DNA of 64,000 nt from Limonium bicolor (taxonomy: Eukaryota; Streptophyta; Magnoliopsida; Caryophyllales; Plumbaginaceae), in assembly GCA_023374045.1 (NCBI GenBank), contig CM041781.1:144266982-144330981 (forward strand), in the 5' to 3' direction. The notes beneath the pieces are model-generated. The model did not search any database. It was given only the letters and a program-made list of their open reading frames with translations, and was not told where the DNA came from. How positions within the stretch are numbered: the stretch's first letter is position 1; each line of letters begins with the position of its first letter. Positions 1 to 64,000 of this stretch are shown here, piece by piece. Both the position numbers and the translations under genes were made by a program.

Positions 1-2302
1 GAACAGATTATTCAGAGAGCAGTTGGATAAGACCGTGGTTGTATTCATCGATGACATCCTCATCTATTCAAAGTCTAAGGAAGAGCATGAGAGTCACCTC
101 CGACATGTACTTGAGATCTTAAGGGAGAACCAGCTTTATGCTAAGTTCTCCAAATGTGAGTTTTGGTTGGACAGAGTTTCCTTTTTAGGACATGTTATCT
201 CAGATGCTGGGATCGCAGTGGATCCAGCAAAGATAGAAGCAGTTCGCAGTTGGCCTAGGCCAAGGACAGTGACTGATATCAGGAGTTTCCTGGGTTAGCC
301 GGTTACTACAGAAGGTTTGTCAGAGACTTCTCCAAATTAGCAAAACCTATGACCAGTTTAATGAAGAAAGATGCACCATTCACATGGACTACAGAGTGTG
401 AATCATCATTTCAGTTTTTGAAGAACGCTTTGACATCAGCACCAGTTTTGACAATACCTGAAGGCACTGAGGGTTATGAAGTTTACTGTGATGCATCAGG
501 AAGGGGATTAGGGTGTGTACTCATGCAGAATGGGAAGGTAGTCGCCTACGCTTCCCGACAGTTGAAGAAACATGAGGAAAACTATCCCACACATGACTTG
601 GAGCTCGGAGCTATTGTTTTTGCCTTGAAGATCTGGCGCCACTACCTGTATGGTGTCCAGATGACCGTCTATTCGGATCATAAGAGTTTGAAGTATGTAT
701 TCACCCAGAAGGAGTTAAACATGAGACAAAGAAGATGGGTTGAATTTCTTAAGGACTATGACATTGATTTGCAGTACAAAGAAGGGAAAGCTAATGTTGT
801 AGCAGACGCACTGAGTCGACGAGCACATTCTCTAAATGTCATTGTGGCTAGCTCGAGTCTTATGGACGACATACGTAGCGCACAGCAGAGTGATCAGCGA
901 ATGATGGAGATCAGTCAGAAGTTGTCTGACGGTACATTTGAGGGTGGAAAGTATGAGTTTCAGCTACATGATGATGGACTAATCAGATTGAAGGGCAGAT
1001 TGTGTATTCCCAGAGACAGCACAGATATAAAGGAGCATATTCTTCGAGAGTCCCACACTTCTTCCACATCTGTCCATCCAGGAGCTTCTAAGATGTACAA
1101 AGATCTAAAGAGGTATTTCTGGTGGAGTGGTATGAAGGGCGACGTGACAGAATATGTGATTCGATGTCTCACTTGTCAGAAAGTGAAATTCGAACATAGA
1201 CGACCAGGAGGTATGGTACAGTCTATGCCAGTTCCAGAGTGGAAATTTTACGATATCTCTATGGACTTCGTGGTGGGACTACCACCTACGAGAGGAGGAC
1301 TTAATATGATTTGGGTTGTTGTTGATCGACTGACTAAAGTTGCTAGGTTTATTCCGATGAAAGACACTTGGAAAGTGCCAAAGTTAGCAGAACTATTTGA
1401 GCAGGAGATTATCAGACATCATGGAGTACCAAAGACTATTGTTTCAGATCGAGACACTAGATTTCTCTCACGATATTGGCGAGCTACTCGCGAAGCACTT
1501 GGCACTGAATTGAAGCTTAGCACAGCATTTCATCCTCAGACAGATGGTCAGTCAGAGAGGACTATTCAGACCTTAGAGGACATGCTACGAGCATGTGCCT
1601 TGGATTTTCAGGGCAGCTGGATAGATAGATTACATCTCATCGAGTTTGCATACAATAACAGCTATCACGCCTCTATACAGATGTCACCTTTTCAGGCATT
1701 ATATGGCAGACCATGTCGCACACCATTGTGCTGGGACGAGTCTAGTGAGACCGTCATCATTGGGCCTGAGTACTTGGAGCAAGTCAGGCAGAAGTACAAC
1801 AAATCAGAAATAACATGAAAGCAGCACAAGACAGACAGAAATCATATGCTGATGAGAGGCGACGAGACCTTGAGTTCGCGGTTGGCGACCAGGTATTTCT
1901 ACGAGTATCACCCATGAAGGGTGTATTCAGATTTGGGCAAAAGGGCAAGCTAAGCCCGAAATTTGTAGGACCCTACGCTATCATAGAGCGGGTGGGCCTT
2001 GTGGCATATCGACTTGATTTGCCAGCAGAGTTGGGCAAAGTACACAATGTTTTTCACGTGTCTCAGCTTAAGAAATACATGCCTCATCCTTCTCATGTTC
2101 TACAACCAGAGACACTCTCATTAGAACCAACAATGCGGTATGTGGAAACACCGCAACGAATCTTAGACAGAAAGACACGAGATACTCGAAACAAATCTGT
2201 GAGCCTAGTAAAAGTTCTTTGGTCAACCACGATGTGGAAGAGGCCACATGGGAACTAGAAGCGGATATGCGAGCGAAGTTTCCCTCATTATTTACCGACT
2301 AG
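1..2302 (+). pseudogene. gypsy pol, C-terminal part: RT end, RNase H, integrase, chromodomain-like tail
   Basis: This polyprotein copies element RNA into DNA and inserts it. Visible in order: the RT catalytic block FIDD (codons near 44-55) with the FSKCEFW motif; RNase H from about 349 with CDASG, an [10 protein letters not shown] glutamate helix, YSDHK and VVADALSRR; the integrase HHCC finger (His near 1060-1080, CLTC near 1170); the integrase DDE core with [15 protein letters not shown] and QTDGQSER; then VGPYAI and a chromodomain-like end, VKVLWS. Frame breaks lie near 293 (one base lost, the FLG/LAGYY junction), near 1795-1805 (before NNMKAAQ) and near 2224 (after VLWS). After the last shift the frame reads through VEEATWE to TAG at 2300-2302. 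It is a decayed copy; the family and direction are certain. Confidence 0.93.
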
Positions 2303-2315
2303 ACACTTTAGTCTA

Positions 2316-2354
2316 GGGTACGTGGGCGTACCCCTCTTTTTTTTTGGGGGTAGA
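2316..2354 (+). promoter_or_regulatory. Hairpin plus polypurine-like tract, module 1 (element A)
   Basis: A perfect 7-bp stem GGGTACG / CGTACCC with loop TGGG (2316-2333) is followed by a T run and GGGGGTAG. The same arrangement occurs in the LARD (48791-48827) and in the minus element G (59831-59866). It is probably an internal or second polypurine tract for plus-strand priming; that role is inferred. Confidence 0.6.
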
Positions 2355-2710
2355 GCCTTTTTCGTTTGTGAGTTCAGAAACATTTTGTTGCACTTTAGTG
2401 CATTTCAGTGACACTTTGTCTTGTATGTGTTCTTGTGTAACACTGTACTTGAATGTACTTTGTACTTCTACTTGTTGGGGTGTACTTTGTTACACTACAA
2501 TGAAAAGTTTATGTGCACTACTCTGCACTATTAAGATATGAAAAGTGACTGTGTTATTACATTACACTATATTGTTCCAAAGTATTCCTGTTGTGTTTGA
2601 TGTACACTGTGAACTTAGGAATATAGAGACTTGGGACTTGATCCCTACTAGATTGAGTTGTGGATACTTAGTGGAACTTGATTCCCCACAACCTTATAAT
2701 TTAGATATGA

Positions 2711-2746
2711 GACTTCGGGGCGAAGTCCTTTTTAAGGGGGGTAGAT
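2711..2746 (+). promoter_or_regulatory. Hairpin plus polypurine tract at the LTR, module 2 (element A)
   Basis: Stem GACTTCG / CGAAGTC with loop GGG (2711-2727), then TTTTTAAGGGGGGTAGAT, directly precedes the LTR start TG at 2747. The purine run has the position and make-up of the polypurine tract that primes plus-strand DNA synthesis in LTR retroelements. Confidence 0.8.
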
Positions 2747-5700
2747 TGAAATACCCCAAATCTAATTAATATTATTAAACCATTATTTAATGGAAAATAA
2801 TTCAAATATAAATCATTTCACGTACGCATGCAAACCCATGCATGAGAACGTTACGTAAAATAGTCGTTTCTCCATAAACGCTAAAACGCCTTAGAAACAT
2901 GTGATCAAGCATGACCTTGTATGACCTTCTAAAACTTAAACCAAATGGTCATACACTCATTATATGAATATATAAACATATTCCCTAGCTATATTCAGTC
3001 AAATACGCAAAATGCTCGGGAGTGCTCACGCCCGCTCCTTAAAGCACGAAAAGTCCGGAGGAGTGCCGAGGTGGCACGAACTCCTATAAAATTAATTCTT
3101 AGAGTTCCTAACATCATTATTAACCATTCTAAAGAGAACCCACGAAGTGGTTTCTCAAAATTCAACAAAAACCTCAGGAGTATTTCTTAGCGCTCCTTTT
3201 TGCCCGGGTGTGTCCCGATGGCCCGTAAATTATGTCACGGGTTGATATAACCCCATATAACCAATGTAACATCTTAATATATGTTTATTTACTATAATAA
3301 GTGTTTACAAACACTTGGAACTCATAAAAACAATTTGGTTCCCAAAGATTTCCTTAGAGCACAAAAACACACCTTCGGGTGTCACGAAAACGCGTTTTAC
3401 GCAATTGCCTTGTAGTTTTTGACATGCCACGAATTGGTAATCTTAAATAGGGTTAAAATGACCTTCTAAATCAGTTGGGAGACTAGTCAACAAGGCTCTC
3501 TATAGGGGCCGATTTATGCCCAAAAACTAGTATAAAATTTGCATTTAAAGTTTATAAAAGGCATAGAACATGGTGACTCACCTTCCTTCCCATGTGTTAT
3601 ATTACTTAATGTCAAAGTATGTAGGTCTCATTTGACCACCAAGCTGTCGAAATTATGCATTGGAATAAGGCCATGTGAGCTAGGAAAAAACAAAATGCAA
3701 AAAGGTAAAAGTAGATCTAGATTCCACCTTTTGATTTCTTTTCTCCATGTGACCTTCCTTTGCTCTTCCTTGGCTCTTCAATGTCGATTGAGACACCTCA
3801 TTTGACCCCTTGAATTCGTTCATCTACAAGAGGAGAAGAAGACAAGCACAAAACATAGAAAAATCAAAAGAATATACCTTACCTAACTTACCTTGTCTTC
3901 TAGCTCACATTATTTTCTCCATCTTGCCTTGTCACCCCACATGTCCGAAATTATGCAGATAACATGGGCATTTATTGAGCCAATAACCCATGGAATAAAC
4001 TAAAGAAAAGAATAGTCATTTGACATTAAAAATTGACAAAACAAAAATCAATTCCAAATTGCATTCTCTTACCTTATACGTGAGTTTAGTCTCATTTCCC
4101 TCCTTGCACTCTTCATCAACGAATTGGTAAGGCTCCCTCCTCTCTCTTCTTGCTTCATCTTCTTCCTTTGAAGCTCTTAAGTCCATTAATGGAGATTTAA
4201 CTTCTATCTTCATCTTTAAGGTAATTTCCTAGCAATTCTTGTCAAGCCTTGAAGCAAAACTCTTCCTAGCATAACAACAAGTATTCGACATCAACATATG
4301 TTCCAAGGAGGTTGTCCAAACCAACATTAAACCAAGGAGCATCTCAAGGTTATCTTAAGGTAGTTTTAATGCTTGTAAATCCTTAAAGCACATTTTTATG
4401 TGTAACCAAGTTCTTCTTCTTCTAAGGCTCTTTTCTTCTTCATTTTCATGAAGGAAAACTTGTTCTTCATCCACCTTTAGTGAGCCGAAAATATAAGGAG
4501 AAAAAGCTTAAGGTAAATTCTTGTAAAACTACTTACAAATCTACTTAAGATCTTTATTGAAGATCTAACTCCTAACACCACTTGCATATAACCGAAGTGG
4601 AGCATCAATATTACCTTGGAGAAAGCTTGGAGATTCAAAGAAGAGTTCAAGCACTTAACCACCTTTGTTAAGAAGTAAGTTTACTAAGTAAATCTTTATG
4701 TTATAAGCTTTGTTAAGCTTCTAAAAATTATACAAAAATTATGTACATCTCCTAGGTTAATTAAAACCGAAACTATATGGTTTTATATGCCAAAAATATA
4801 ATCTATAACATATATAGAAAATATTTACCTTAAGACACATTTTTGTGTCACAAAATTTATTTAGTTACAAATAAATTAAGGCCGAAATGTCAAGGGCAAA
4901 AATGCTTATTTTTGAGCTAAGAATCAATATAAGACATTACAATAATTTTTACATAAGTTATATGACTCATATGAATTTATGTATAGTTATTTTGACATAT
5001 AAATCCACTTTTATATACTATATGGTCCTTAATAAATTATGGCCGAATGCTCTAAGTGTTAAATAGATTTTAAGGAGCTACTTATGTATATAAACTATAC
5101 TATAAGTTTGGTGAGTTAAAAATATTTTATTAGAGCTTAAATGGTTAATTAATTAAGTTATGTGGCCTAAATGTAATTTTTACAAAGTTTAGTGTGTTTA
5201 TTACAAAAACCGAGAGTTAAGGGTGTTCTTGGAATATATATGATATAATATAAGGTTAGGAATTAAGTTTATGAATTTTAGATAATTTAAACAAGTGTTA
5301 AAGTAACACTTTATAAAGTTTTGGGCTATTATGTAATTTATAAAAATTGTTATGAAAGTTTGGAACTTATTAGTGGGCAATTCATAATTAAGAATTATTA
5401 TTATTAGGTTCACTCTCGAAATTTTGAGGAATTAATATTTAGACTATAGTTTATAAGTTATTAAGAAACTATTATAAAGTTTTGGGATGAAAATGTAATT
5501 AAGGAAGAATAAATGACAAAGCCGAATTACCTTGGGGTTAGTTTGGTAATTTAAGAATTTATATATATATATTCGGCATTTATGGAGAATTAAAATTAAA
5601 ACTATAGTTTACATGACATTATGTAAAGGTTATAAGATTTTGTGGTTAGATTGTAATTATAAGAAATAAATATTAAGGCCGAGAATTTAAGGGGCTAAGT

Positions 5701-7556
5701 TGTAATTTTTGAAAGTTATAATATTTAAAAGCTAAATACCAAAATATTAGTGTGACCTTGTAATTTAGCTAAATAAGAAGTTAAAACTCTATGCTATGAT
5801 AAGATTAGAATTTAAATATAAAGTTTATGAATTAATGTGGTTGTTTTGTAAATAACCGAAATATAAGGGTAAGAATTAGATTAAAATAAATATAGGTCCT
5901 ACATGGATATTTGGAGGAATTAGAAAGAAAGAATCTTGATTAAAGGAGTTATGAGGTTTAAACTATGACTTATATAGTTATAAGGAATTTAAAGATAACC
6001 AATGATTATTACTTTTGGGTTAAAGGAGGAATAATGAAAACTATAAGAACTTTATGTCCATATATGACATATAAATATAGTTAAGGAATTATAAGTTGTT
6101 ATGTCAGCTAGACAAAAAAAAATAATAACAAATATAGTACATGAATAAATAAATACATATATGTACATTAAAGGATTTATAAATAAATCAAAAGGAATAA
6201 CAAATAAGTTATACATAAAATCATGAGGTAATTAAAAGAAATAAACCTCACATGAAATAACAAATACGAGATTTGTTAAAAGATTCAATAGGATCATTAT
6301 ATAAGGGTAACATAAATTAACCCTCTCAGTTAATCCTATTCTAGGACTTTGTTTGACCAGACGTTGACCGGGAATTAAACAAGTACAGTCTACGGTGAAC
6401 GGTATGGGATTCTTGCAACCTGTTTTCTACCGGATTACACCGGCTTGTGTGCTATCTGTTGTTTGAAATAACGACCAAGATAATCAACGTGTTTTCCCCA
6501 CGCATACAAACACTACTATACCAGTGATTAAATACCTACCTGCGTTTCAGTATACCGAGGACTTGTACTCAAGTCTCTCACTAACTTCACTTTATAACAA
6601 ACGTCATTATCCTAAACGTGATAATTGACAATACACATTGTGTTCTTGTTTAACGTCTTTATATACACTTAACAACACTATACTACGAGAACGAGGAGCC
6701 CAGTTGGATCTGGCCATGCATGCTACAGGAGTTGTACCTGTCTCAGGTCGTCTCCTATTCAGTTACGTCGCGACGGAACATTTCAGTGGAGAGGAAGACT
6801 CTATTCCTCTCGGGTTTCTAATGCCCATCAGTTCAGTGGAGAGGAAGACTTCATTCCTCTCGTGGGTTCTATTTCCCATCAGCTCTCAGTACAGGGTTTA
6901 ACTACGTTATCTCCTGGGGACTAACTGCCCAACCTTTCTCTATAACGGGGTCACTATACCTCCACTATATTGATATACTTTTATACATCTGTCAGTCCCA
7001 CTGTGTGGACCCGACAGCTATCAAATGATTCAGCTCAGCTAACTTGACCTTCTGAAGTCTTGTTCTATGTGACATTATTGTCCTTGTATGGATACTTGTT
7101 ATTATCAGACTATGCTTGTTTACAGCTTTATAAAAATGAACTGCATGTGTTCGACAAAGTAGTTGGTGTGGCCCGGTAGACGATGGGCTGCACGTTTTCC
7201 ATACCAGCATTGTTTGCTGAGCCCCTTGGGGGCACCCCCATTTTTCAGGTACCTGAAGTTGAGAAGATTACCACACCGAGTGTAGGTGGGGTAGATTCAA
7301 GCTATGGGAGTCTTCTTATAGTTACTTGTTTTTACTTAAGTATTTTACATTAGAGTTTGATTCCTAGTATCTCGGATTGTATTCGTATTCAGACCGTGAC
7401 TTTTGGAGATTGTATTTGGATTTAGCCTTGTTGGTCACAAGGGTGGCCAACGGCATTGTAATACCGCCCGGTTGTTGTATTTATTTCCGCTGCAGTTGTA
7501 TTTTATTTGGGAGTGATCGCCGTTCAGGTTATTGGATTTCGGGTTGGGGTGTTACA
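2747..7556 (+). repeat. 3' LTR of gypsy A (about 4.8 kb)
   Basis: It starts TGAAATACCCC right after the polypurine tract and reaches the family end GGGGTGTTACA at 7556. The interior is AT-rich and non-coding; short frames inside it are not genes. Two near-identical tandem units (sharing TTCAGTGGAGAGGAAGACT) lie at about 6780-6890. Near the 3' end are the shared landmarks of this LTR family: a GAGCCCCTTGGGGGC palindrome near 7219 and a small hairpin at 7431-7450. An LTR supplies promoter and polyadenylation signals, but I cannot place a TATA box or cap site with confidence. Confidence 0.8.
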
Positions 7557-9047
7557 GTTTTGCCACGTTGTAAGATAAACCTGTATTAGTTATAGTAATT
7601 CATTTATGTGGCGTGTTCAATTCCGATACCGTTTAACCTCGAAAGTGTTTACCTTAGCTAACCAAATCTAGGATCACTAAGAAACGGTATCCTGATTTAA
7701 TGACCAAACCATGGGAACGTCTAACCACGGCTATGTGTGATTAATTGTGTGATGTTTGTGTGTGAATGTATGGACCTCCCTTGTTGTTTAATCCTGTTGT
7801 AATACTGTATGGTGTATGGATGTGATAGTTCCACAGTGGAGCCCTTAACTATGTTTAATATATATTATGGGGGGGTGAGGAATCCGGTCGTTCCGGTCGC
7901 GCGTTGTTTGGGAGTGGGTATCCTTTTTAGCTTTACCCTCCTCTCTATTATGGTTGTTTCCTCCACGGGTTATGATCTCCCATTAGCTTACTCCAAAGCT
8001 TAGCTATTCTGACTTATGATCGGTTTAGGGGGAACATGTGTTTGTGTGGTGTGTTCGGGGCAATGTCCGAACCATCTTAACTTAAGTTACTCGTCCGACT
8101 ATTAGGACGGTAATGAGTGTTGTATAACGAGTTTATCATGAGGGTGACATCATTCTCTAGGCTCACCAGTGAATTAACTATGTTTGGGTCGGTTCCTAAG
8201 AGAACCGTTCCCGTTATGTTATGTGTTATTGTTGTACTGCAATTCCCATTGCGATGTTATGTTATATGCACGTTGAAATGTGAAAAGTGTTGTTATGTGG
8301 TGTATGTTATATGTTGTAAAATGTGGAGTATGTGGATCATGGATATGAGTCCCAGTTATGATAAGAGGCGTTTAAGGATAACCCGATTAATGGGTAAGTA
8401 TTGTCTATTAAGGAAGTAGCTCCATTAGAGGAGAAACACTCTAGGGTTAATGAACACAATGAGTGACTTATCAAGTAAGGATGTGTTACCTGTTGTTGAG
8501 CCCATTGTGGTGGAATGTTATGTGTTGTGTGTTTATAGTTTACATGCATGATTCAAATATAATCGACCGCATGCTAAGACGACAATTAGTTGTGCGTGGC
8601 CCGGTAGCATGCGGGCTACGGGATTACCATACCAGCAAAGGTGCTGAGCCCCTGGGGGGCCACCCTTTTCTCTTCTTTTCCTATTTCATGTACAAGGAGC
8701 TGGAAGCCATTCGAGTGTAGGACGTGGTAGTCGTTTGTACATGGGTAACCATTTAAGTTGTATATGTATAGTAGGTGTAGTAAGACCGAAGTTGTTATCG
8801 GCATTAGTTTGTGAATACTCGGTACAGTTGAAAGGTAATTGTTGTTGTTGTTGTTAATAAAAAGGTATAGTAATGTACAGTTGCTCGGGAATCTAGTCCA
8901 TCAGACCGATACAATGTATATGTAATAGCCTTGTTAGCCACGTGGGTGGTTAACGGCGTGTAACACCAACGAGTTAAGTAATGTGATGAAGTATGCTTTC
9001 CGCTGCAGTGTGTTGTTAAGTGTGTTAATGTTGGATGGGGTGTTACA
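7557..9047 (+). repeat. Partial LTR copy, 3' 1.45 kb only
   Basis: This stretch is collinear with the last 1.45 kb of the LARD LTR (about 43965-45412). It shares the GATAAA and TTCCGATACCGTTTAACC landmarks near its start, the GGTAGCATGCGGGCT and GAGCCCC palindrome region near 8600-8660, the GACCGA block, the hairpin at 8933-8954 and the end GGGGTGTTACA at 9047. It has no LTR start of its own, so it is a truncated copy joined directly to the previous LTR end. Confidence 0.72.
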
Positions 9048-9809
9048 GTTGAGCATTGTAGACCTGGTGAGATTGTGAGTAAGAGTACCCAAGAGAGTGG
9101 GTAAGAAATGAGTAATTGAGTAAGGCATAGTGAGGTAGAAACCCTCAAGCCTAATTAAAGAACATAATAACTAACCCCCTTAATGTGTGTGTTAGTGTTG
9201 TGTTGTTGTGACCTTTGATTGTGAATGTACATATATAATGTATGTTGTATGCATGCTGTTTGAATTAAATGAACCGCATGCTCTCGACCAATTAGTTGGC
9301 GTACCCTCGCTAGTACGCGGGGTATGCGGAAGTCATATGCAGCGTAAGCTGAGCCCCTTGGGGCGATGTTTATATTTTCCAGGTACAACGAAGCCGTCAA
9401 CCGTTCGAGAGTAGGACGGGGTTGTTATTGATATGGGTAGTTGTTAAGGGAATTGTATTTATGTATTGTGGATTTGTAAGACCGAAGGGTCATTGATAAA
9501 CTTGGGAATTGTAGATACTCGGTATAGTATTGAATGGTTATTGTATTGTATATAATGGAGTTAAGGTTGTATTTGATTTGTGAAATGGTTAAGTAAGGAA
9601 AGTATCTTTTGTATAGTGTACTCGGTATAAGACCCATCAGACCGATATTGTATTTGTTGTTGTAATTGAGTTTGGATTGGCCTAGTTAGTCACGTGGGTG
9701 ACTAACGGCATTGTCTCACCCCCGGTTGTGTTAGAATTACCGCTGCGTTGTTGTTGATATTCGAGATGGGTTAGAGGATAATGGTGTGATTACCGGTAGG
9801 GGTGTTACA
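9048..9809 (+). repeat. Second partial LTR copy, last several hundred bp
   Basis: The LTR 3' part occurs a third time: CATGCTCTCGACCAATTAG near 9278, GAGCCCCTTGGGG near 9352, CCATCAGACCGATA near 9632, the hairpin at 9685-9706 and the end GGGGTGTTACA at 9809. It again lacks a start. The first 150 bases match the others less clearly. Confidence 0.65.
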
Positions 9810-10202
9810 AATTGATTTAAAATTTTCATTAGCATGTTAATAAGGTCTAGGAATGACCTTTAGGTCTTATACAAGGTTACACCAAGTCTAGAACAAGTAT
9901 TTGCTTAAATGACTTTGAGGTGTTTTCTTGTGTTTTGTTTGGTTTAATTGTCTTCCATAGTTTCCTAAGGACTTAATTAGCCTTATCAAATCATAATTGA
10001 GTATTATTATCTCTTGGTAGCTCTTTGGGTCCTTACCAAGTTCACTCCAAGCTTAGAGCATGTTTTTGCTCAAACTGTGTTTATGGTACTTTATTTTTTT
10101 TACTATGGTTTAAATTGTTCACTAATGTTTCTAAGGCCCTTTTTAGCCGTAATATTCCATAGTTTAATGTTTAAACAACATATCAAGGTTTGGGGAATTT
10201 CA
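9810..10202 (-). repeat. LTR fragment B (5' end of a minus-strand LTR)
   Basis: Read on the minus strand it starts TGAAATTCCCCAAACC at 10202 and is collinear with the start of LTR G (59571 leftwards), sharing the AAACCATAG and CTTAGAGCA blocks. It is cut at 9809 by element A. Its start lies exactly at the break in the AlkB reading frame, so this LTR either inserted there or is the 3' LTR of an element that lost pol. No polypurine tract precedes it, which favours insertion. Confidence 0.75.
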
Positions 10203-10463
10203 GGTTCCACTTCTTACCAAGGCACATGATTTTCACCTTCATGGTTGAACCGTTCTTGAAGGTAGAGGTGTAAAAATTTCCTTCCTTCACACCTAACTCC
10301 CGCATCTTAAGGATCAATGCATACTGGACTGCTGGGGTCGGGTACTCTCGTAGTAAGATCATCCAGGGTCTCAATACCTCACACTTCTCTGGTGGATGTG
10401 GTTTGGCTTCAAAGGGAATGTTGGGTGTGGAAAATGGAAAAATAGGAAAGCAAATATCGAAAG
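10203..10463 (-). pseudogene. AlkB-type 2OG-Fe(II) dioxygenase, N-terminal half, in gypsy C
   Basis: The minus-strand frame from 10463 reads FDICF, then VLRPWMILLREY, GNFYTSTF and MKVKIMCLGKKW before LTR B cuts it. Plant ALKBH1-like proteins share this order: an FDIC motif, a VLRPGM(V/I)LLK-type strand, a G-G-FY-P segment and an L-K-M-M-C-L-G-K-W strand. These enzymes oxidatively remove methyl groups from nucleic acids using iron and 2-oxoglutarate. The catalytic HxD lies downstream and is lost here. The frame opens right after TTTTTCATTCAG, a good 3' splice site (AG at 10464-10465). It lies directly behind gag on the same strand, where protease is expected. The same domain precedes pol in element G (63441-64000). 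The family call is my own motif recognition. Confidence 0.8.
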
Positions 10464-10611
10464 CTGAATGAAAAATAACAATGGCCCTTAAATTAGAAAA
10501 TCAAGGTTCACAACTGGTTTTAGAATAGAAATGTAACGGAAAGAGGGATTTATAATTCATTCATTTACAATGTGAGTAGAATTAATTAACAAAATGAAAC
10601 GGAATGAATAT
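10464..10611 (-). other. Intron-like spacer between gag stop and AlkB frame
   Basis: About 150 AT-rich bases lie between the gag stop (TAG at 10612-10614) and the AlkB frame. On the minus strand a pyrimidine-rich stretch ends in CAG, consistent with a splice acceptor. I see no convincing donor inside it, so any splicing would start further upstream. Confidence 0.45.
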
Positions 10612-11990
10612 CTAAGCTTCTCCGATAGGAAGGTATTCCTCACCAGGTGAACTCGGGTCATCCCTTGCTACTTTGACACAATCCACCAGGTTAAGAGTCG
10701 GTGTTTTGCCTAGCCTTCGAGGATAGTTCTGTCCCGGCCTCTGTGGATGGTACTGGGCAGGGCGGCTGGTAGATGGTCCAGCACCTCCTGTGCCACCTCG
10801 ACCTCTTCCGGTAGTATTGGTAGCTGGGGCTCTAGCAGTAGTCCTGGTGGCTGGCTGGTAGTTCCAAGAATCTGGGTTCTTGTGACATTAAAATCCCTTA
10901 TGCCCCTTCTTACCATAGTAGTTGCATTCCACCAGGTTCCTTTACAATCCTTGCCCGGGTGGTCCTTCTTGCACCACTTGTAGAAGTATCTTCTTACCGG
11001 TTTATTTCCTGTTTCAGTTCAATGTTAGTAACGTAATAGTTCAATGTAACTACAATATAGGTTCGAATTTATCTCACCCTAGGTGGCTGGGAGCGGAGTG
11101 GCTCAGCATCAGTATATGAGGGGACCATGGCCTTCTCATTCCTCCCTTTGAAGAATTTCCCTTCCTCTCGTAGTTCTGGGAAGAGTTTCCTCCATTCCCT
11201 CTTCCACCGTCTCCCTTCCTCTTGCATAGCACAGAGTCTTGGTAGGCAATGGTGGTCTCGTAGTCATTCACGTCATCCGCTAGCTCCTGTCATGATAATA
11301 TGTGTTAGTGGGGAAATCTTTGCGTACCAGAAATTCTAAATCATGTTTCATACCTGTAAGGTCATCCCCCTGGTGGAACCGATCATAGACATGATCCTGA
11401 AGTTCAAGCCGGTATGGAATTTGTCCACCAGATACCTTGAAGCGTAAGCTCCCTCTCCAATAACAGCAAGTAACTCCACAAATTTATTATAATATTCAGC
11501 AATAGAGGAAGTTCCTTGCTTCAGCTACTCGAACTCACTCCTCAACATCTTCTGTAGGTAGGATGGATAGAACTTGGCTCTCAAGGCCACCAGGAAGGCT
11601 GGGAAGTCGAAGTTCGCCTGGGCAGTCAGCTCGGCTCTGGCGGTCTGCCACCATCGATGCGCGGGTCCTTGAAGAAAGTAGGCCGCTATGTCCACCTGGC
11701 GATTCACTGGAACATGCAGAGAGGTGAAAGCTTTTTGCATCTCGTCAATGTATTTCTCCAAGGCCTTCGGTTCTGGTTGGCCTTCGTAGACTGGGGGACG
11801 AAGGTCGTTGACTGCCTTCAGCCAATTGAACTCTCGGGGACCATTTGCTGGTGGCGGGGATGGCGGTTGAACTTAAGCTTGCTGCTAAGCCAGTGCAGCC
11901 GTCACAATCTGCGCTATGACCTCTAGGGTGACAGCGTAGGGTCCATAGCCTCCTAAGGGACCTGCTCATCTTCTCCTCTCTTCGTGACAT
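10612..11990 (-). pseudogene. gypsy gag (element C)
   Basis: The minus-strand frame gives the plant gypsy gag domain: LRPPVYEG and ALEKYIDEMQKAF, then HVPVNRQVDIAAYFLQGPAH and WWQ, FDFPAFLVALRAKFYP and LRSEFE (about 11761-11525). It continues after an in-frame TAG into LKQGTSSIAEYY. Further down are two zinc-knuckle-like segments (WCKKDHPGKDC near 10975, and CNYYGKKGHKGF near 10920 with one Cys replaced by Tyr and a stop), then a Gly/Arg/Pro-rich stretch and the end GEEYLPIGEA. Gag forms the particle and binds RNA. Stops and frameshifts make this copy dead. It is followed by AlkB instead of protease. Confidence 0.85.
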
Positions 11991-12280
11991 TTTAGCTGAT
12001 AGTTATGGTTCTTGTGTTACTCAGGCGGTGTGCTGTCAAGTCTAAATATTCTACGTAGTAAAGTGTGAATTATTTATAACGTCATAGGGACGGTTCGTAG
12101 GTACGTGAAGTAAAGTGTAAGTAGTAGAGTAAGTATGGGGTAAGGGTCACGTGCCTTTCTAGAATCCTCACTTCCCAATTCTACCCCAATTCCCTAGTTT
12201 TAAGTGCACCTATATTCTAAGTATTTCACTCGGCTTGTTTTCTCGGGTTCAGAGCGTAACTACGCTCTGATACCAATTTA
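11991..12280 (-). other. Leader of gypsy C, with primer binding site
   Basis: Non-coding leader between the 5' LTR end and gag on the minus strand. It contains the primer site at 12264-12275. No open frame is evident. Confidence 0.65.
12264..12275 (-). promoter_or_regulatory. Primer binding site (initiator Met tRNA), element C
   Basis: The minus strand reads TGGTATCAGAGC, complementary to the 3' end of plant initiator-Met tRNA, five bases after the LTR end GCA. TCAGAGCGTA of the site and the bases after it pair perfectly with TACGCTCTGA a few bases on, so the 3' half of the primer site can fold into a hairpin. Confidence 0.85.
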
Positions 12281-14252
12281 TGCAACGCCGTTATATTAAT
12301 ATAATATAGAGGGAATAAAATACTAAAGGCGTTAACAGATCATCGGGTTCCAAACACCCGGCACCAAACCTCACCAAATACAACTTATAAGATTACAAAA
12401 GTGACAGTCTGAACTCAAGAAACGTAACCTAAACATAATAATAATAATAAATACATCAACTCTCCACAAATCCTAAATCCCAACCCCATCACTCATACTC
12501 TTCGTGGCCACCTGTATAACAATACGTACCTGCAAGATAAAACATTGCAGCCCACCCCGAGAGGGGTGAGTCAGTTCTATGGAATGGAACTGGTACGATC
12601 CTCCAAAACAAACTTATAAACATAACTCTTTAACAAATAATAACTTGAAGACAAACACTTAAAACAACACAGAGGAACAAGGCACTTTAAAATCACCAAG
12701 TCAAGATAACAACTTGAGAAAGAGATAAATAACAGAAAGATAAAGTTAGTCAATTAAAAGAAATCACACCATAAGTTAGTGAACATCCATTGCTTGTGTT
12801 AGATCCAGTTCCAATTAGGAGTAGAAAGACCCAAGTAGTCACAAGGACTAGGAATGAAAGAAGAGATCCAAGAACCAACAACTCAGAGTGGAATAACATC
12901 ATTTGGGAGAGATGGCCCCTGCAAGATATAAATGTCCATATGGACGAGGGATATACAACCCCCTGCTGTCATACACATCCTTTTTGGACAAGAGATATAC
13001 AGCCCTTTGCTGTTATTCACCTCCTTTTTGGACAAGGGATATACAGCCCTTTGCTGTTACTGGAGAAGACGCGCGCACGTCACAACAAAACTCAACTCAT
13101 GGATGAAACGATATCCAGAGTCAAAGGAAGGATTTATCAAGTTTGACATTTCCCATATTCCCGCTAGATTATTAACTGCACAAGTGCAATAACATAACAC
13201 TCAGTCCTACAGAGTGCAGAGGCGTAAATCCTCAGCAGTTAATATCTGATAAGACAACCAGATAAAAGGAACCAATGATCATGTGAGTGGTACATTCAAG
13301 GCTCAGTTAGTCACATCAAGCTGAGTTAGTCACACAAACAGTTTCCTTTTGAAATTCATTTCAGCTACATTAGCGTTTTTCAAAACGTCTCATAAGTAGG
13401 ATAACAAAGTATTTGAGTACGAGAAATTATACCTGGTGTGTGAAGAAGCAGTAACTAACTCGAGTGAGTGATCCCCCAATAATAACCTAATAATTAAGGT
13501 GCTCCAAGTATTGATTAGTTAAGAAACTTATAAACTAAACATCTTCTATTCTTACTGATTATAGTTTCGGGTTTATAGTTACCCTCTCATAAAGATTCGG
13601 GCTAGATTTTATTAATTAAAATTTAATTAGATCCATTTCATTTAATCTGGACAGATTTAGGGTTTATCTTGAGAGTGGCTCAAACTCTCTTTGAATTGTT
13701 AAGTGCGCTTTTAGAGTTCATGGACTTGGGCCCTAGTAGGATATCCCAAGCCCGTTACGTTTTCGTTGATTGATTAAATTCCCTAAAAAGGATCCTGCGA
13801 GGTTTCGAACGTGCAACCTCGGTTTAGTTTCAGGTTGACTTGACCAACTACGCCATTAATTTGTACGTCATAAGGGTACCTTTGATTTAATTTCAATTGC
13901 TTACTCTTAATCATAGGTTTAGCTTAATTACACTCCAAGTTACCGTTAACTTATTTATTTTAATACTCATTAAAGTCCTAAGGTTTAGTATATATATTCC
14001 TCCTCCTATATTTCCCATAGGAATGTTATTTATTTTATTTACTTTTAATATACATATATACTAGGATTTATTCAAGACATACTTTTTGTAGGCTTATTGT
14101 TTTAATTATCCCTATTAATTTTTTACCAATCCACATCCAATATATGGTTTAATAAATAAAGTATTTTCCTTAGTTTTAATTAAGTATATTAGCTTCCATA
14201 TTATTAATTAATTTAAATGTAGATTAATTTATTTCCTTGATTTAACCGGGAG
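12281..14252 (-). repeat. 5' LTR of gypsy C, 3' portion
   Basis: The minus-strand LTR ends at 12281 next to the primer site. It shares landmarks with the other LTRs (a CACCCCGAGAGGGGTG palindrome near 12556 and TGGTACGATCC near 12590). It contains three short tandem units with GATATACAGCCC (about 12950-13065), responsible for spurious plus-strand frames. It is broken at 14252 by the MULE and resumes at 38066, giving about 4.3 kb in total. Confidence 0.8.
13793..13856 (-). other. tRNA-like sequence with Pol III A and B boxes (SINE-head-like)
   Basis: On the minus strand TGGCGTAGTTGG fits the A-box consensus and GTTCGAAAC fits the B-box core about 30 bases on, the spacing found in tRNAs. I could not close a full cloverleaf or assign an anticodon, so a tRNA-derived SINE head or tRNA relic inside the LTR is more likely than a functional tRNA. 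Confidence 0.4.
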
Positions 14253-14340
14253 TTGCTATTCGTAGTACAAAATTACTAATCACCGCAGTACAAAATTTTT
14301 TAAATTCATATTGATGTTGTACACATGTAATGATGTGTCA
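14253..14340 (+). repeat. Left terminal inverted repeat of the MULE
   Basis: It starts GCTATTCGTAGTACAAAAT and is the inverse complement of the right end. The match continues with small indels through the CACATGTAATGATGT block. Long terminal repeats of this kind are typical of MULEs. Confidence 0.85.
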
Positions 14341-14812
14341 CTGTGTTTTTTTTCCAAAAATGATATCTGAAAGTAAATTTACTGAAGAAGTTTGTAGTTG
14401 ATTAGTAGCGAATTTTACTCATTACTTTTTTGTTGTAATCAATACAGGAATATTTTTTTGTAGAAAAAAGTGTGTAATTACATTTTTATGTGTTTATATT
14501 ATTAATTTGACCTAAAGTTAATCAGTACTGCGAATAGCAAAATACTTTACTATTTGTAGTGCAAATTGTTTTTCACCAAACTTAGTTGAATAAGTTGGAA
14601 TGTTGCGGGGAGACACTTTTTTTGAAATAACAGAGAATTGAATGACCAAATTTCAGTCAATATGATTAAAATAACCAAGTTAAAGAAAAACTCAGTTACA
14701 ACAACTAATTTATAGAAAAACTAAGTTACAACAACTAAGTTAAAGAAAGACTAAGTTACAACAACAAAGTTAAAGAAAAAACTAAGTTACAACGTTGTTC
14801 CAACTATCTAAC
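14341..14812. other. MULE subterminal non-coding region
   Basis: AT-rich, no gene. A second TIR-like copy (CTGCGAATAGCAAAATAC) lies near 14528. From about 14670 to 14790 a short unit with ACTAAGTTACAACAACTAAG is repeated several times. Confidence 0.5.
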
Positions 14813-15345
14813 CTAGACTGTATTTGATGAATCCAAGGTCCACAGCAGTGTTTGGATTTCTATAAAGAACCACTGCGGATAGACAGGGGGTGGGGAGTCA
14901 TCAACCATGCAGAACCTTACAAAATGACCCTGGGGGCTAATTCCTGTGTGAATCTCTCCTCTTGGGCTATCACGATCGGTATAATTATCGAGCGGAAGGT
15001 ATGTGGCACTTGCCATACCCCCCCAGACAGTAGAGTAGAAAACTACTATCGAAGTGTACTATGTCGCGATCGCCATCCCCATTTCCATGGTCATCTATTT
15101 CTCTGGAGGTGCTGGCACTCCTATATTCCAATGAAGCGCTTTTAACATGTTGTTGTACGGTCCTACGTTAAACATGGTCTTGTATAGATGATTCGTCGGT
15201 TCTGTATTCTTCATGTGATGGTGCAATGCTCTACGGACATTTTTCCACCTCTCTTCGTTTGAATACAGGTAATCAGCAATCACCCTAAAACCACAATTAC
15301 CATCTCCACAAACATCAATATACCCAGTGATATATTGATATAGGT
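14813..15345 (-). pseudogene. OTU-like cysteine protease domain at the transposase C-terminus
   Basis: The minus-strand frame reads YIDVCGDGNCGFRVIADYL, then NEERWKNVRRAL (15330-15200) and, after a stop, ASATYLPLDNY and GHFVRFCM (15016-14910). D-G-N-C-G-F is the catalytic Asp/Cys block of OTU deubiquitinases, and the later G-H-F-V with hydrophobic flanks fits the catalytic-His strand. OTU enzymes hydrolyse ubiquitin chains. OTU-like tails on plant MULE transposases are known to me as a recurring arrangement. The Cys and a candidate His remain, but the frame is interrupted near 15095, so this copy is probably dead. Confidence 0.72.
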
Positions 15346-17587
15346 TGGGGGGAATTCTCGTAGTATGGAAAGTTGTTTAGGGGCATGAATCGACTCGGAT
15401 CTGATGATCCTCTATTACGTGATCTTCTATTTGATGGTGCTCCTTCGGACTGGCTCGCCCTTGGTCGGTTACGCTCCCAAGACGAAGGTTCCCGTCAGTT
15501 TGGTCTTGAGGTCTCGGTAGGTCTACCAATCCCAAACTGTTCTAATGGTTCTCCTAATTGGCATACCATATCTGGGTGAAGGAAGTTTTGATTTAACTGT
15601 AACATTTGGCCATCAGATTAGGATCATCTAACTGTGCTACCTCTCAAGAGCTATATCTCACCATCTATTCTGTTCTGCCTCCTTGTCGGATAGCATATCA
15701 ATTGTTGATTCATTTTTCTCCTAGCTTAGGGTATACCAGAAACGATGTATATCCCTCTTTGAGCATAGTATACCACTATCCAGCATGTAGTTTAATTTAC
15801 AAGTACACGGTAATCCATGAGAGGTTACCTTGTCACATCCACAGATTGAGCTGTCCATTTGCACATAATTCGCCCTCCCAAGCTCTTTTACTAGCTCATC
15901 TAAGCAAAGGATACTAACCTTCCCGATCAGGTCAGCAATTGGAACCCTCATGTGCTCTCTTATGTGTTTTGTCCTGGCTGCCTCGAAATCCTTTTTTAGC
16001 TCCCGAATGCTAGTATTCACATGATCGTTAATCTTTGGAAAGATTATATCCAAAGTGTGTCTACCACTCCTTATCTCGCCTTTAGAGAGAAGAATGTGCG
16101 CTCTCCACCCTATCAAATGTTTAAGTTTTATAGATCTATAAAAATGATTGTATTATCTTAAAAATTACAAAACTAACAATTGTACCTATTTGTCTTTGTG
16201 TTGCCGAAGTGCAACACATTCTTGACCCAAGCCTCCATAAATTTTTCCTTGTGTTTCTCCTAGACTGATGCAACATACATAATGAAACGTGGATAGCTTT
16301 GGTATGTATACTTGAAATTTTCGAGCCTCTCGTTGTAGTCCTACTCTGTGCTCGAGTAGACAACCGAAGTCCACATTCGGACTGCAGTCGCCGCCCTTCC
16401 TCTATCACCCATATAAGTATCAGCTTTCCCCTGAATGTTCCTACTTAAGTGCCACCGACATAGAAGATGATGAGATTCAGGATATACCTGTTCTAAGGCA
16501 TTCATCAGGGTCAGACATCTGTCGGTGATAAATGTTGAGGTTGTAGTCCGACCGAGGAGTTCCCTTAATTGTTGAAGTGCCCACACATACATGTCCGTTG
16601 ATTCTGATACAAGAAAGGTGAACGCAATGCTGAAGTTCTTGCCTATACTCGTCACCCTGATGAACTGAACCAATGGCATTTTTGCGATGTTTGTTTTATA
16701 GGTAGCATCAATGCCTATGACGTCGGGAAAGCATGCATCGTAATCTAGGGGTAGGGTGTGCAAGAAGATGGACCCAAGTCGTGTTCGATCCCATAAATTG
16801 TGAAAGTATGTAGATCCATGTTTATCTATCAAATTATATGAAACCCAAAGTCATTACAGTTATTTTAGACATACTGAGTTGACTTTTTCCTTGGTTCTGT
16901 AGTGTAATCGTAGTAGTAGTTGTTTTTGTATAGCTCACCAAGCAGAGTCTGCACCATAGATCGACCATTTCTCTTTTCAAGTTTTATTTTTTGAATCCTG
17001 TTGTATATGTCTTTCCTGGTTGCTGACGTGTCTGGGTTGATTGTTGTGAGCTCTGAATAAATTGTAGAAGGTAGCACACCGACTCTACTTCTCTGATCAA
17101 TCATAATCTCCTCCTCCTTAGTTAGGTGTTTTCCCACAAAATGACCCTCTGCCCACTCAGCGAGATCATGGTTATGCTATCCGTTACCCACATTCAAGAA
17201 ACATCCGTAGCTTGTGTAATACCCCTTAATTCTAAAAGGACAACCACATTTCTTTGAACCAGATGATCTGCACCGGGTGATGACACCAGGTTGTGGTGTC
17301 CTTCGTGGTTTCCAATACCTCTCGCATGCTATGTGGAAATCTTGGCCCGATCGAGAACTTTCAATTATGGTGTGGATATGGTTGGGATGGCCAACACTAT
17401 CTACCCAAGCTTTCGCCTCTTCTTTACTCCTAAATGTCTGGTTTGTTTGAAATAAGTAACCTCTATCCAACACCGGAGGTCGATTATACATCTGTTGCAT
17501 GTAGTCATCCATCTCTGCATTATGATCTGGAACACCCTCATCAAATTCATCCCAATCTTCATTAGTAGTTGAGTCATTTTCTTGCAA
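14813..17587 (-). pseudogene. MUDRA-type MULE transposase with SWIM finger and C-terminal OTU-like domain
   Basis: It cuts and joins MULE ends. In order on the minus strand: an acidic N-terminus (17587), a FAR1/MULE DNA-binding region with SKKCGCPFRIKG (near 17250); HNHDLAEW and GHFVGKHLTKEEE after one in-frame TAG (near 17180); the MULE DDE core with IGIDATYKTN (first Asp), FITDRCLTLMNAL (second Asp) and CRWHLSRNI (16760-16420); FMEAWVKNVLHFGNTKTN; a 76-bp intron with good GT/AG borders (16110-16185); and a SWIM finger, CGCDKVTSHGLPCTC (near 15840). The C-terminal part carries an OTU-like domain, listed separately. Several stops and shifts (for example near 16860, 15700 and 15095) show decay. 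The 95-bp repeat array lies 300 bp upstream of the start. Confidence 0.85.
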
Positions 17588-17884
17588 TAAGGGTCGAGAG
17601 ATTGTTAGACGAATGTTGAAATATGAAATATTAGTGTGAATATGATTTATAAAGACAATAAACTAAATACTTAATGGGCTTGATACTAGAACATAATCAT
17701 GATCGGAATCTGAAGATTCACTCATGTTTCGAGAGCTTGAACAGTTTTACAAAATTATTTTTAGAAGAGAGTCAGGAGATAGAGAGCTTTGAGAATATGG
17801 AGAGTGAGAGTGTGAAGATGAAATGGAGGAGGCATCCCTTATATAGAGGTTGGTCATGAACTACCCACAAGGTTACAAGTTCAA
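17588..17884. other. Upstream region of the MULE transposase
   Basis: No gene. It lies between the transposase start and the tandem array and would hold the promoter of the minus-strand gene; I see no clear element to name. Confidence 0.4.
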
Positions 17885-18735
17885 AAACGGTAACCTGGTA
17901 CGTGAACAGTGACCTGGTACGTGTATCTCTTCCTGACAAAAGTAATTACCAACGGTAACTTTGAATTCACTTTGTACCGAAAACGGTAACCTGGTACGTG
18001 AACAGTGACCTGGTACGTGTACCTCTTCCTGACAAAAGTAATTACCAACGGTAACTTTGAATTTACTTTGCATCAGAAACGGTAACCTGGTACGTGAATA
18101 GTGACCTGGTACGTGTCCCTCTTCCTCACAAAAGTAATTACCAACGGTAACTTTGAATTCACTTTGTACCAAAAACCGTAACCTGGTACGTGAACAGTGA
18201 CCTGGTACATGTACCTCAACCTGACAAAAGTAATTACCAACGGTAACTTTGAATTCACTTTGTACTGGAAAAGGTAACCTGGTACGTGAACAGTGACTTG
18301 GTACGTGTACCTCTTCCTGACAAAATTAATTACCAACGGTAACTTTGAATTCATTTTGTACCGGAAACGGTAACCTGGTACGTGAATAGTGACCTGGTAC
18401 GTGTACCTCTTCTTGACAAAAGTAATTACCAACGGTAACTTTGAATTCACTTTGTACCGGAAACGGTAACCTGGTACGTGACCAGTGACCTTGTATGTGT
18501 ACCTCTTCCTGACAAAGTAATTACCAACGGTAACTTTGAATTCACTTTGTACCGGGAACGGTAACCAGGTATGTGAACAGTGACCTGGTACGTGTACCTC
18601 TTCCTGACAAAAGTAATTACCAATGGTAACTTTGAATTCACTTTGTACTAGAAACGGTAACTTGGTACGTGAACAGTGACCTGGTACGTGTACCTCTTCC
18701 TTACAAAAGTTATTACCAATGGTAACTTTGAACTA
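17885..18735. repeat. Tandem repeat, about 95 bp unit, nine copies
   Basis: Each unit contains AACGGTAACCTGGTACGTGA, a second CCTGGTACGTGTACCTCTTC, then AAGTAATTACCAACGG and TTTGAATTCACTTTGTACC. Starts fall near 17886, 17980, 18077, 18172, 18268, 18365, 18460, 18556 and 18652, so the period is 94-97. Copies differ by a few substitutions. Each unit holds two TGGTACGTG boxes. Minus-strand frames through it repeat peptide blocks but have no supported coding role. Confidence 0.93.
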
Positions 18736-19200
18736 AGAAATTAAGTTCAGATTTTAACCATATTCAAAATGAAGCGTCGACGAAATGTCCATTATGGGAT
18801 GGATGGATATTTGTTTCTGAATGAGAGCCAGAGAAATATAACTTGTCAGAGGAAGAACTCGAAGAGCCGTGGTTAGTTTTGAGACTCCCGTTTATGAATT
18901 ACTACCACTTTTTTCCACTAAAACTACATTTGTACTATACCACTGTGTTTTGCCTGCGAATAGAGAACATGTACAGATCATCAACTTCTCCATGGTGTGT
19001 TTGATACACTTCCTTCGGCTAGAATTTAATTTGAATAGTGTGGGTGAATTCTTTTTAGGGAAAATTCACGATATACCCCTGTTTTCTTTCATAATTCACA
19101 TTATACCCCTGTCGGTTTTTATAATTCAACTTTAAACATGTTTAAATGTAGTCCAAAATTGATGAAACTTTACGTAGACAGCTCCTACTCCATGTCACCG
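18736..19200. other. Non-coding MULE interior
   Basis: No gene seen; AT-rich. It has a short internal repeat (TATACCCCTGT near 19072 and again near 19102). Confidence 0.4.
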
Positions 19201-22200
19201 TGTAACACCCCAACTCAATCCAAATGTGGTCTCGCAACTTAACAGCATATATATATACATGTCACAGCGGAATTCTTTACACTCCAGGACCTTGCCACGG
19301 TCTGACTACAGAATATACCGAACATTAGTACATAACAATCTTAACCAAATACATAATCTTCTTACAATCCTCTCACATCCTATACATCTTACTAACTCAA
19401 TTGCCATACGAGTGTACATGCACAACTCGTAGGCCACACTTAACCCTTAACACTTGTACTCCTTCTTACCCTCGCGACGGCCGCCTCCTGATGTTCACCT
19501 GTGTAGTAAAAACAGCCCCCAAAGGGGGTCAGCACGAATGCTGGTACGATCCCCTCATGGCCCCCAAGCTAACGTGGCTATGACGACTAATTGTCGATAG
19601 CATGGAGGTTGATTAAATGCACAACATAATAGTAAATGCTGTAAACAACAATCCATATATGAACAATCAAAGTTCACACACAATGAACGACTTAAATGCG
19701 TTCCCTTAATTAGAGAGTTAGTTATTTAACTCCTTAAGTAATGTTCCCTCTTAATCTTAGTCCATCCTTATCTCACCTCAATCTTAGTCTTATCTTAATC
19801 TGAAAAACAACCATCCTTTAATAAGGAGTGGATGTCGCTTATCTTAATCTTAATTATACAAACCATCCTTTAAAGAGGAATGGTTGCAATTCATCTTAAC
19901 CTTACCTTAATCTTAAAGTTAACAATACAAACCATACTTTAATAAGGAATGGTTGCAACTTATCTTAACCTTACCTTAGCCTTAATCTTAACTTAATCTC
20001 AATATACAAACCGTTCCTGGAAGGGAATGGTTGTAGCTTAATTCGAACCTGGGATTTAGGTGATCCCACCGCACCATCTTAATGCCACCTACTCTGGACG
20101 GGAGTCCAGCGCAGCTGAGCCGGCAACCGGCCCTAGGCTACAAGTCCGAAGACAAGTCCTTAAGCGGAGGGCGGATCTGATTCAGACACCGTCCCCCTTT
20201 TTCCTTAGCATGCATGACCGGAGATCGGTCCCGGGTTTCCTCACTCAAGTTCCAGTTAGTAATAGTCTCAAGACCATGTTTGTTGGTTAACCTCTTTCGG
20301 TTCATATCGTCCCATATTAGGGAGCGTTCCTTAGTCTCACTCAATTCCTTACTATACGTTGGTCAGTAAGTTCTCACGGTATGTTGTGTTAGTTTTCAAA
20401 CATCACACAACAATACAATAAATATATTATATTCCGGTTGCATGCTTTATCTTGCTTAGTGAGCACACAAAAACAAATAGCACACAAGCCGAGGGACACC
20501 TCGTTAGCAAGCAGGTCACAAGAGAACTGTACCGTTCACCGTTGGCCGTTCGGTTGCTTAATCTCTTCCGGAGTCCAATTCCAAGTCCTAAAACATTCAT
20601 TCAGTTTTAGGTTGTTAATTACTTAACTCAATTCAACTTACTTATCTTACTTAACTTACTTAATCCTTAATGATTCCAACCTAACACCTCTTAAGTCTTA
20701 CAACCTAATCTTACAAACTTAATCTTAAACTTTTAAGTTTATTCTTAACTTAATCCCTTAGGTCTTTATACCTCTAATCATCATTGCCCCCTTAATGGGG
20801 TACCATTAATACCACTAAACTCTCTTAGGGTTTCTTTCCTTTTTTTTTTAAGTAAGTCTTAAGGGTCGACCGACCCACCGACCGACCCAACCCCTGGGTC
20901 GGTCCGTCCCAGAAACTTTTCCGTCCTTTGAAACCCATCAGTCCGACCCAGAGCTAGATAGACCCAAACCCTCTGGTCGTACGAGCACAGACCAACGACC
21001 ACGAACATTACGACCCAATTATTCCGACCGACCCAGCTAAGCGACCGACCCAAACCCTCTGGGTCGGTCCAGTCCAGAGACATTCCGGCTGGCTCAACAT
21101 GGCCCGACCGACCCAAAACTGGGTCGGACCCTGGGTCGGTCCACTACAGATTTTTCTCTTAAATTCCTCTTTCAATTCCAAACTCTTCCACAAGTGTCCT
21201 GATAGGTCCAACACCATCTTGGCACTTTAAACCCACCTGATAACCTCCACCAAACTCATTAAAACAACTTCCAAAGATCTTCTCAAACATTTACTCAATT
21301 CTTACAAAGCTCCCAACACTTAGCACTTATTTTCTTACATTTCTCACATGCATTTTGCCTAAAACTTCAATTAACCAAAGTGTTTTTTTCAACCCATATA
21401 ACTCCTCCTTAACATCTTTGCACTCCATCTTTGCTTGTTAAACCTTCCAAGGTCATCTTGCATGTCCATGCACAATTCCTCTTTTTTTCACTTGTTACTC
21501 ATCACTTTTAAACTCTTAAGCTTGCTTATACATTTCTTTCCATTACCTTAATACCTTGACATGGTCCTTCATCTACCCTGACCATGTAACACCCTCCTTA
21601 GACATTTCCACCTCTTTTATGCATCTTACTCACCATTCTCATGATCATACCCTCTTATACGTTTCTAGTCATTTTCCTTGACGACTTACAACCTCATCCT
21701 ACCTTCTTCACTTCCACCACCGAAATCCGCACATTACCATTCAACTAAACCTTACTAGTCCACCACTAACTTCACCACCTCTTACACAAACTTCTCGAAC
21801 TCTCATTGTTCTTCTCTTAGTTCATACCTAAATCATCTCAAAGCATTACACATCATTTCCTCCAGATTTGCACAAGTCTTACCATTCCTCATACCATGAC
21901 TTTGGTGTGTTCAATGCACCCATCTAAACTCTAATTTCCTTATAGACATCTCTAGGTCATTCTAAACCTCAAGAATTCCTTAGTTAACTCATTTCCACTC
22001 AAATTCCTCATAGTGACTCCTAGTAAATCCTAGGTCATATTAATTCACCACCATCACCTAAACACTTATTTTCTACTCAAATTTCGCCATAGCTTCACTA
22101 GTATCTCATCGTGCCCACACACATTGTTTTCCTCATTCAACCATCTCATCACCAAACCAACTCATTCACAACAACTCATTATATTGCAATAATCTTAAAT

Positions 22201-22330
22201 TGCATAGCACCAAGGCTCTAAATGACATGGCTCTTAGGCCCTTAAATGACTTAAACTTAAACAGTGAATTTCCCTCATATAAAATCTTTCAACCTGCAAA
22301 TACACCCATCAATCTCATAGCAATTTATGA
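19201..22330 (-). repeat. Truncated gypsy LTR D inside the MULE
   Basis: The left edge TGTAACACCCCAACTC is the inverted LTR 3' end of this family. Landmarks follow as in LTR G: a GCCCCCAAAGGGGGT palindrome near 19518, a GC-rich cluster of GACCGACCC/GGGTCGGTC units (20866-21150), and the block AAATTGCATAGCACCA...GGCTCTTAGGCCC near 22197 matching 58020-58060. The match fades near 22330 and no LTR start (GGGGTATTTCA) is present, so it is truncated. No internal domain accompanies it. Confidence 0.75.
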
Positions 22331-22439
22331 GATGCAACGTAATGTAATAGCACAGGGAATAGAGAGACAAAGGTTAGGAAATATTAGGTTAGGTTATTGG
22401 TTATTGCATAATTGATCTTGTTAGTTCTGGTGTTGTTAT

Positions 22440-22860
22440 ACTTTGTGGGGATTTATAATCTTTGGTAGATGTTTGGACGTGGAATAAACGTGTTGTTATA
22501 GTTATTCACTTTCAATTATGTGATTCATAGGATTTGAATTCTGGGACTTTTCTTTATTAGGAATTTCTACATTTTGATATATTTCATTTCTCATGACATA
22601 TTCAATCTTTGGTAGATGTTAGATAGTTATTCACTTTCAATTACGTGATTCAAAGGAATTGAATTCTGGGACTTTTCTTTATTAGGAATTTCTACATTTT
22701 GATATATTTCATTTCTTGTGACATATACAATCTTTGGTAGATGTTAGATAGTTATTCACTTTCAATTATGTGATTCATAGGATTTGAATTCTGGACTTTT
22801 CTTTCTTAGGAATTTCTACATTTTGATATATTTCAGTTCTCGTGACATATGAGTGTGTTG
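22440..22860. repeat. Three tandem copies of a 125-150 bp unit
   Basis: Shared blocks are TATTCACTTTCAATTA, GATTTGAATTCTGGGAC, GGAATTTCTACATTTTG and ATATATTTCA, each present three times. No coding function. Confidence 0.8.
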
Positions 22861-23449
22861 ATGCATGTGAAGTATCCTCCCGAAAGCAGACTGCATTACC
22901 AGGTTCAATAACGACAATACAAGATTCCTTTTCCTACTCGATACACGTGCTTGCTCTCCAATCATCAAGCTACAATCTTGCTGATTTAAAAGCTCTACAG
23001 AAATGATGCATTTCTAGCGAAATTTTGGCATAGTCTCCCCTGTTTTTCTTATCTCCACCGGTTTAAGAACCTCCATAAAATCAACCAAAAGATCATCAAC
23101 AAGGTCACCAGGATTTTCAGCAATAATTCCACCGTCACCAAGTCCACTAGAAAAAAACTACAACCACACAAATGGTTACTAGCGTCTAATACACCAAGTA
23201 AAAATGAAAGACAACAAATAGTTCCAAGATGTTACTAAAGTTTATTACATCCAAATCCAAGATGACAACCACTAGGGTGTATCATGCTGGCGCTGGTCTG
23301 GTCACTATCCCATCTGTATAAAGTGCTGAACACATCCTCAAGACCATGAGAGTTGCAAGCCCTTTGTTCTTCTTCTGGCATCCCCTGACGATAGTATGAC
23401 CAGTCTCATGCATTGTTCTCTTGGTAGTATGGATGTGCAAGCTCACTTG
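22861..23449. other. Downstream region of the PMD gene
   Basis: No supported gene. It lies behind the C-terminal part of the minus-strand PMD gene and may include its last exon or 3' UTR; I could not identify a conserved block. Confidence 0.35.
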
Positions 23450-24079
23450 TCTCAGACAGTAGTTGTAACGCCTTGGTCAGGTAGTACACATAAAAAATAA
23501 AAGTGACATGTCATGAAGTACTATGAAAAATATGACTTACTAGACAGGGATCTGGACAATGAAACCAGGGTGGTCTGATAACTCTCAGGGTTTAGGATTT
23601 CGGGTGTGTGTGCTTGGTGTACCAATCTAGGTAGAGTGGTGTCGCAAGCATGCAACCGCTGCATTTGTGCGTGTATACCCTGGAACCAGCACTTTGGGTG
23701 TGTTTTCCCACAAACTATACATGGGGGGGGGGGGTATACATAGGTGTAGTGTTGGTTTTTCCTCTTTTTCCAGACCTTGGGTTGGGTCTAATATGAGGTT
23801 CAGGGATACCCTGAATGTAACCAAACTGGCTTAGGCAACGCCCTGGCATGTACGGCTCATTCAACCCCATAACTTGTATGTTACCTATGTACCATGTACG
23901 CCCTCCATGAACATTAACATTATCCCGACCGTAGGGCAACCAATCAATCTACAATGAACATTAATAGTAAAATGTAACCAACAACGAAAGACAAAAATAA
24001 TAATGGTTCAATGTGTTAGCAACTACAAAAACTTACATTTAGAGCAGTCAATGCATCTAGATGCTCATGATAGCCTTGC
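23450..24079 (-). pseudogene. Plant mobile domain (PMD) gene, C-terminal part
   Basis: This is the minus-strand continuation of the gene at 34624-36672, separated only by the CACTA insertion. Before the break it reads YHEHLDALTALN, then an intron (GTAAG near 24025 to TTGTAG near 23950), then DWLPYGRD, RTWYIGNIQVMGLNEP and CLSQFGYIQGIPEPH. These match the C-terminal half of MAIN/PMD proteins. The end beyond about 23700 is a proline-rich stretch with a G/C homopolymer and looks degraded. PMD proteins of the MAIN/MAIL class act in plant gene and transposon silencing; many PMD genes reside in transposons. Confidence 0.72.
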
Positions 24080-24104
24080 CACTAGTAGAAAAATGATTTT
24101 AAAT

Positions 24105-24440
24105 GACACACTTTAAACCACGGTTAAACAAGTAACCGTCGTTTAAGCATTATAAACCACGGTTCTTGGGGAAACCGTCGTTTATGTTGCATGCTTCATC
24201 AGATAAATGACGGTTTTATAAATAACCGTCGTTTATAACTACACCGCTTAGAAGAAAAAACCACGGTTGTATTGGAACTGTCGTATAAAGCTATTATAAA
24301 CAACGGTTCTTTATGAACCGTCGTTTTAAATGTTGCGCCAACAATTTAAAACCACAGTTTTTTTAAAAACCGTTGTTTATTGCTTTCATCCCATAGCCTT
24401 TAAACGACGGTTTTGTAAACTAATCGTCGTTTAAAAGTCT
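24105..24440. repeat. CACTA left subterminal repeats
   Basis: Repeated motifs AAACCACGGTT and AACCGTCGTTTA occur in alternating orientations, many forming 10-16 bp palindromes (ACGGTTTTATAAATAACCGTCGT near 24202 is split by a short loop). Such arrays bind the element's own transposase/TNPA-type proteins in known CACTA elements. Confidence 0.88.
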
Positions 24441-25516
24441 TTTTACTTACTCTCGATCGATTTCCTTGTTCCGTCTTCGTCTTCTCTCTCTCGATTTCCT
24501 GTTCCGTCACCGCCGTCGCCCCTTTCGCCGTCGACTACTCCGCCGCCCCGTGCCCTAAGCTCCCGACTTGAGGCCGCCCTGTGAAGACCGGTGTCGCCCC
24601 GCCGCGCCAGAGCACGAATCCAGCTCGCTGTGACCGCCGCTCCCCCGTCGGTAATTTTTTTTCTTCATTTTCTCTGCTAATCGATGAAGGAGCTAGGTGG
24701 TGGTGTGTTGAGCTAGCGTCTGTTTAATTGGTTTCGTGGTAGTTTTGTTGTTGTTGGTTTCGATGGTAGTGGTGTTTGTTGTCGTGATGGAACCGATGGT
24801 GGTGGTGGATGATTTGACGATGGTGGTGGGTGGTGTTTGTTGGAACCGATGGTGGTGGTGGATGATATTAACGATGGTGGTGGTGTTTGGGTTGGAACCG
24901 ATGGTGGTGGTGGTTTTGATGGTTCTGTTTTTGGAACCGATGGTGGGGGGTGGTGTTTGTTGTGGAACCGATGGTGGTGGTGGATGATTTGACGATGGTG
25001 GTGGGTGGTGTTTGTTGGAACCGATGGTGGTGGTGTTTGGGTTGGAACCGATGGTGGTGGTGGTGGTTTCGATGGTGGTGGTTTTGTTGATATTGTTCAG
25101 TTTGGATATTGTTCGATGGTGGTTTTGTTGATATTGTTCAGTTTGGATATTGTTCGATGGTGGTGGTGGTGGTTTCGTTGTGTTTGGTTTCGATGGTGGT
25201 GGTGTTTATGTGCTTGATCAATTTATAGTTTGCTATTGTTCAGTTTGGATGCGGATTATATATATATTAAAGTATCTATGGTTTTAGTAACACAATTGTG
25301 TATCTTAATACATGGAGTGAAGGAGAGCAACATTATTTAATTTTTTTTTCTGATTTGGTATTTGTTCAGCCTGACTTAATTTGGTATTGCTATGTGTCTC
25401 TATTATATGAAATGAGCAAGTGTTGAAGGATAACACAAGCTGTCTGTTTCTGTTTTTTGTTTGTGGTTGATTATAAAAAAATAAATGTTAATAACTCATA
25501 AGGTGCTATATTGTAA
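24441..25516. other. CACTA 5' region with GGT-rich low-complexity tract
   Basis: A C/T- and CG-rich stretch (24470-24650) is followed by a degenerate (GGT)n tract with GGAACCGATGGTGG units (24730-25210). Frames through it are low complexity and not genes. It is probably the promoter and untranslated leader of the transposase transcript. Confidence 0.55.
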
Positions 25517-26650
25517 ATGTTTTAACAATTTGGTTTGTCAAAATATATTCATTTGTTTATTTGTTCAATTAGTCATGTTTTTTAAAATTAAAACTTTATT
25601 CTAATTTCATTGAATAGGTGTTACTACCCACGGTTGGATTGTCCACTTGTCGCACTAATTGTTGCTGCCCCGTCAACCTTTGCCACCGGTTTGCCTAATC
25701 AGATCCCACGGTAAAACACTTGCATTTCTGATTATGATTTTAGAAAGAAATACTTATATGTATGTACATATATATAATATTGTCACAAATAAACGTTATA
25801 CTAAATTCTATTTGTATTCTGCAATCATTAGAATATATATTTGCATAATGTGGTGAAATGTGAGATTAATGTTGTTGCTACTATGTTTGTTTCTGCCTAA
25901 AAAAATGTGGAGTATCTAAAAATACGCAAAGATCATGCCAAATTTTTTCCATAATTTAACCTTATTTTAATTTTATTGAATAGGTGTTTCTACGGTTGAA
26001 CAATCGCTCTTCCTTCCCATTTGTGACTTGATCATCCGTACTCTCATTAGGTTAGTTTTTACAAATGTTTCAATAACATGGTTTATTCAAAATATCTTCG
26101 TTTGTTTATTTGTTCAATTATTCATATTTTTTCAAATTAAAACCTTATATATATATATATATATTCTAATTCCATTGAATAGGTGTCACTACACACGATC
26201 AGATTGTCTACTTGTCGCACTTTCTGCTGCTGTCAACCTCTGCCACCGGTTTGCCTGATCAGATTCCACGGTAAAAACACTTGCATTTCTGATTATGATT
26301 TTAGAAACAAATACTTATATGTACATGTACATATATATATATATAATATTGTCACAAGTAAACATTATACTAAATTCTACTTGTATTCTGCAATCATTAG
26401 AAATATATTTGCATAGTGTGGTGAAATGTGAGATTAACTTGAAATGGGGTGGTTGTTTTTGTTCATTGATCATATATATATATATATATATACATTTACT
26501 ATATGTATACTTGTCTGTCTGATAATAATTCATATGGTTTGCTGAGAATTAATGTTGCTGGTACTGGTGTTTGTTTCTGCCTTAAAAAAATGTGGAGTGT
26601 CTAAAAAAACGTAAAGGTCATGCCAAATGTTTTTCCAGAATTTAAGCTGA
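25517..26650 (+). repeat. Direct duplication in the CACTA leader
   Basis: Copy 1 (about 25517-25975) and copy 2 (about 26062-26650) share TTTGTTTATTTGTTCAATTA, TGAATAGGTGT, CACTTGTCGCACT, TTTGCCACCGGTTTGCCT, the stretch through CTGCAATCATTAG and AAAAAATGTGGAGT. Copy 2 carries expanded (TA)n tracts. Each copy includes an AG...CACGGTAA block that looks like a small non-coding exon with a GT donor. Confidence 0.75.
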
Positions 26651-26970
26651 TACTAATTCCATCGAATTTAACTTTCTTCATAATTACTTATAGTTTCAAT
26701 TTTTCATCTCTTGCAGGTTGCTCTGAGGTAGAAGACAATCGAATTAAGACGAGGCCGGTGTTATATACAACGTGCAAGAGCATTTGCCTACTTCTCTTTC
26801 TTCTGTGATGTTCGCGCTAGCTGACCATCCAGTACTCATCAGGTTGGTATTTAAAACGTTTCAATTTATTTTTATTTTCTATTAAAACAATGGAAAATCA
26901 ATTCAAACATAGAATTACTTGTCTGAGATTTACCTGATAGAGGTATGTCTTAGATAGTCCCTGTTGGGAC

Positions 26971-27216
26971 TGTCCAATGACCTTTGATCTTACCATCTAG
27001 GTTGTGAATGAGTTAATAATATACAGTAGTTCAGTGATAATTTCAGCAGCATTACCGTAGTGTTCTTCTAGTGTACATATATATATGTGAATTGAAGCAA
27101 CTCATATATATATATCTGCACTAGGAGAACTGTAGGGTAATGCTGCCAAAATTATCACTGAACTACTGTATATTATTAACTTGTTCCTAGGTGAGATCGA
27201 AGGTGATTGGATAGGT
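26971..27216. repeat. Foldback element (MITE-like), about 245 bp
   Basis: The inner arms (27011-27070 and 27122-27181) are nearly perfect inverse complements, with AGTTAATAATATACAGTAGT at one end and its complement at the other. Weaker pairing extends outwards through CCAATGACCTTTGATCTTACC and GGTGAGATCGAAGGTGATTGG. A (TA)n tract forms the loop. It sits 40 bases upstream of the TNP2 start. If transcribed it would form a long hairpin. Confidence 0.85.
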
Positions 27217-27254
27217 TTAGGTTGTTAAATCTATAAAAAAAAAAGAGGAGATCA

Positions 27255-30200
27255 ATGGAACGAGTTCACGACATCTGGTGTGTGTTGAAAAAGGAGATGG
27301 AGCGCTCAGTGATGTACAGTGATAGATTGGACATCAAGTATCTAGAAGGGGTCAATAAATTTTGCAAAGTCCTTGTTGACAATCTTATACCAAGGGATAA
27401 GGGATATATTCGATGTCCTTGTGTCGATTTCAAGAACGACTTCAAATACCGAGGTGTGGACAAGATTAAGGATCATCTGATTCGTAGAGGGTTTACATAT
27501 GATTATGAAGCCATAACAATACTGCATGGTCAACATTCAGTACAAGTGTTTGAATGTGCTGATAACGTCGTTGCAGAACAATCAGAAATGGATGCTTCAC
27601 ACGATTTTGGGGATACTCAAGATGATTCACTAGTTAGTGATTCAGATGATCAGGAGGACCTTAATGCAATGATGGAAGATGTTGAACAACATTTTTCCAA
27701 CAAACCCAAAACATTCGAAAATCTGATGCAAGCATCAAAGGAACCGTTGTACAGTGGATGTGAAACGCAAACACAAAACAAATTGAGCGTTGTCTTAAAC
27801 CTATTCAATCTGAAGGCGAGACATGGATGGAGTGATGTCAGTTTTACAGATCTTTTACAACTACTGAAGGATGTACTACCAAAGGACAATGTGATACCCA
27901 CAACAACTTATGAAGCAAAGAAGTTAATGTGTCCGATGGGTATGGAATATAAAAAAATACATGCTTGTCCAAATGGGTGTATGTTGTACTGGAAGGAGAA
28001 TGAGTTGGATGACCATCGCTCTGAATGTGGGGAATCACGCTATGTAAAAAAGGGTGAGAAAAACCACATAAGCACTAAAGTGGGTTCTCCTGCGAAGGTG
28101 TTGTTGTATCTACCGATAATTCCCCGATTCAAACGTTTGTTTGCAGTTCAGAAAGATGCTGAGAACCTCCGATGGCATGCTACCCATAGAAAGGATGATG
28201 GTAAATTGAGACATCCAGCCGATTCACCACAATGGAGAAACATTGACAGAATATTCCCTCAATTCGGTACAGACCCAAGGAACTTAAGACTTGGTTTATG
28301 CACTGATGGGATGAACCCTTATGGCACTTTGAGTAGTATACACAGTACTTGGCCTGTTTTATTGACAATATACAATCTGCCGCCATGGTTGTGTATGAAA
28401 CCCAGACATATTCTCCTCTCTCTGTTGATATCGGGTCCAAAACAACCGAGAAACAAAATTGATGTGTTTTTGCAACCACTTATTGACGATTTACAATTGT
28501 TGTGGAATGAAGGTGCGACAGTGTATGATTCATACGGTATGGAAAACTTCACACTCCGGGCTATGTTGTTTTGTACAATCAATGATTTCCCTGCATACGG
28601 CAACCTCTCGGGATACACAATTAAGGAGCTCTAGCGTGCCCTATATGTGGAGATAGAACTTGTAGTATACGGTTAAAACACAGTGGAAAAAATGTGTACA
28701 TGGGCCACCGGAAATTCCTCCCAAAAGGTCACAAATACCGTAATATGACAAAAGAGTTTGATGGGAAAACGGATCATGCAGTCGCATGACCACCACTATC
28801 TGCTGCTGAGACTTACAATCAGTTGAAGAATGTTGTGAACAACTTCGGTCCACCAATCAAAGCCACTGAAAAGAGCATATTGGAAGAAAAAATCAATATT
28901 TTGGGAACTTGAATATTGGCAACATTTAGAGGTGAGACATTGCATTGATGCTATGCACGTGGAGAAAAACATTGGTGAAAGTGTATCTGCGACACTACTA
29001 AACGTGAAAGGAAAGACAAAAGACCATTTAAAGGGTAGAAAAGATCTGGTTGAATTGGGTATACGGAGAAGAACTCGCGCCAACAAAAGGGAAAAGAAAC
29101 ATTCTTGCCTCCTGCTTGTCATACATTATCCAAAGAAGAGAAAATAAGTTTTTGTAGTTCTCTTCGTCATATTAAAGTGCCATCTGGTTACTCATCGAAC
29201 ATATCAAGTTTGGTATCAATGTCTGATCTTAAATTGGTAGGGATGAAGTCTCACGACTATCATGTGCTGATGCAGCACTTACTTCCGGTTGCAATCCGTG
29301 GGATCCTTCCAGCTGATGTCAGGAAAACTATTACAAATTTATGTGTTTTCTTCAAAGGAATTTCGTGTAAAGTGCTTGATGTGGAGACGCTGGATAAACT
29401 ACAGAATGACCTTGTGATCACCATGTGTCAGTTGGAAATGTATTTCCCTCCTTCGTTTTTGATATTATGGTGCATCTACTTGTTCATCTTGTTAGAGAGA
29501 TCAAACATTGTGGTCCGTTATACCTTCGATACATGTATCCGTTTGAGAGATATATGGGTATACTGAAAAAGAAAATGAAAAACCGTCGGCGTCCAGAGGG
29601 AAGTATAATTGAAGGGACAGTAACAAGGAGGTAGTTGACTTCTGCACTCACTACTTACACGGTGTTGATGTTATTGGATTACCAAAAGCAAGACATGATG
29701 GCAGGCTTAAAGGGGTTGGTACCTGTGGGAAAAAATTATGCAGAGTTGATATTGATACATTGAACAAGGCACATCTGGTTGTGTTGAATCATTCTGAAGT
29801 TGTTGAACCGTATTTCGATGCACACCTAGCCTACCTCAAAACAAAACACCCAACGATGAGTAATGCCAAATAAAAAAAGAGCAGAATGCGACATTTGTTA
29901 AGTGTTCAGACAGAAGGTGTTGTATGAAGATTCAAGGAACGTGGATGAAATGATCCAGTTGTTGGCACTTGGTCCAAATCTCGATGTGTTGTCTTATGAA
30001 GGATATGATGTAAATGGATTTTCTTTTTACACTGCACGTCAAGATTGTAAATCGACAAACCAGAACAGTGGTGTGCATCTTATCGCTTCACAAGACATTT
30101 TCACAGGAACAAGTCGTAATACACTGAAGAACGAATATTATGGTGTTATTGAGGATATTGGGTCTTGAATTACACTAGTTATGAAACTTGCGTATTTCGT

Positions 30201-30524
30201 TGCAAATGGGTGGACAACAAATAGGGATATCGTGAGGAGGATCATGGTATGAAGCTAGTTGATTTAACGACAGCGGCTCCTACTGATGAACCCTTTATTG
30301 TTGCATCAAAGGCAAAACAAGTATTCTACTCTCGTGATCAGTCTAATCCTAGATGGTCTATTGTAATGCAGAGTAAAAGATCGATAGTTGGGATTGATAA
30401 TATTGTTGATGAGGATGAATACGACTGTGAAGATGAAACAGATGTACCTATTCGGTTGCCGATGGAGGTAGATAATGTAACTAATTTTGAATATAGAAGG
30501 TCCGACCACAATGAAGGATTGTAG
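27255..30524 (+). pseudogene. TNP2-type CACTA transposase
   Basis: The start MERVHDIW is followed by a transposase-associated domain with IRCPCVDFKN (27410) and the TNP2 core: TDGMNPYGTLSSIHSTWPVL, YNLPPWLCMK, LLISGPKQP and AMLFCTINDFPAYGNLSGY (28305-28620). The first 459 codons are open. Then come frame breaks: near 28630 (before CPICGDRTC), at 28788, near 28900 (before FWELEYWQHLE and RHCIDAMHVEKN), near 29100 (before LPPACHTLSKEEK) and near 29455. The DUF4218-like region (VIGLPKARHDGRLKG) ends near 29870, and a DUF4216-like region follows: LSYEGYDVNGF, NSGVHL, YYGVIEDI and PFIVASKAKQVFY (29990-30330), ending at 30524. The gene excises and reinserts the element. The mutations make it inactive. 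Confidence 0.88.
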
Positions 30525-30654
30525 ATTGAACGATGAAATGTTATTTTGTAAGTTTGGTCGACAATATATTATTTCATTTTTGTCATGTTTCAATATTTGA
30601 TTCAGTAGATGTTCGTATTAACCTTGTTAATTGTTGATTATTTTTCAGATTATG

Positions 30655-33600
30655 GATCTTGACGATAGAGTCGAAGAGGACTTACTGTTGGGGTTGGATG
30701 ATATTGACGATGAGGTCCCTACTGAAGAACCACCAGCTGCATCTACTTCGCAGAACCCTCGGAAGGGACGTGGACCGACCCGTGGGTTGAAGGAGAAGAA
30801 AGATTCTCCCATCGATTTGATCTGGGACAAGTACCTCCGACATCGTTGTGGGTCGAAGCAGCGGTTTGCTTCCTACTTGGGATTGATGGTAAAATCCCAT
30901 TGCTCGATTAATAAGGATTGGAAAGATCAAGAAAAGGCAGACAAAGACATCATGTGGTAGATGGTGCAGAAGAAGTACAAAGTCGCGGATGATCTTTGGA
31001 CGAAGATTGAATCACTTCTAGCGACATCACTGCGATAGTTCAAGCATCGGTTGGTAGATGGCTGGATTACCAAACTGGGCTCCAAGAGGTCACTGCCATG
31101 GGTAGTGTATGATGGTATGATCACGGAGGAGGACTGGAAGATATTCTACGACCATCGCTAAACTGAGGAGTTTAAGGTACTTTTACAATTATTCTTTCTT
31201 AATTATTTAAGGAATAAAATTTAACAAATATTTTTTTATTATGTATAACTTACAAATATACAAATTTTGTAACAGTTACGTCAAGAACAAGCGAGACGTA
31301 ACCGGGCGAAGAATATCTACAAGCACTTCATGGGGCGAGCTGGATACACGGGGCGGTTGGAGAAGTGGAAGAGCGAGGGCTTACTGACGAAAACTAATGA
31401 AGACGACACTCAGTCAGTTATTGATGATGTTGACGATGCAAGTAGGGTGCAGACATTTATGCTGGGTCGCATGAAGAAAAATGACGAGGGAGTATATGTG
31501 TTCCCGCAGAGCGAGACTGTTGAGTTGGCGTCCAAGATTGTAAGTATATATATTTAAAAGTTGTTGTTTACTAATTAGTAAGTTCATATCTAATATTTTT
31601 GTTAATTTAAAATAGTCTGGCTCCACTGAGCGATGGAAGATGGTTCCGGCCCCTCCGTCTCAGGATGATCCACTGAATAAGGCCCTTGGGCAAAAGGATC
31701 ATCCAGGGCGAGTGCGGGGGCTTGGAAGGGAAGTTCGCCAAAAAGACGTGTTTCCTACGTCTCGATCGAGACTACCACAGGCTGAAATGATAGAGAGAAT
31801 GGTGGATGAATGGGTGCATGACCGGTTGGAGGAGTCGGAAAGACGCCACGCTGAGGAGCGTCAAGCCTACGAGGAGCGCCTGCGAAGACTTGAGGCTTTA
31901 GTATTGGGCCAAGTGCATGCTCCTACACCGACACCTACTCCTACACCGGTGTCTACTACTACCGCGACGGCGGATACATCGATAGTGGTCGTGTCTCCTA
32001 CACCGGCACCTACTACTAGACCAACGTCTGCTCCTACCACGACGGTGGATACTGTTGATGATCCTACACTGACGTCTGCTCCTACCACGACGGCGGATAC
32101 TCCGATGGTCGATCATCCTGCACCTTCTTCTCCTACCAGAGACACATTTCCTTATCAAAACCTTTTGTTTGTTCTTTTTCCTCCTTAGTTATTTTAACAT
32201 TACTTTTAAAACAATATAATTTTATTAGCTTGCTTACAGTTCTGAGTTGATGTAGATGGCCAAATCATGTCATCTGTTTCAAGTGTTGGATGGTGGGACT
32301 GTGCATGTTGCATTCGGTCGGGTTTTACAGACCGGACCGAACACTGTAGTACATTTCAAGCTCATCCCACCTCTCCACGCTCGTGTGATGGTAGACGACA
32401 TTGTGCGAGGTCATGAGGACTCTCCACTTCCGTTGGAGTGGAATCAGTGGAGTAAAATAGGTCAAGCACAATCTTCAGTTGTTCCATGGCCATATTCTCT
32501 CATTGATGTCAGTGACAAGGTAAACTATTTACATGCTTACTGTTTAGTTTTTAACTTGACTGTTGACTGATATGTTTATTATTTAAATTTTGTATACTAT
32601 TAGATTGATAAGGAATTAAGACCAGTTAAGAAGAGGAAAGTGGATAAGGGGAAGGAAGTTGTGAAATCAAATGAGGAGAGTCAGAGTGTGAGAAAGGAAG
32701 TGGTGAAACCTTTCGATATGACTCCTAGGAGATCCCCCATTCTGACACCCAAGTATCTGAAGAAGTTGACAGTCAAACAAAAAATGTTGTATGACTTTTT
32801 CATGACGAGGCCGCAGTCTGTCACCAACTTCAACATGAAAGTGTCTAAGCATGTTTTCCACTCCCCTGAGCCCAGAGATCTGTTGATTACCGTGAGCGAT
32901 CTAAGAGAATTTTTGATGGGAGACCTGCTTAACATCTCTGTGATTCAGGCCTATTGTGTGTAAGTATCTTTTAAATTATTACATTATCTTTCATTTTTTT
33001 AAGCTATTTAGCATATCTTATGAAAAAATATTGTTTAGGTGTTTGACTAGTAGACTGCTAGCGAGCAAGAGATTATTTGCCCTCTCTTTCTTGTGTCCGC
33101 AATTGATGTCAACAAATCAGGCCGCATTGGATGAGCAAGGATGTGTAGAGCATGTGAGGCAGGGATTTTGTACTACGGTGCGAAGAAGAAGCAAATATTG
33201 CTGATCCCATATGATCAGATGTAAGTACATAATAACTGGAATTTTTTGCTTACTAATTGTGATATTTAATAATTGTTCTACAAAACATTCTTTGTTTTAT
33301 CTATGGCAGCAATCATTGGAAGTTGATGGTGTTGTGTATAGACACCTCATGCTTGTTGATACTAGACCCATTAGGCGGCCCTGATGACCTTCGAGAGATC
33401 ACTGTAGAGAAATATTTGAAGGAGTGAGTATTCAAAATTTTAATGCATTCTGTATTTTAAGCTTGTCCTAGATTATTGACAATAAATGGCTTCATTTTAA
33501 AATGTTGTATTTATGCAGGGACCATAAGCTTGGTTTAAGTGATGAAAGAAACCATTCTCCATCTTGGACTTCCAATACATACGTGTAAGTAATCATTTAA

Positions 33601-33961
33601 TTTATGCATTTTTGTATTAAAGTTAAACGTTTATTTTTTGATCTGTCTAAAGTTGGTAATCCATGGATGGTGTGATGACAGTGTCCTCAACAGCCTGATT
33701 CACGAAGCTGTGGCTATTATGTGATGCGGTACATGTTCGAGATTGTACAAAATATTGACACGCTTAAGGATGATGTCAAGGTAACCATACCAATCAAAGT
33801 TTTAGTTAAAATTATTGCATTTCAAATAAAATTGTGTACTAATGATGATCAGTTTCTTTTTATGGACAGATCGTTTCTTATTTTACACAAGCAGGTGATC
33901 TCGACTTTGTAAGAGATCATTTATCGCAGTTTTGGTGTAAAAATTACTTGAGTGTTTCTTA
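30655..33961 (+). pseudogene. Second CACTA gene: plant transposase region, coiled coil and Ulp1-like SUMO protease
   Basis: Exons I can trace: 30655-31176 (acidic N-terminus, GRGPTRGLKEK, DLIWDKYLRH; in-frame stops at 30958, 31036 and 31159), 31276-31539 (Transposase_24-like, IYKHFMGRAGYTGRLEKW), 31616-32180 (a charged EESERRHAEERQAYEERLRR helix, then Thr/Pro repeats), 32256-32519 (CHLFQVLDGG, a DUF8039-like block), 32604-32959, 33039-33221, 33310-33424, 33520-33584, 33682-33780 and 33870-33961. Most borders are GT/AG. The last exons form a C48 protease: NHWKLMVL (His), LLILDPLGG (Asp), QQPDSRSCGYYVMRYM (Gln and Cys). This family cleaves SUMO from proteins. The triad is preserved although the upstream exons have stops. 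Ulp1 domains are known from plant CACTA and MULE elements. Confidence 0.82.
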
Positions 33962-34264
33962 GTGTTTTTAGATCTTATATCCTAGTGTAGTTAGACTTAG
34001 ACTTTTTTTGCTGAAGCAACTCTCAAAGTTTGTAAAGTTCAACTCTCTCTTATTTTTGAAAGTTTGAATGGGTTTGTTTGCAATTCGTTTTCAATGTTGC
34101 AATTCAAACTGGCAACTTGGTTTATGGTCATAGTGTGGTTGGTTATCAAAGGGCAATACCAGTTGGATGCCCTGTACAGGTTGTATATGCGATTGTAAAT
34201 TGGGTTGTGTTGGAAAACATATGTGGTAGATGCTAAAAAAATAAAAAAAAAAACTAAAAAAAAG
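33962..34264. other. CACTA 3' region
   Basis: Non-coding, between the last exon and the right subterminal repeats; it ends in A-rich runs near 34230-34270. No gene seen. Confidence 0.45.
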
Positions 34265-34605
34265 AAAAAAAACCACGGTTCACTTAGAACCGTGGTTTAA
34301 AACTCAATGGAACGACGAGTATAAACCACGGTTTATTATAAAACCGTCGTATAAGGAGTCATATACCACGGTTATACACCCGAACCGTCGTATAAAACGC
34401 AATGGAACGACATTATATACCACAGTTTCTATCCCAACCGTCGTATAAGTCGTCTGATTCCCGCAACACAACGGGCTTTAAACGACGGTTTTAATGAACC
34501 GTGGTTTATAATCCGTATTTTAAACGACGGTTTCAAATCGTGGTTTATTGCAATTTTCCGATATACCACGCGAGTATAAACCACGGTTTCTAACCGTGGT
34601 AAAAA
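34265..34605. repeat. CACTA right subterminal repeats
   Basis: Same motif set as the left end (AACCACGGTT, AACCGTCGTATA, ACGACGGTTT) in both orientations, ending just before CATTTTCTACACTAGTG. Pairs such as ACCACGGTTTATTATAAAACC near 34325 form short hairpins. Confidence 0.88.
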
Positions 34606-34623
34606 ACATTTTCTACACTAGTG

Positions 34624-36672
34624 TGCAATGAACGATGATCATGAACTTGAGAGGTAGATCTCACCCATCTTAGAGCCCAAGGTCTGTCATCATTAGCACG
34701 CCAGTCTGTGCTAATTGTTGGTCTTAACGTACGGAAGTACGCATAAATCTAGCATTGTGCATATAAAAACAATAGAATGATTAAGCAGTACCAATTATTA
34801 ATACTCAGTGAGTTATCATATACTAGATGCACATTAGGACACATACCTCAACTAATGTCATAGAACCACCTATCCCACTGGAGCCGGCACGAGAGGCTAT
34901 CCCTAGCTGGCGATATAACCATGCAAGAGTACCAGCTCCCCATGCATATTTACGAAGCTTCGTAGCTTTCTTCATGGGAGCTACTATCTAGAACAGCTGT
35001 GGACTTAGACGACCATTTGATTTTCCAGCTAATATGGTGGTACCGATCATATGATACAACCAACCACATGCCTGCTTCATTGGCTCTTCATTTACATCCC
35101 TACATTGCTGCAACNNNNNNNNNNNNNNNNNNNNNNNNNNNNNNNNNNNNNNNNNNNNNNNNNNNNNNNNNNNNNNNNNNNNNNNNNNNNNNNNNNNNNN
35201 NNNNNNNNNNNNNNNNNNNNNNNNNNNNNNNNNNNNNNNNNNNNNNNNNNNNNNNNNNNNNNNNNNNNNNNNNNNNNNNNNNNNNNNNNNNNNNNNNNNN
35301 NNNNNNNNNNNNNNNNNNNNNNNNNNNNNNNNNNNNNNNNNNNNNNNNNNNNNNNNNNNNNNNNNNNNNNNNNNNNNNNNNNNNNNNNNNNNNNNNNNNN
35401 NNNNNNNNNNNNNNNNNNNNNNNNNNNNNNNNNNNNNNNNNNNNNNNNNNNNNNNNNNNNNNNNNNNNNNNNNNNNNNNNNNNNNNNNNNNNNNNNNNNN
35501 NNNNNNNNNNNNNNNNNNNNNNNNNNNNNNNNNNNNNNNNNNNNNNNNNNNNNNNNNNNNNNNNNNNNNNNNNNNNNNNNNNNNNNNNNNNNNNNNNNNN
35601 NNNNNNNNNNNNNNAAGCTCGCAATCGATACAGCACCAGTATTCCACAGTGTCTCTGTCATAGTCTGAACATCTCCCCCACAATTAAGACAATCAGCCAT
35701 TACATCCTTCAAATTAGGGGAGGATGAACCCCTATCAATGGACGACAGACGATGGGGATTTGCAGTATCATCCACACATCATGCAGGGTAATCGTCATCT
35801 CACCAAACGGCATATGGAATGAGTTTGTATCAAGCTGCCACCTCTTCACAAAAGCACTGATGAGGACATGTTGTTGTATGGCATTGTAATATCCTGTAGG
35901 TTCTCTATACCAGAATACTTAACAATGTTCCTTGCTCTTTTGCTGGAAATTTGATCTTTTGGCCAGTAGGTAAGCATCACCTTGCGGGATTTGAAACTCA
36001 ACCCCACGATCCTACATAATGACCAATATTTAACACTTACAAAACATAGTATGATAATAAATGATCAAATACAGGAGAAGATAAAGAACATACCTTAGTC
36101 GAGGACCAAAATTCAAGCACTACATGACCCCCAAAGCTAGTGATAACACTAATGAGTAGTGGAACGCCAGGAACTGGCACCCCTGTCAACTTCCAAGAGG
36201 TAGGAATGACTGGAACCATCCCTAGCGCTGATTCCTCGTTAGTGTCATCCTCCTGATCCATGACATCATTATCTTCATTATCCTCCTCCTCATCCACGTC
36301 GGGTGAGTCCTCATCATCAGCACCACGACCATCGTCATCGGCATGTGGCGAACACTCAGTCATCACATGGTCCTCATCAGCACGGGCGGGTGATGGGCAT
36401 GGTGGACATGATGAACTACCACCGCTTGACGTCTGAGCTTCTAACGGAGCAATCTGATGGCTTGTTTCGCCCGAGATGTTGTAGCTAGCGCTGTGCAGTG
36501 ATATTTCAGACCAAGCACTACTGGATGATGACACCACTGGCATGCGTCTCCTCGGTAAATGCTCGTACATCGCCGAGTCATCCTCCGCTACCATTGGTGG
36601 TGCAGGTACTTGAAAGGCCGGGTCGTTGAAAGATTGACCCGGATGGAACGATGAATGACGTGCTGCTTCCAT
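34624..36672 (-). pseudogene. Plant mobile domain (PMD/MAIN-like) gene, N-terminal and central part
   Basis: The minus-strand start at 36672 (MEAARHSSF) gives an acidic, low-complexity N-terminus (DEEEDNEDNDVMDQEDD near 36270) to a donor after VVLEFWSSTK (GTATGT at 36094). The intron ends TATGTAG at 36012. The next exon reads DRGVEFQIPQG, then after a stop VLISAFVKRWQLDTNSFHMP and FGEMTITLHDV (35880-35790), the core of the plant mobile domain. After a 500-N gap: ACGWLYHMIGTTILAGKSNG, a stop, KYAWGAGTLAWLYRQLG, IGGSMTLVE, an intron (34740-34850) and IYAYFRTLRPTI up to the CACTA insertion. The gene continues at 24079. Stops and the insertion make it a pseudogene. Its place inside the MULE on the transposase strand suggests the MULE carried it. 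Confidence 0.8.
35115..35614. other. Assembly gap (500 N)
   Basis: Exactly 500 N bases within the PMD gene. The round length suggests a gap of unknown true size. Frames through it are artefacts. Confidence 0.98.
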
Positions 36673-37979
36673 GAGGGGGCAGGATTACTCGGCCCTTCAC
36701 CAGGAGCATGTGCACAACGACGGTTTGAGGCCGTCATAGGCTGCTCCGTACCTCAGTCTTTCTTCTTCTTCGAGTATACATGTTGCACTCTTTTTTAAGT
36801 CGATCCATCACTACATATGAATATCACACAGTTATATTCCTCATTCATAACATTAAAATACAAACATTTATAAACCATTCACAATATTAGAATTCAAAAA
36901 ATAGAAAAAAAATTAAAACATTTATAAATCAGTCACAATATTAGAATTAAAAAAACAAATTCAAACTTTTAAAAATCATTCACAATATTAGAATTAAAAA
37001 AAACATTTAAAAATCATTCACAATATTAGAATTCAAAAAAAGATTAAAACTTTTAAAAATCATTCACAACATTAAAATTCAAAACAAAAAAACAGGGTTC
37101 GAGCTGCGCAGCTGCTCTCCTGCTCCCGGGGCGAGCCGCGCAGCTCCTCTCCTCCTCCGGGGTCGAGTAGTGCAGCTCCTCGCCTCCGTCAAGGGCGAGC
37201 TTCGCAGCTCCTCGCCTTCTTTCGACTCGAGCAGCCAGTGTCCTCGACTCCGTCGTCGGGTGCGCGCACACATGGGTCGAGCATGACGCCTCCTCGCCTA
37301 ATTCCAACTTGAGCAGCGACAGTCCTCGCCCGTCTCCGACTTGAGCAGAGACTTCCTCGCATGTCTCCGGGTAGAGTCGCGGCGGTGCTTGCCCTAGCGC
37401 AGGTCGAGCCGCACTACTCCTCGCCCGGGTTTATTTATCTATTTTTGCTAATTTCGAATGTTTAATGCTAAATCTAGCTCAATTGATGTTGAATTTAAAA
37501 AAACTAACACCAAATTCATACTCAGGACACCCAAATCTATAAGTTGCAAAAAAAAAATCAAGAAACTCACGGAAAATTTTTCCGGCGGTGGTTGGCGGCG
37601 GCGGGTGGCGGCTCCGGCGGCGGATCCGGCAGTCAGAAGAGAGCTTCTTAAGGAAGATAGAGAGGAGAGAGAGTGAGTAAGAGAAAAATGAATTGAAAAT
37701 GAAGGTTGGGATATATATAGTGAGAGCGTTTTTTACCCGAAAATAATGTTCTGAACTGCGATTTCAGTACGACATTCTGACAGTGTAACAATGTTTGTAA
37801 TTTAGTCAAATGCAATGTAATTTAGTCAAACATAATGTAAAATGTCGTCCAAATTACGTGGACTCACAATTAAAATCATATTAACGCAATTTATACGGGT
37901 TTATAATGTTTTGTAACAATCAGAGTGTTTTTTACAGTTTACGGTCAAGAAATTATTTTTAAAAAAACAAAAGTTACGA
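36673..37979. other. MULE right-hand region upstream of PMD
   Basis: No supported gene. From 36880 to 37090 a 45-50 bp unit with CATTCACAATATTAGAATT is repeated about five times. From 37095 to 37430 a GC-rich unit with GAGCTGCGCAGCTCCTC and TCGAG is repeated with variation. A CGG-rich stretch (37580-37630) follows, then AT-rich sequence to the TIR. Confidence 0.55.
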
Positions 37980-38065
37980 CACGACATCATTACATGTGTA
38001 CCACGTGAGTATGAATTAAAAAATTTGTACTGCGGTGATTAGTAATTTTGTACTACGAATAGCAA
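37980..38065 (-). repeat. Right terminal inverted repeat of the MULE
   Basis: Its inverse complement begins GCTATTCGTAGTACAAAAT and matches the left end to about 80-100 bp, including ACACATGTAATGATGT. Confidence 0.85.
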
Positions 38066-40437
38066 CCCAGAGAGTTATTTATTATCATTCTGTATTAAAT
38101 GTTAGTTTAGTCTTCCTATATTATTTTCAACCTATAAACTTTATTAATCAGCTATACTTTAATTTTTGTTACATCAAAAACCATATATTATAATATCTTA
38201 GGAATAATTCGGAATTACAATTTTTAGACCCACTTCCTCTTGTCTAAAAATCACCAAATTTAATGTATAGTAACTATAATATTTTAGACATATTATAAAA
38301 TTTTGTATTTCGTAAAAATATCTTTTAAAATTTTCTTAATAATTCCATAATACTCAGAACTTTTACAAAAATTATAACTTACGTTTAAAAACTCAAAACC
38401 CATATTAATTTACATCAAAAAAACTAGATTTTATAAGGACTCTATGGTTAAAATTTTGTGTCAAAATACATTAGGGAAGACCATTAAATAAATTCAACAA
38501 GTTAAGGTTTAATTCTGGAATTTATATAACTTAATAAGTTACTAATCTCCCACGTCTTAATCGTGGCCGTCCGTCCCATCTAACTACGATCGGACGGCCC
38601 TGGAACGTCGAGTTCATGAGCGAAAACTATTTGAATGTCGAGTACGATTTAGATGTTTTCGTAAAATCTACAGAACCAAATTAGTTGATTTTTGTCTCTT
38701 TGGATTCAAAATGAAAAACGAATCTATTGGCACCAAAATCACAACCTATGATGCGGTATATTGGAAAAACGATTATGGGTATCGAAGTTAGGGTTTATGT
38801 TAGTTCCGATTTCAATTTTGACAAATTCTCTTAATACAACGCGTAATAAACGAAATTGATATTTGGGTTTGACCGGTAATGTAAAGACGAACAACAACAT
38901 CGGAGGAATTGATCGGAAACACATCGGAGACGCATTAGTGAGTGAAATCGAATTCGGGTGTCCGGAAAAGGATGGACTTCCAGGCAGTTTGAGTAATGAA
39001 GTTTGCAGATCTATAAGTTACAGTACAGATCAGGTTAGGACACGTTATTAGGCTTAATCGAAAGATGATGAAATAACTCTACAATTTGATAGCAACATCT
39101 CGACCTAATACAGAATACAAAGGAAGAAATTTAAGTCGAAAGTCTCGGGTTTATACCTTGCGTTATTCTGGAAATTCAATGATTTTATGTGCAGTTAGAG
39201 TTGGCTACTTCACGGACCAACTCGCGCTAACTGAGAAGGATAAACTCCATGAAACGTACCACATTTCAAAGTAGGAATATAACTCTAAATACTAGTGGAA
39301 GAATCATTGAATTTGATAGATTAGAGAGAAAGTTACAGATCTCACAAGATCAGGGTTTACCTATCGATTTCTGGGACAATCTGGACAGCAAATCAACCGT
39401 GATCGAATGGCGAACTCTAGACGCCTTTATCTTCCACCCTATTGCGAATCAGCCTTGGTTGTAAAAAGGAAAGTTTAGAGGGATCAGAGATCTACAAAAC
39501 AAGCTAAAGAACTTAAAATTTATTGACAGATGAAAGAGATATGAATTGACTTTGTTACCTTACCGATTCGGTTTTCTGGAAATCTGGGTTGCAAGTTTTC
39601 GAGGAGGCAACTTCAGATCAAGTTTGTGGTGGATGTAGAAAGAGTTAGGTCATGTATGAGTAATGGTTAGAAAGAGGGTTGAAGAAGAAGAGAATGAAAG
39701 AAACGACATTCAAAATACCCAAGGACGGCTGAGATAATGGAGTCTGAAAATGAGGCAACAACTGAGGGTGGCTGAGAAGAGTTAGCCGGATTCTGGGGAA
39801 TTCTGGCAACCTGGCATGGCACGTTTCCTGAGGCATGCGTGGCTGAGTCAGACGGCCCTTGCCATGTCAGCAGCCTTCAAAAATTTGTCTCTAAACTTCA
39901 TTTTGTCATAACTTTGGCTAAGATAATGGAGTCTGAAAATGAGGCAACAACTGAGGGTCGCTGAGAAGAGTTAGCTTAATTCTGGGGAATTCTGGCAACC
40001 TGGCATGGCACGTTTCACGAGGCATGCGTGGCTGAGTTAGACGGCCCTTGCCACGTCAGCAGCCTTCAAAATTTTGGCTCTAAACTTCATTTTATTATCA
40101 ATCTTCTTGGTTTTCCATAATCTTTTTATTGATATAGGTTTCATGGGTTTGTTTGACCATTCTTAAAAAGTCAACCCTAGCAAGGCTTAAGAAGCTTTGA
40201 GGTTCTATGATTTTATATTGACTTTTATGATTTAAACCAATGCTCCAAATATTTCTAAAAGCTTTATATATATTGGAGTGTCTAAAAATTTTTCCAAGAT
40301 TTATTGACTTATAAATCTTATTATTAAATTCATAATACTATATAATAATTAGTATTTAATAGTATTATTTGGGGTTTAAGAAATGAAATCCTCTAAATTA
40401 ATTTAATTTAATTTAAATTATTTTATGGGGTATTTCA
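38066..40437 (-). repeat. 5' LTR of gypsy C, 5' portion
   Basis: This continues the LTR broken at 14252. Its right edge GGGGTATTTCA at 40437 is the inverted LTR start shared by the family. A 185-bp direct duplication (about 39728-39910 and 39920-40100) shares GATAATGGAGTCTGAAAATG, TCTGGCAACCTGGCATGGCA and AGACGGCCCTTGCCA. Short frames here have no support as genes. Confidence 0.75.
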
Positions 40438-40806
40438 GGAATGGAGTTAGACGATTCTAAAATCCCGGATGTAGCTTGGAAGGTCGTTACTTTCCTAGCA
40501 CCCTGCCTTGTAAAATCTAGGCTACAATTAGGGGAGGTTTGTCACCCTAATGCCCTGCCTAAAGAGATCCAGACTGCGACAAGGGAGATTACGACCCCAG
40601 TGCCTCACCTCAAATTTTTATCTTGGAAAGGGAGACAGGGTGATGTCTAACTAGGAAGAAAACGTTCTTTGAAGGTGTTAGACATCCCATGTTCCCTGAA
40701 AACAGTTTAGTTTTGAGTTCGAAAACTGAGTTAGAAAATCTTTGAAGTTGCTCGGAATTCTCGATGAAGAAACTCTGATTTTGGGAAATGTTTTTAGGAG
40801 AAAATT
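40438..40806. other. Unassigned sequence between two head-to-head LTR starts
   Basis: About 370 bp lie between the start of LTR C (minus) and the start of LTR E (plus). A 69-codon plus-strand frame (from 40441) does not resemble anything I know. No polypurine tract precedes LTR E, so this is likely target DNA older than both insertions, possibly the only non-LTR flank in the window. Confidence 0.4.
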
Positions 40807-41199
40807 TGAAATACCCCAAACTAATAAAACATGGATTAAACATCTAATCACAATAATTAAGGCCTAAACATGTCTTAAAAGTCAATTGAGAACAACGATG
40901 GTCAACATAAAGCAAGATATTGCACCCTTTGACTGTTTAGGGTAATACTTACCCAAATGAACTTATTAGGATCTAAAACTTTGTCCTAAGCATATTAACA
41001 CATAACTAAACATACTACAATAATTGGACAATACTCCAACACAAAGAACAAGCATTTACAAGCTTCAAGGTCAAGTAGGGCAAAAAATGTGCTCTAAGAA
41101 ACCTTAAAGGTCTTATGACCTGTATTTGATATAAAATTGGATTCCTATGATCAATTATCATGTAAGGAACACAACAAAACTATTCTCAAAGAAAACTAA
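40807..41199 (+). repeat. LTR E, first part
   Basis: It starts TGAAATACCCCAAACTAATA and is interrupted by the LARD at 41200 after its ACTAA. The rest resumes at 54448. Confidence 0.75.
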
Positions 41200-44100
41200 T
41201 GAAATACCCCAAACCTTAATGTGTTAATTAAATGTGTAATTATTATCTTCTAAGGCTAATTAAGTCCTTAAGAACATTGGTGAAGAAATAAAAACCAAAA
41301 AAAAAAGAAAATGCGTAAAAGCCACAAAACGTGAAAACACGTGTTTAATTATTTTAGGAGGTATATAACCTTCACTAGGTTATAAATATATTTTTATACC
41401 CTAATTACACACTAAGAACATGTGGGAAAAATTCCGGGAGAAAACGGATCCAAACAATGCGTTAAAACGCTAACGGAGTCTTAAAGCGCGTTTTTCGAGA
41501 AAACCCGAAAACTTGACTTTAAACGGTTAAACGACCCCGTAAAAATTATAGTCAAATATATAACTATAATGAAACATTAATGGAAGCCTAAGGGCTATCA
41601 AAATTTAAGATAAGAAACGAGAAAATTCCGAGAAACGGGCCCGGTTAGTGAATAGTGCTAAAACCGGGTAGAAATTAACGAGCATTTTCTGTAAAAAACC
41701 GGAAAACGCTCCAGCTGGTATTATATTAGTGGGGCCGGTTATGTAACTAGTAAGCAGCCCCCCTCTCTTTTATTAGTAAACAAGAAAGAAAGAAAAGAAA
41801 GAGAAAGCAAAAAAGTAGAAAGAAAAGTACAAATCACTTTAACACTCTCGATCTCTCTCCCATTCCTATTCTCTCACTCACGTTTCTCCCCCCCATCTGA
41901 ACTCTCCTTCTTATCCAGCCAAGTTTGGCGATTTTGAAGCTCCTCCGGCAGCCTCACTTCCTCTCCTTGTACAAGCTCCATTCATTGCTCCAACTCTCAA
42001 AAATAATTACGTATTTGTAATCCCCGCATCCTCCTCTATCATTCCCTCTTTTCAAAATTCAAAAAGGATGAGTTTCATCTCCATGGGTTTTCCCCATTTG
42101 AAGAGAAAATGGCACCAATGGATAGCTTGGAGTCTCCTCTCTCTCTCTCTAAGGTAAAATATTCATGAAAAACTTATTTTACTCCTCCTGTTGTGTTGGC
42201 CGATTTTGCCCATCCTCATGTCTTGTTTTCTTCTTGTTTTGGAGCTTCATTTCAACCCTCCAATGGTGGAATAATCCCCTTCTTGATTCAAGGGTGAGAA
42301 CCCTTCTTAAAAAGCTTCAAAAAGGTAAACCCTAACCTTGGTGTTCTAATCCTTGCATTGAATTGTGTTATCTTAAGGGTTAGAATTTTAATGGTGTGCT
42401 TTTTGTGTGATTTGGATGTTGAGATGGAGTTTGGTAACTCCATCACCTAATTGACCGAAATTGGGAAAAAGTGGAGCAAGAGGAGGATTAAGGAGAGACT
42501 TGTGAATTAAGGTAAGAAATCTACCTTAAGACTTATTTTGAATGCTTTAGGATTGGGATGGGTTAAATTAAAATAATGAACCCAAATTAGGTGAAATAAT
42601 GTAGTTGGTTGAATCTGAGAGAGATTGTGAACTTGTGTTGATTTAAGGGCCAAGTGCCATTGCATTTGAGTTTGTGTTTATATTGTGGTTTATTGAGATT
42701 TTGGAGTTATGTTGTTGTTGATGGACTTTGAAGATTTATTATGTGCTGGTAGGACCCTTTTAAGGGTGTGGCTAGATTAGGATTGAAAATGATGTGAATT
42801 GATGGTTTGGAGATGTTAAGTTTATGGGGAGGTTATGGCAAAATTTTGATAGAAAAAGAAGTGCTTTAAGGTGACTTAGTGAATTGGGGGACCTAAGTAA
42901 TGGTAGTGTTGAGTAGAGTGGAGTGGTAGCCTTATAATGGTAGATGGATAATGAGATAAGAGAGTGCAAAATCTGTAGCATAATGATGCTTGGTAACTTG
43001 GGATTTCAAGAGAAAGAGTTGGTGTTTGTAACTTGTGAAACAAGGAGTGAATGTGGGTTTTAGAAGTACATTTATGTAGGAATGATTGGTAATGGTCATT
43101 GATGGATTTGATAAGTTTGGTAGGAGGTAAGAGCTATCAAAAGGAAATAGAAATGCACAAGTGCGCAAATGCAAGAATATGAAAAGTGAGTTTGTTGAAT
43201 TTGGGCAAGAAATGGGTGGTGGATTAAACCAATTATTTGAAGTGGTTTAGAGCATGTTTTGAGGTGTTTAATTATGTAGGAAACTTGTGGAAAGTTTATG
43301 GAAAGAATAGGGGTGGATTAAGGGCTGATTTAGGGTTGAAAAATGACCTTTATAGCAGTTTTTAGCAGGGTCCGGGACCTAGGATATGTACTAAGTCCCG
43401 GACCGCATCAAAAAACATGCCGAGAGTGAATGCAGGAATTGGTCCGGGACTAAGTCCCGGACCAAGTCCAGGACCAATGTCAAAATAGGCCGAAAGTGAA
43501 TTTCAGAGGTGGTCCGGGACCTTGGGTCCGGACCAAGTCCCGGACCAGGGCAAAATTGCCTAAAATATGTTTTAAAGTGTTCCAAAGTGGGGGATTGATG
43601 GGTAATGGTTTTAGATGTTGTTAAGGCCTTGTTTGGTGACTTTTAAAGGTACTAAGAAGTATAAACAAGTGTTGGAAGTGATTGAGAAAGTTGTGAGTTT
43701 AAGTACACAAAGTTAAACCGAAATAACGGGATAACGTGGTAAGTACGGGAGTAGCAATTATATACCTACCGCAACGCCTTAATATTAATTGAACCCTTTG
43801 ACATGTAAATAGTGGTTCAAGAGTAAGACATGAGGAACAAGTGTGAACTGAGGAACATGAGAACACCCGGTAAGTAATTCCCCACGGTGACAGGTATGGT
43901 TTTCTTGCAACCTGTGTCTTACCGGATTACACCGGCTTGTATGCCAATGTGTTTTTCTGTGTGTTTGCCACCTTGCAAGATAAAGCATGAAATGAGTTTA
44001 TAGTAATTCATTATTGTGGCGTAATTAATTCCGATACCGTTTAACCTTAATTCTGTGTTAAATAATAGTTACCGACTTTAGGTTCACATAAGAGACCGGT

Positions 44101-45412
44101 ATTCGGAATAAACGTCCCAACCCACGGGAACGTTCTAACTACGGCTATCCGTGTGTTAGTGTATGTTGTGATTAAGTGTGATGTATGTGACTTGTTTAGT
44201 ATGTTGTTGTTATTGGATACTGTTATCCGTGTTGTTGAAATGGGATGCGATTCCCTTATGTGATTAACAAAGTTAGTAAAACTATATGATGTATGTATGT
44301 GATAAATTCCATAAAGGAACCTTTAACTAATAAGTATATGTTATGTATGGTGAGGAATCCGTTCGTTCCGGTCGCGCACGTTTTGTTTGGGAGTTGATGT
44401 ATATATGTGAATTAACTCCCATCCTGTTATGTTAGGGTTGTTTTCCTTCATTGGATTTCGACCTCCCACTAGCTTAGCCCAAGCTTACCTACCCAACTTC
44501 CAATCAGGTTAGGGGGAAATCATGTTTAATGTTGGTAGGGTGTTGATGCCTAAGTTCGCTTCGACTCCCTCTTTATTACGTTACGGTTGTTTTTCCTCCT
44601 TGAATTACAACCACCCACAAAGCTTAACCAAGGCTTACCTACCTCATCATTATTGGAGCTAGGGGAAATTGTGCAAGGTGTGATCGGTCCTACATGAGGC
44701 CGCCACACCTAAGTAAAGAAAATGTATGTATGTTGTGCTCGGGCTTCTATCACCCCGGCACTCCCTAAGTAAAGTTTATGTTCTCTAAGAAGAATGGAAC
44801 TAAGTTGTGTGTATGTTATCAAGTGAAGCGTATGGTTATGTTGTGTGTGCTAATCTTGTGTTTGTGTCATACTAATGGATGTTTGCTTTTAAGCATGAAG
44901 TATGTGTGTAGTTGTGTATGTTTAAATAAAATCAACCGTATGCTAAGACGACAATTAGTTGTGCGTGACCCGGTAGCATGCGGGCTGCGGGATTACCATA
45001 CCCGCAAAGGTGCTGAGCCCCTTGGGGGCCACCCTTTTCTTCTCTTTCCTGTTTCAGGTACAAGGAACTGGAGGCCGTTCAAGAGTAGGACGGGGTAGTT
45101 GATTGTATGTGGGTAGTCATGAAAATTGTGGATGTGCTGTAGGTGTAGTAAGACCGAGATTGTATCGGCGTTAGTTGGTAATTACTCGGTACAGTTGTAA
45201 TGTAAGTGTATAATGAATGTTGAACATGGAACAGATTAATGTGTAGTTGCTCGGGAGTTTAGTCCATCAGACCGGTACGATGTATGTACGTTAGCCTTGT
45301 TAGTCACGTGGGTGGCTAACGGCGTGTAACACCAAAGAGTTGAGTTATGTTGTGAGTAGTGATTTCCGCTGCAAGTGTTGTTAAGTGTGTTGTGTGTAGT
45401 TGGGGTGTTACA
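41200..45412 (+). repeat. LARD 5' LTR (4213 bp)
   Basis: It starts TGAAATACCCC and ends GGGGTGTTACA. It contains a GGTCCGGGAC/GTCCCGGACC cluster (43368-43550), a GAGCCCCTTGGGGGC palindrome near 45014 and a hairpin at 45299-45320. Against the 3' LTR, long stretches are identical by eye with scattered substitutions and small indels. Confidence 0.92.
43368..43550. repeat. GC-rich palindromic cluster in the LARD 5' LTR
   Basis: Repeated GGTCCGGGAC and AGTCCCGGACC units in both orientations stand out in an AT-rich LTR. The 3' LTR copy is at 52414-52583, one unit shorter. Confidence 0.8.
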
Positions 45413-45417
45413 AAAAG

Positions 45418-45429
45418 TGGTATCAGAGC
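45418..45429 (+). promoter_or_regulatory. LARD primer binding site (initiator Met tRNA)
   Basis: TGGTATCAGAGC follows the 5' LTR end by five bases. ATCAGAGCG (45422-45430) pairs with CGCTCTGAT (45437-45445), a 9-bp stem that covers most of the site. Confidence 0.9.
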
Positions 45430-48400
45430 GAAGTATCGCTCTGATGAGAGAAATACCGAGCTTAGGAAGTACCGAGTTAAGAGTTTAGTACTTTGGGTTA
45501 AGGGTTGAGCGATAGCGTGAGAAGTACGCTAGTTAGGAGATACCAGTGTGTACTGGATACCTACAGTATCCATCCCGCCCTCCATAAACCCTATATTATA
45601 ACTCGGAAAGAACGCCAGAGAGATGGGAGTCATCTCTTACTCGGGAAAACCAGATCTGGCAGTTGATATTTACCTCTGTAAGTATGGAGAACCTGTCATA
45701 CGGTAGATTCCGAAAGGTGTGAATCCCGAAGACGGTCTCCATCTGAACAATGTTTGCCGCATTTAATAGCGAAATATGGAGAATCTTATGCATAGAGGAA
45801 TGGAATTTCCGGCAACCTGGGTCGACATGCGAAGCAGTCGAGGACAACCAGCTTGCAAGCACTAACCGTGCAACAGTGGAGAAGTGAAGTAGTGGAACCC
45901 GAGACGAGCGTCTACGGGACTACAATGTTAACTAGTACACCAACGGTATACCACCGGATTAAGGAACTACAACGTTGTGCGAGGAGGATACAATATTAAG
46001 TAAAAAGGGGACTCCCAGAATGGGAGACACCCTAGTTAATGGTTATCATGTGATGACAGTGAGAAGTACTCAGAAGATTGTTGTTAAGACTGTAAGAGTA
46101 AATAAGGGCCGGCAGGGCCACTGATGTTAGAGCGGGTCAAAGCAGTGCCGCAACCGATGTGTATTGAACCAGTAGCCAGTCAGCATAGCGCACTTGCCAA
46201 GGCAAGTGCTGCGACAACAAGGCTGGCGGCAAATTATTAGCAACTATAAAGTACTTAGTAATGTACCATGAAGTAAAGTGAGATCATCATAACTGTGGAA
46301 AGGCTTAGCAGCCTGACCTCTGTAATTGGAAATACACCAGCCATCAAGAAGCTAGACTTGGTTAAGGCGGGAGAATATTGTGAAGCCACGAGAATTTTTC
46401 TTTCAACCTAAATTTATTTTCAACTCTTTTTCCAAAACCAAATTTCCTTTCAAACCCAACCTGTTTTAATTCTCTTTTAAAACCAAACCAGAAGACCTAC
46501 ACCGGCCTCAATGCCACATGGTAGGTAAGTTTTACCCAGTTACTTTTAAATAACCGAATGGAAACCAGTAAACCCAAGGGTAGTGACCCGAGGGAATGGA
46601 TGGAGTTCATAATAATACAACAGTGGATAAGCTTTCTCTTGATTAAGTTCGGGAAGCAAGGAATGCATATTATCACAGGATAATATAAGGGAGTTGACAA
46701 CAGAATACTTCACCTAAGCGTGTGACGGACACTACGAGTGTACCAACTGAAATGTGGGACCACTGCGCTTCGATAGGGGCTTGTGGGCCTGACAGACCTT
46801 CTTATGGTTAGTTGGGTAAGTAGCAATGTATCAGTACGGTACCGCACATATGTATACGAGTAGAGTCGGGAACACGGGAAGTAGTCGACTCCATACTACG
46901 GTCAGAAGTAAAAGTCAAGCAAGAGCAATGGAGTACCATCGAATGGTTGAAATAAAGGAACCCAATTAAGTTAAGGAAGAAAGGAATTAGTAAGTTTATT
47001 CTAAGGAAATGTTTAAAGGTGAACAAGTGCGAAGTGCACTGGTTAGTAAGTAAAGACGTCATACATGTCTTAAGAATCCTGAAGGATGAACATAATAGCT
47101 GGAGTAAGTACCCAGCCTACACATGGTGAGGCAAATGCCTACAACGGATATGTTAATGTGCAATGATCGGGATGAGACTCCCGAGATGTCAATTTCACTA
47201 AAGAGGATATTTAACCCAACAAAGAACGTAGAGCGAAATAGTAAATTAAACATACCAATGAGTGCAGGCCAGATGTAATGGCATAACCTAATAACACCCA
47301 GTAGTGATCCTTAAAAGGGTGTTTGGATCAACAATGGTTGAATGAGATACGTGACGGAAACGCAAAGGCTGAAATTAACACCAAGTTTAAACACAGGTCG
47401 TTAGAGGGAAGTCTGACATCCTCGAAGGGGCATCCCATGAAAGGAACCGTGATACTACGACCTGGTCATGGAGCCCAATACCAATCTAAACCATGTAATG
47501 TGTGTGGACAGCCTACAACGGGCAGAGCTCGAGGCAATAAGGCTTAAAAGCCACAAATCGAATGTGTTAAGAAAATGTTATTGATCACATAAGTTATGTT
47601 ATATAAGCAAGTAAGCGGATAACGAACCACCACCGCTTAATGTGTGGGGATACCTCTTGATGTTGTGAGACCGCAACAGCGGTAGTTATGTGAACTAAAT
47701 TTAGAGAATGTGTTAGGAGGTTACCATGTTGTTACTACGAAAAGAAGTATTCGTACCAGTGGTGCAGACTGAAAGGGTGATAAGCCTAATGGCAACCACC
47801 ATAGGTGTGGGATGCTAAATGTGTAATGAATAACGCTCAAGGAGCATAATGACTCGAAGAATAGAGTATTCAGCAATCAGCCAAACAAGTGGCGAAACAC
47901 AGTGTAATGACAGAAGCTAATATAATAGCGGATACAGTGTAAGTTAATGTTATACAATGAGTTAGAGCACGGTGCACAGTAAGCGACCGTTGCATAGGTA
48001 TTGTTAATTAATAATACGGCAAATGAGACCAGTTATGAGTGAAACTCAATGGACATACAAGTAAGTGATGAAACGCAGACTGGACAATGATCCAGTAGTT
48101 AGTACTATGTGATAAAGAACTCAGTGTGAATTCCTATTGCAATCGCATAAGAGACTTACTGTCAAGAGTTTACGCCTCTGCACTCTGTATGACTGAGTGT
48201 TTTGGTATTGCACTTGTGCGGTAATGATCGAGCGAGATAGCTAGGAAGTTTGGGAAATGTTAAATGTGATAGAAGAACAAGACTTATGGTGTGATAAGAC
48301 CGATGCATAAGAGAGCATGGTCCTACCAATCAAAGGATACTTGATTGGCATAAGTGACTACAGTAGCACAATTATTAAATATCGGTATGGAGTATACCTC

Positions 48401-49132
48401 AAGTGTTGGAAATAACCGAGAGGGTACTACACACTAGGTAGTTACTCAAACTCAACCGACTGTAAGTCGGAAGAAGTCAAGTAAATCATTGTACAATACA
48501 ATAAAAATAATGTATGGGGCAACTAAGCTCTAATGTTGACAAGAGTCGCGCAGCAGAAACTAGTGAGCCAGCGATTCCGAGTGAACGGCTAATTATTAAC
48601 GCCTAGAAGCCTCACAGGCCAGAATCGAAACCGGTTATGAGTTAAACAAACTCTAAAGAGAATTCTTGGTGCAGGGACTAAACCGCCAATATGGTTAAGA
48701 TCCTCTAACCAAAACACGTTGTATAACAGACCGCGTGGAGATAAAACACTTCACGACGGTAGAATGCTATAAACCAGTGATTAAGTGATTGATTACGTGG
48801 GCGTAATCCCTTTTAAGGGGGGGTAGAGCGCAAACCGTTTAGTGTGTTTTACCGTACAAGTGTACGTGAAGTATGGTGTGCATAGCACAAAATGATTTGT
48901 TTTGATGATTGGTGTGTGTGTTACATAAACATACGCATTCATTCATGGTTAATTGTGGTAATTGCGCACAAAAGATGCGAATACCATTGTGATAAGTGTG
49001 TTATTGTGTTAATGGATGTGTGTGAAAGTATAAGTATAAGGGAGTAGGAAAAAGCTCTCGGGGAATTAAAACCCCGACAGTATATGTTCATATGATACCA
49101 AATGTAACATTGTGTATTATATTTTGATAAAA

Positions 49133-49174
<42 letters not shown>

Positions 49175-50260
49175 ATATATACTGTTGTGACTTATGAAGA
49201 GGTATGAAACCGTTATACAACCTAGTAAGAATTAAATTCCCTAGGTAACTAGATTTAAAATGAATCTGGAAGATGATCGATGGACAGAGTTCCACCCTTG
49301 GAGATGTAATGATTATGACTAGAAAAACTAAAAGATAGAAAATGGTACATGCTTGAATTAGTTGTTGGTTGAAAATGAAGTGGGAGGTGAAACTTGATTA
49401 TCATGAGATCAAGGGAAGCCGAACACAAATTGGGGTGGAAAGATAGTTCAACACTGATGCCGATCACATCAGGGTTGGATGATTCTTGAAACTCCCTATA
49501 AGTGGTCACAAATAATCACATCAGGAATAAGATGCAGTTAGCAATAATTGGACTTGGAGTTGTATTGTGTTTTCAAAAGAATTTTAAATTGGTGATTTCA
49601 GATTTTCAATTAATATTTTTAAGACTCTTAAGTGGTATTTTCAAAAGAAGGACTACTTTTATTTGACCTCGTAAAGGATTTTCAATTGGTATTTTCCAAT
49701 AAAGGATTTCATTATACTTAACCTCATATAGAGTATTTTCCTATTACTTGCTCACGAGCTGAGGACGTATGAGCCTTTGTCTTCGGACCGGCGACATGAG
49801 AAGTATATTTTAAAGATGTATGCAATGGTTTTGATCTCCCAAAGGAACGGGGACCAGATGTCCATCGCGACCGGGTTCTGCGGGATCACAATGTATATGT
49901 ACTCAACATGGGTCTCGAACCCATGAAGAGATGGAAAAGGAATTTCTAGTTGATATACATGCTAAGACATGTTGTGTGGTATATGTGATGAATATTATTT
50001 TGACCTCGAGTCCTAAGGTGGTTGAGTTCTGAAAGTGTTATGTTTCCCAGACCTATGTGTCTGAAGGTTGTTATGTTATCAAGACCTACGAGTCTAAATG
50101 TTGTTACGTTACCCAGACCCAAGAGTCTAAGGGTTGTCATGTATGCATGGATGTGTTACCCGGGCCGTTAAATCCGAGGTTGTGATGTAAAATACGTTTG
50201 TCATGGAAGTTTTATGTTGCAAGTAATCCCCGTATTCTACCAATGATGTGTGGGAAGTGT
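45430..50260 (+). other. LARD internal domain, non-coding
   Basis: No open frame with retroelement similarity. Around 48150-48300 it is collinear with the inverse complement of LTR C 12770-13240 (shared TTACGCCTCTGCACTCTGTA, TTGCACTTGTGC, GGGAAATGT and CTTATGGTGTGAT), so part of the core was built from an LTR of another family. A hairpin-polypurine module lies at 48791-48827, and a (TA)n run at 49135-49180. From 50040 to 50130 a short unit with AGACCTA(T/C)GTGTCT and TTGTTATGTTA is repeated about three times. Confidence 0.7.
48791..48827 (+). promoter_or_regulatory. Hairpin plus polypurine tract, module 1 (LARD)
   Basis: Stem GATTACG / CGTAATC with loop TGGG (48791-48808), then TTTTAAGGGGGGGTAGAG. 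It parallels module 1 of elements A and G, with three stem pairs changed on both sides. Confidence 0.7.
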
Positions 50261-50297
50261 GAACTTCGAGGACGAAGTTCTTTTAAGGGGGGTAGAT
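50261..50297 (+). promoter_or_regulatory. Hairpin plus polypurine tract, module 2 (LARD)
   Basis: Stem GAACTTCG / CGAAGTTC with loop AGGA (50261-50280), then TTTTAAGGGGGGTAGAT, touches the 3' LTR start at 50298. Confidence 0.85.
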
Positions 50298-53200
50298 TGA
50301 AATACCCCAAACCTTAATGTGTTAATTAAATGTGTAATTATTATCTTCTACGGCTAATTAAGTCCTTAAGAACATTGGTGAAGAAATTAAAACCAAAAAG
50401 AAAAAGAAAATGCGTAAAAGCCACAAAACGTGAAAACACGTGTTTAATTATTTTAGGAGGTATATAACCTTCAATAGGGTTATAATATATTTTTATACCC
50501 TAATTACACACTAAGAACATGTGGGAAAAATTCCGGGAGAAAACGGAACCAAACAATGCGTTAAAACGCTAATGGAGTCTTAAAGCGCGTTTTTCGAGAA
50601 ACCCGAAAACGTGACTTTAAACGGTTAAACGACCCCGTAAAAATTATAGTAAATATATAACTATAATGAAACATTAATGGAAGCCTAAGGGCTATCAAAA
50701 TTTAAGAAACGAAAAAATCCGCGAAACGGGCCGGTTAGTGAATAGTGCTAAAACCGGGTAAATTAACGAGCGTTTTCTGTAAAAACCGGAAAACACTCCA
50801 GCTGGTATTATATTAGTGGGGCCAGTTTTCTAACTAGTAAGCAGCCTCCCCTCTCTTTTATTAGTAAACAAGAAAGAAAAGAAAAGAAAGAGAAAAGTAA
50901 AAAGTAGAAAGAAAAGTACAAATCACTTTAACACTCTCTCTCTCCCATTCCTATTCTCTCACTCACGTTTTCTTCCCCCCCATCTGAACTCTCCTTCTTC
51001 CTCCAGCCAAGTGTGGCGATTTTGAAGCTCCTCCATGGCAGCCTCACTTCCTCTCCTTGTACAAGCTCCAAACTCAAAATAATTACGTATTTGTAATCCC
51101 CGCATCCTCCTCTATCATTCCCTCTTTTCAAAATGAAAAAGGATGAGTTTCATCTCCATGGGTTTTCCCCATTTGAAGAGAAAATGGCACCAATGGATAG
51201 CTTGGAGTCTCCTCTCTCTCCTAAGGTAAAAATATTCATGAAAAACTTATTTTTACTCCTCCTCTTGTGTTGGCCGATTTTGCCCATCCTCATGTCTTGT
51301 TTTCTTCTTGTTTTGGAGCTTCATTTCAACCCTCCAATGGTGGAATAATCCCCTTCTTGATTCAAAAAGGTAAACCCTAACCTTGGTGTTCTAATCCTTG
51401 CATTGAAATTGTGTTATCTTAAGGGTTAGAATTTTAATGGTGTGCTTTTTGTGTGATTTGGATGTTGGGATGGAGTTTGGTAACTCCATCACCTAATTGA
51501 CCGAAATTGGGAAAACGTGGAGCAAGAGGAGGATTAAGGAGAGACTTGTGAATTAAGGTAAGAAATCTACCTTAAGACTTATTTTGAATGCTTTAGGATT
51601 GGGATGGGTTAAATTAAAATAATGAACCCAAATTAGGTGAAATAATGTAGTTGGTTGAATCTGAAAGAGATTGTGAACTTGTGTTGATTTAAGGGCCAAG
51701 TGCCATTGCATTTGAGCTTGTGTTTATATTGTGGTTTATTGAGATTTTGGAGTTATGTTGTTGTTGATGGACTTTGAAGATTTATTATGTGCTGGTAAGA
51801 CCCTTTTAAGGGTGTGGCTAGATTAGGATTGAAAATGATGTGAATTGATGGTTTGGGAGATGTTAAGTTTATGGGGAGGTTATGGCAAATTTTGATAGAA
51901 AAATAAGTGCTTTAAGGTGACTTAGTGAATTGGGGGACCTAAGTAATGGTAGTGTTGAGTAGAGTGGAGTGGTAGCCTTATAATGGTAGATGGATAATGA
52001 GATAAGAGAGTGCAAAATCTGTAGCATAATGATGCTTGGTAACTTCGGATTTCAAGAGAAAGAGTTGGTGTTTGTAACTTGTGAAACAAGGGGTGAATGT
52101 GGGTTTTAGAAGTGCATTTATAAGAATGATTGGTAATGGTCATTGATGGATTTGATAAGTTTGGTAGGAGGTAGGAGCTATCAAAAGGAAATAGAAATGC
52201 ACAAGTGTGCAAAATGCAAGAATATGAAAAGTGAGTTTGTTGAATTTGGGCAAGAATTGGGTGGTGGATTAAACCAATTATTTGAAGTGGTTTAGAGCAT
52301 GTTTTGAGGTGTTTAATTATGTAGGAAACTTGTGGAAAGTTTATGGAAAGATTAGAGGTGGATTAAGGGCTGATTTAGGGTTGAAAAATGACCTTTATAG
52401 CAGTTTTTAGCAGGGTCCGGGACCTAGGATATGTACTAAGTCCCGGACCGCATCAAAAAACATGCCGAGAGTGAATGCAGGAATGGGTCCGGGACTTAAG
52501 TCCAGGACCAATGTCAAAAATAGGCGGAAAGTGAATTTCAGAGGTGGTCCGGGACCTTGGGTCCGGACCAAGTCCCGGACCAGGGCAAAAATTGCCTAAA
52601 ATGTGTTTTAAAGTGTTGCAAAGGTGGGGGATTGATGGGTAATGGTTTTAGATGTTGTTAAGGCCTTGTTTGGTGACTTTTAAAGGTACTAAGAAGTATA
52701 AACAAGTGTTGGAAGTGATTGAGAAAGTTGTGAGTTTAAGTACACAAAGTTAAACCGAAATAACGGGATAACGGGTAAGTACGGGAGTAGCAATTATATA
52801 CCTACCGTAACGCCTTAATATTAATTGAACCATTTGACATGTAAATAGTGGTTCAAGAGTAAGACATGAGGAACAAGTGTGAATTGAGGAACGTGAGAAC
52901 ACCCGGTAAAGTAATTCCCCACGGTGACAGGTATGGTTTTCTTGCAACCTGTGTCCTACCGGATTACACCGGCTTGTATGCCAATGTGTTTTTCTGTGTG
53001 TTTGCCACCTTGCAAGATAAAGCATGAAATGAGTTTATAGTAATTCATTATTGTGGCGTAATTAATTCCGATACCGTTTAACCTTAATTATGTGTTAAAT
53101 AATAGTTAACCGACTTTAGGTTCACATAAGAGACCGGTATTCGGAATAAACGTCCCAACCCACGGGAACGTTCTAACTACGGCTATCCGTCTGTTAGTGT

Positions 53201-54447
53201 ATGTTGTGATTAAGTGTGATGTATGTGACTTGTTTAGTATGTTGTTGTTATTGGATACTGTTATCCGTGTTGTTGAAATGGGATGCGATTCCCTTATGTG
53301 ATTAACAGAGTTAGTAAACTATGTGATGTATGTATGTGATAAATTCCATAAAGTAACCTTTAACTAATAAGTATATGTTATGTATGGTGAGGAATCCAGT
53401 CGTTCCGGTCGCGCGCGTTTTGTTTGGGAGTTGATGTATATATGTGAATTAACTCTCATCCTGTTATGTTAGGGTTGTTTTCCTTCATTGGATTTCGACC
53501 TCCCACTAGCTTAGCCAAAGCTTACCTACCCAACTTCCAATCGGGTTAGGGGGAAATCATGTTTAATGTTGGTAGGGTGTTGATGCCTAAGTTCGCTTCG
53601 ACTCCCTCTTTATTATGTTACGGTTGTTTTTCCTCCTTGAATTACAACCCCCACAAGCTTAACCAAGGCTTACCTACCTCATCATTATTGGAGCTAGGGG
53701 AAATTGTGCAAGGTGTGATCGGTCCTACATGAGGCCGCCACACCTAAGTAAAGAAAATGTATGTATGTTGTGCTCGGGCTTCTATCACCCCGGCACTCCC
53801 TAAGTAAAGTTTATGTTCTCTAAGAGAATGGAACTAAGTTGTGTGTATGTTATCAAGTGAAGCGTATGGTTATGTTGTGTGTGCTAATCTTGTGTTTGTG
53901 TCCTACTAATGGATGTTTGCTTTTAAGCATGAAGTATGTGTGTAGTTGTGTATGTTTAAATAAAATCAACCGCATGCTAAGACGATAATTAGTTGTGCGT
54001 GGCCCGGTAGCATGCGGGCTGCGGGATTACCATACCAGCAAAGGTGCTGAGCCCCTTGGGGGCCACCCTTTTCTTCTCTTTCCTATTTCAGGGACAAGGA
54101 ACTGGAGGTCGTTCGAGAGTAAGACGGGGTAGTTGATTGTATGTGGGTAGTCATGAAAATTGTGGATGTGCTGTAGGTGTAGTAAGACCGAGATTGTATC
54201 GGCGTTAGTTGGTAATTACTCGGTACAGTTGTAATGTAAGTGTATAATGATGTTGAACATGGAACGGATGTGTAGTTGCTTGCTCGGGAGTTTAGTCCAT
54301 CAGACCGGTACGATGTATGTATGTTAGCCTTGTTAGTCACGTGGGTGGCTAACGACGTGTAACACCAAAGAGTTGAGTTATGTTGTGAGTTGTGATTTCC
54401 GCTGCAAGTGTTGTTAAGTGTGTTGTGTAGTTGGGTGTTATGTTTCA
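50298..54447 (+). repeat. LARD 3' LTR (4150 bp)
   Basis: It is near-identical to the 5' LTR, with deletions of several tens of bases (for example the unit lost from the GC cluster and a stretch near 51361). The end reads TGGGTGTTATGTTTCA instead of TGGGGTGTTACA, five extra bases before the terminal CA. The position of the ACTAA duplication supports this as the true end. Confidence 0.9.
52414..52583. repeat. GC-rich palindromic cluster in the LARD 3' LTR
   Basis: Same GGTCCGGGAC/GTCCCGGACC units as at 43368-43550, with part of one unit deleted. Confidence 0.78.
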
Positions 54448-55526
54448 ACTAAGCTCAGAAACACCTTGTGACACAAAATGTGCGCTAAAACACCTTAAAG
54501 CACGTTTTGTGTATGAGCTCTAAGATAATGACTTTTGTCACTTTAAAGACTAGATTACATTCTTTATATCATTTATGTGACATGATAGACTATATTATAA
54601 AGTCTAAATCAAAGTTTAAAAATAAAATCAAAATGGGTGATTTTGGATGAATAGTACCCAAAATAACATTTAATTACTTAGTTTTAACCCTGGTCAAATG
54701 TCATCCATTGACCGTACCACCCATTGCCGCCTTATATTAGCTGTCATACCCACCCATTAAGCAACATAAATATCAAGCCCAATCTAATGAATCATCATAT
54801 ACTATTTCATAAAGTAACATTAATTAACTTAAAAGGCAAAACTAGCTTTCTTACCTCATTTGCCTCCTTCCGGCCGACATCAATCACCTTCATCCTCTCT
54901 TTTGCTTCTCTCCAAAACTGTAGGAACTCATCAATTTCAGAAGAGAACAACAATTGACATAGGTAAGCTTATTAAGCCATTTTATGTTCATTCTCTTCAC
55001 ATTTCTTTCCTCTTTCCATGGAGCTAAGTATCAACCATTTCCATCCATGTTTCTAGCTTGTTTTGGAGGTTAAAAGGAGGGCAATTCTCGGCTGTAATAA
55101 GAGAAGGAGGTGGAGAATTCTAATCTTGTTCTTAAGGTATAAAAATGTGCTTTAAGCACTTATATCTTTATTCCTATCATTACCGGTTGTAAAGCTTTGT
55201 TTCTTAGGCTTAATATCTTCTTCTTAACATACTTATTCAGTTGATATATCAAGAGCTTCAAGGATTAGCCAAATCCATGCCAAAAACACCATTTTTGGCA
55301 TTTTAATCAAGGTGAAAATTAGCCATCTTCTAATTTGAGTTATACCAGTTTTAAAGCTTGGTTTAGTAGCTCTTTTGATACTCTTTATGTTATGTAAAAA
55401 TAGGCCGAAGACAACCTTTGCTTGCCTTGGTATTCTAAGGTAAAATTACCTTGAAAATATACATTAAACACTTCTTATGGTTAGCTCTTTGTTTCTTCAC
55501 TTGGTATATTAATATGTGCTTATACA
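54448..55526 (+). repeat. LTR E, second part
   Basis: It resumes after the LARD with the duplicated ACTAA and runs until element G inserts at 55527. It includes a GTGCGCTAAAACACCTTAAAG block that resembles the early part of the other LTRs. No LTR end is seen, and a short frame at 54724 is not a convincing gene. Confidence 0.6.
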
Positions 55527-58500
55527 TGTAACACCCCTACATCGTACTTCACAACAAATTGAAATCACAGCGGAAATAAACAACTAAACATTAACTAAAC
55601 GCTTCGGTGCTACAACGCCGTCAACCACCCACGTGGTTAACAAGGCAGAATAAATACAAGTGTACCGGTCTGATGATCAGACTCCCGAGCATAGAACTAA
55701 AACCATAAATACATCATATACAATACCGAGTGTTTAATTACATTTCTTCACTGTAAACTGCCAATATACCGCCACAGTAGTATCAACGGAATCAAAATAT
55801 AATGCCACAGGAGCACAGGCGCATCCCGGGCTCAATATCCAAAATAACCCAAAGTACAACTGCAGTCTATAACCTACAGCCACTCTGCTTCCTCGATCCT
55901 CATCCTGCAGTAAAAATATGGAGCCCTCGAGGGGGTCAGCAACCCTTGGCTGGTATGGTTAACGCGCAGCCCATCGGCTACCGGGATACGCGCAACTAAT
56001 TGTCATGATGACATGGCATTCATTTATACATAGCATATCATAACATATGGCATAGCAACATCATTGCATAGCACAACATCACATACACAGTGGATACTCT
56101 TTCCACAATAACAAACCAAGAAGGTTAAACAACATAAGAGCCTAGAGAATGGTTCACTCTCATGTTAAGCTCGTTACACACACTCATTGCCGTTCTGTTA
56201 TTCGAACGAGTAACTTAAGTCATAGATGGTTCGGATATAGTGACCCGAACACACCACACACAACACATGTTCCCACTAAACCGATCATAAGTCAGAATAG
56301 GTAAGCTTTGGAGGAAGCTAGCGGGAGATCGAACGCCAAATGAAGGAGAACAATCTTAACAACATAAGAGTCGAATCTAATTCAGATATCTACTCTTAAA
56401 CTTACATGCATGACCGGACAACCGATTCCTCACTTCCCAGTTATCACTTGTTAGAAGTTCAACAGTGGAACTTAACAACAATTCACAAGTAAGTGGTAAG
56501 TCATGTTAGACACACACAAGGGAAATGAGTCACATCATAACATCACAATAGTATAACCAACTGTAAACTCATTACATGAATTAAGTCTTTCAAGGTTGTA
56601 AACATACAGAAAAAACATACAACACACAAGCCGGTGTAAACCGGTAGGCAACACTACAAGAAAACCATACCTTGGTCCTTGCTTCGATTGATTTCCACCG
56701 TAGGTCACTCCTATACATGTTTAAGAATGTCGGTTAATTACTTACTTAACTCCAAGTTTACTAAGTGTGTAACATGATTATTCGACATGTTTTAATGCCT
56801 AAACTTACCCTTGATTACTTACATTATACTCCCTAAGGCTTATTACTTAAGCCATACTTGTTTGTTTTTTTTTTTCAAGTTTAGGTCCGACCAACTTACC
56901 GACCGACCGACCTTACACAAGTCGGTCCATTCCAGAACATATTACCGTCAAAATTTTCTACTCCGACCGACCTTGTAAGTTCGGTCACATGTTCGGTCAA
57001 TTCCCAAGAGTTTCTTCCCCTTTGAAAATTCAGGCCCGACCGATCTTGGCAAGTCCGGTCGCAAGATCGGTCGATTCCCGAGACTTACTCACGTACAAAA
57101 ATTAGGCATGACCGAACTTGTAAGTCCGGTCCCAAGTTCGGTCTATTCTAGAGACTCAATCCATACTAAAAATCCAAGCCCGACCGACCTTGCAAGTCTG
57201 GTCCCCAAGGTCGGTCCATTCCATAAACCATTTCTCGCAGGGTAAACTGGGCTCGACCGATCTTGGCAAGTTCGGTCGCAAGATCGGTCTGCTCCAGACC
57301 CTTATTTTTCATTGCCCATTTAACTCCAACTTCACCTCATATATCCTAGTATGTCCTAACCTTATTTGTGCACTTCAAACACACCTTAAGACCTCCTTAA
57401 AACTCCTTAAATCATTCACTAAAATCCTCCTCAAGTATTTACACAAATTCTTATAAAAAGGTTTACACTTATAATGTTTTTCACTAAGTTTCTATGTGGT
57501 GTTTCATACCTATAACTCCCACTACTCCCAATGTTTTCTCACCACTACAACATCATCTCCCAAGCATCTTTTCTTCCTAAACAACTCCTTGAACACCTTA
57601 CAAGTTTATAGCTCCCCATGAAACAAATCACTTCATCCTTATTCACCAACATTGTACAAGTCCTAAACACAATCTCACCATGATCTTGAAATGTCCCAAA
57701 ACATTATTTTGCATTCTAAATCCTCTAAAACATTACCTAAGCCCTTTTTACATCTTTAAACACCTTAATGCATGTGTTTCTTCCATTAGTTGAACACTTA
57801 ACCATTCTAAACCTTTCCTAACTTACCAAACTCATTTTAAACCCTTAGAACTTCTTGTTTATTACCTAAATTTTGACATGAACTCTCCTAGAACATTACT
57901 AAACCAAAACACAATGTTTTCCACCATTAAACAACCAAGAACACTAAAATCCATCAAACACATTCTTATACACAAACTTCACAATTTAGCACTACATCAC
58001 AATATAGTGCATAATTTAAATTGCATGGCACTAGGCCCTTAAATATAACATGACTCTTAGGCCATTAAGATGCATAAAGAATCATAAACACTGAATTTCC
58101 CACAATATATTTGCCTTTGACCTGCAAATACACTCAACAACATATGCCTTTTACTAAGCCCTTGAGAACATTTACTAAGTCATCACCATTGGCTCCTTAG
58201 GTCATTTTAATAAGCAACATAAGCTCATTTCTCCTAAGACTTTAAACCACATTAGGCTAGCACATTTACCCCTTTTCCTCACAACTTCTTTCTTGTTTCC
58301 TTGACTAAATCGGACAAGGCTTTTAGTTGCTTGTCAACTTCTAAACATTATACAAATGATAAAATGAGTATACAAGCTTTATGCTTCATCTCATTGCAAA
58401 CCCTAGATTATACATTGTTTTAAAAACATTAAGATAGTTGTTTTACCTTAGAACTTGAAGAGAGTTTGAATATATATATCAAGAGACGACTCCACCTAGT

Positions 58501-59571
58501 CCATGAAAGGTTGGAATGAAGCTAGAACAAGGCAAGGTAAGGGCACCATTAGTGGTGATTTTCGGACAACATAATAACATGAAGGAAACATCATTTTTCT
58601 TTGAGTTTCCTTACCTTGAAGCAAAGGAGAACAACAATATGTGAAAAGATGAGCTCAAGCTCCTCCAATGGTGATTCCTCTTGGCACCGAAATGGAGCTC
58701 TTGGGATTTTGAGAAGATAGGAATGAAGAGCTTGATGAGACTAAGAGAATGGTGGTCTTAGAATTTGATTTGGCAAATAAGCTAGGAGATACAAGTGGTC
58801 AAAGATGGAAAATGATGGTGGTGTTGGTGTTGCTGTAGCAAATCGTGAATGAGAGCAAGAAGGAGATAGAAGAGAGGTTGAAGACGTGTGAATGAGAGGA
58901 GGGAAATGAGAAAGTGAGATAAGTTTGCTTTTAAGAAGATATTTATATCTTAAAGCAAATAGTAACCATTAGCCATCATTTGTTCACTTAATAAACTTAC
59001 ATGTGTGGTGACTCATTACTACAAAAACCGGCCCCCTTAATGTTACTAAGGGCATTTTAGTCTTTGTTGGCCAATTTAAATACTTATACAAACATATGTT
59101 ACAAACTAGCTTATTTTAGTTACTATTCACTAAAACAAGGCACATAGATGTGAAATTTTTGATTTCCCATTGATATAGACTTCCAAATGTGACACTATAT
59201 AGTACACATGTTAATTAAAGAGTAATGATGGACATTTAGCCATTCAAAACTCATTTACAAGACAATTTTTCAAAAATGTGCTTTAAGACTCCTTAAAGCA
59301 CATTTTGTGTTTTAACTTGTTTTCAAGCTTGGTTTTCTTTGGTAATCGGTTTAATATGTTCATTAGTATACAAATAAGGTCTTGGTAAGCTCATTAGGTC
59401 TCACCCAAGCTTATCCCAAGCTTAGAGCACATTTTAGCCCTAACTGACTTTAAGGCATTTATATGTGTTTTCTATGGTTTAAATTGTTTACTAATGTTTC
59501 TAAGACTCTTTTTAGTCTTAATATACCATATTAATATGTTTAAACAACATACTAAGGTTTGGGGTATTTCA
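55527..59571 (-). repeat. 3' LTR of gypsy G (about 4.0 kb)
   Basis: The minus-strand start TGAAATACCCC is at 59571 and the end GGGGTGTTACA at 55527. Landmarks: the hairpin at 55620-55641, a GCCCTCGAGGGGGT palindrome near 55924, and a GACCGACCTTG/AAGTTCGGTC cluster (56886-57292). No gene inside. Confidence 0.88.
56886..57292. repeat. GC-rich cluster of inverted GACCGAC/GTCGGTC units in LTR G
   Basis: Six or more units of about 60-70 bp each hold GACCGA(C/T)CTTG, CAAGT(T/C)CGGTC and (A/G)GATCGGTC. The cluster occupies the same relative part of the LTR as the clusters in LTR D and the LARD. Confidence 0.8.
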
Positions 59572-59608
59572 ATCTACCCCCCTTAAAAGAACTTTGTCCT
59601 CAAAGTTC
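59572..59608 (-). promoter_or_regulatory. Hairpin plus polypurine tract, module 2 (element G)
   Basis: On the minus strand GAACTTTG and CAAAGTTC form an 8-bp stem with loop AGGA, followed by TTTTAAGGGGGGTAGAT and the LTR start. Relative to the LARD, one C-G stem pair is T-A on both sides. Confidence 0.85.
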
Positions 59609-59830
59609 ACACTTCCACATATCCTAAATGTTAGAACACGGGAATACATATAAACAATATTTCCATACAACATTAACAACACACTTACATAACATTAGAC
59701 ACAAAGTCCATACAACATAACATCGGACACAAGGTCCATACAACATCATTCAGACACAACGGTCTGTAACATAACAACATAACATAGACGATGTATTTAA
59801 ATACACGTCGTACACACATAACCGAAACGG
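59609..59830 (-). other. gypsy G 3' untranslated region
   Basis: Non-coding, with short CATACAACAT/GACACAA repeats (59690-59770). No gene. Confidence 0.6.
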
Positions 59831-59866
59831 CTCTACCCCCCTTAAAAAGGGGTACGCCCCGTACCC
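59831..59866 (-). promoter_or_regulatory. Hairpin plus polypurine-like tract, module 1 (element G)
   Basis: The minus-strand stem GGGTACG / CGTACCC with a GGG loop is followed by TTTTTAAGGGGGGTAGAG, just behind the pol stop. Confidence 0.65.
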
Positions 59867-59880
59867 TATACACATAAATA

Positions 59881-62800
59881 CTAAGAAGTAAACAATGACG
59901 GGTACTTCGCCTTCATCTTATCTTCCAGCTCCCAAGTGGCCTCCTCAACGTCCTGGTTAGACCAAAGAACCTTCACCAGTCTCACAGACTTATGGCGAGT
60001 GTCTCGAGTCTTAGTATCCAGAATCCGTACCGGAGTCTCCACTGATCGCATGGTCGGCTCTAAGGTTAGCCTTTCAGGCTGAAGCACATGAGACGGATGA
60101 GACATATATTTCTTCAACTGGGACACATGAAATGCATCATGCACCTTGCCCAGCTCGGCGGGTAAATCGAGTCTGTAAGCTACCGGGCCGATCCGCTCCG
60201 TCACAACATAAGGCCCCACATATTTTGGGCTCAACTTGCCTTTCTGGCCAAAACGAAATACTCCCTTCATGAGGGGATACCCTGAGAGAATACCTGATCG
60301 CCCACGGCGAACTCCAGGTCACGTCTGCGCACATCTGCGTACGACTTTTGTCTGTCCTGAGCTGCCTTCATATTAGCCCGAATCTGGCAAACTTCTGCCT
60401 GAACTTTTCAAGATACTCTGGTCCTATAATGACCGTCTCACTCGACTCATCCCAGCATAATGGCGTGCGGCATGGTCTACCGTACAAAGCCTGGAAGGGA
60501 GACATCTTCATCGAAGCATGATAACTGTTGTTGTAACTAAACTCGATCAGATGTAACTTATCAATCCAGCTGGTCTGAAAATCAAGTGCACATGCACGTA
60601 ACATATCCTCAAGTGTCTGGATGGTACGCTCACTCTGACCATCTGTCTGTGGGTGGAACGCTGTACTTAGCTTCATCTCGGTACCAAGCGCTTCCCGTGT
60701 GGATTTCCAATACCTTGAGAGGAATCTGGTATCCCTGTCAGACACAATTGTTTTTGGTACCCCATGATGTCTTACAATCTCTCTGTCGAAGAGCTCTACT
60801 AGTTTTGCCACTTTCCAGGTTCCTTCATCGGTATAAATCGAGCCACATTGGTCAGTCGGTCAACAACAACCCAAATCATATTCAGACCTCCCCTTGTAGG
60901 CGGAAGCCCTACTACGAAGTCCATAGAAATGTCATGGAACTTCCACTCAGGCACTGGCATTGGCTGTACCATACCACCAGGCCGTCGGTGCTCAAACTTG
61001 ACCTTCTGACAAGTGAGACACCTCAATACATAATCAGTAACATCCTTTTTCATTCCAGTCCACCAAAAATAACGTTTCATACCTTATACATCTTTGAAGC
61101 TCCGGGTGAATCGAAGTCGTAGAACAGTAGGATACACTCAGTATGCGCTCCTTCAGCTCAGCGCTACTCCTCGGAATACACAGTCGGCCATTCAGCCTAA
61201 TCAGGTCATCATCGTGGAGTCGGAAAGTCGTACTTCTGACCCTAGAATGTGCCATCAATAAGCTTCTGCCTGATCTCCAACATATACTGATCCGTCATCT
61301 GAGCACTCCGCACCTCTTCAACCAAGCCAGTATGAGAGACTAGCGAATGGAGAGAGTGTGCTCGGCGACTCAATGCGTTAGCTACCACATTGCCTTACCC
61401 TCTTTGTACTGTAGATTAATGTCGTAGTCGTTTAGAAACTCAAACTCCCACCTTCTTTGCCTCATGTTCAACTCCTTCTGAGTGAACAAGTACTTTAAAC
61501 TTTTGTGGTCAGAATAGATTGTCACACTTCACTTACCCCATACAAATAATGTCGCCATATCTTCAATGCGAAGACAATGGCACCCAGTTCTTAATCGTGG
61601 GTGGGTAGTTCTCTTCATGCTTCTTCAGCTGTCGGGAGCGTAAGCTACGATTCCCGTGTTGCATCAACACACAACCATACCACTACCTGATGCGTCGCAA
61701 TAGACCTCAAAACCATCTGGACCGTCTGGTATAGTCAGGACTGGTGCAGATGTCAGAGCATCCTTGAGACTCTGGAAAGAACTCTCACAGTCGACTCCAC
61801 TCGAATGGTGCATCTTCTTCATCAAGGAAGTCATCGGCTTCGAGACACTAGAGAAGTCCTTCACAAACCTCCTATAATAACCTGCCAGACCGAGGAAGCT
61901 CCTGATATCGGTAACTGTCTTCGGCCTAGGCCAGGTGCGCACTGCATCAATCTCTTGCCGGATCAAGAGCGATCCGGCCTCAGAAATCACTTGACCAAGA
62001 AAGGATACTTGGTTCAACCAAAACTCACACTTTGAAAACTTAGCATATAACTGATTCTTCCTCAATGTTTGTAACACATTTCTCAGGTGGCTTTCATGCT
62101 CACTTCTCGATTTCGAGTACACAAGAATATCGTCGATGTAGACTACCACTGACTTGTCCAACTGATCTTGGGACAAGCGGTTCATTAAGTCCATGAACTT
62201 AGCTGGTGCATTGGATAAACCAAACGGCATAACCGTAAACTCATAATGTCTATATCTTGTTCTGAATGCGGTCTTCTCAATGTCACTGTCACGGATGGCA
62301 ATCTGATGGTATCCGGATCGTAGATCTATCTTGGAGAATACTGATGCTCCCCTCAACTGATCAAATAAATCGTCGATGCGTGGTAAAGGGTAACGGTTCT
62401 TTACCATAACTGCATTCAGTTTTTTATAGTCAATACACAGGCGGAGACTACCGTCCTTCTTTTTCACGAAGAGGACCGGCGCTCCCCATGGTGAAACGCT
62501 AGGGCGGATAAATCCCTTGTCGAGTAGGTCTCTCAGCTGCTCCTTGAGCTCTGTCATCTCGGCTGGAGCCATACGATAGGGCACCTTCGCAATTGGTCCG
62601 GTGCCCAGAACCAAATCAATCTCAAACTCAACTTCCCGTGCTGGCGGCATGCCCGACAGTTCCTTAGGAAATACATCAGGAAACTCCGACACTACCGACA
62701 CATCTGGGCTAAACTCTGGATCTCTCTCTATGTCCTGGGCATAGCAGAGGTATACATCATTCCTCGTCGTAGTTCACGATACATAGCCATGGCGGTGATG

Positions 62801-63272
62801 ATCTGAGTCGAAGGCTCCCTGGGCCTCTGGCGGTAAGATATTGTAACCCCAGATGGAATCCAAAGAAGCAGACGATGCTCGGCACACAGGATTCTGCCCT
62901 TGTACCACTCCAACCAGTTCATTCCGACAATCACATCAAAACCAAGTCCGTCGAACTCTATCAAGTCGATCCGGAAACTCTTCACCTCTGATTCGTACAA
63001 CAACATCTCGGTGGTAGCGGGTACACCTGATCCGCTCTTTCGACGGGAGAGTGACTAGGAAGTCTGGCATCTCATCACCGTCTAACCCAGCCTCTCGCAA
63101 AGGATAGCGAAATAAATGTATGAGAGGCTCCGGAGTCGAACAAGATCGAAGCGTCCACGCCATTGACTGGAAAGGTACCGGTGAGGATTGTGCCGCTCTT
63201 GCCGGCTTCTGCCTCATTGCAGACACTCAGTATACCTCCCGTTCCGAGAGCACAGCCTAATTCATTGGCAAA
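59881..63272 (-). pseudogene. gypsy pol of element G: protease, RT, RNase H, integrase, chromodomain-like tail
   Basis: Minus-strand frame from a CTTATTAG acceptor (63273-63274): GTILTGTFPVNG and ILFDSGASHTFIS (aspartic protease, near 63190-63110), a shift, FDVIVGMNWLEWY (62930), then a long open RT stretch (62701-61664) with [39 protein letters not shown] and [13 protein letters not shown]. RNase H (CDASG near 61690) is broken. The integrase follows with [25 protein letters not shown] and QTDGQSER (61080-60600), then GKLSPKYVGPYVV and VKVLWS, stop at 59881-59883. At least five frame breaks (near 63090, 62715, 61660, 60805 and 60300) show it is inactive. The protease exon opens without an ATG in frame at the domain border, which fits splicing. 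Confidence 0.9.
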
Positions 63273-63440
63273 CTAATAAGTATTGGGTAACAACACGGTT
63301 GATATACTTCAACAACTCCACTTTATTCATTAATACACTCTTCTTACATTATACGTTGGTTTACACTGTTGACATAACTAACACATATATAACATCCTTA
63401 ACATACACTGGCTTAACACATTACATAATCATACAAGGCT
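63273..63440 (-). other. Intron-like spacer between AlkB stop and protease frame
   Basis: About 170 AT-rich bases with no coding signal, ending (minus strand) in ATACTTATTAG, a plausible splice acceptor for the pol frame. Normal Tekay elements have continuous gag-protease coding here. Confidence 0.5.
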
Positions 63441-64000
63441 TTAAAACTGTCTGAAGGTCAAATTCAAACGTCCGGGTTTCATGTGTGTGGCGTTGATCAC
63501 TGCCGACGGTGCGGTATTCAGTTTAATCTTCCTGATGCCATGATATAGCATCCTTGATTGCCCACCCATGATTAACACATCTCCTGATTTTATTACTAAC
63601 TTCTTTGCGAGATCAGCACGCTTTGCTCGCCATATATAACACTACGGTATCACCAATGGACCAAGACACCACGGGTACTCCCTTACTTAGAGACTCAGGT
63701 GACTCGTCCTTATCTTGGTGTAAACCTAATCGTCCACCTTTCTGGTAGAAGTTCACAATACACAAATCTGCTTTAACACTTGGAATTGAATCCGTTTCAA
63801 CTTGCTGAGCAATTCCCACGGCGTGGTTAACGACCGCAAGGAACTCCTCAGGTATCATCGGTACAGTTGCTCCATCTTCAGCTCGCACTTTTGATATGTC
63901 TTGGTGTAAGGAATCCAGTCCTTACCCATGCACATCATCTTCAATTTCATTCTTGATCCACTCGGGTATTCAGGTGTGTAGAACCTCCTGGTGTTGCTCC
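63441..64000 (-). pseudogene. AlkB-type 2OG-Fe(II) dioxygenase, central and C-terminal part, in gypsy G
   Basis: Minus-strand frames give RRFYTPEYPSGSRM and KLKMMCMGKDW (63980-63915), then after a one-base shift VPMIPEEF and ADLCIVNFYQKGGRLGLHQD with KDE (63850-63710), PVVSWSIGDTVVLY, and after an inserted base near 63612 SGDVLIMGGQSRMLYHG and GRLNLTFRQF, stop TAA at 63441-63443. HQD is the HxD iron pair, YHG the second iron His, and R-L-N-L-T-F-R holds the 2-oxoglutarate Arg, all diagnostic of AlkB. The plant ALKBH1-like group is closest by motif. These enzymes remove methyl groups from DNA or RNA. The active-site residues remain but two frameshifts break the frame. The N-terminus lies beyond the window. 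It sits upstream of protease on the same strand, matching the gag-AlkB order at 10203-11990. Confidence 0.88.

Follow-up and report, generated by a model that had tools for sequence, protein, structure and literature searches.

An AlkB-type dioxygenase domain between gag and protease of a putatively chromodomain-type Ty3/gypsy retrotransposon in Limonium bicolor

Complete Ty3/gypsy retrotransposons in the genome of Limonium bicolor carry an AlkB domain between the zinc knuckles of gag and the protease, in a frame of its own with its own stop, and both its catalytic residues and purifying selection on it have been kept. The best explanation as a whole, to which we give a probability of roughly 60%, is that a captured plant AlkB has been kept as a working part, would be expressed through splicing to one of two acceptors, and would serve as a demethylase in the particle. 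The window, meaning the whole stretch of 64,000 nucleotides that was analysed, is C6:144266982-144330981 of a 2.92-Gb assembly of 2686 contigs, which was also the genome searched.

A Pfam search of the window returned two minus-strand matches to PF13532, at 63613-63921 (E 1.4e-14, profile 56-137) and 63441-63641 (E 2.1e-14, profile 141-194), and the two frames read as a single AlkB domain broken by a frameshift. Because a further frame, from 63998 to about 63930, holds the upstream part, the homology reaches the window edge; the AlkB (2OG-Fe(II) oxygenase) exon as a whole, with two frameshifts, fills 63441..64000 on the minus strand and continues past the window to about 64198 (L009 6180-5423). 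The HxD motif (63720-63712), the second histidine (63542-63540) and RxxxxxR (63470-63450) could all be read from the sequence, and the domain that the first-pass annotation had described upstream of a protease, on the minus strand at 63441-64000, is confirmed by these motifs and by PF13532 in two frames. Its placing of the AlkB stop some 170 b before the protease also holds, as the protease frame opens at 63272 (RVP_2 E 9.4e-12). The aspartic protease lies in two frames at 62728..63272 on the minus strand (second RVP_2 match E 4.6e-07), and the spacer from the AlkB stop to the protease, 63270..63440 on the same strand, is non-coding, with stops in all three frames, and is diverged and gapped between the two subfamilies described below. 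Frameshifts in AlkB, in the protease and in the reverse transcriptase-integrase part mark the window copy as decayed.

Around this domain the element is complete, running from 55527 to about 70099 (~14.6 kb) with TG..CA LTRs and a 5-bp target duplication. Its 3' LTR, about 4.05 kb, occupies 55527..59571 on the minus strand as defined by alignment of the LTR pair, and the duplication ATACA at 55522-55526 is matched by ATACA outside the 5' LTR, beyond the window at about 70100. A polypurine tract, AAGGGGGGTAG in the element sense, was read at the inner LTR edge (59572..59590, minus strand), and the primer site is TGGTATCAGAGC, which we take to be of the initiator-Met type. Since the LTR pair, the ATACA duplication, the primer site and the polypurine tract enclose AlkB, the domain arrived at this locus inside one 14.6-kb element. 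The LTR pair differs by a K2P divergence of 0.0214 over 4022 sites; at a substitution rate of 1.3e-8 per site per year the insertion is about 0.8 My old. Past the window, gag (7759-7109 in L009) is followed by the zinc knuckles (6667-6389) and by the AlkB frame from 6180.

This enclosure also bears on whether a host AlkB gene or pseudogene simply lies by chance beside a truncated retrotransposon, as the separate frame with its own stop, the UTR-like spacer and the broken state of the window copy might suggest. However, gag and the 5' LTR stand on the far side of AlkB, the 5-bp target duplications match, and the arrangement recurs in other copies. An LTR or target-duplication boundary in 63240-63440, which the first-pass annotation had named as evidence against its claim, is absent, and the element edges with target duplication lie at 55527 and ~70099. 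Both the target duplication and the other copies refute chance juxtaposition, and we put its probability at next to nothing.

Downstream of the protease on the minus strand are the reverse transcriptase and the start of RNase H (61664..62773; PF00078 E 3.6e-37, PF17919 E 7.1e-08), an integrase core with a broken frame (60368..61083; 83-88% identity by tblastn to the second window copy, with an rve match of E 0.038, under its cut-off), and the integrase C-terminus, SH3_Tf2-1 with a weak chromodomain match (59884..60318; PF24626 E 1e-22, PF00385 E 7.8e-05). The chromodomain match scores 23.0 bits against a curated cut-off of 25.1, and the Chromo matches at the expected integrase C-terminal place, E 7.8e-05 and 1.6e-04, both fall below that cut-off. 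In L018, a copy with a single open frame in the order protease-RT-RNase H-integrase, RVP_2, RVT_1, RT_RNaseH and Integrase_H2C2 exceed their cut-offs and rve falls below.

The window start truncates a second member of this clade, from subfamily B, at 16..2373 on the plus strand (blastn 74% identity); its AlkB lies upstream (L011 7949-8686, tblastn). LTR-piece matches at about 41200-44525, 50226-53562 and 9810-10202 may be solo or partial LTRs of the AlkB clade, and a tandem repeat of five copies of a unit of about 73 b lies inside the LTR at 56959-57304. The window also holds a Transposase_21 match (PF02992, E 9.7e-67; 27237-28631, plus strand) and a MULE transposase (E 6.1e-26; 16344-16850, minus strand), both in keeping with plant DNA. 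Rfam (at the gathering threshold) and tRNA scans of the window gave no matches.

Elsewhere in the genome the element AlkB is abundant. A PF13532 search gave 38,326 loose candidates, the best 150 of which all hold the full profile (150/150, E <= 2.6e-45) and, in all but one row, are stop-free inside; with P0001, an AlkB on an ENA contig that is discussed below, as query, 150/150 scored places match at 70-74% identity. These totals are lower bounds, not copy numbers. We read 21 places located through AlkB, 8 loci from the PF13532 search and 13 more, together with the two window copies; all 23 have CCHC knuckles upstream and the protease downstream of AlkB, and gag was matched in 21 of them. The copies fall into two diverged subfamilies, A and B, both carrying AlkB, and by their coordinates the gap from the last AlkB codon to the protease is 166-171 b in A and about 110 b in B.

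Because the first 21 places had been located via AlkB, a sample located by protease-RT alone was added, in which 401 b at the expected AlkB position were read in 20 of the 95 places found by this query. AlkB was present in 19 of the 20, and at the remaining place, L042, that position is taken by a subfamily-B element, with its polypurine tract and LTR edge. By eye, at least 12 of the 95 protease-RT rows coincide with one of the best 150 AlkB rows, all 174-178 b apart. Other copies with AlkB upstream of the protease, which the first-pass annotation had proposed to look for, are thus the rule, at 21/21 AlkB-located places, in both window copies and at 19/20 of those found by protease-RT. AlkB frames recur every 10.0-10.1 kb at C1:497439466, 497449587, 497459630 and 497469727 and at C2:373193559 and 373203691, and this spacing suggests tandem arrays of the element, perhaps with common LTRs.

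To the same genome belong relatives that lack the domain. From the best 150 scored places of a protease-profile search, six AlkB-less loci (L050-L055) were chosen, non-randomly, to span score and frame types. They resemble the AlkB element in RT (66-80% identical) and in the order gag-CCHC-protease-RT, but all six lack AlkB. In L050, L051 and L052 a single open frame spans gag to RT; in L055 the frame is open from inside gag into the protease, and in L053 and L054 it is broken between CCHC and protease. We assume the lineage name Tekay for the AlkB-bearing element and these relatives alike; the Tekay-type feature of gag and pol in one frame, with gag leading straight into the protease, is absent from the AlkB-bearing element, in which AlkB, stops and predicted introns intervene. 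The AlkB-bearing copies (22 rows from 21 places, as L002 and L016 are the same place) group in an RT tree as one clade with a local support of 0.992, apart from the six relatives; this tree omits L001, L003 and L013, which were removed manually, and any copy below a set minimum of 170 RT residues. In an AlkB tree nine element AlkBs form one clade (1.0); OsALKBH1 and P0001 group with this clade, separated from seven metagenome AlkBs with a support of 0.947. The simplest reading is one capture of a plant-type AlkB by the element lineage.

The plant's own AlkB gene was not found among the best 150 genome matches to either PF13532 or P0001, because the high-copy element AlkBs fill the scored lists. 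P0001 is a 141-aa AlkB on an 814-b ENA contig, 68-74% identical to the element AlkBs and closer to them than the rice protein is; it may be the host gene of another plant, or the AlkB of a similar element elsewhere. Protein-database searches gave 90 and 3 matches, and the 12 examined look bacterial except for P0001. Scans of viral contigs with RT and with P0001 gave no relatives, and a plasmid search for relatives gave two bacterial records only. The last residues of gag exon 3 (ALNVVDRSEA) are similar to the protease start (ILSVCNEAEA; about 6120-6178 and 7246-7290 in L012), and the AlkB-less relatives have the similar INVMSRAEAEA at the corresponding point; this likeness is possibly the trace of a short duplication flanking the captured AlkB cassette.

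Several observations indicate that the captured domain has been under selection. The whole PF13532 domain is matched in the element AlkB (profile 1-194, E 1.4e-49 and 9.8e-50), and the iron ligands H161, D163 and H221 and the 2OG-binding R245 and R251 (L012 numbering) are invariant in 17/17 aligned proteins, nine of them element copies. Among the 19 copies not chosen by AlkB, H161, D163, H221 and R251 are kept in all and R245 in 18. Between subfamilies, AlkB dN/dS is 0.12 (26 pairs, with a nearly saturated dS of 1.9); inside a subfamily it is 0.14 for A (78 pairs) and 0.18 for B (1 pair), values that all lean low as these copies were picked for an intact AlkB; it is 0.15 (171 pairs) in copies not chosen by AlkB, a set of subfamily A only and all near L003 in protease-RT. 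For comparison, dN/dS within A is 0.09 for protease-RT (45 pairs), 0.13 for gag exon 1 (36) and 0.16 for integrase (3), the pairs being non-independent throughout.

These values decide against passive transduction, in which a captured fragment is copied along without function, as reported for Bs1 of maize. LTR elements do acquire pieces of host genes, with Bs1, rice and sorghum cases described in the accessible text of one article (PMC11963269), and the AlkB segment is open in 11 of the 19 copies located by protease-RT and not open in 8, as a passenger would allow. Against this stand the dN/dS of 0.12-0.18 in two subfamilies, the kept catalytic residues and an AlkB exon whose median gap fraction between subfamilies is 0.00; dN/dS values near 1, which would have supported a passenger, were not seen. 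We reject it on dN/dS and judge it highly improbable. That the AlkB is fixed at its position in the element family and held there under constraint we take as close to certain.

The enzyme is of a plant ALKBH1-like type. The predicted fold of the L012 AlkB (mean pLDDT 86.1) has OsALKBH1 (5xoi) as its best PDB match, at E 3.8e-28, TM 0.81/0.90 and 48% identity, followed by E. coli AlkB (about 1e-17) and animal ALKBH1 (about 1e-12), and zebrafish ALKBH5 ranks 48th (E 2.6e-08, 17% identity). Two PDB sequence searches agree, with the rice chain at E 1.9e-70 and 1.2e-75, E. coli AlkB at about 1e-22 and human or mouse ALKBH1 at about 1e-11; neither ALKBH5 nor FTO is among the 21 rows listed per search. 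The whole AlkB domain aligns with OsALKBH1 (PDB 5xeg/5xoi), whose chain is 50-54% identical to the element AlkBs, and with E. coli AlkB, both of which, unlike the element's, are cellular and not element-borne. Plant RNA viruses of the Alphaflexi-, Betaflexi- and Closteroviridae likewise have an AlkB, on a viral RNA genome, as the accessible text of one article names them (PMC9289625; see also PMC544882), but the best viral fold model matches the L012 AlkB at only E 1.9e-11 and 20% identity, far below OsALKBH1, and capture from a plant RNA virus is rejected on this ground.

How the domain might be expressed is suggested by interruptions in gag. The gag frame of L012 runs into a stop a few codons past TTLQ and picks up again 94 b later, the interruption being bounded by GT and AG; comparable breaks lie ahead of the zinc knuckles (82 b) and behind them. 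The residues flanking the predicted intron 1 are direct neighbours in three of the six AlkB-less relatives (L050, L051, L054), in which the exon-2 matches are weak (E 0.12-0.68). Splice sites were compared in an alignment of 18 copies (15 A, 3 B), from which L029 was excluded as its gag part did not align; L001-L007 stood outside it, and three of these correspond to places already represented by L014, L016 and L012. All 18 copies keep the donors of the three introns as well as the protease acceptor; the intron-1 acceptor is kept in 17/18, as is the AlkB acceptor AG|GA. The intron-2 acceptor is kept in 15/15 A and 0/3 B copies, B having, by reading, another AG in frame. The exon-3 donor ends in phase 1, and the AlkB acceptor is in frame from it in 10/10 copies tested. 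The predicted acceptor of the Pol exon (AG at 63257..63258 on the minus strand, exon from 63256) is in phase with the same donor, by reading in both A and B. In subfamily A another in-phase AlkB acceptor lies 18 b further upstream, so that either site may be the one used. Between A and B, identity is 70% in the AlkB exon and 68% in the protease, 51-60% in the gag exons, and 43-48%, with more gaps, in the introns and spacer; gag exon 2, at 51%, is hardly above the introns (43-47%).

Because donor and acceptors are conserved and in phase, and because subfamily B has no ATG before the AlkB core, we predict one donor after the zinc knuckles and two acceptors, one before AlkB and one before the protease, and consider it probable that they would form a splicing switch between Gag-AlkB and Gag-Pol. 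AlkB could instead be used but made from its own promoter, an internal start or read-through, with no spliced Gag fusion. For this speak an ATG at residue 34 of the stop-to-stop frame in subfamily A, ahead of the Pfam match (residues 43-251), and the separate ORF of the 2-ODD in an orchid element, as the accessible text on that element gives it (PMC9289625); against it, the stretch ahead of the AlkB core in B is conserved although it lacks an ATG, and the AlkB and protease acceptors share phase with one donor in both subfamilies. We hold this alternative to be rather unlikely.

We therefore favour the two-acceptor scheme, set out here as a proposal built on conserved sequence. A chromodomain-type Ty3/gypsy lineage would have taken up a plant AlkB gene, probably once, and, while multiplying greatly and dividing into two or more subfamilies, would have retained this gene as a functional component, with gag apparently divided by short GT-AG introns. 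Splicing from the phase-1 donor after the zinc-knuckle exon to the acceptor before AlkB would yield Gag-AlkB, ending at the AlkB stop; splicing from the same donor to the acceptor before the protease would remove AlkB and yield Gag-Pol. More speculatively, Gag-AlkB may co-assemble with Gag and so bring the enzyme inside the virus-like particle, where it might strip methyl or alkyl groups from packaged RNA, cDNA or bound host RNA and help the element past host methyl marks or damage that block reverse transcription. That AlkB acts on the element's nucleic acid in particles we put forward tentatively, at somewhat less than even odds. The many copies with open frames make tests of expression, splicing and enzyme activity direct.

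Splicing reportedly sets Gag against Pol in other plant LTR elements, through the Ogre intron and the shGAG of EVD, and we know of no plant LTR element in which an alternative acceptor adds an enzyme to Gag. In BARE, too, splicing sets Gag versus Pol output, according to the accessible text of that work (PMC3735527), as we predict for the AlkB element.

The first-pass annotation had known of no described plant Ty3/gypsy lineage with an AlkB, and here it needs correction: one is described in Phalaenopsis, of another branch, AlkB class and layout, as far as the accessible part of that article goes (PMC9289625). In that account, Gypsy_Pa_2799 is a Tat/Ogre-type element of 25 kb with Tat/Ogre RT, a dual RNase H, a tRNA-Arg primer site and gag and pol in a single ORF1, and the paALKBH5-like m6A eraser, active as an m6A demethylase in vitro, lies at the C-terminus of a separate 565-aa ORF2; the other genomes of a 121-genome screen are reported there to lack such a domain (PMC9289625). 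Like the Limonium element it is an amplified plant Ty3/gypsy with PF13532 and its iron and 2-oxoglutarate residues (PMC9289625, same text), and on the shared PF13532 alone our element could be a member or close relative of that family. But ours has a putatively chromodomain-type integrase end, an OsALKBH1-like AlkB between gag and pol and predicted gag introns; in place of the tRNA-Arg primer site and 25-kb length it has TGGTATCAGAGC and about 14.6 kb, and in place of an ALKBH5-class 2-ODD, a class taken from the orchid description, an AlkB nearest to OsALKBH1 by sequence and fold and then to E. coli AlkB, with ALKBH5 at the fold rank and ALKBH5 and FTO missing from the sequence rows as given above. 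Membership, judged against the published description of the orchid family, is rejected on primer site, length and AlkB class, and we consider it exceedingly improbable.

In the open-licence literature, a scope outside which most subscription journals fall, we found the orchid case only and no AlkB-bearing chromovirus. What is new here is the branch, the AlkB class, the layout and the predicted expression; an AlkB-bearing plant Ty3/gypsy as such was already known from Phalaenopsis. Rice ALKBH1 is reported, in the accessible text of one study, to demethylate 6mA of single-stranded DNA in vitro (PMC10469495), and this activity together with the OsALKBH1-like fold makes repair of cDNA or template a candidate role beside m6A removal. 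It is plausible, at a little under even odds, that a chromovirus with a two-acceptor switch packs a DNA/RNA repair-type demethylase into its particles and so cleans up the RNA template and cDNA of the element itself; this would be a second independent invention in plants with another enzyme class than the orchid's. Taken together, the two elements suggest that plant LTR retrotransposons have repeatedly captured a nucleic-acid demethylase, the branch and the AlkB class differing from case to case. Such recurrence speaks for methyl marks or alkylation damage on the element's nucleic acid as a limit on retrotransposition.
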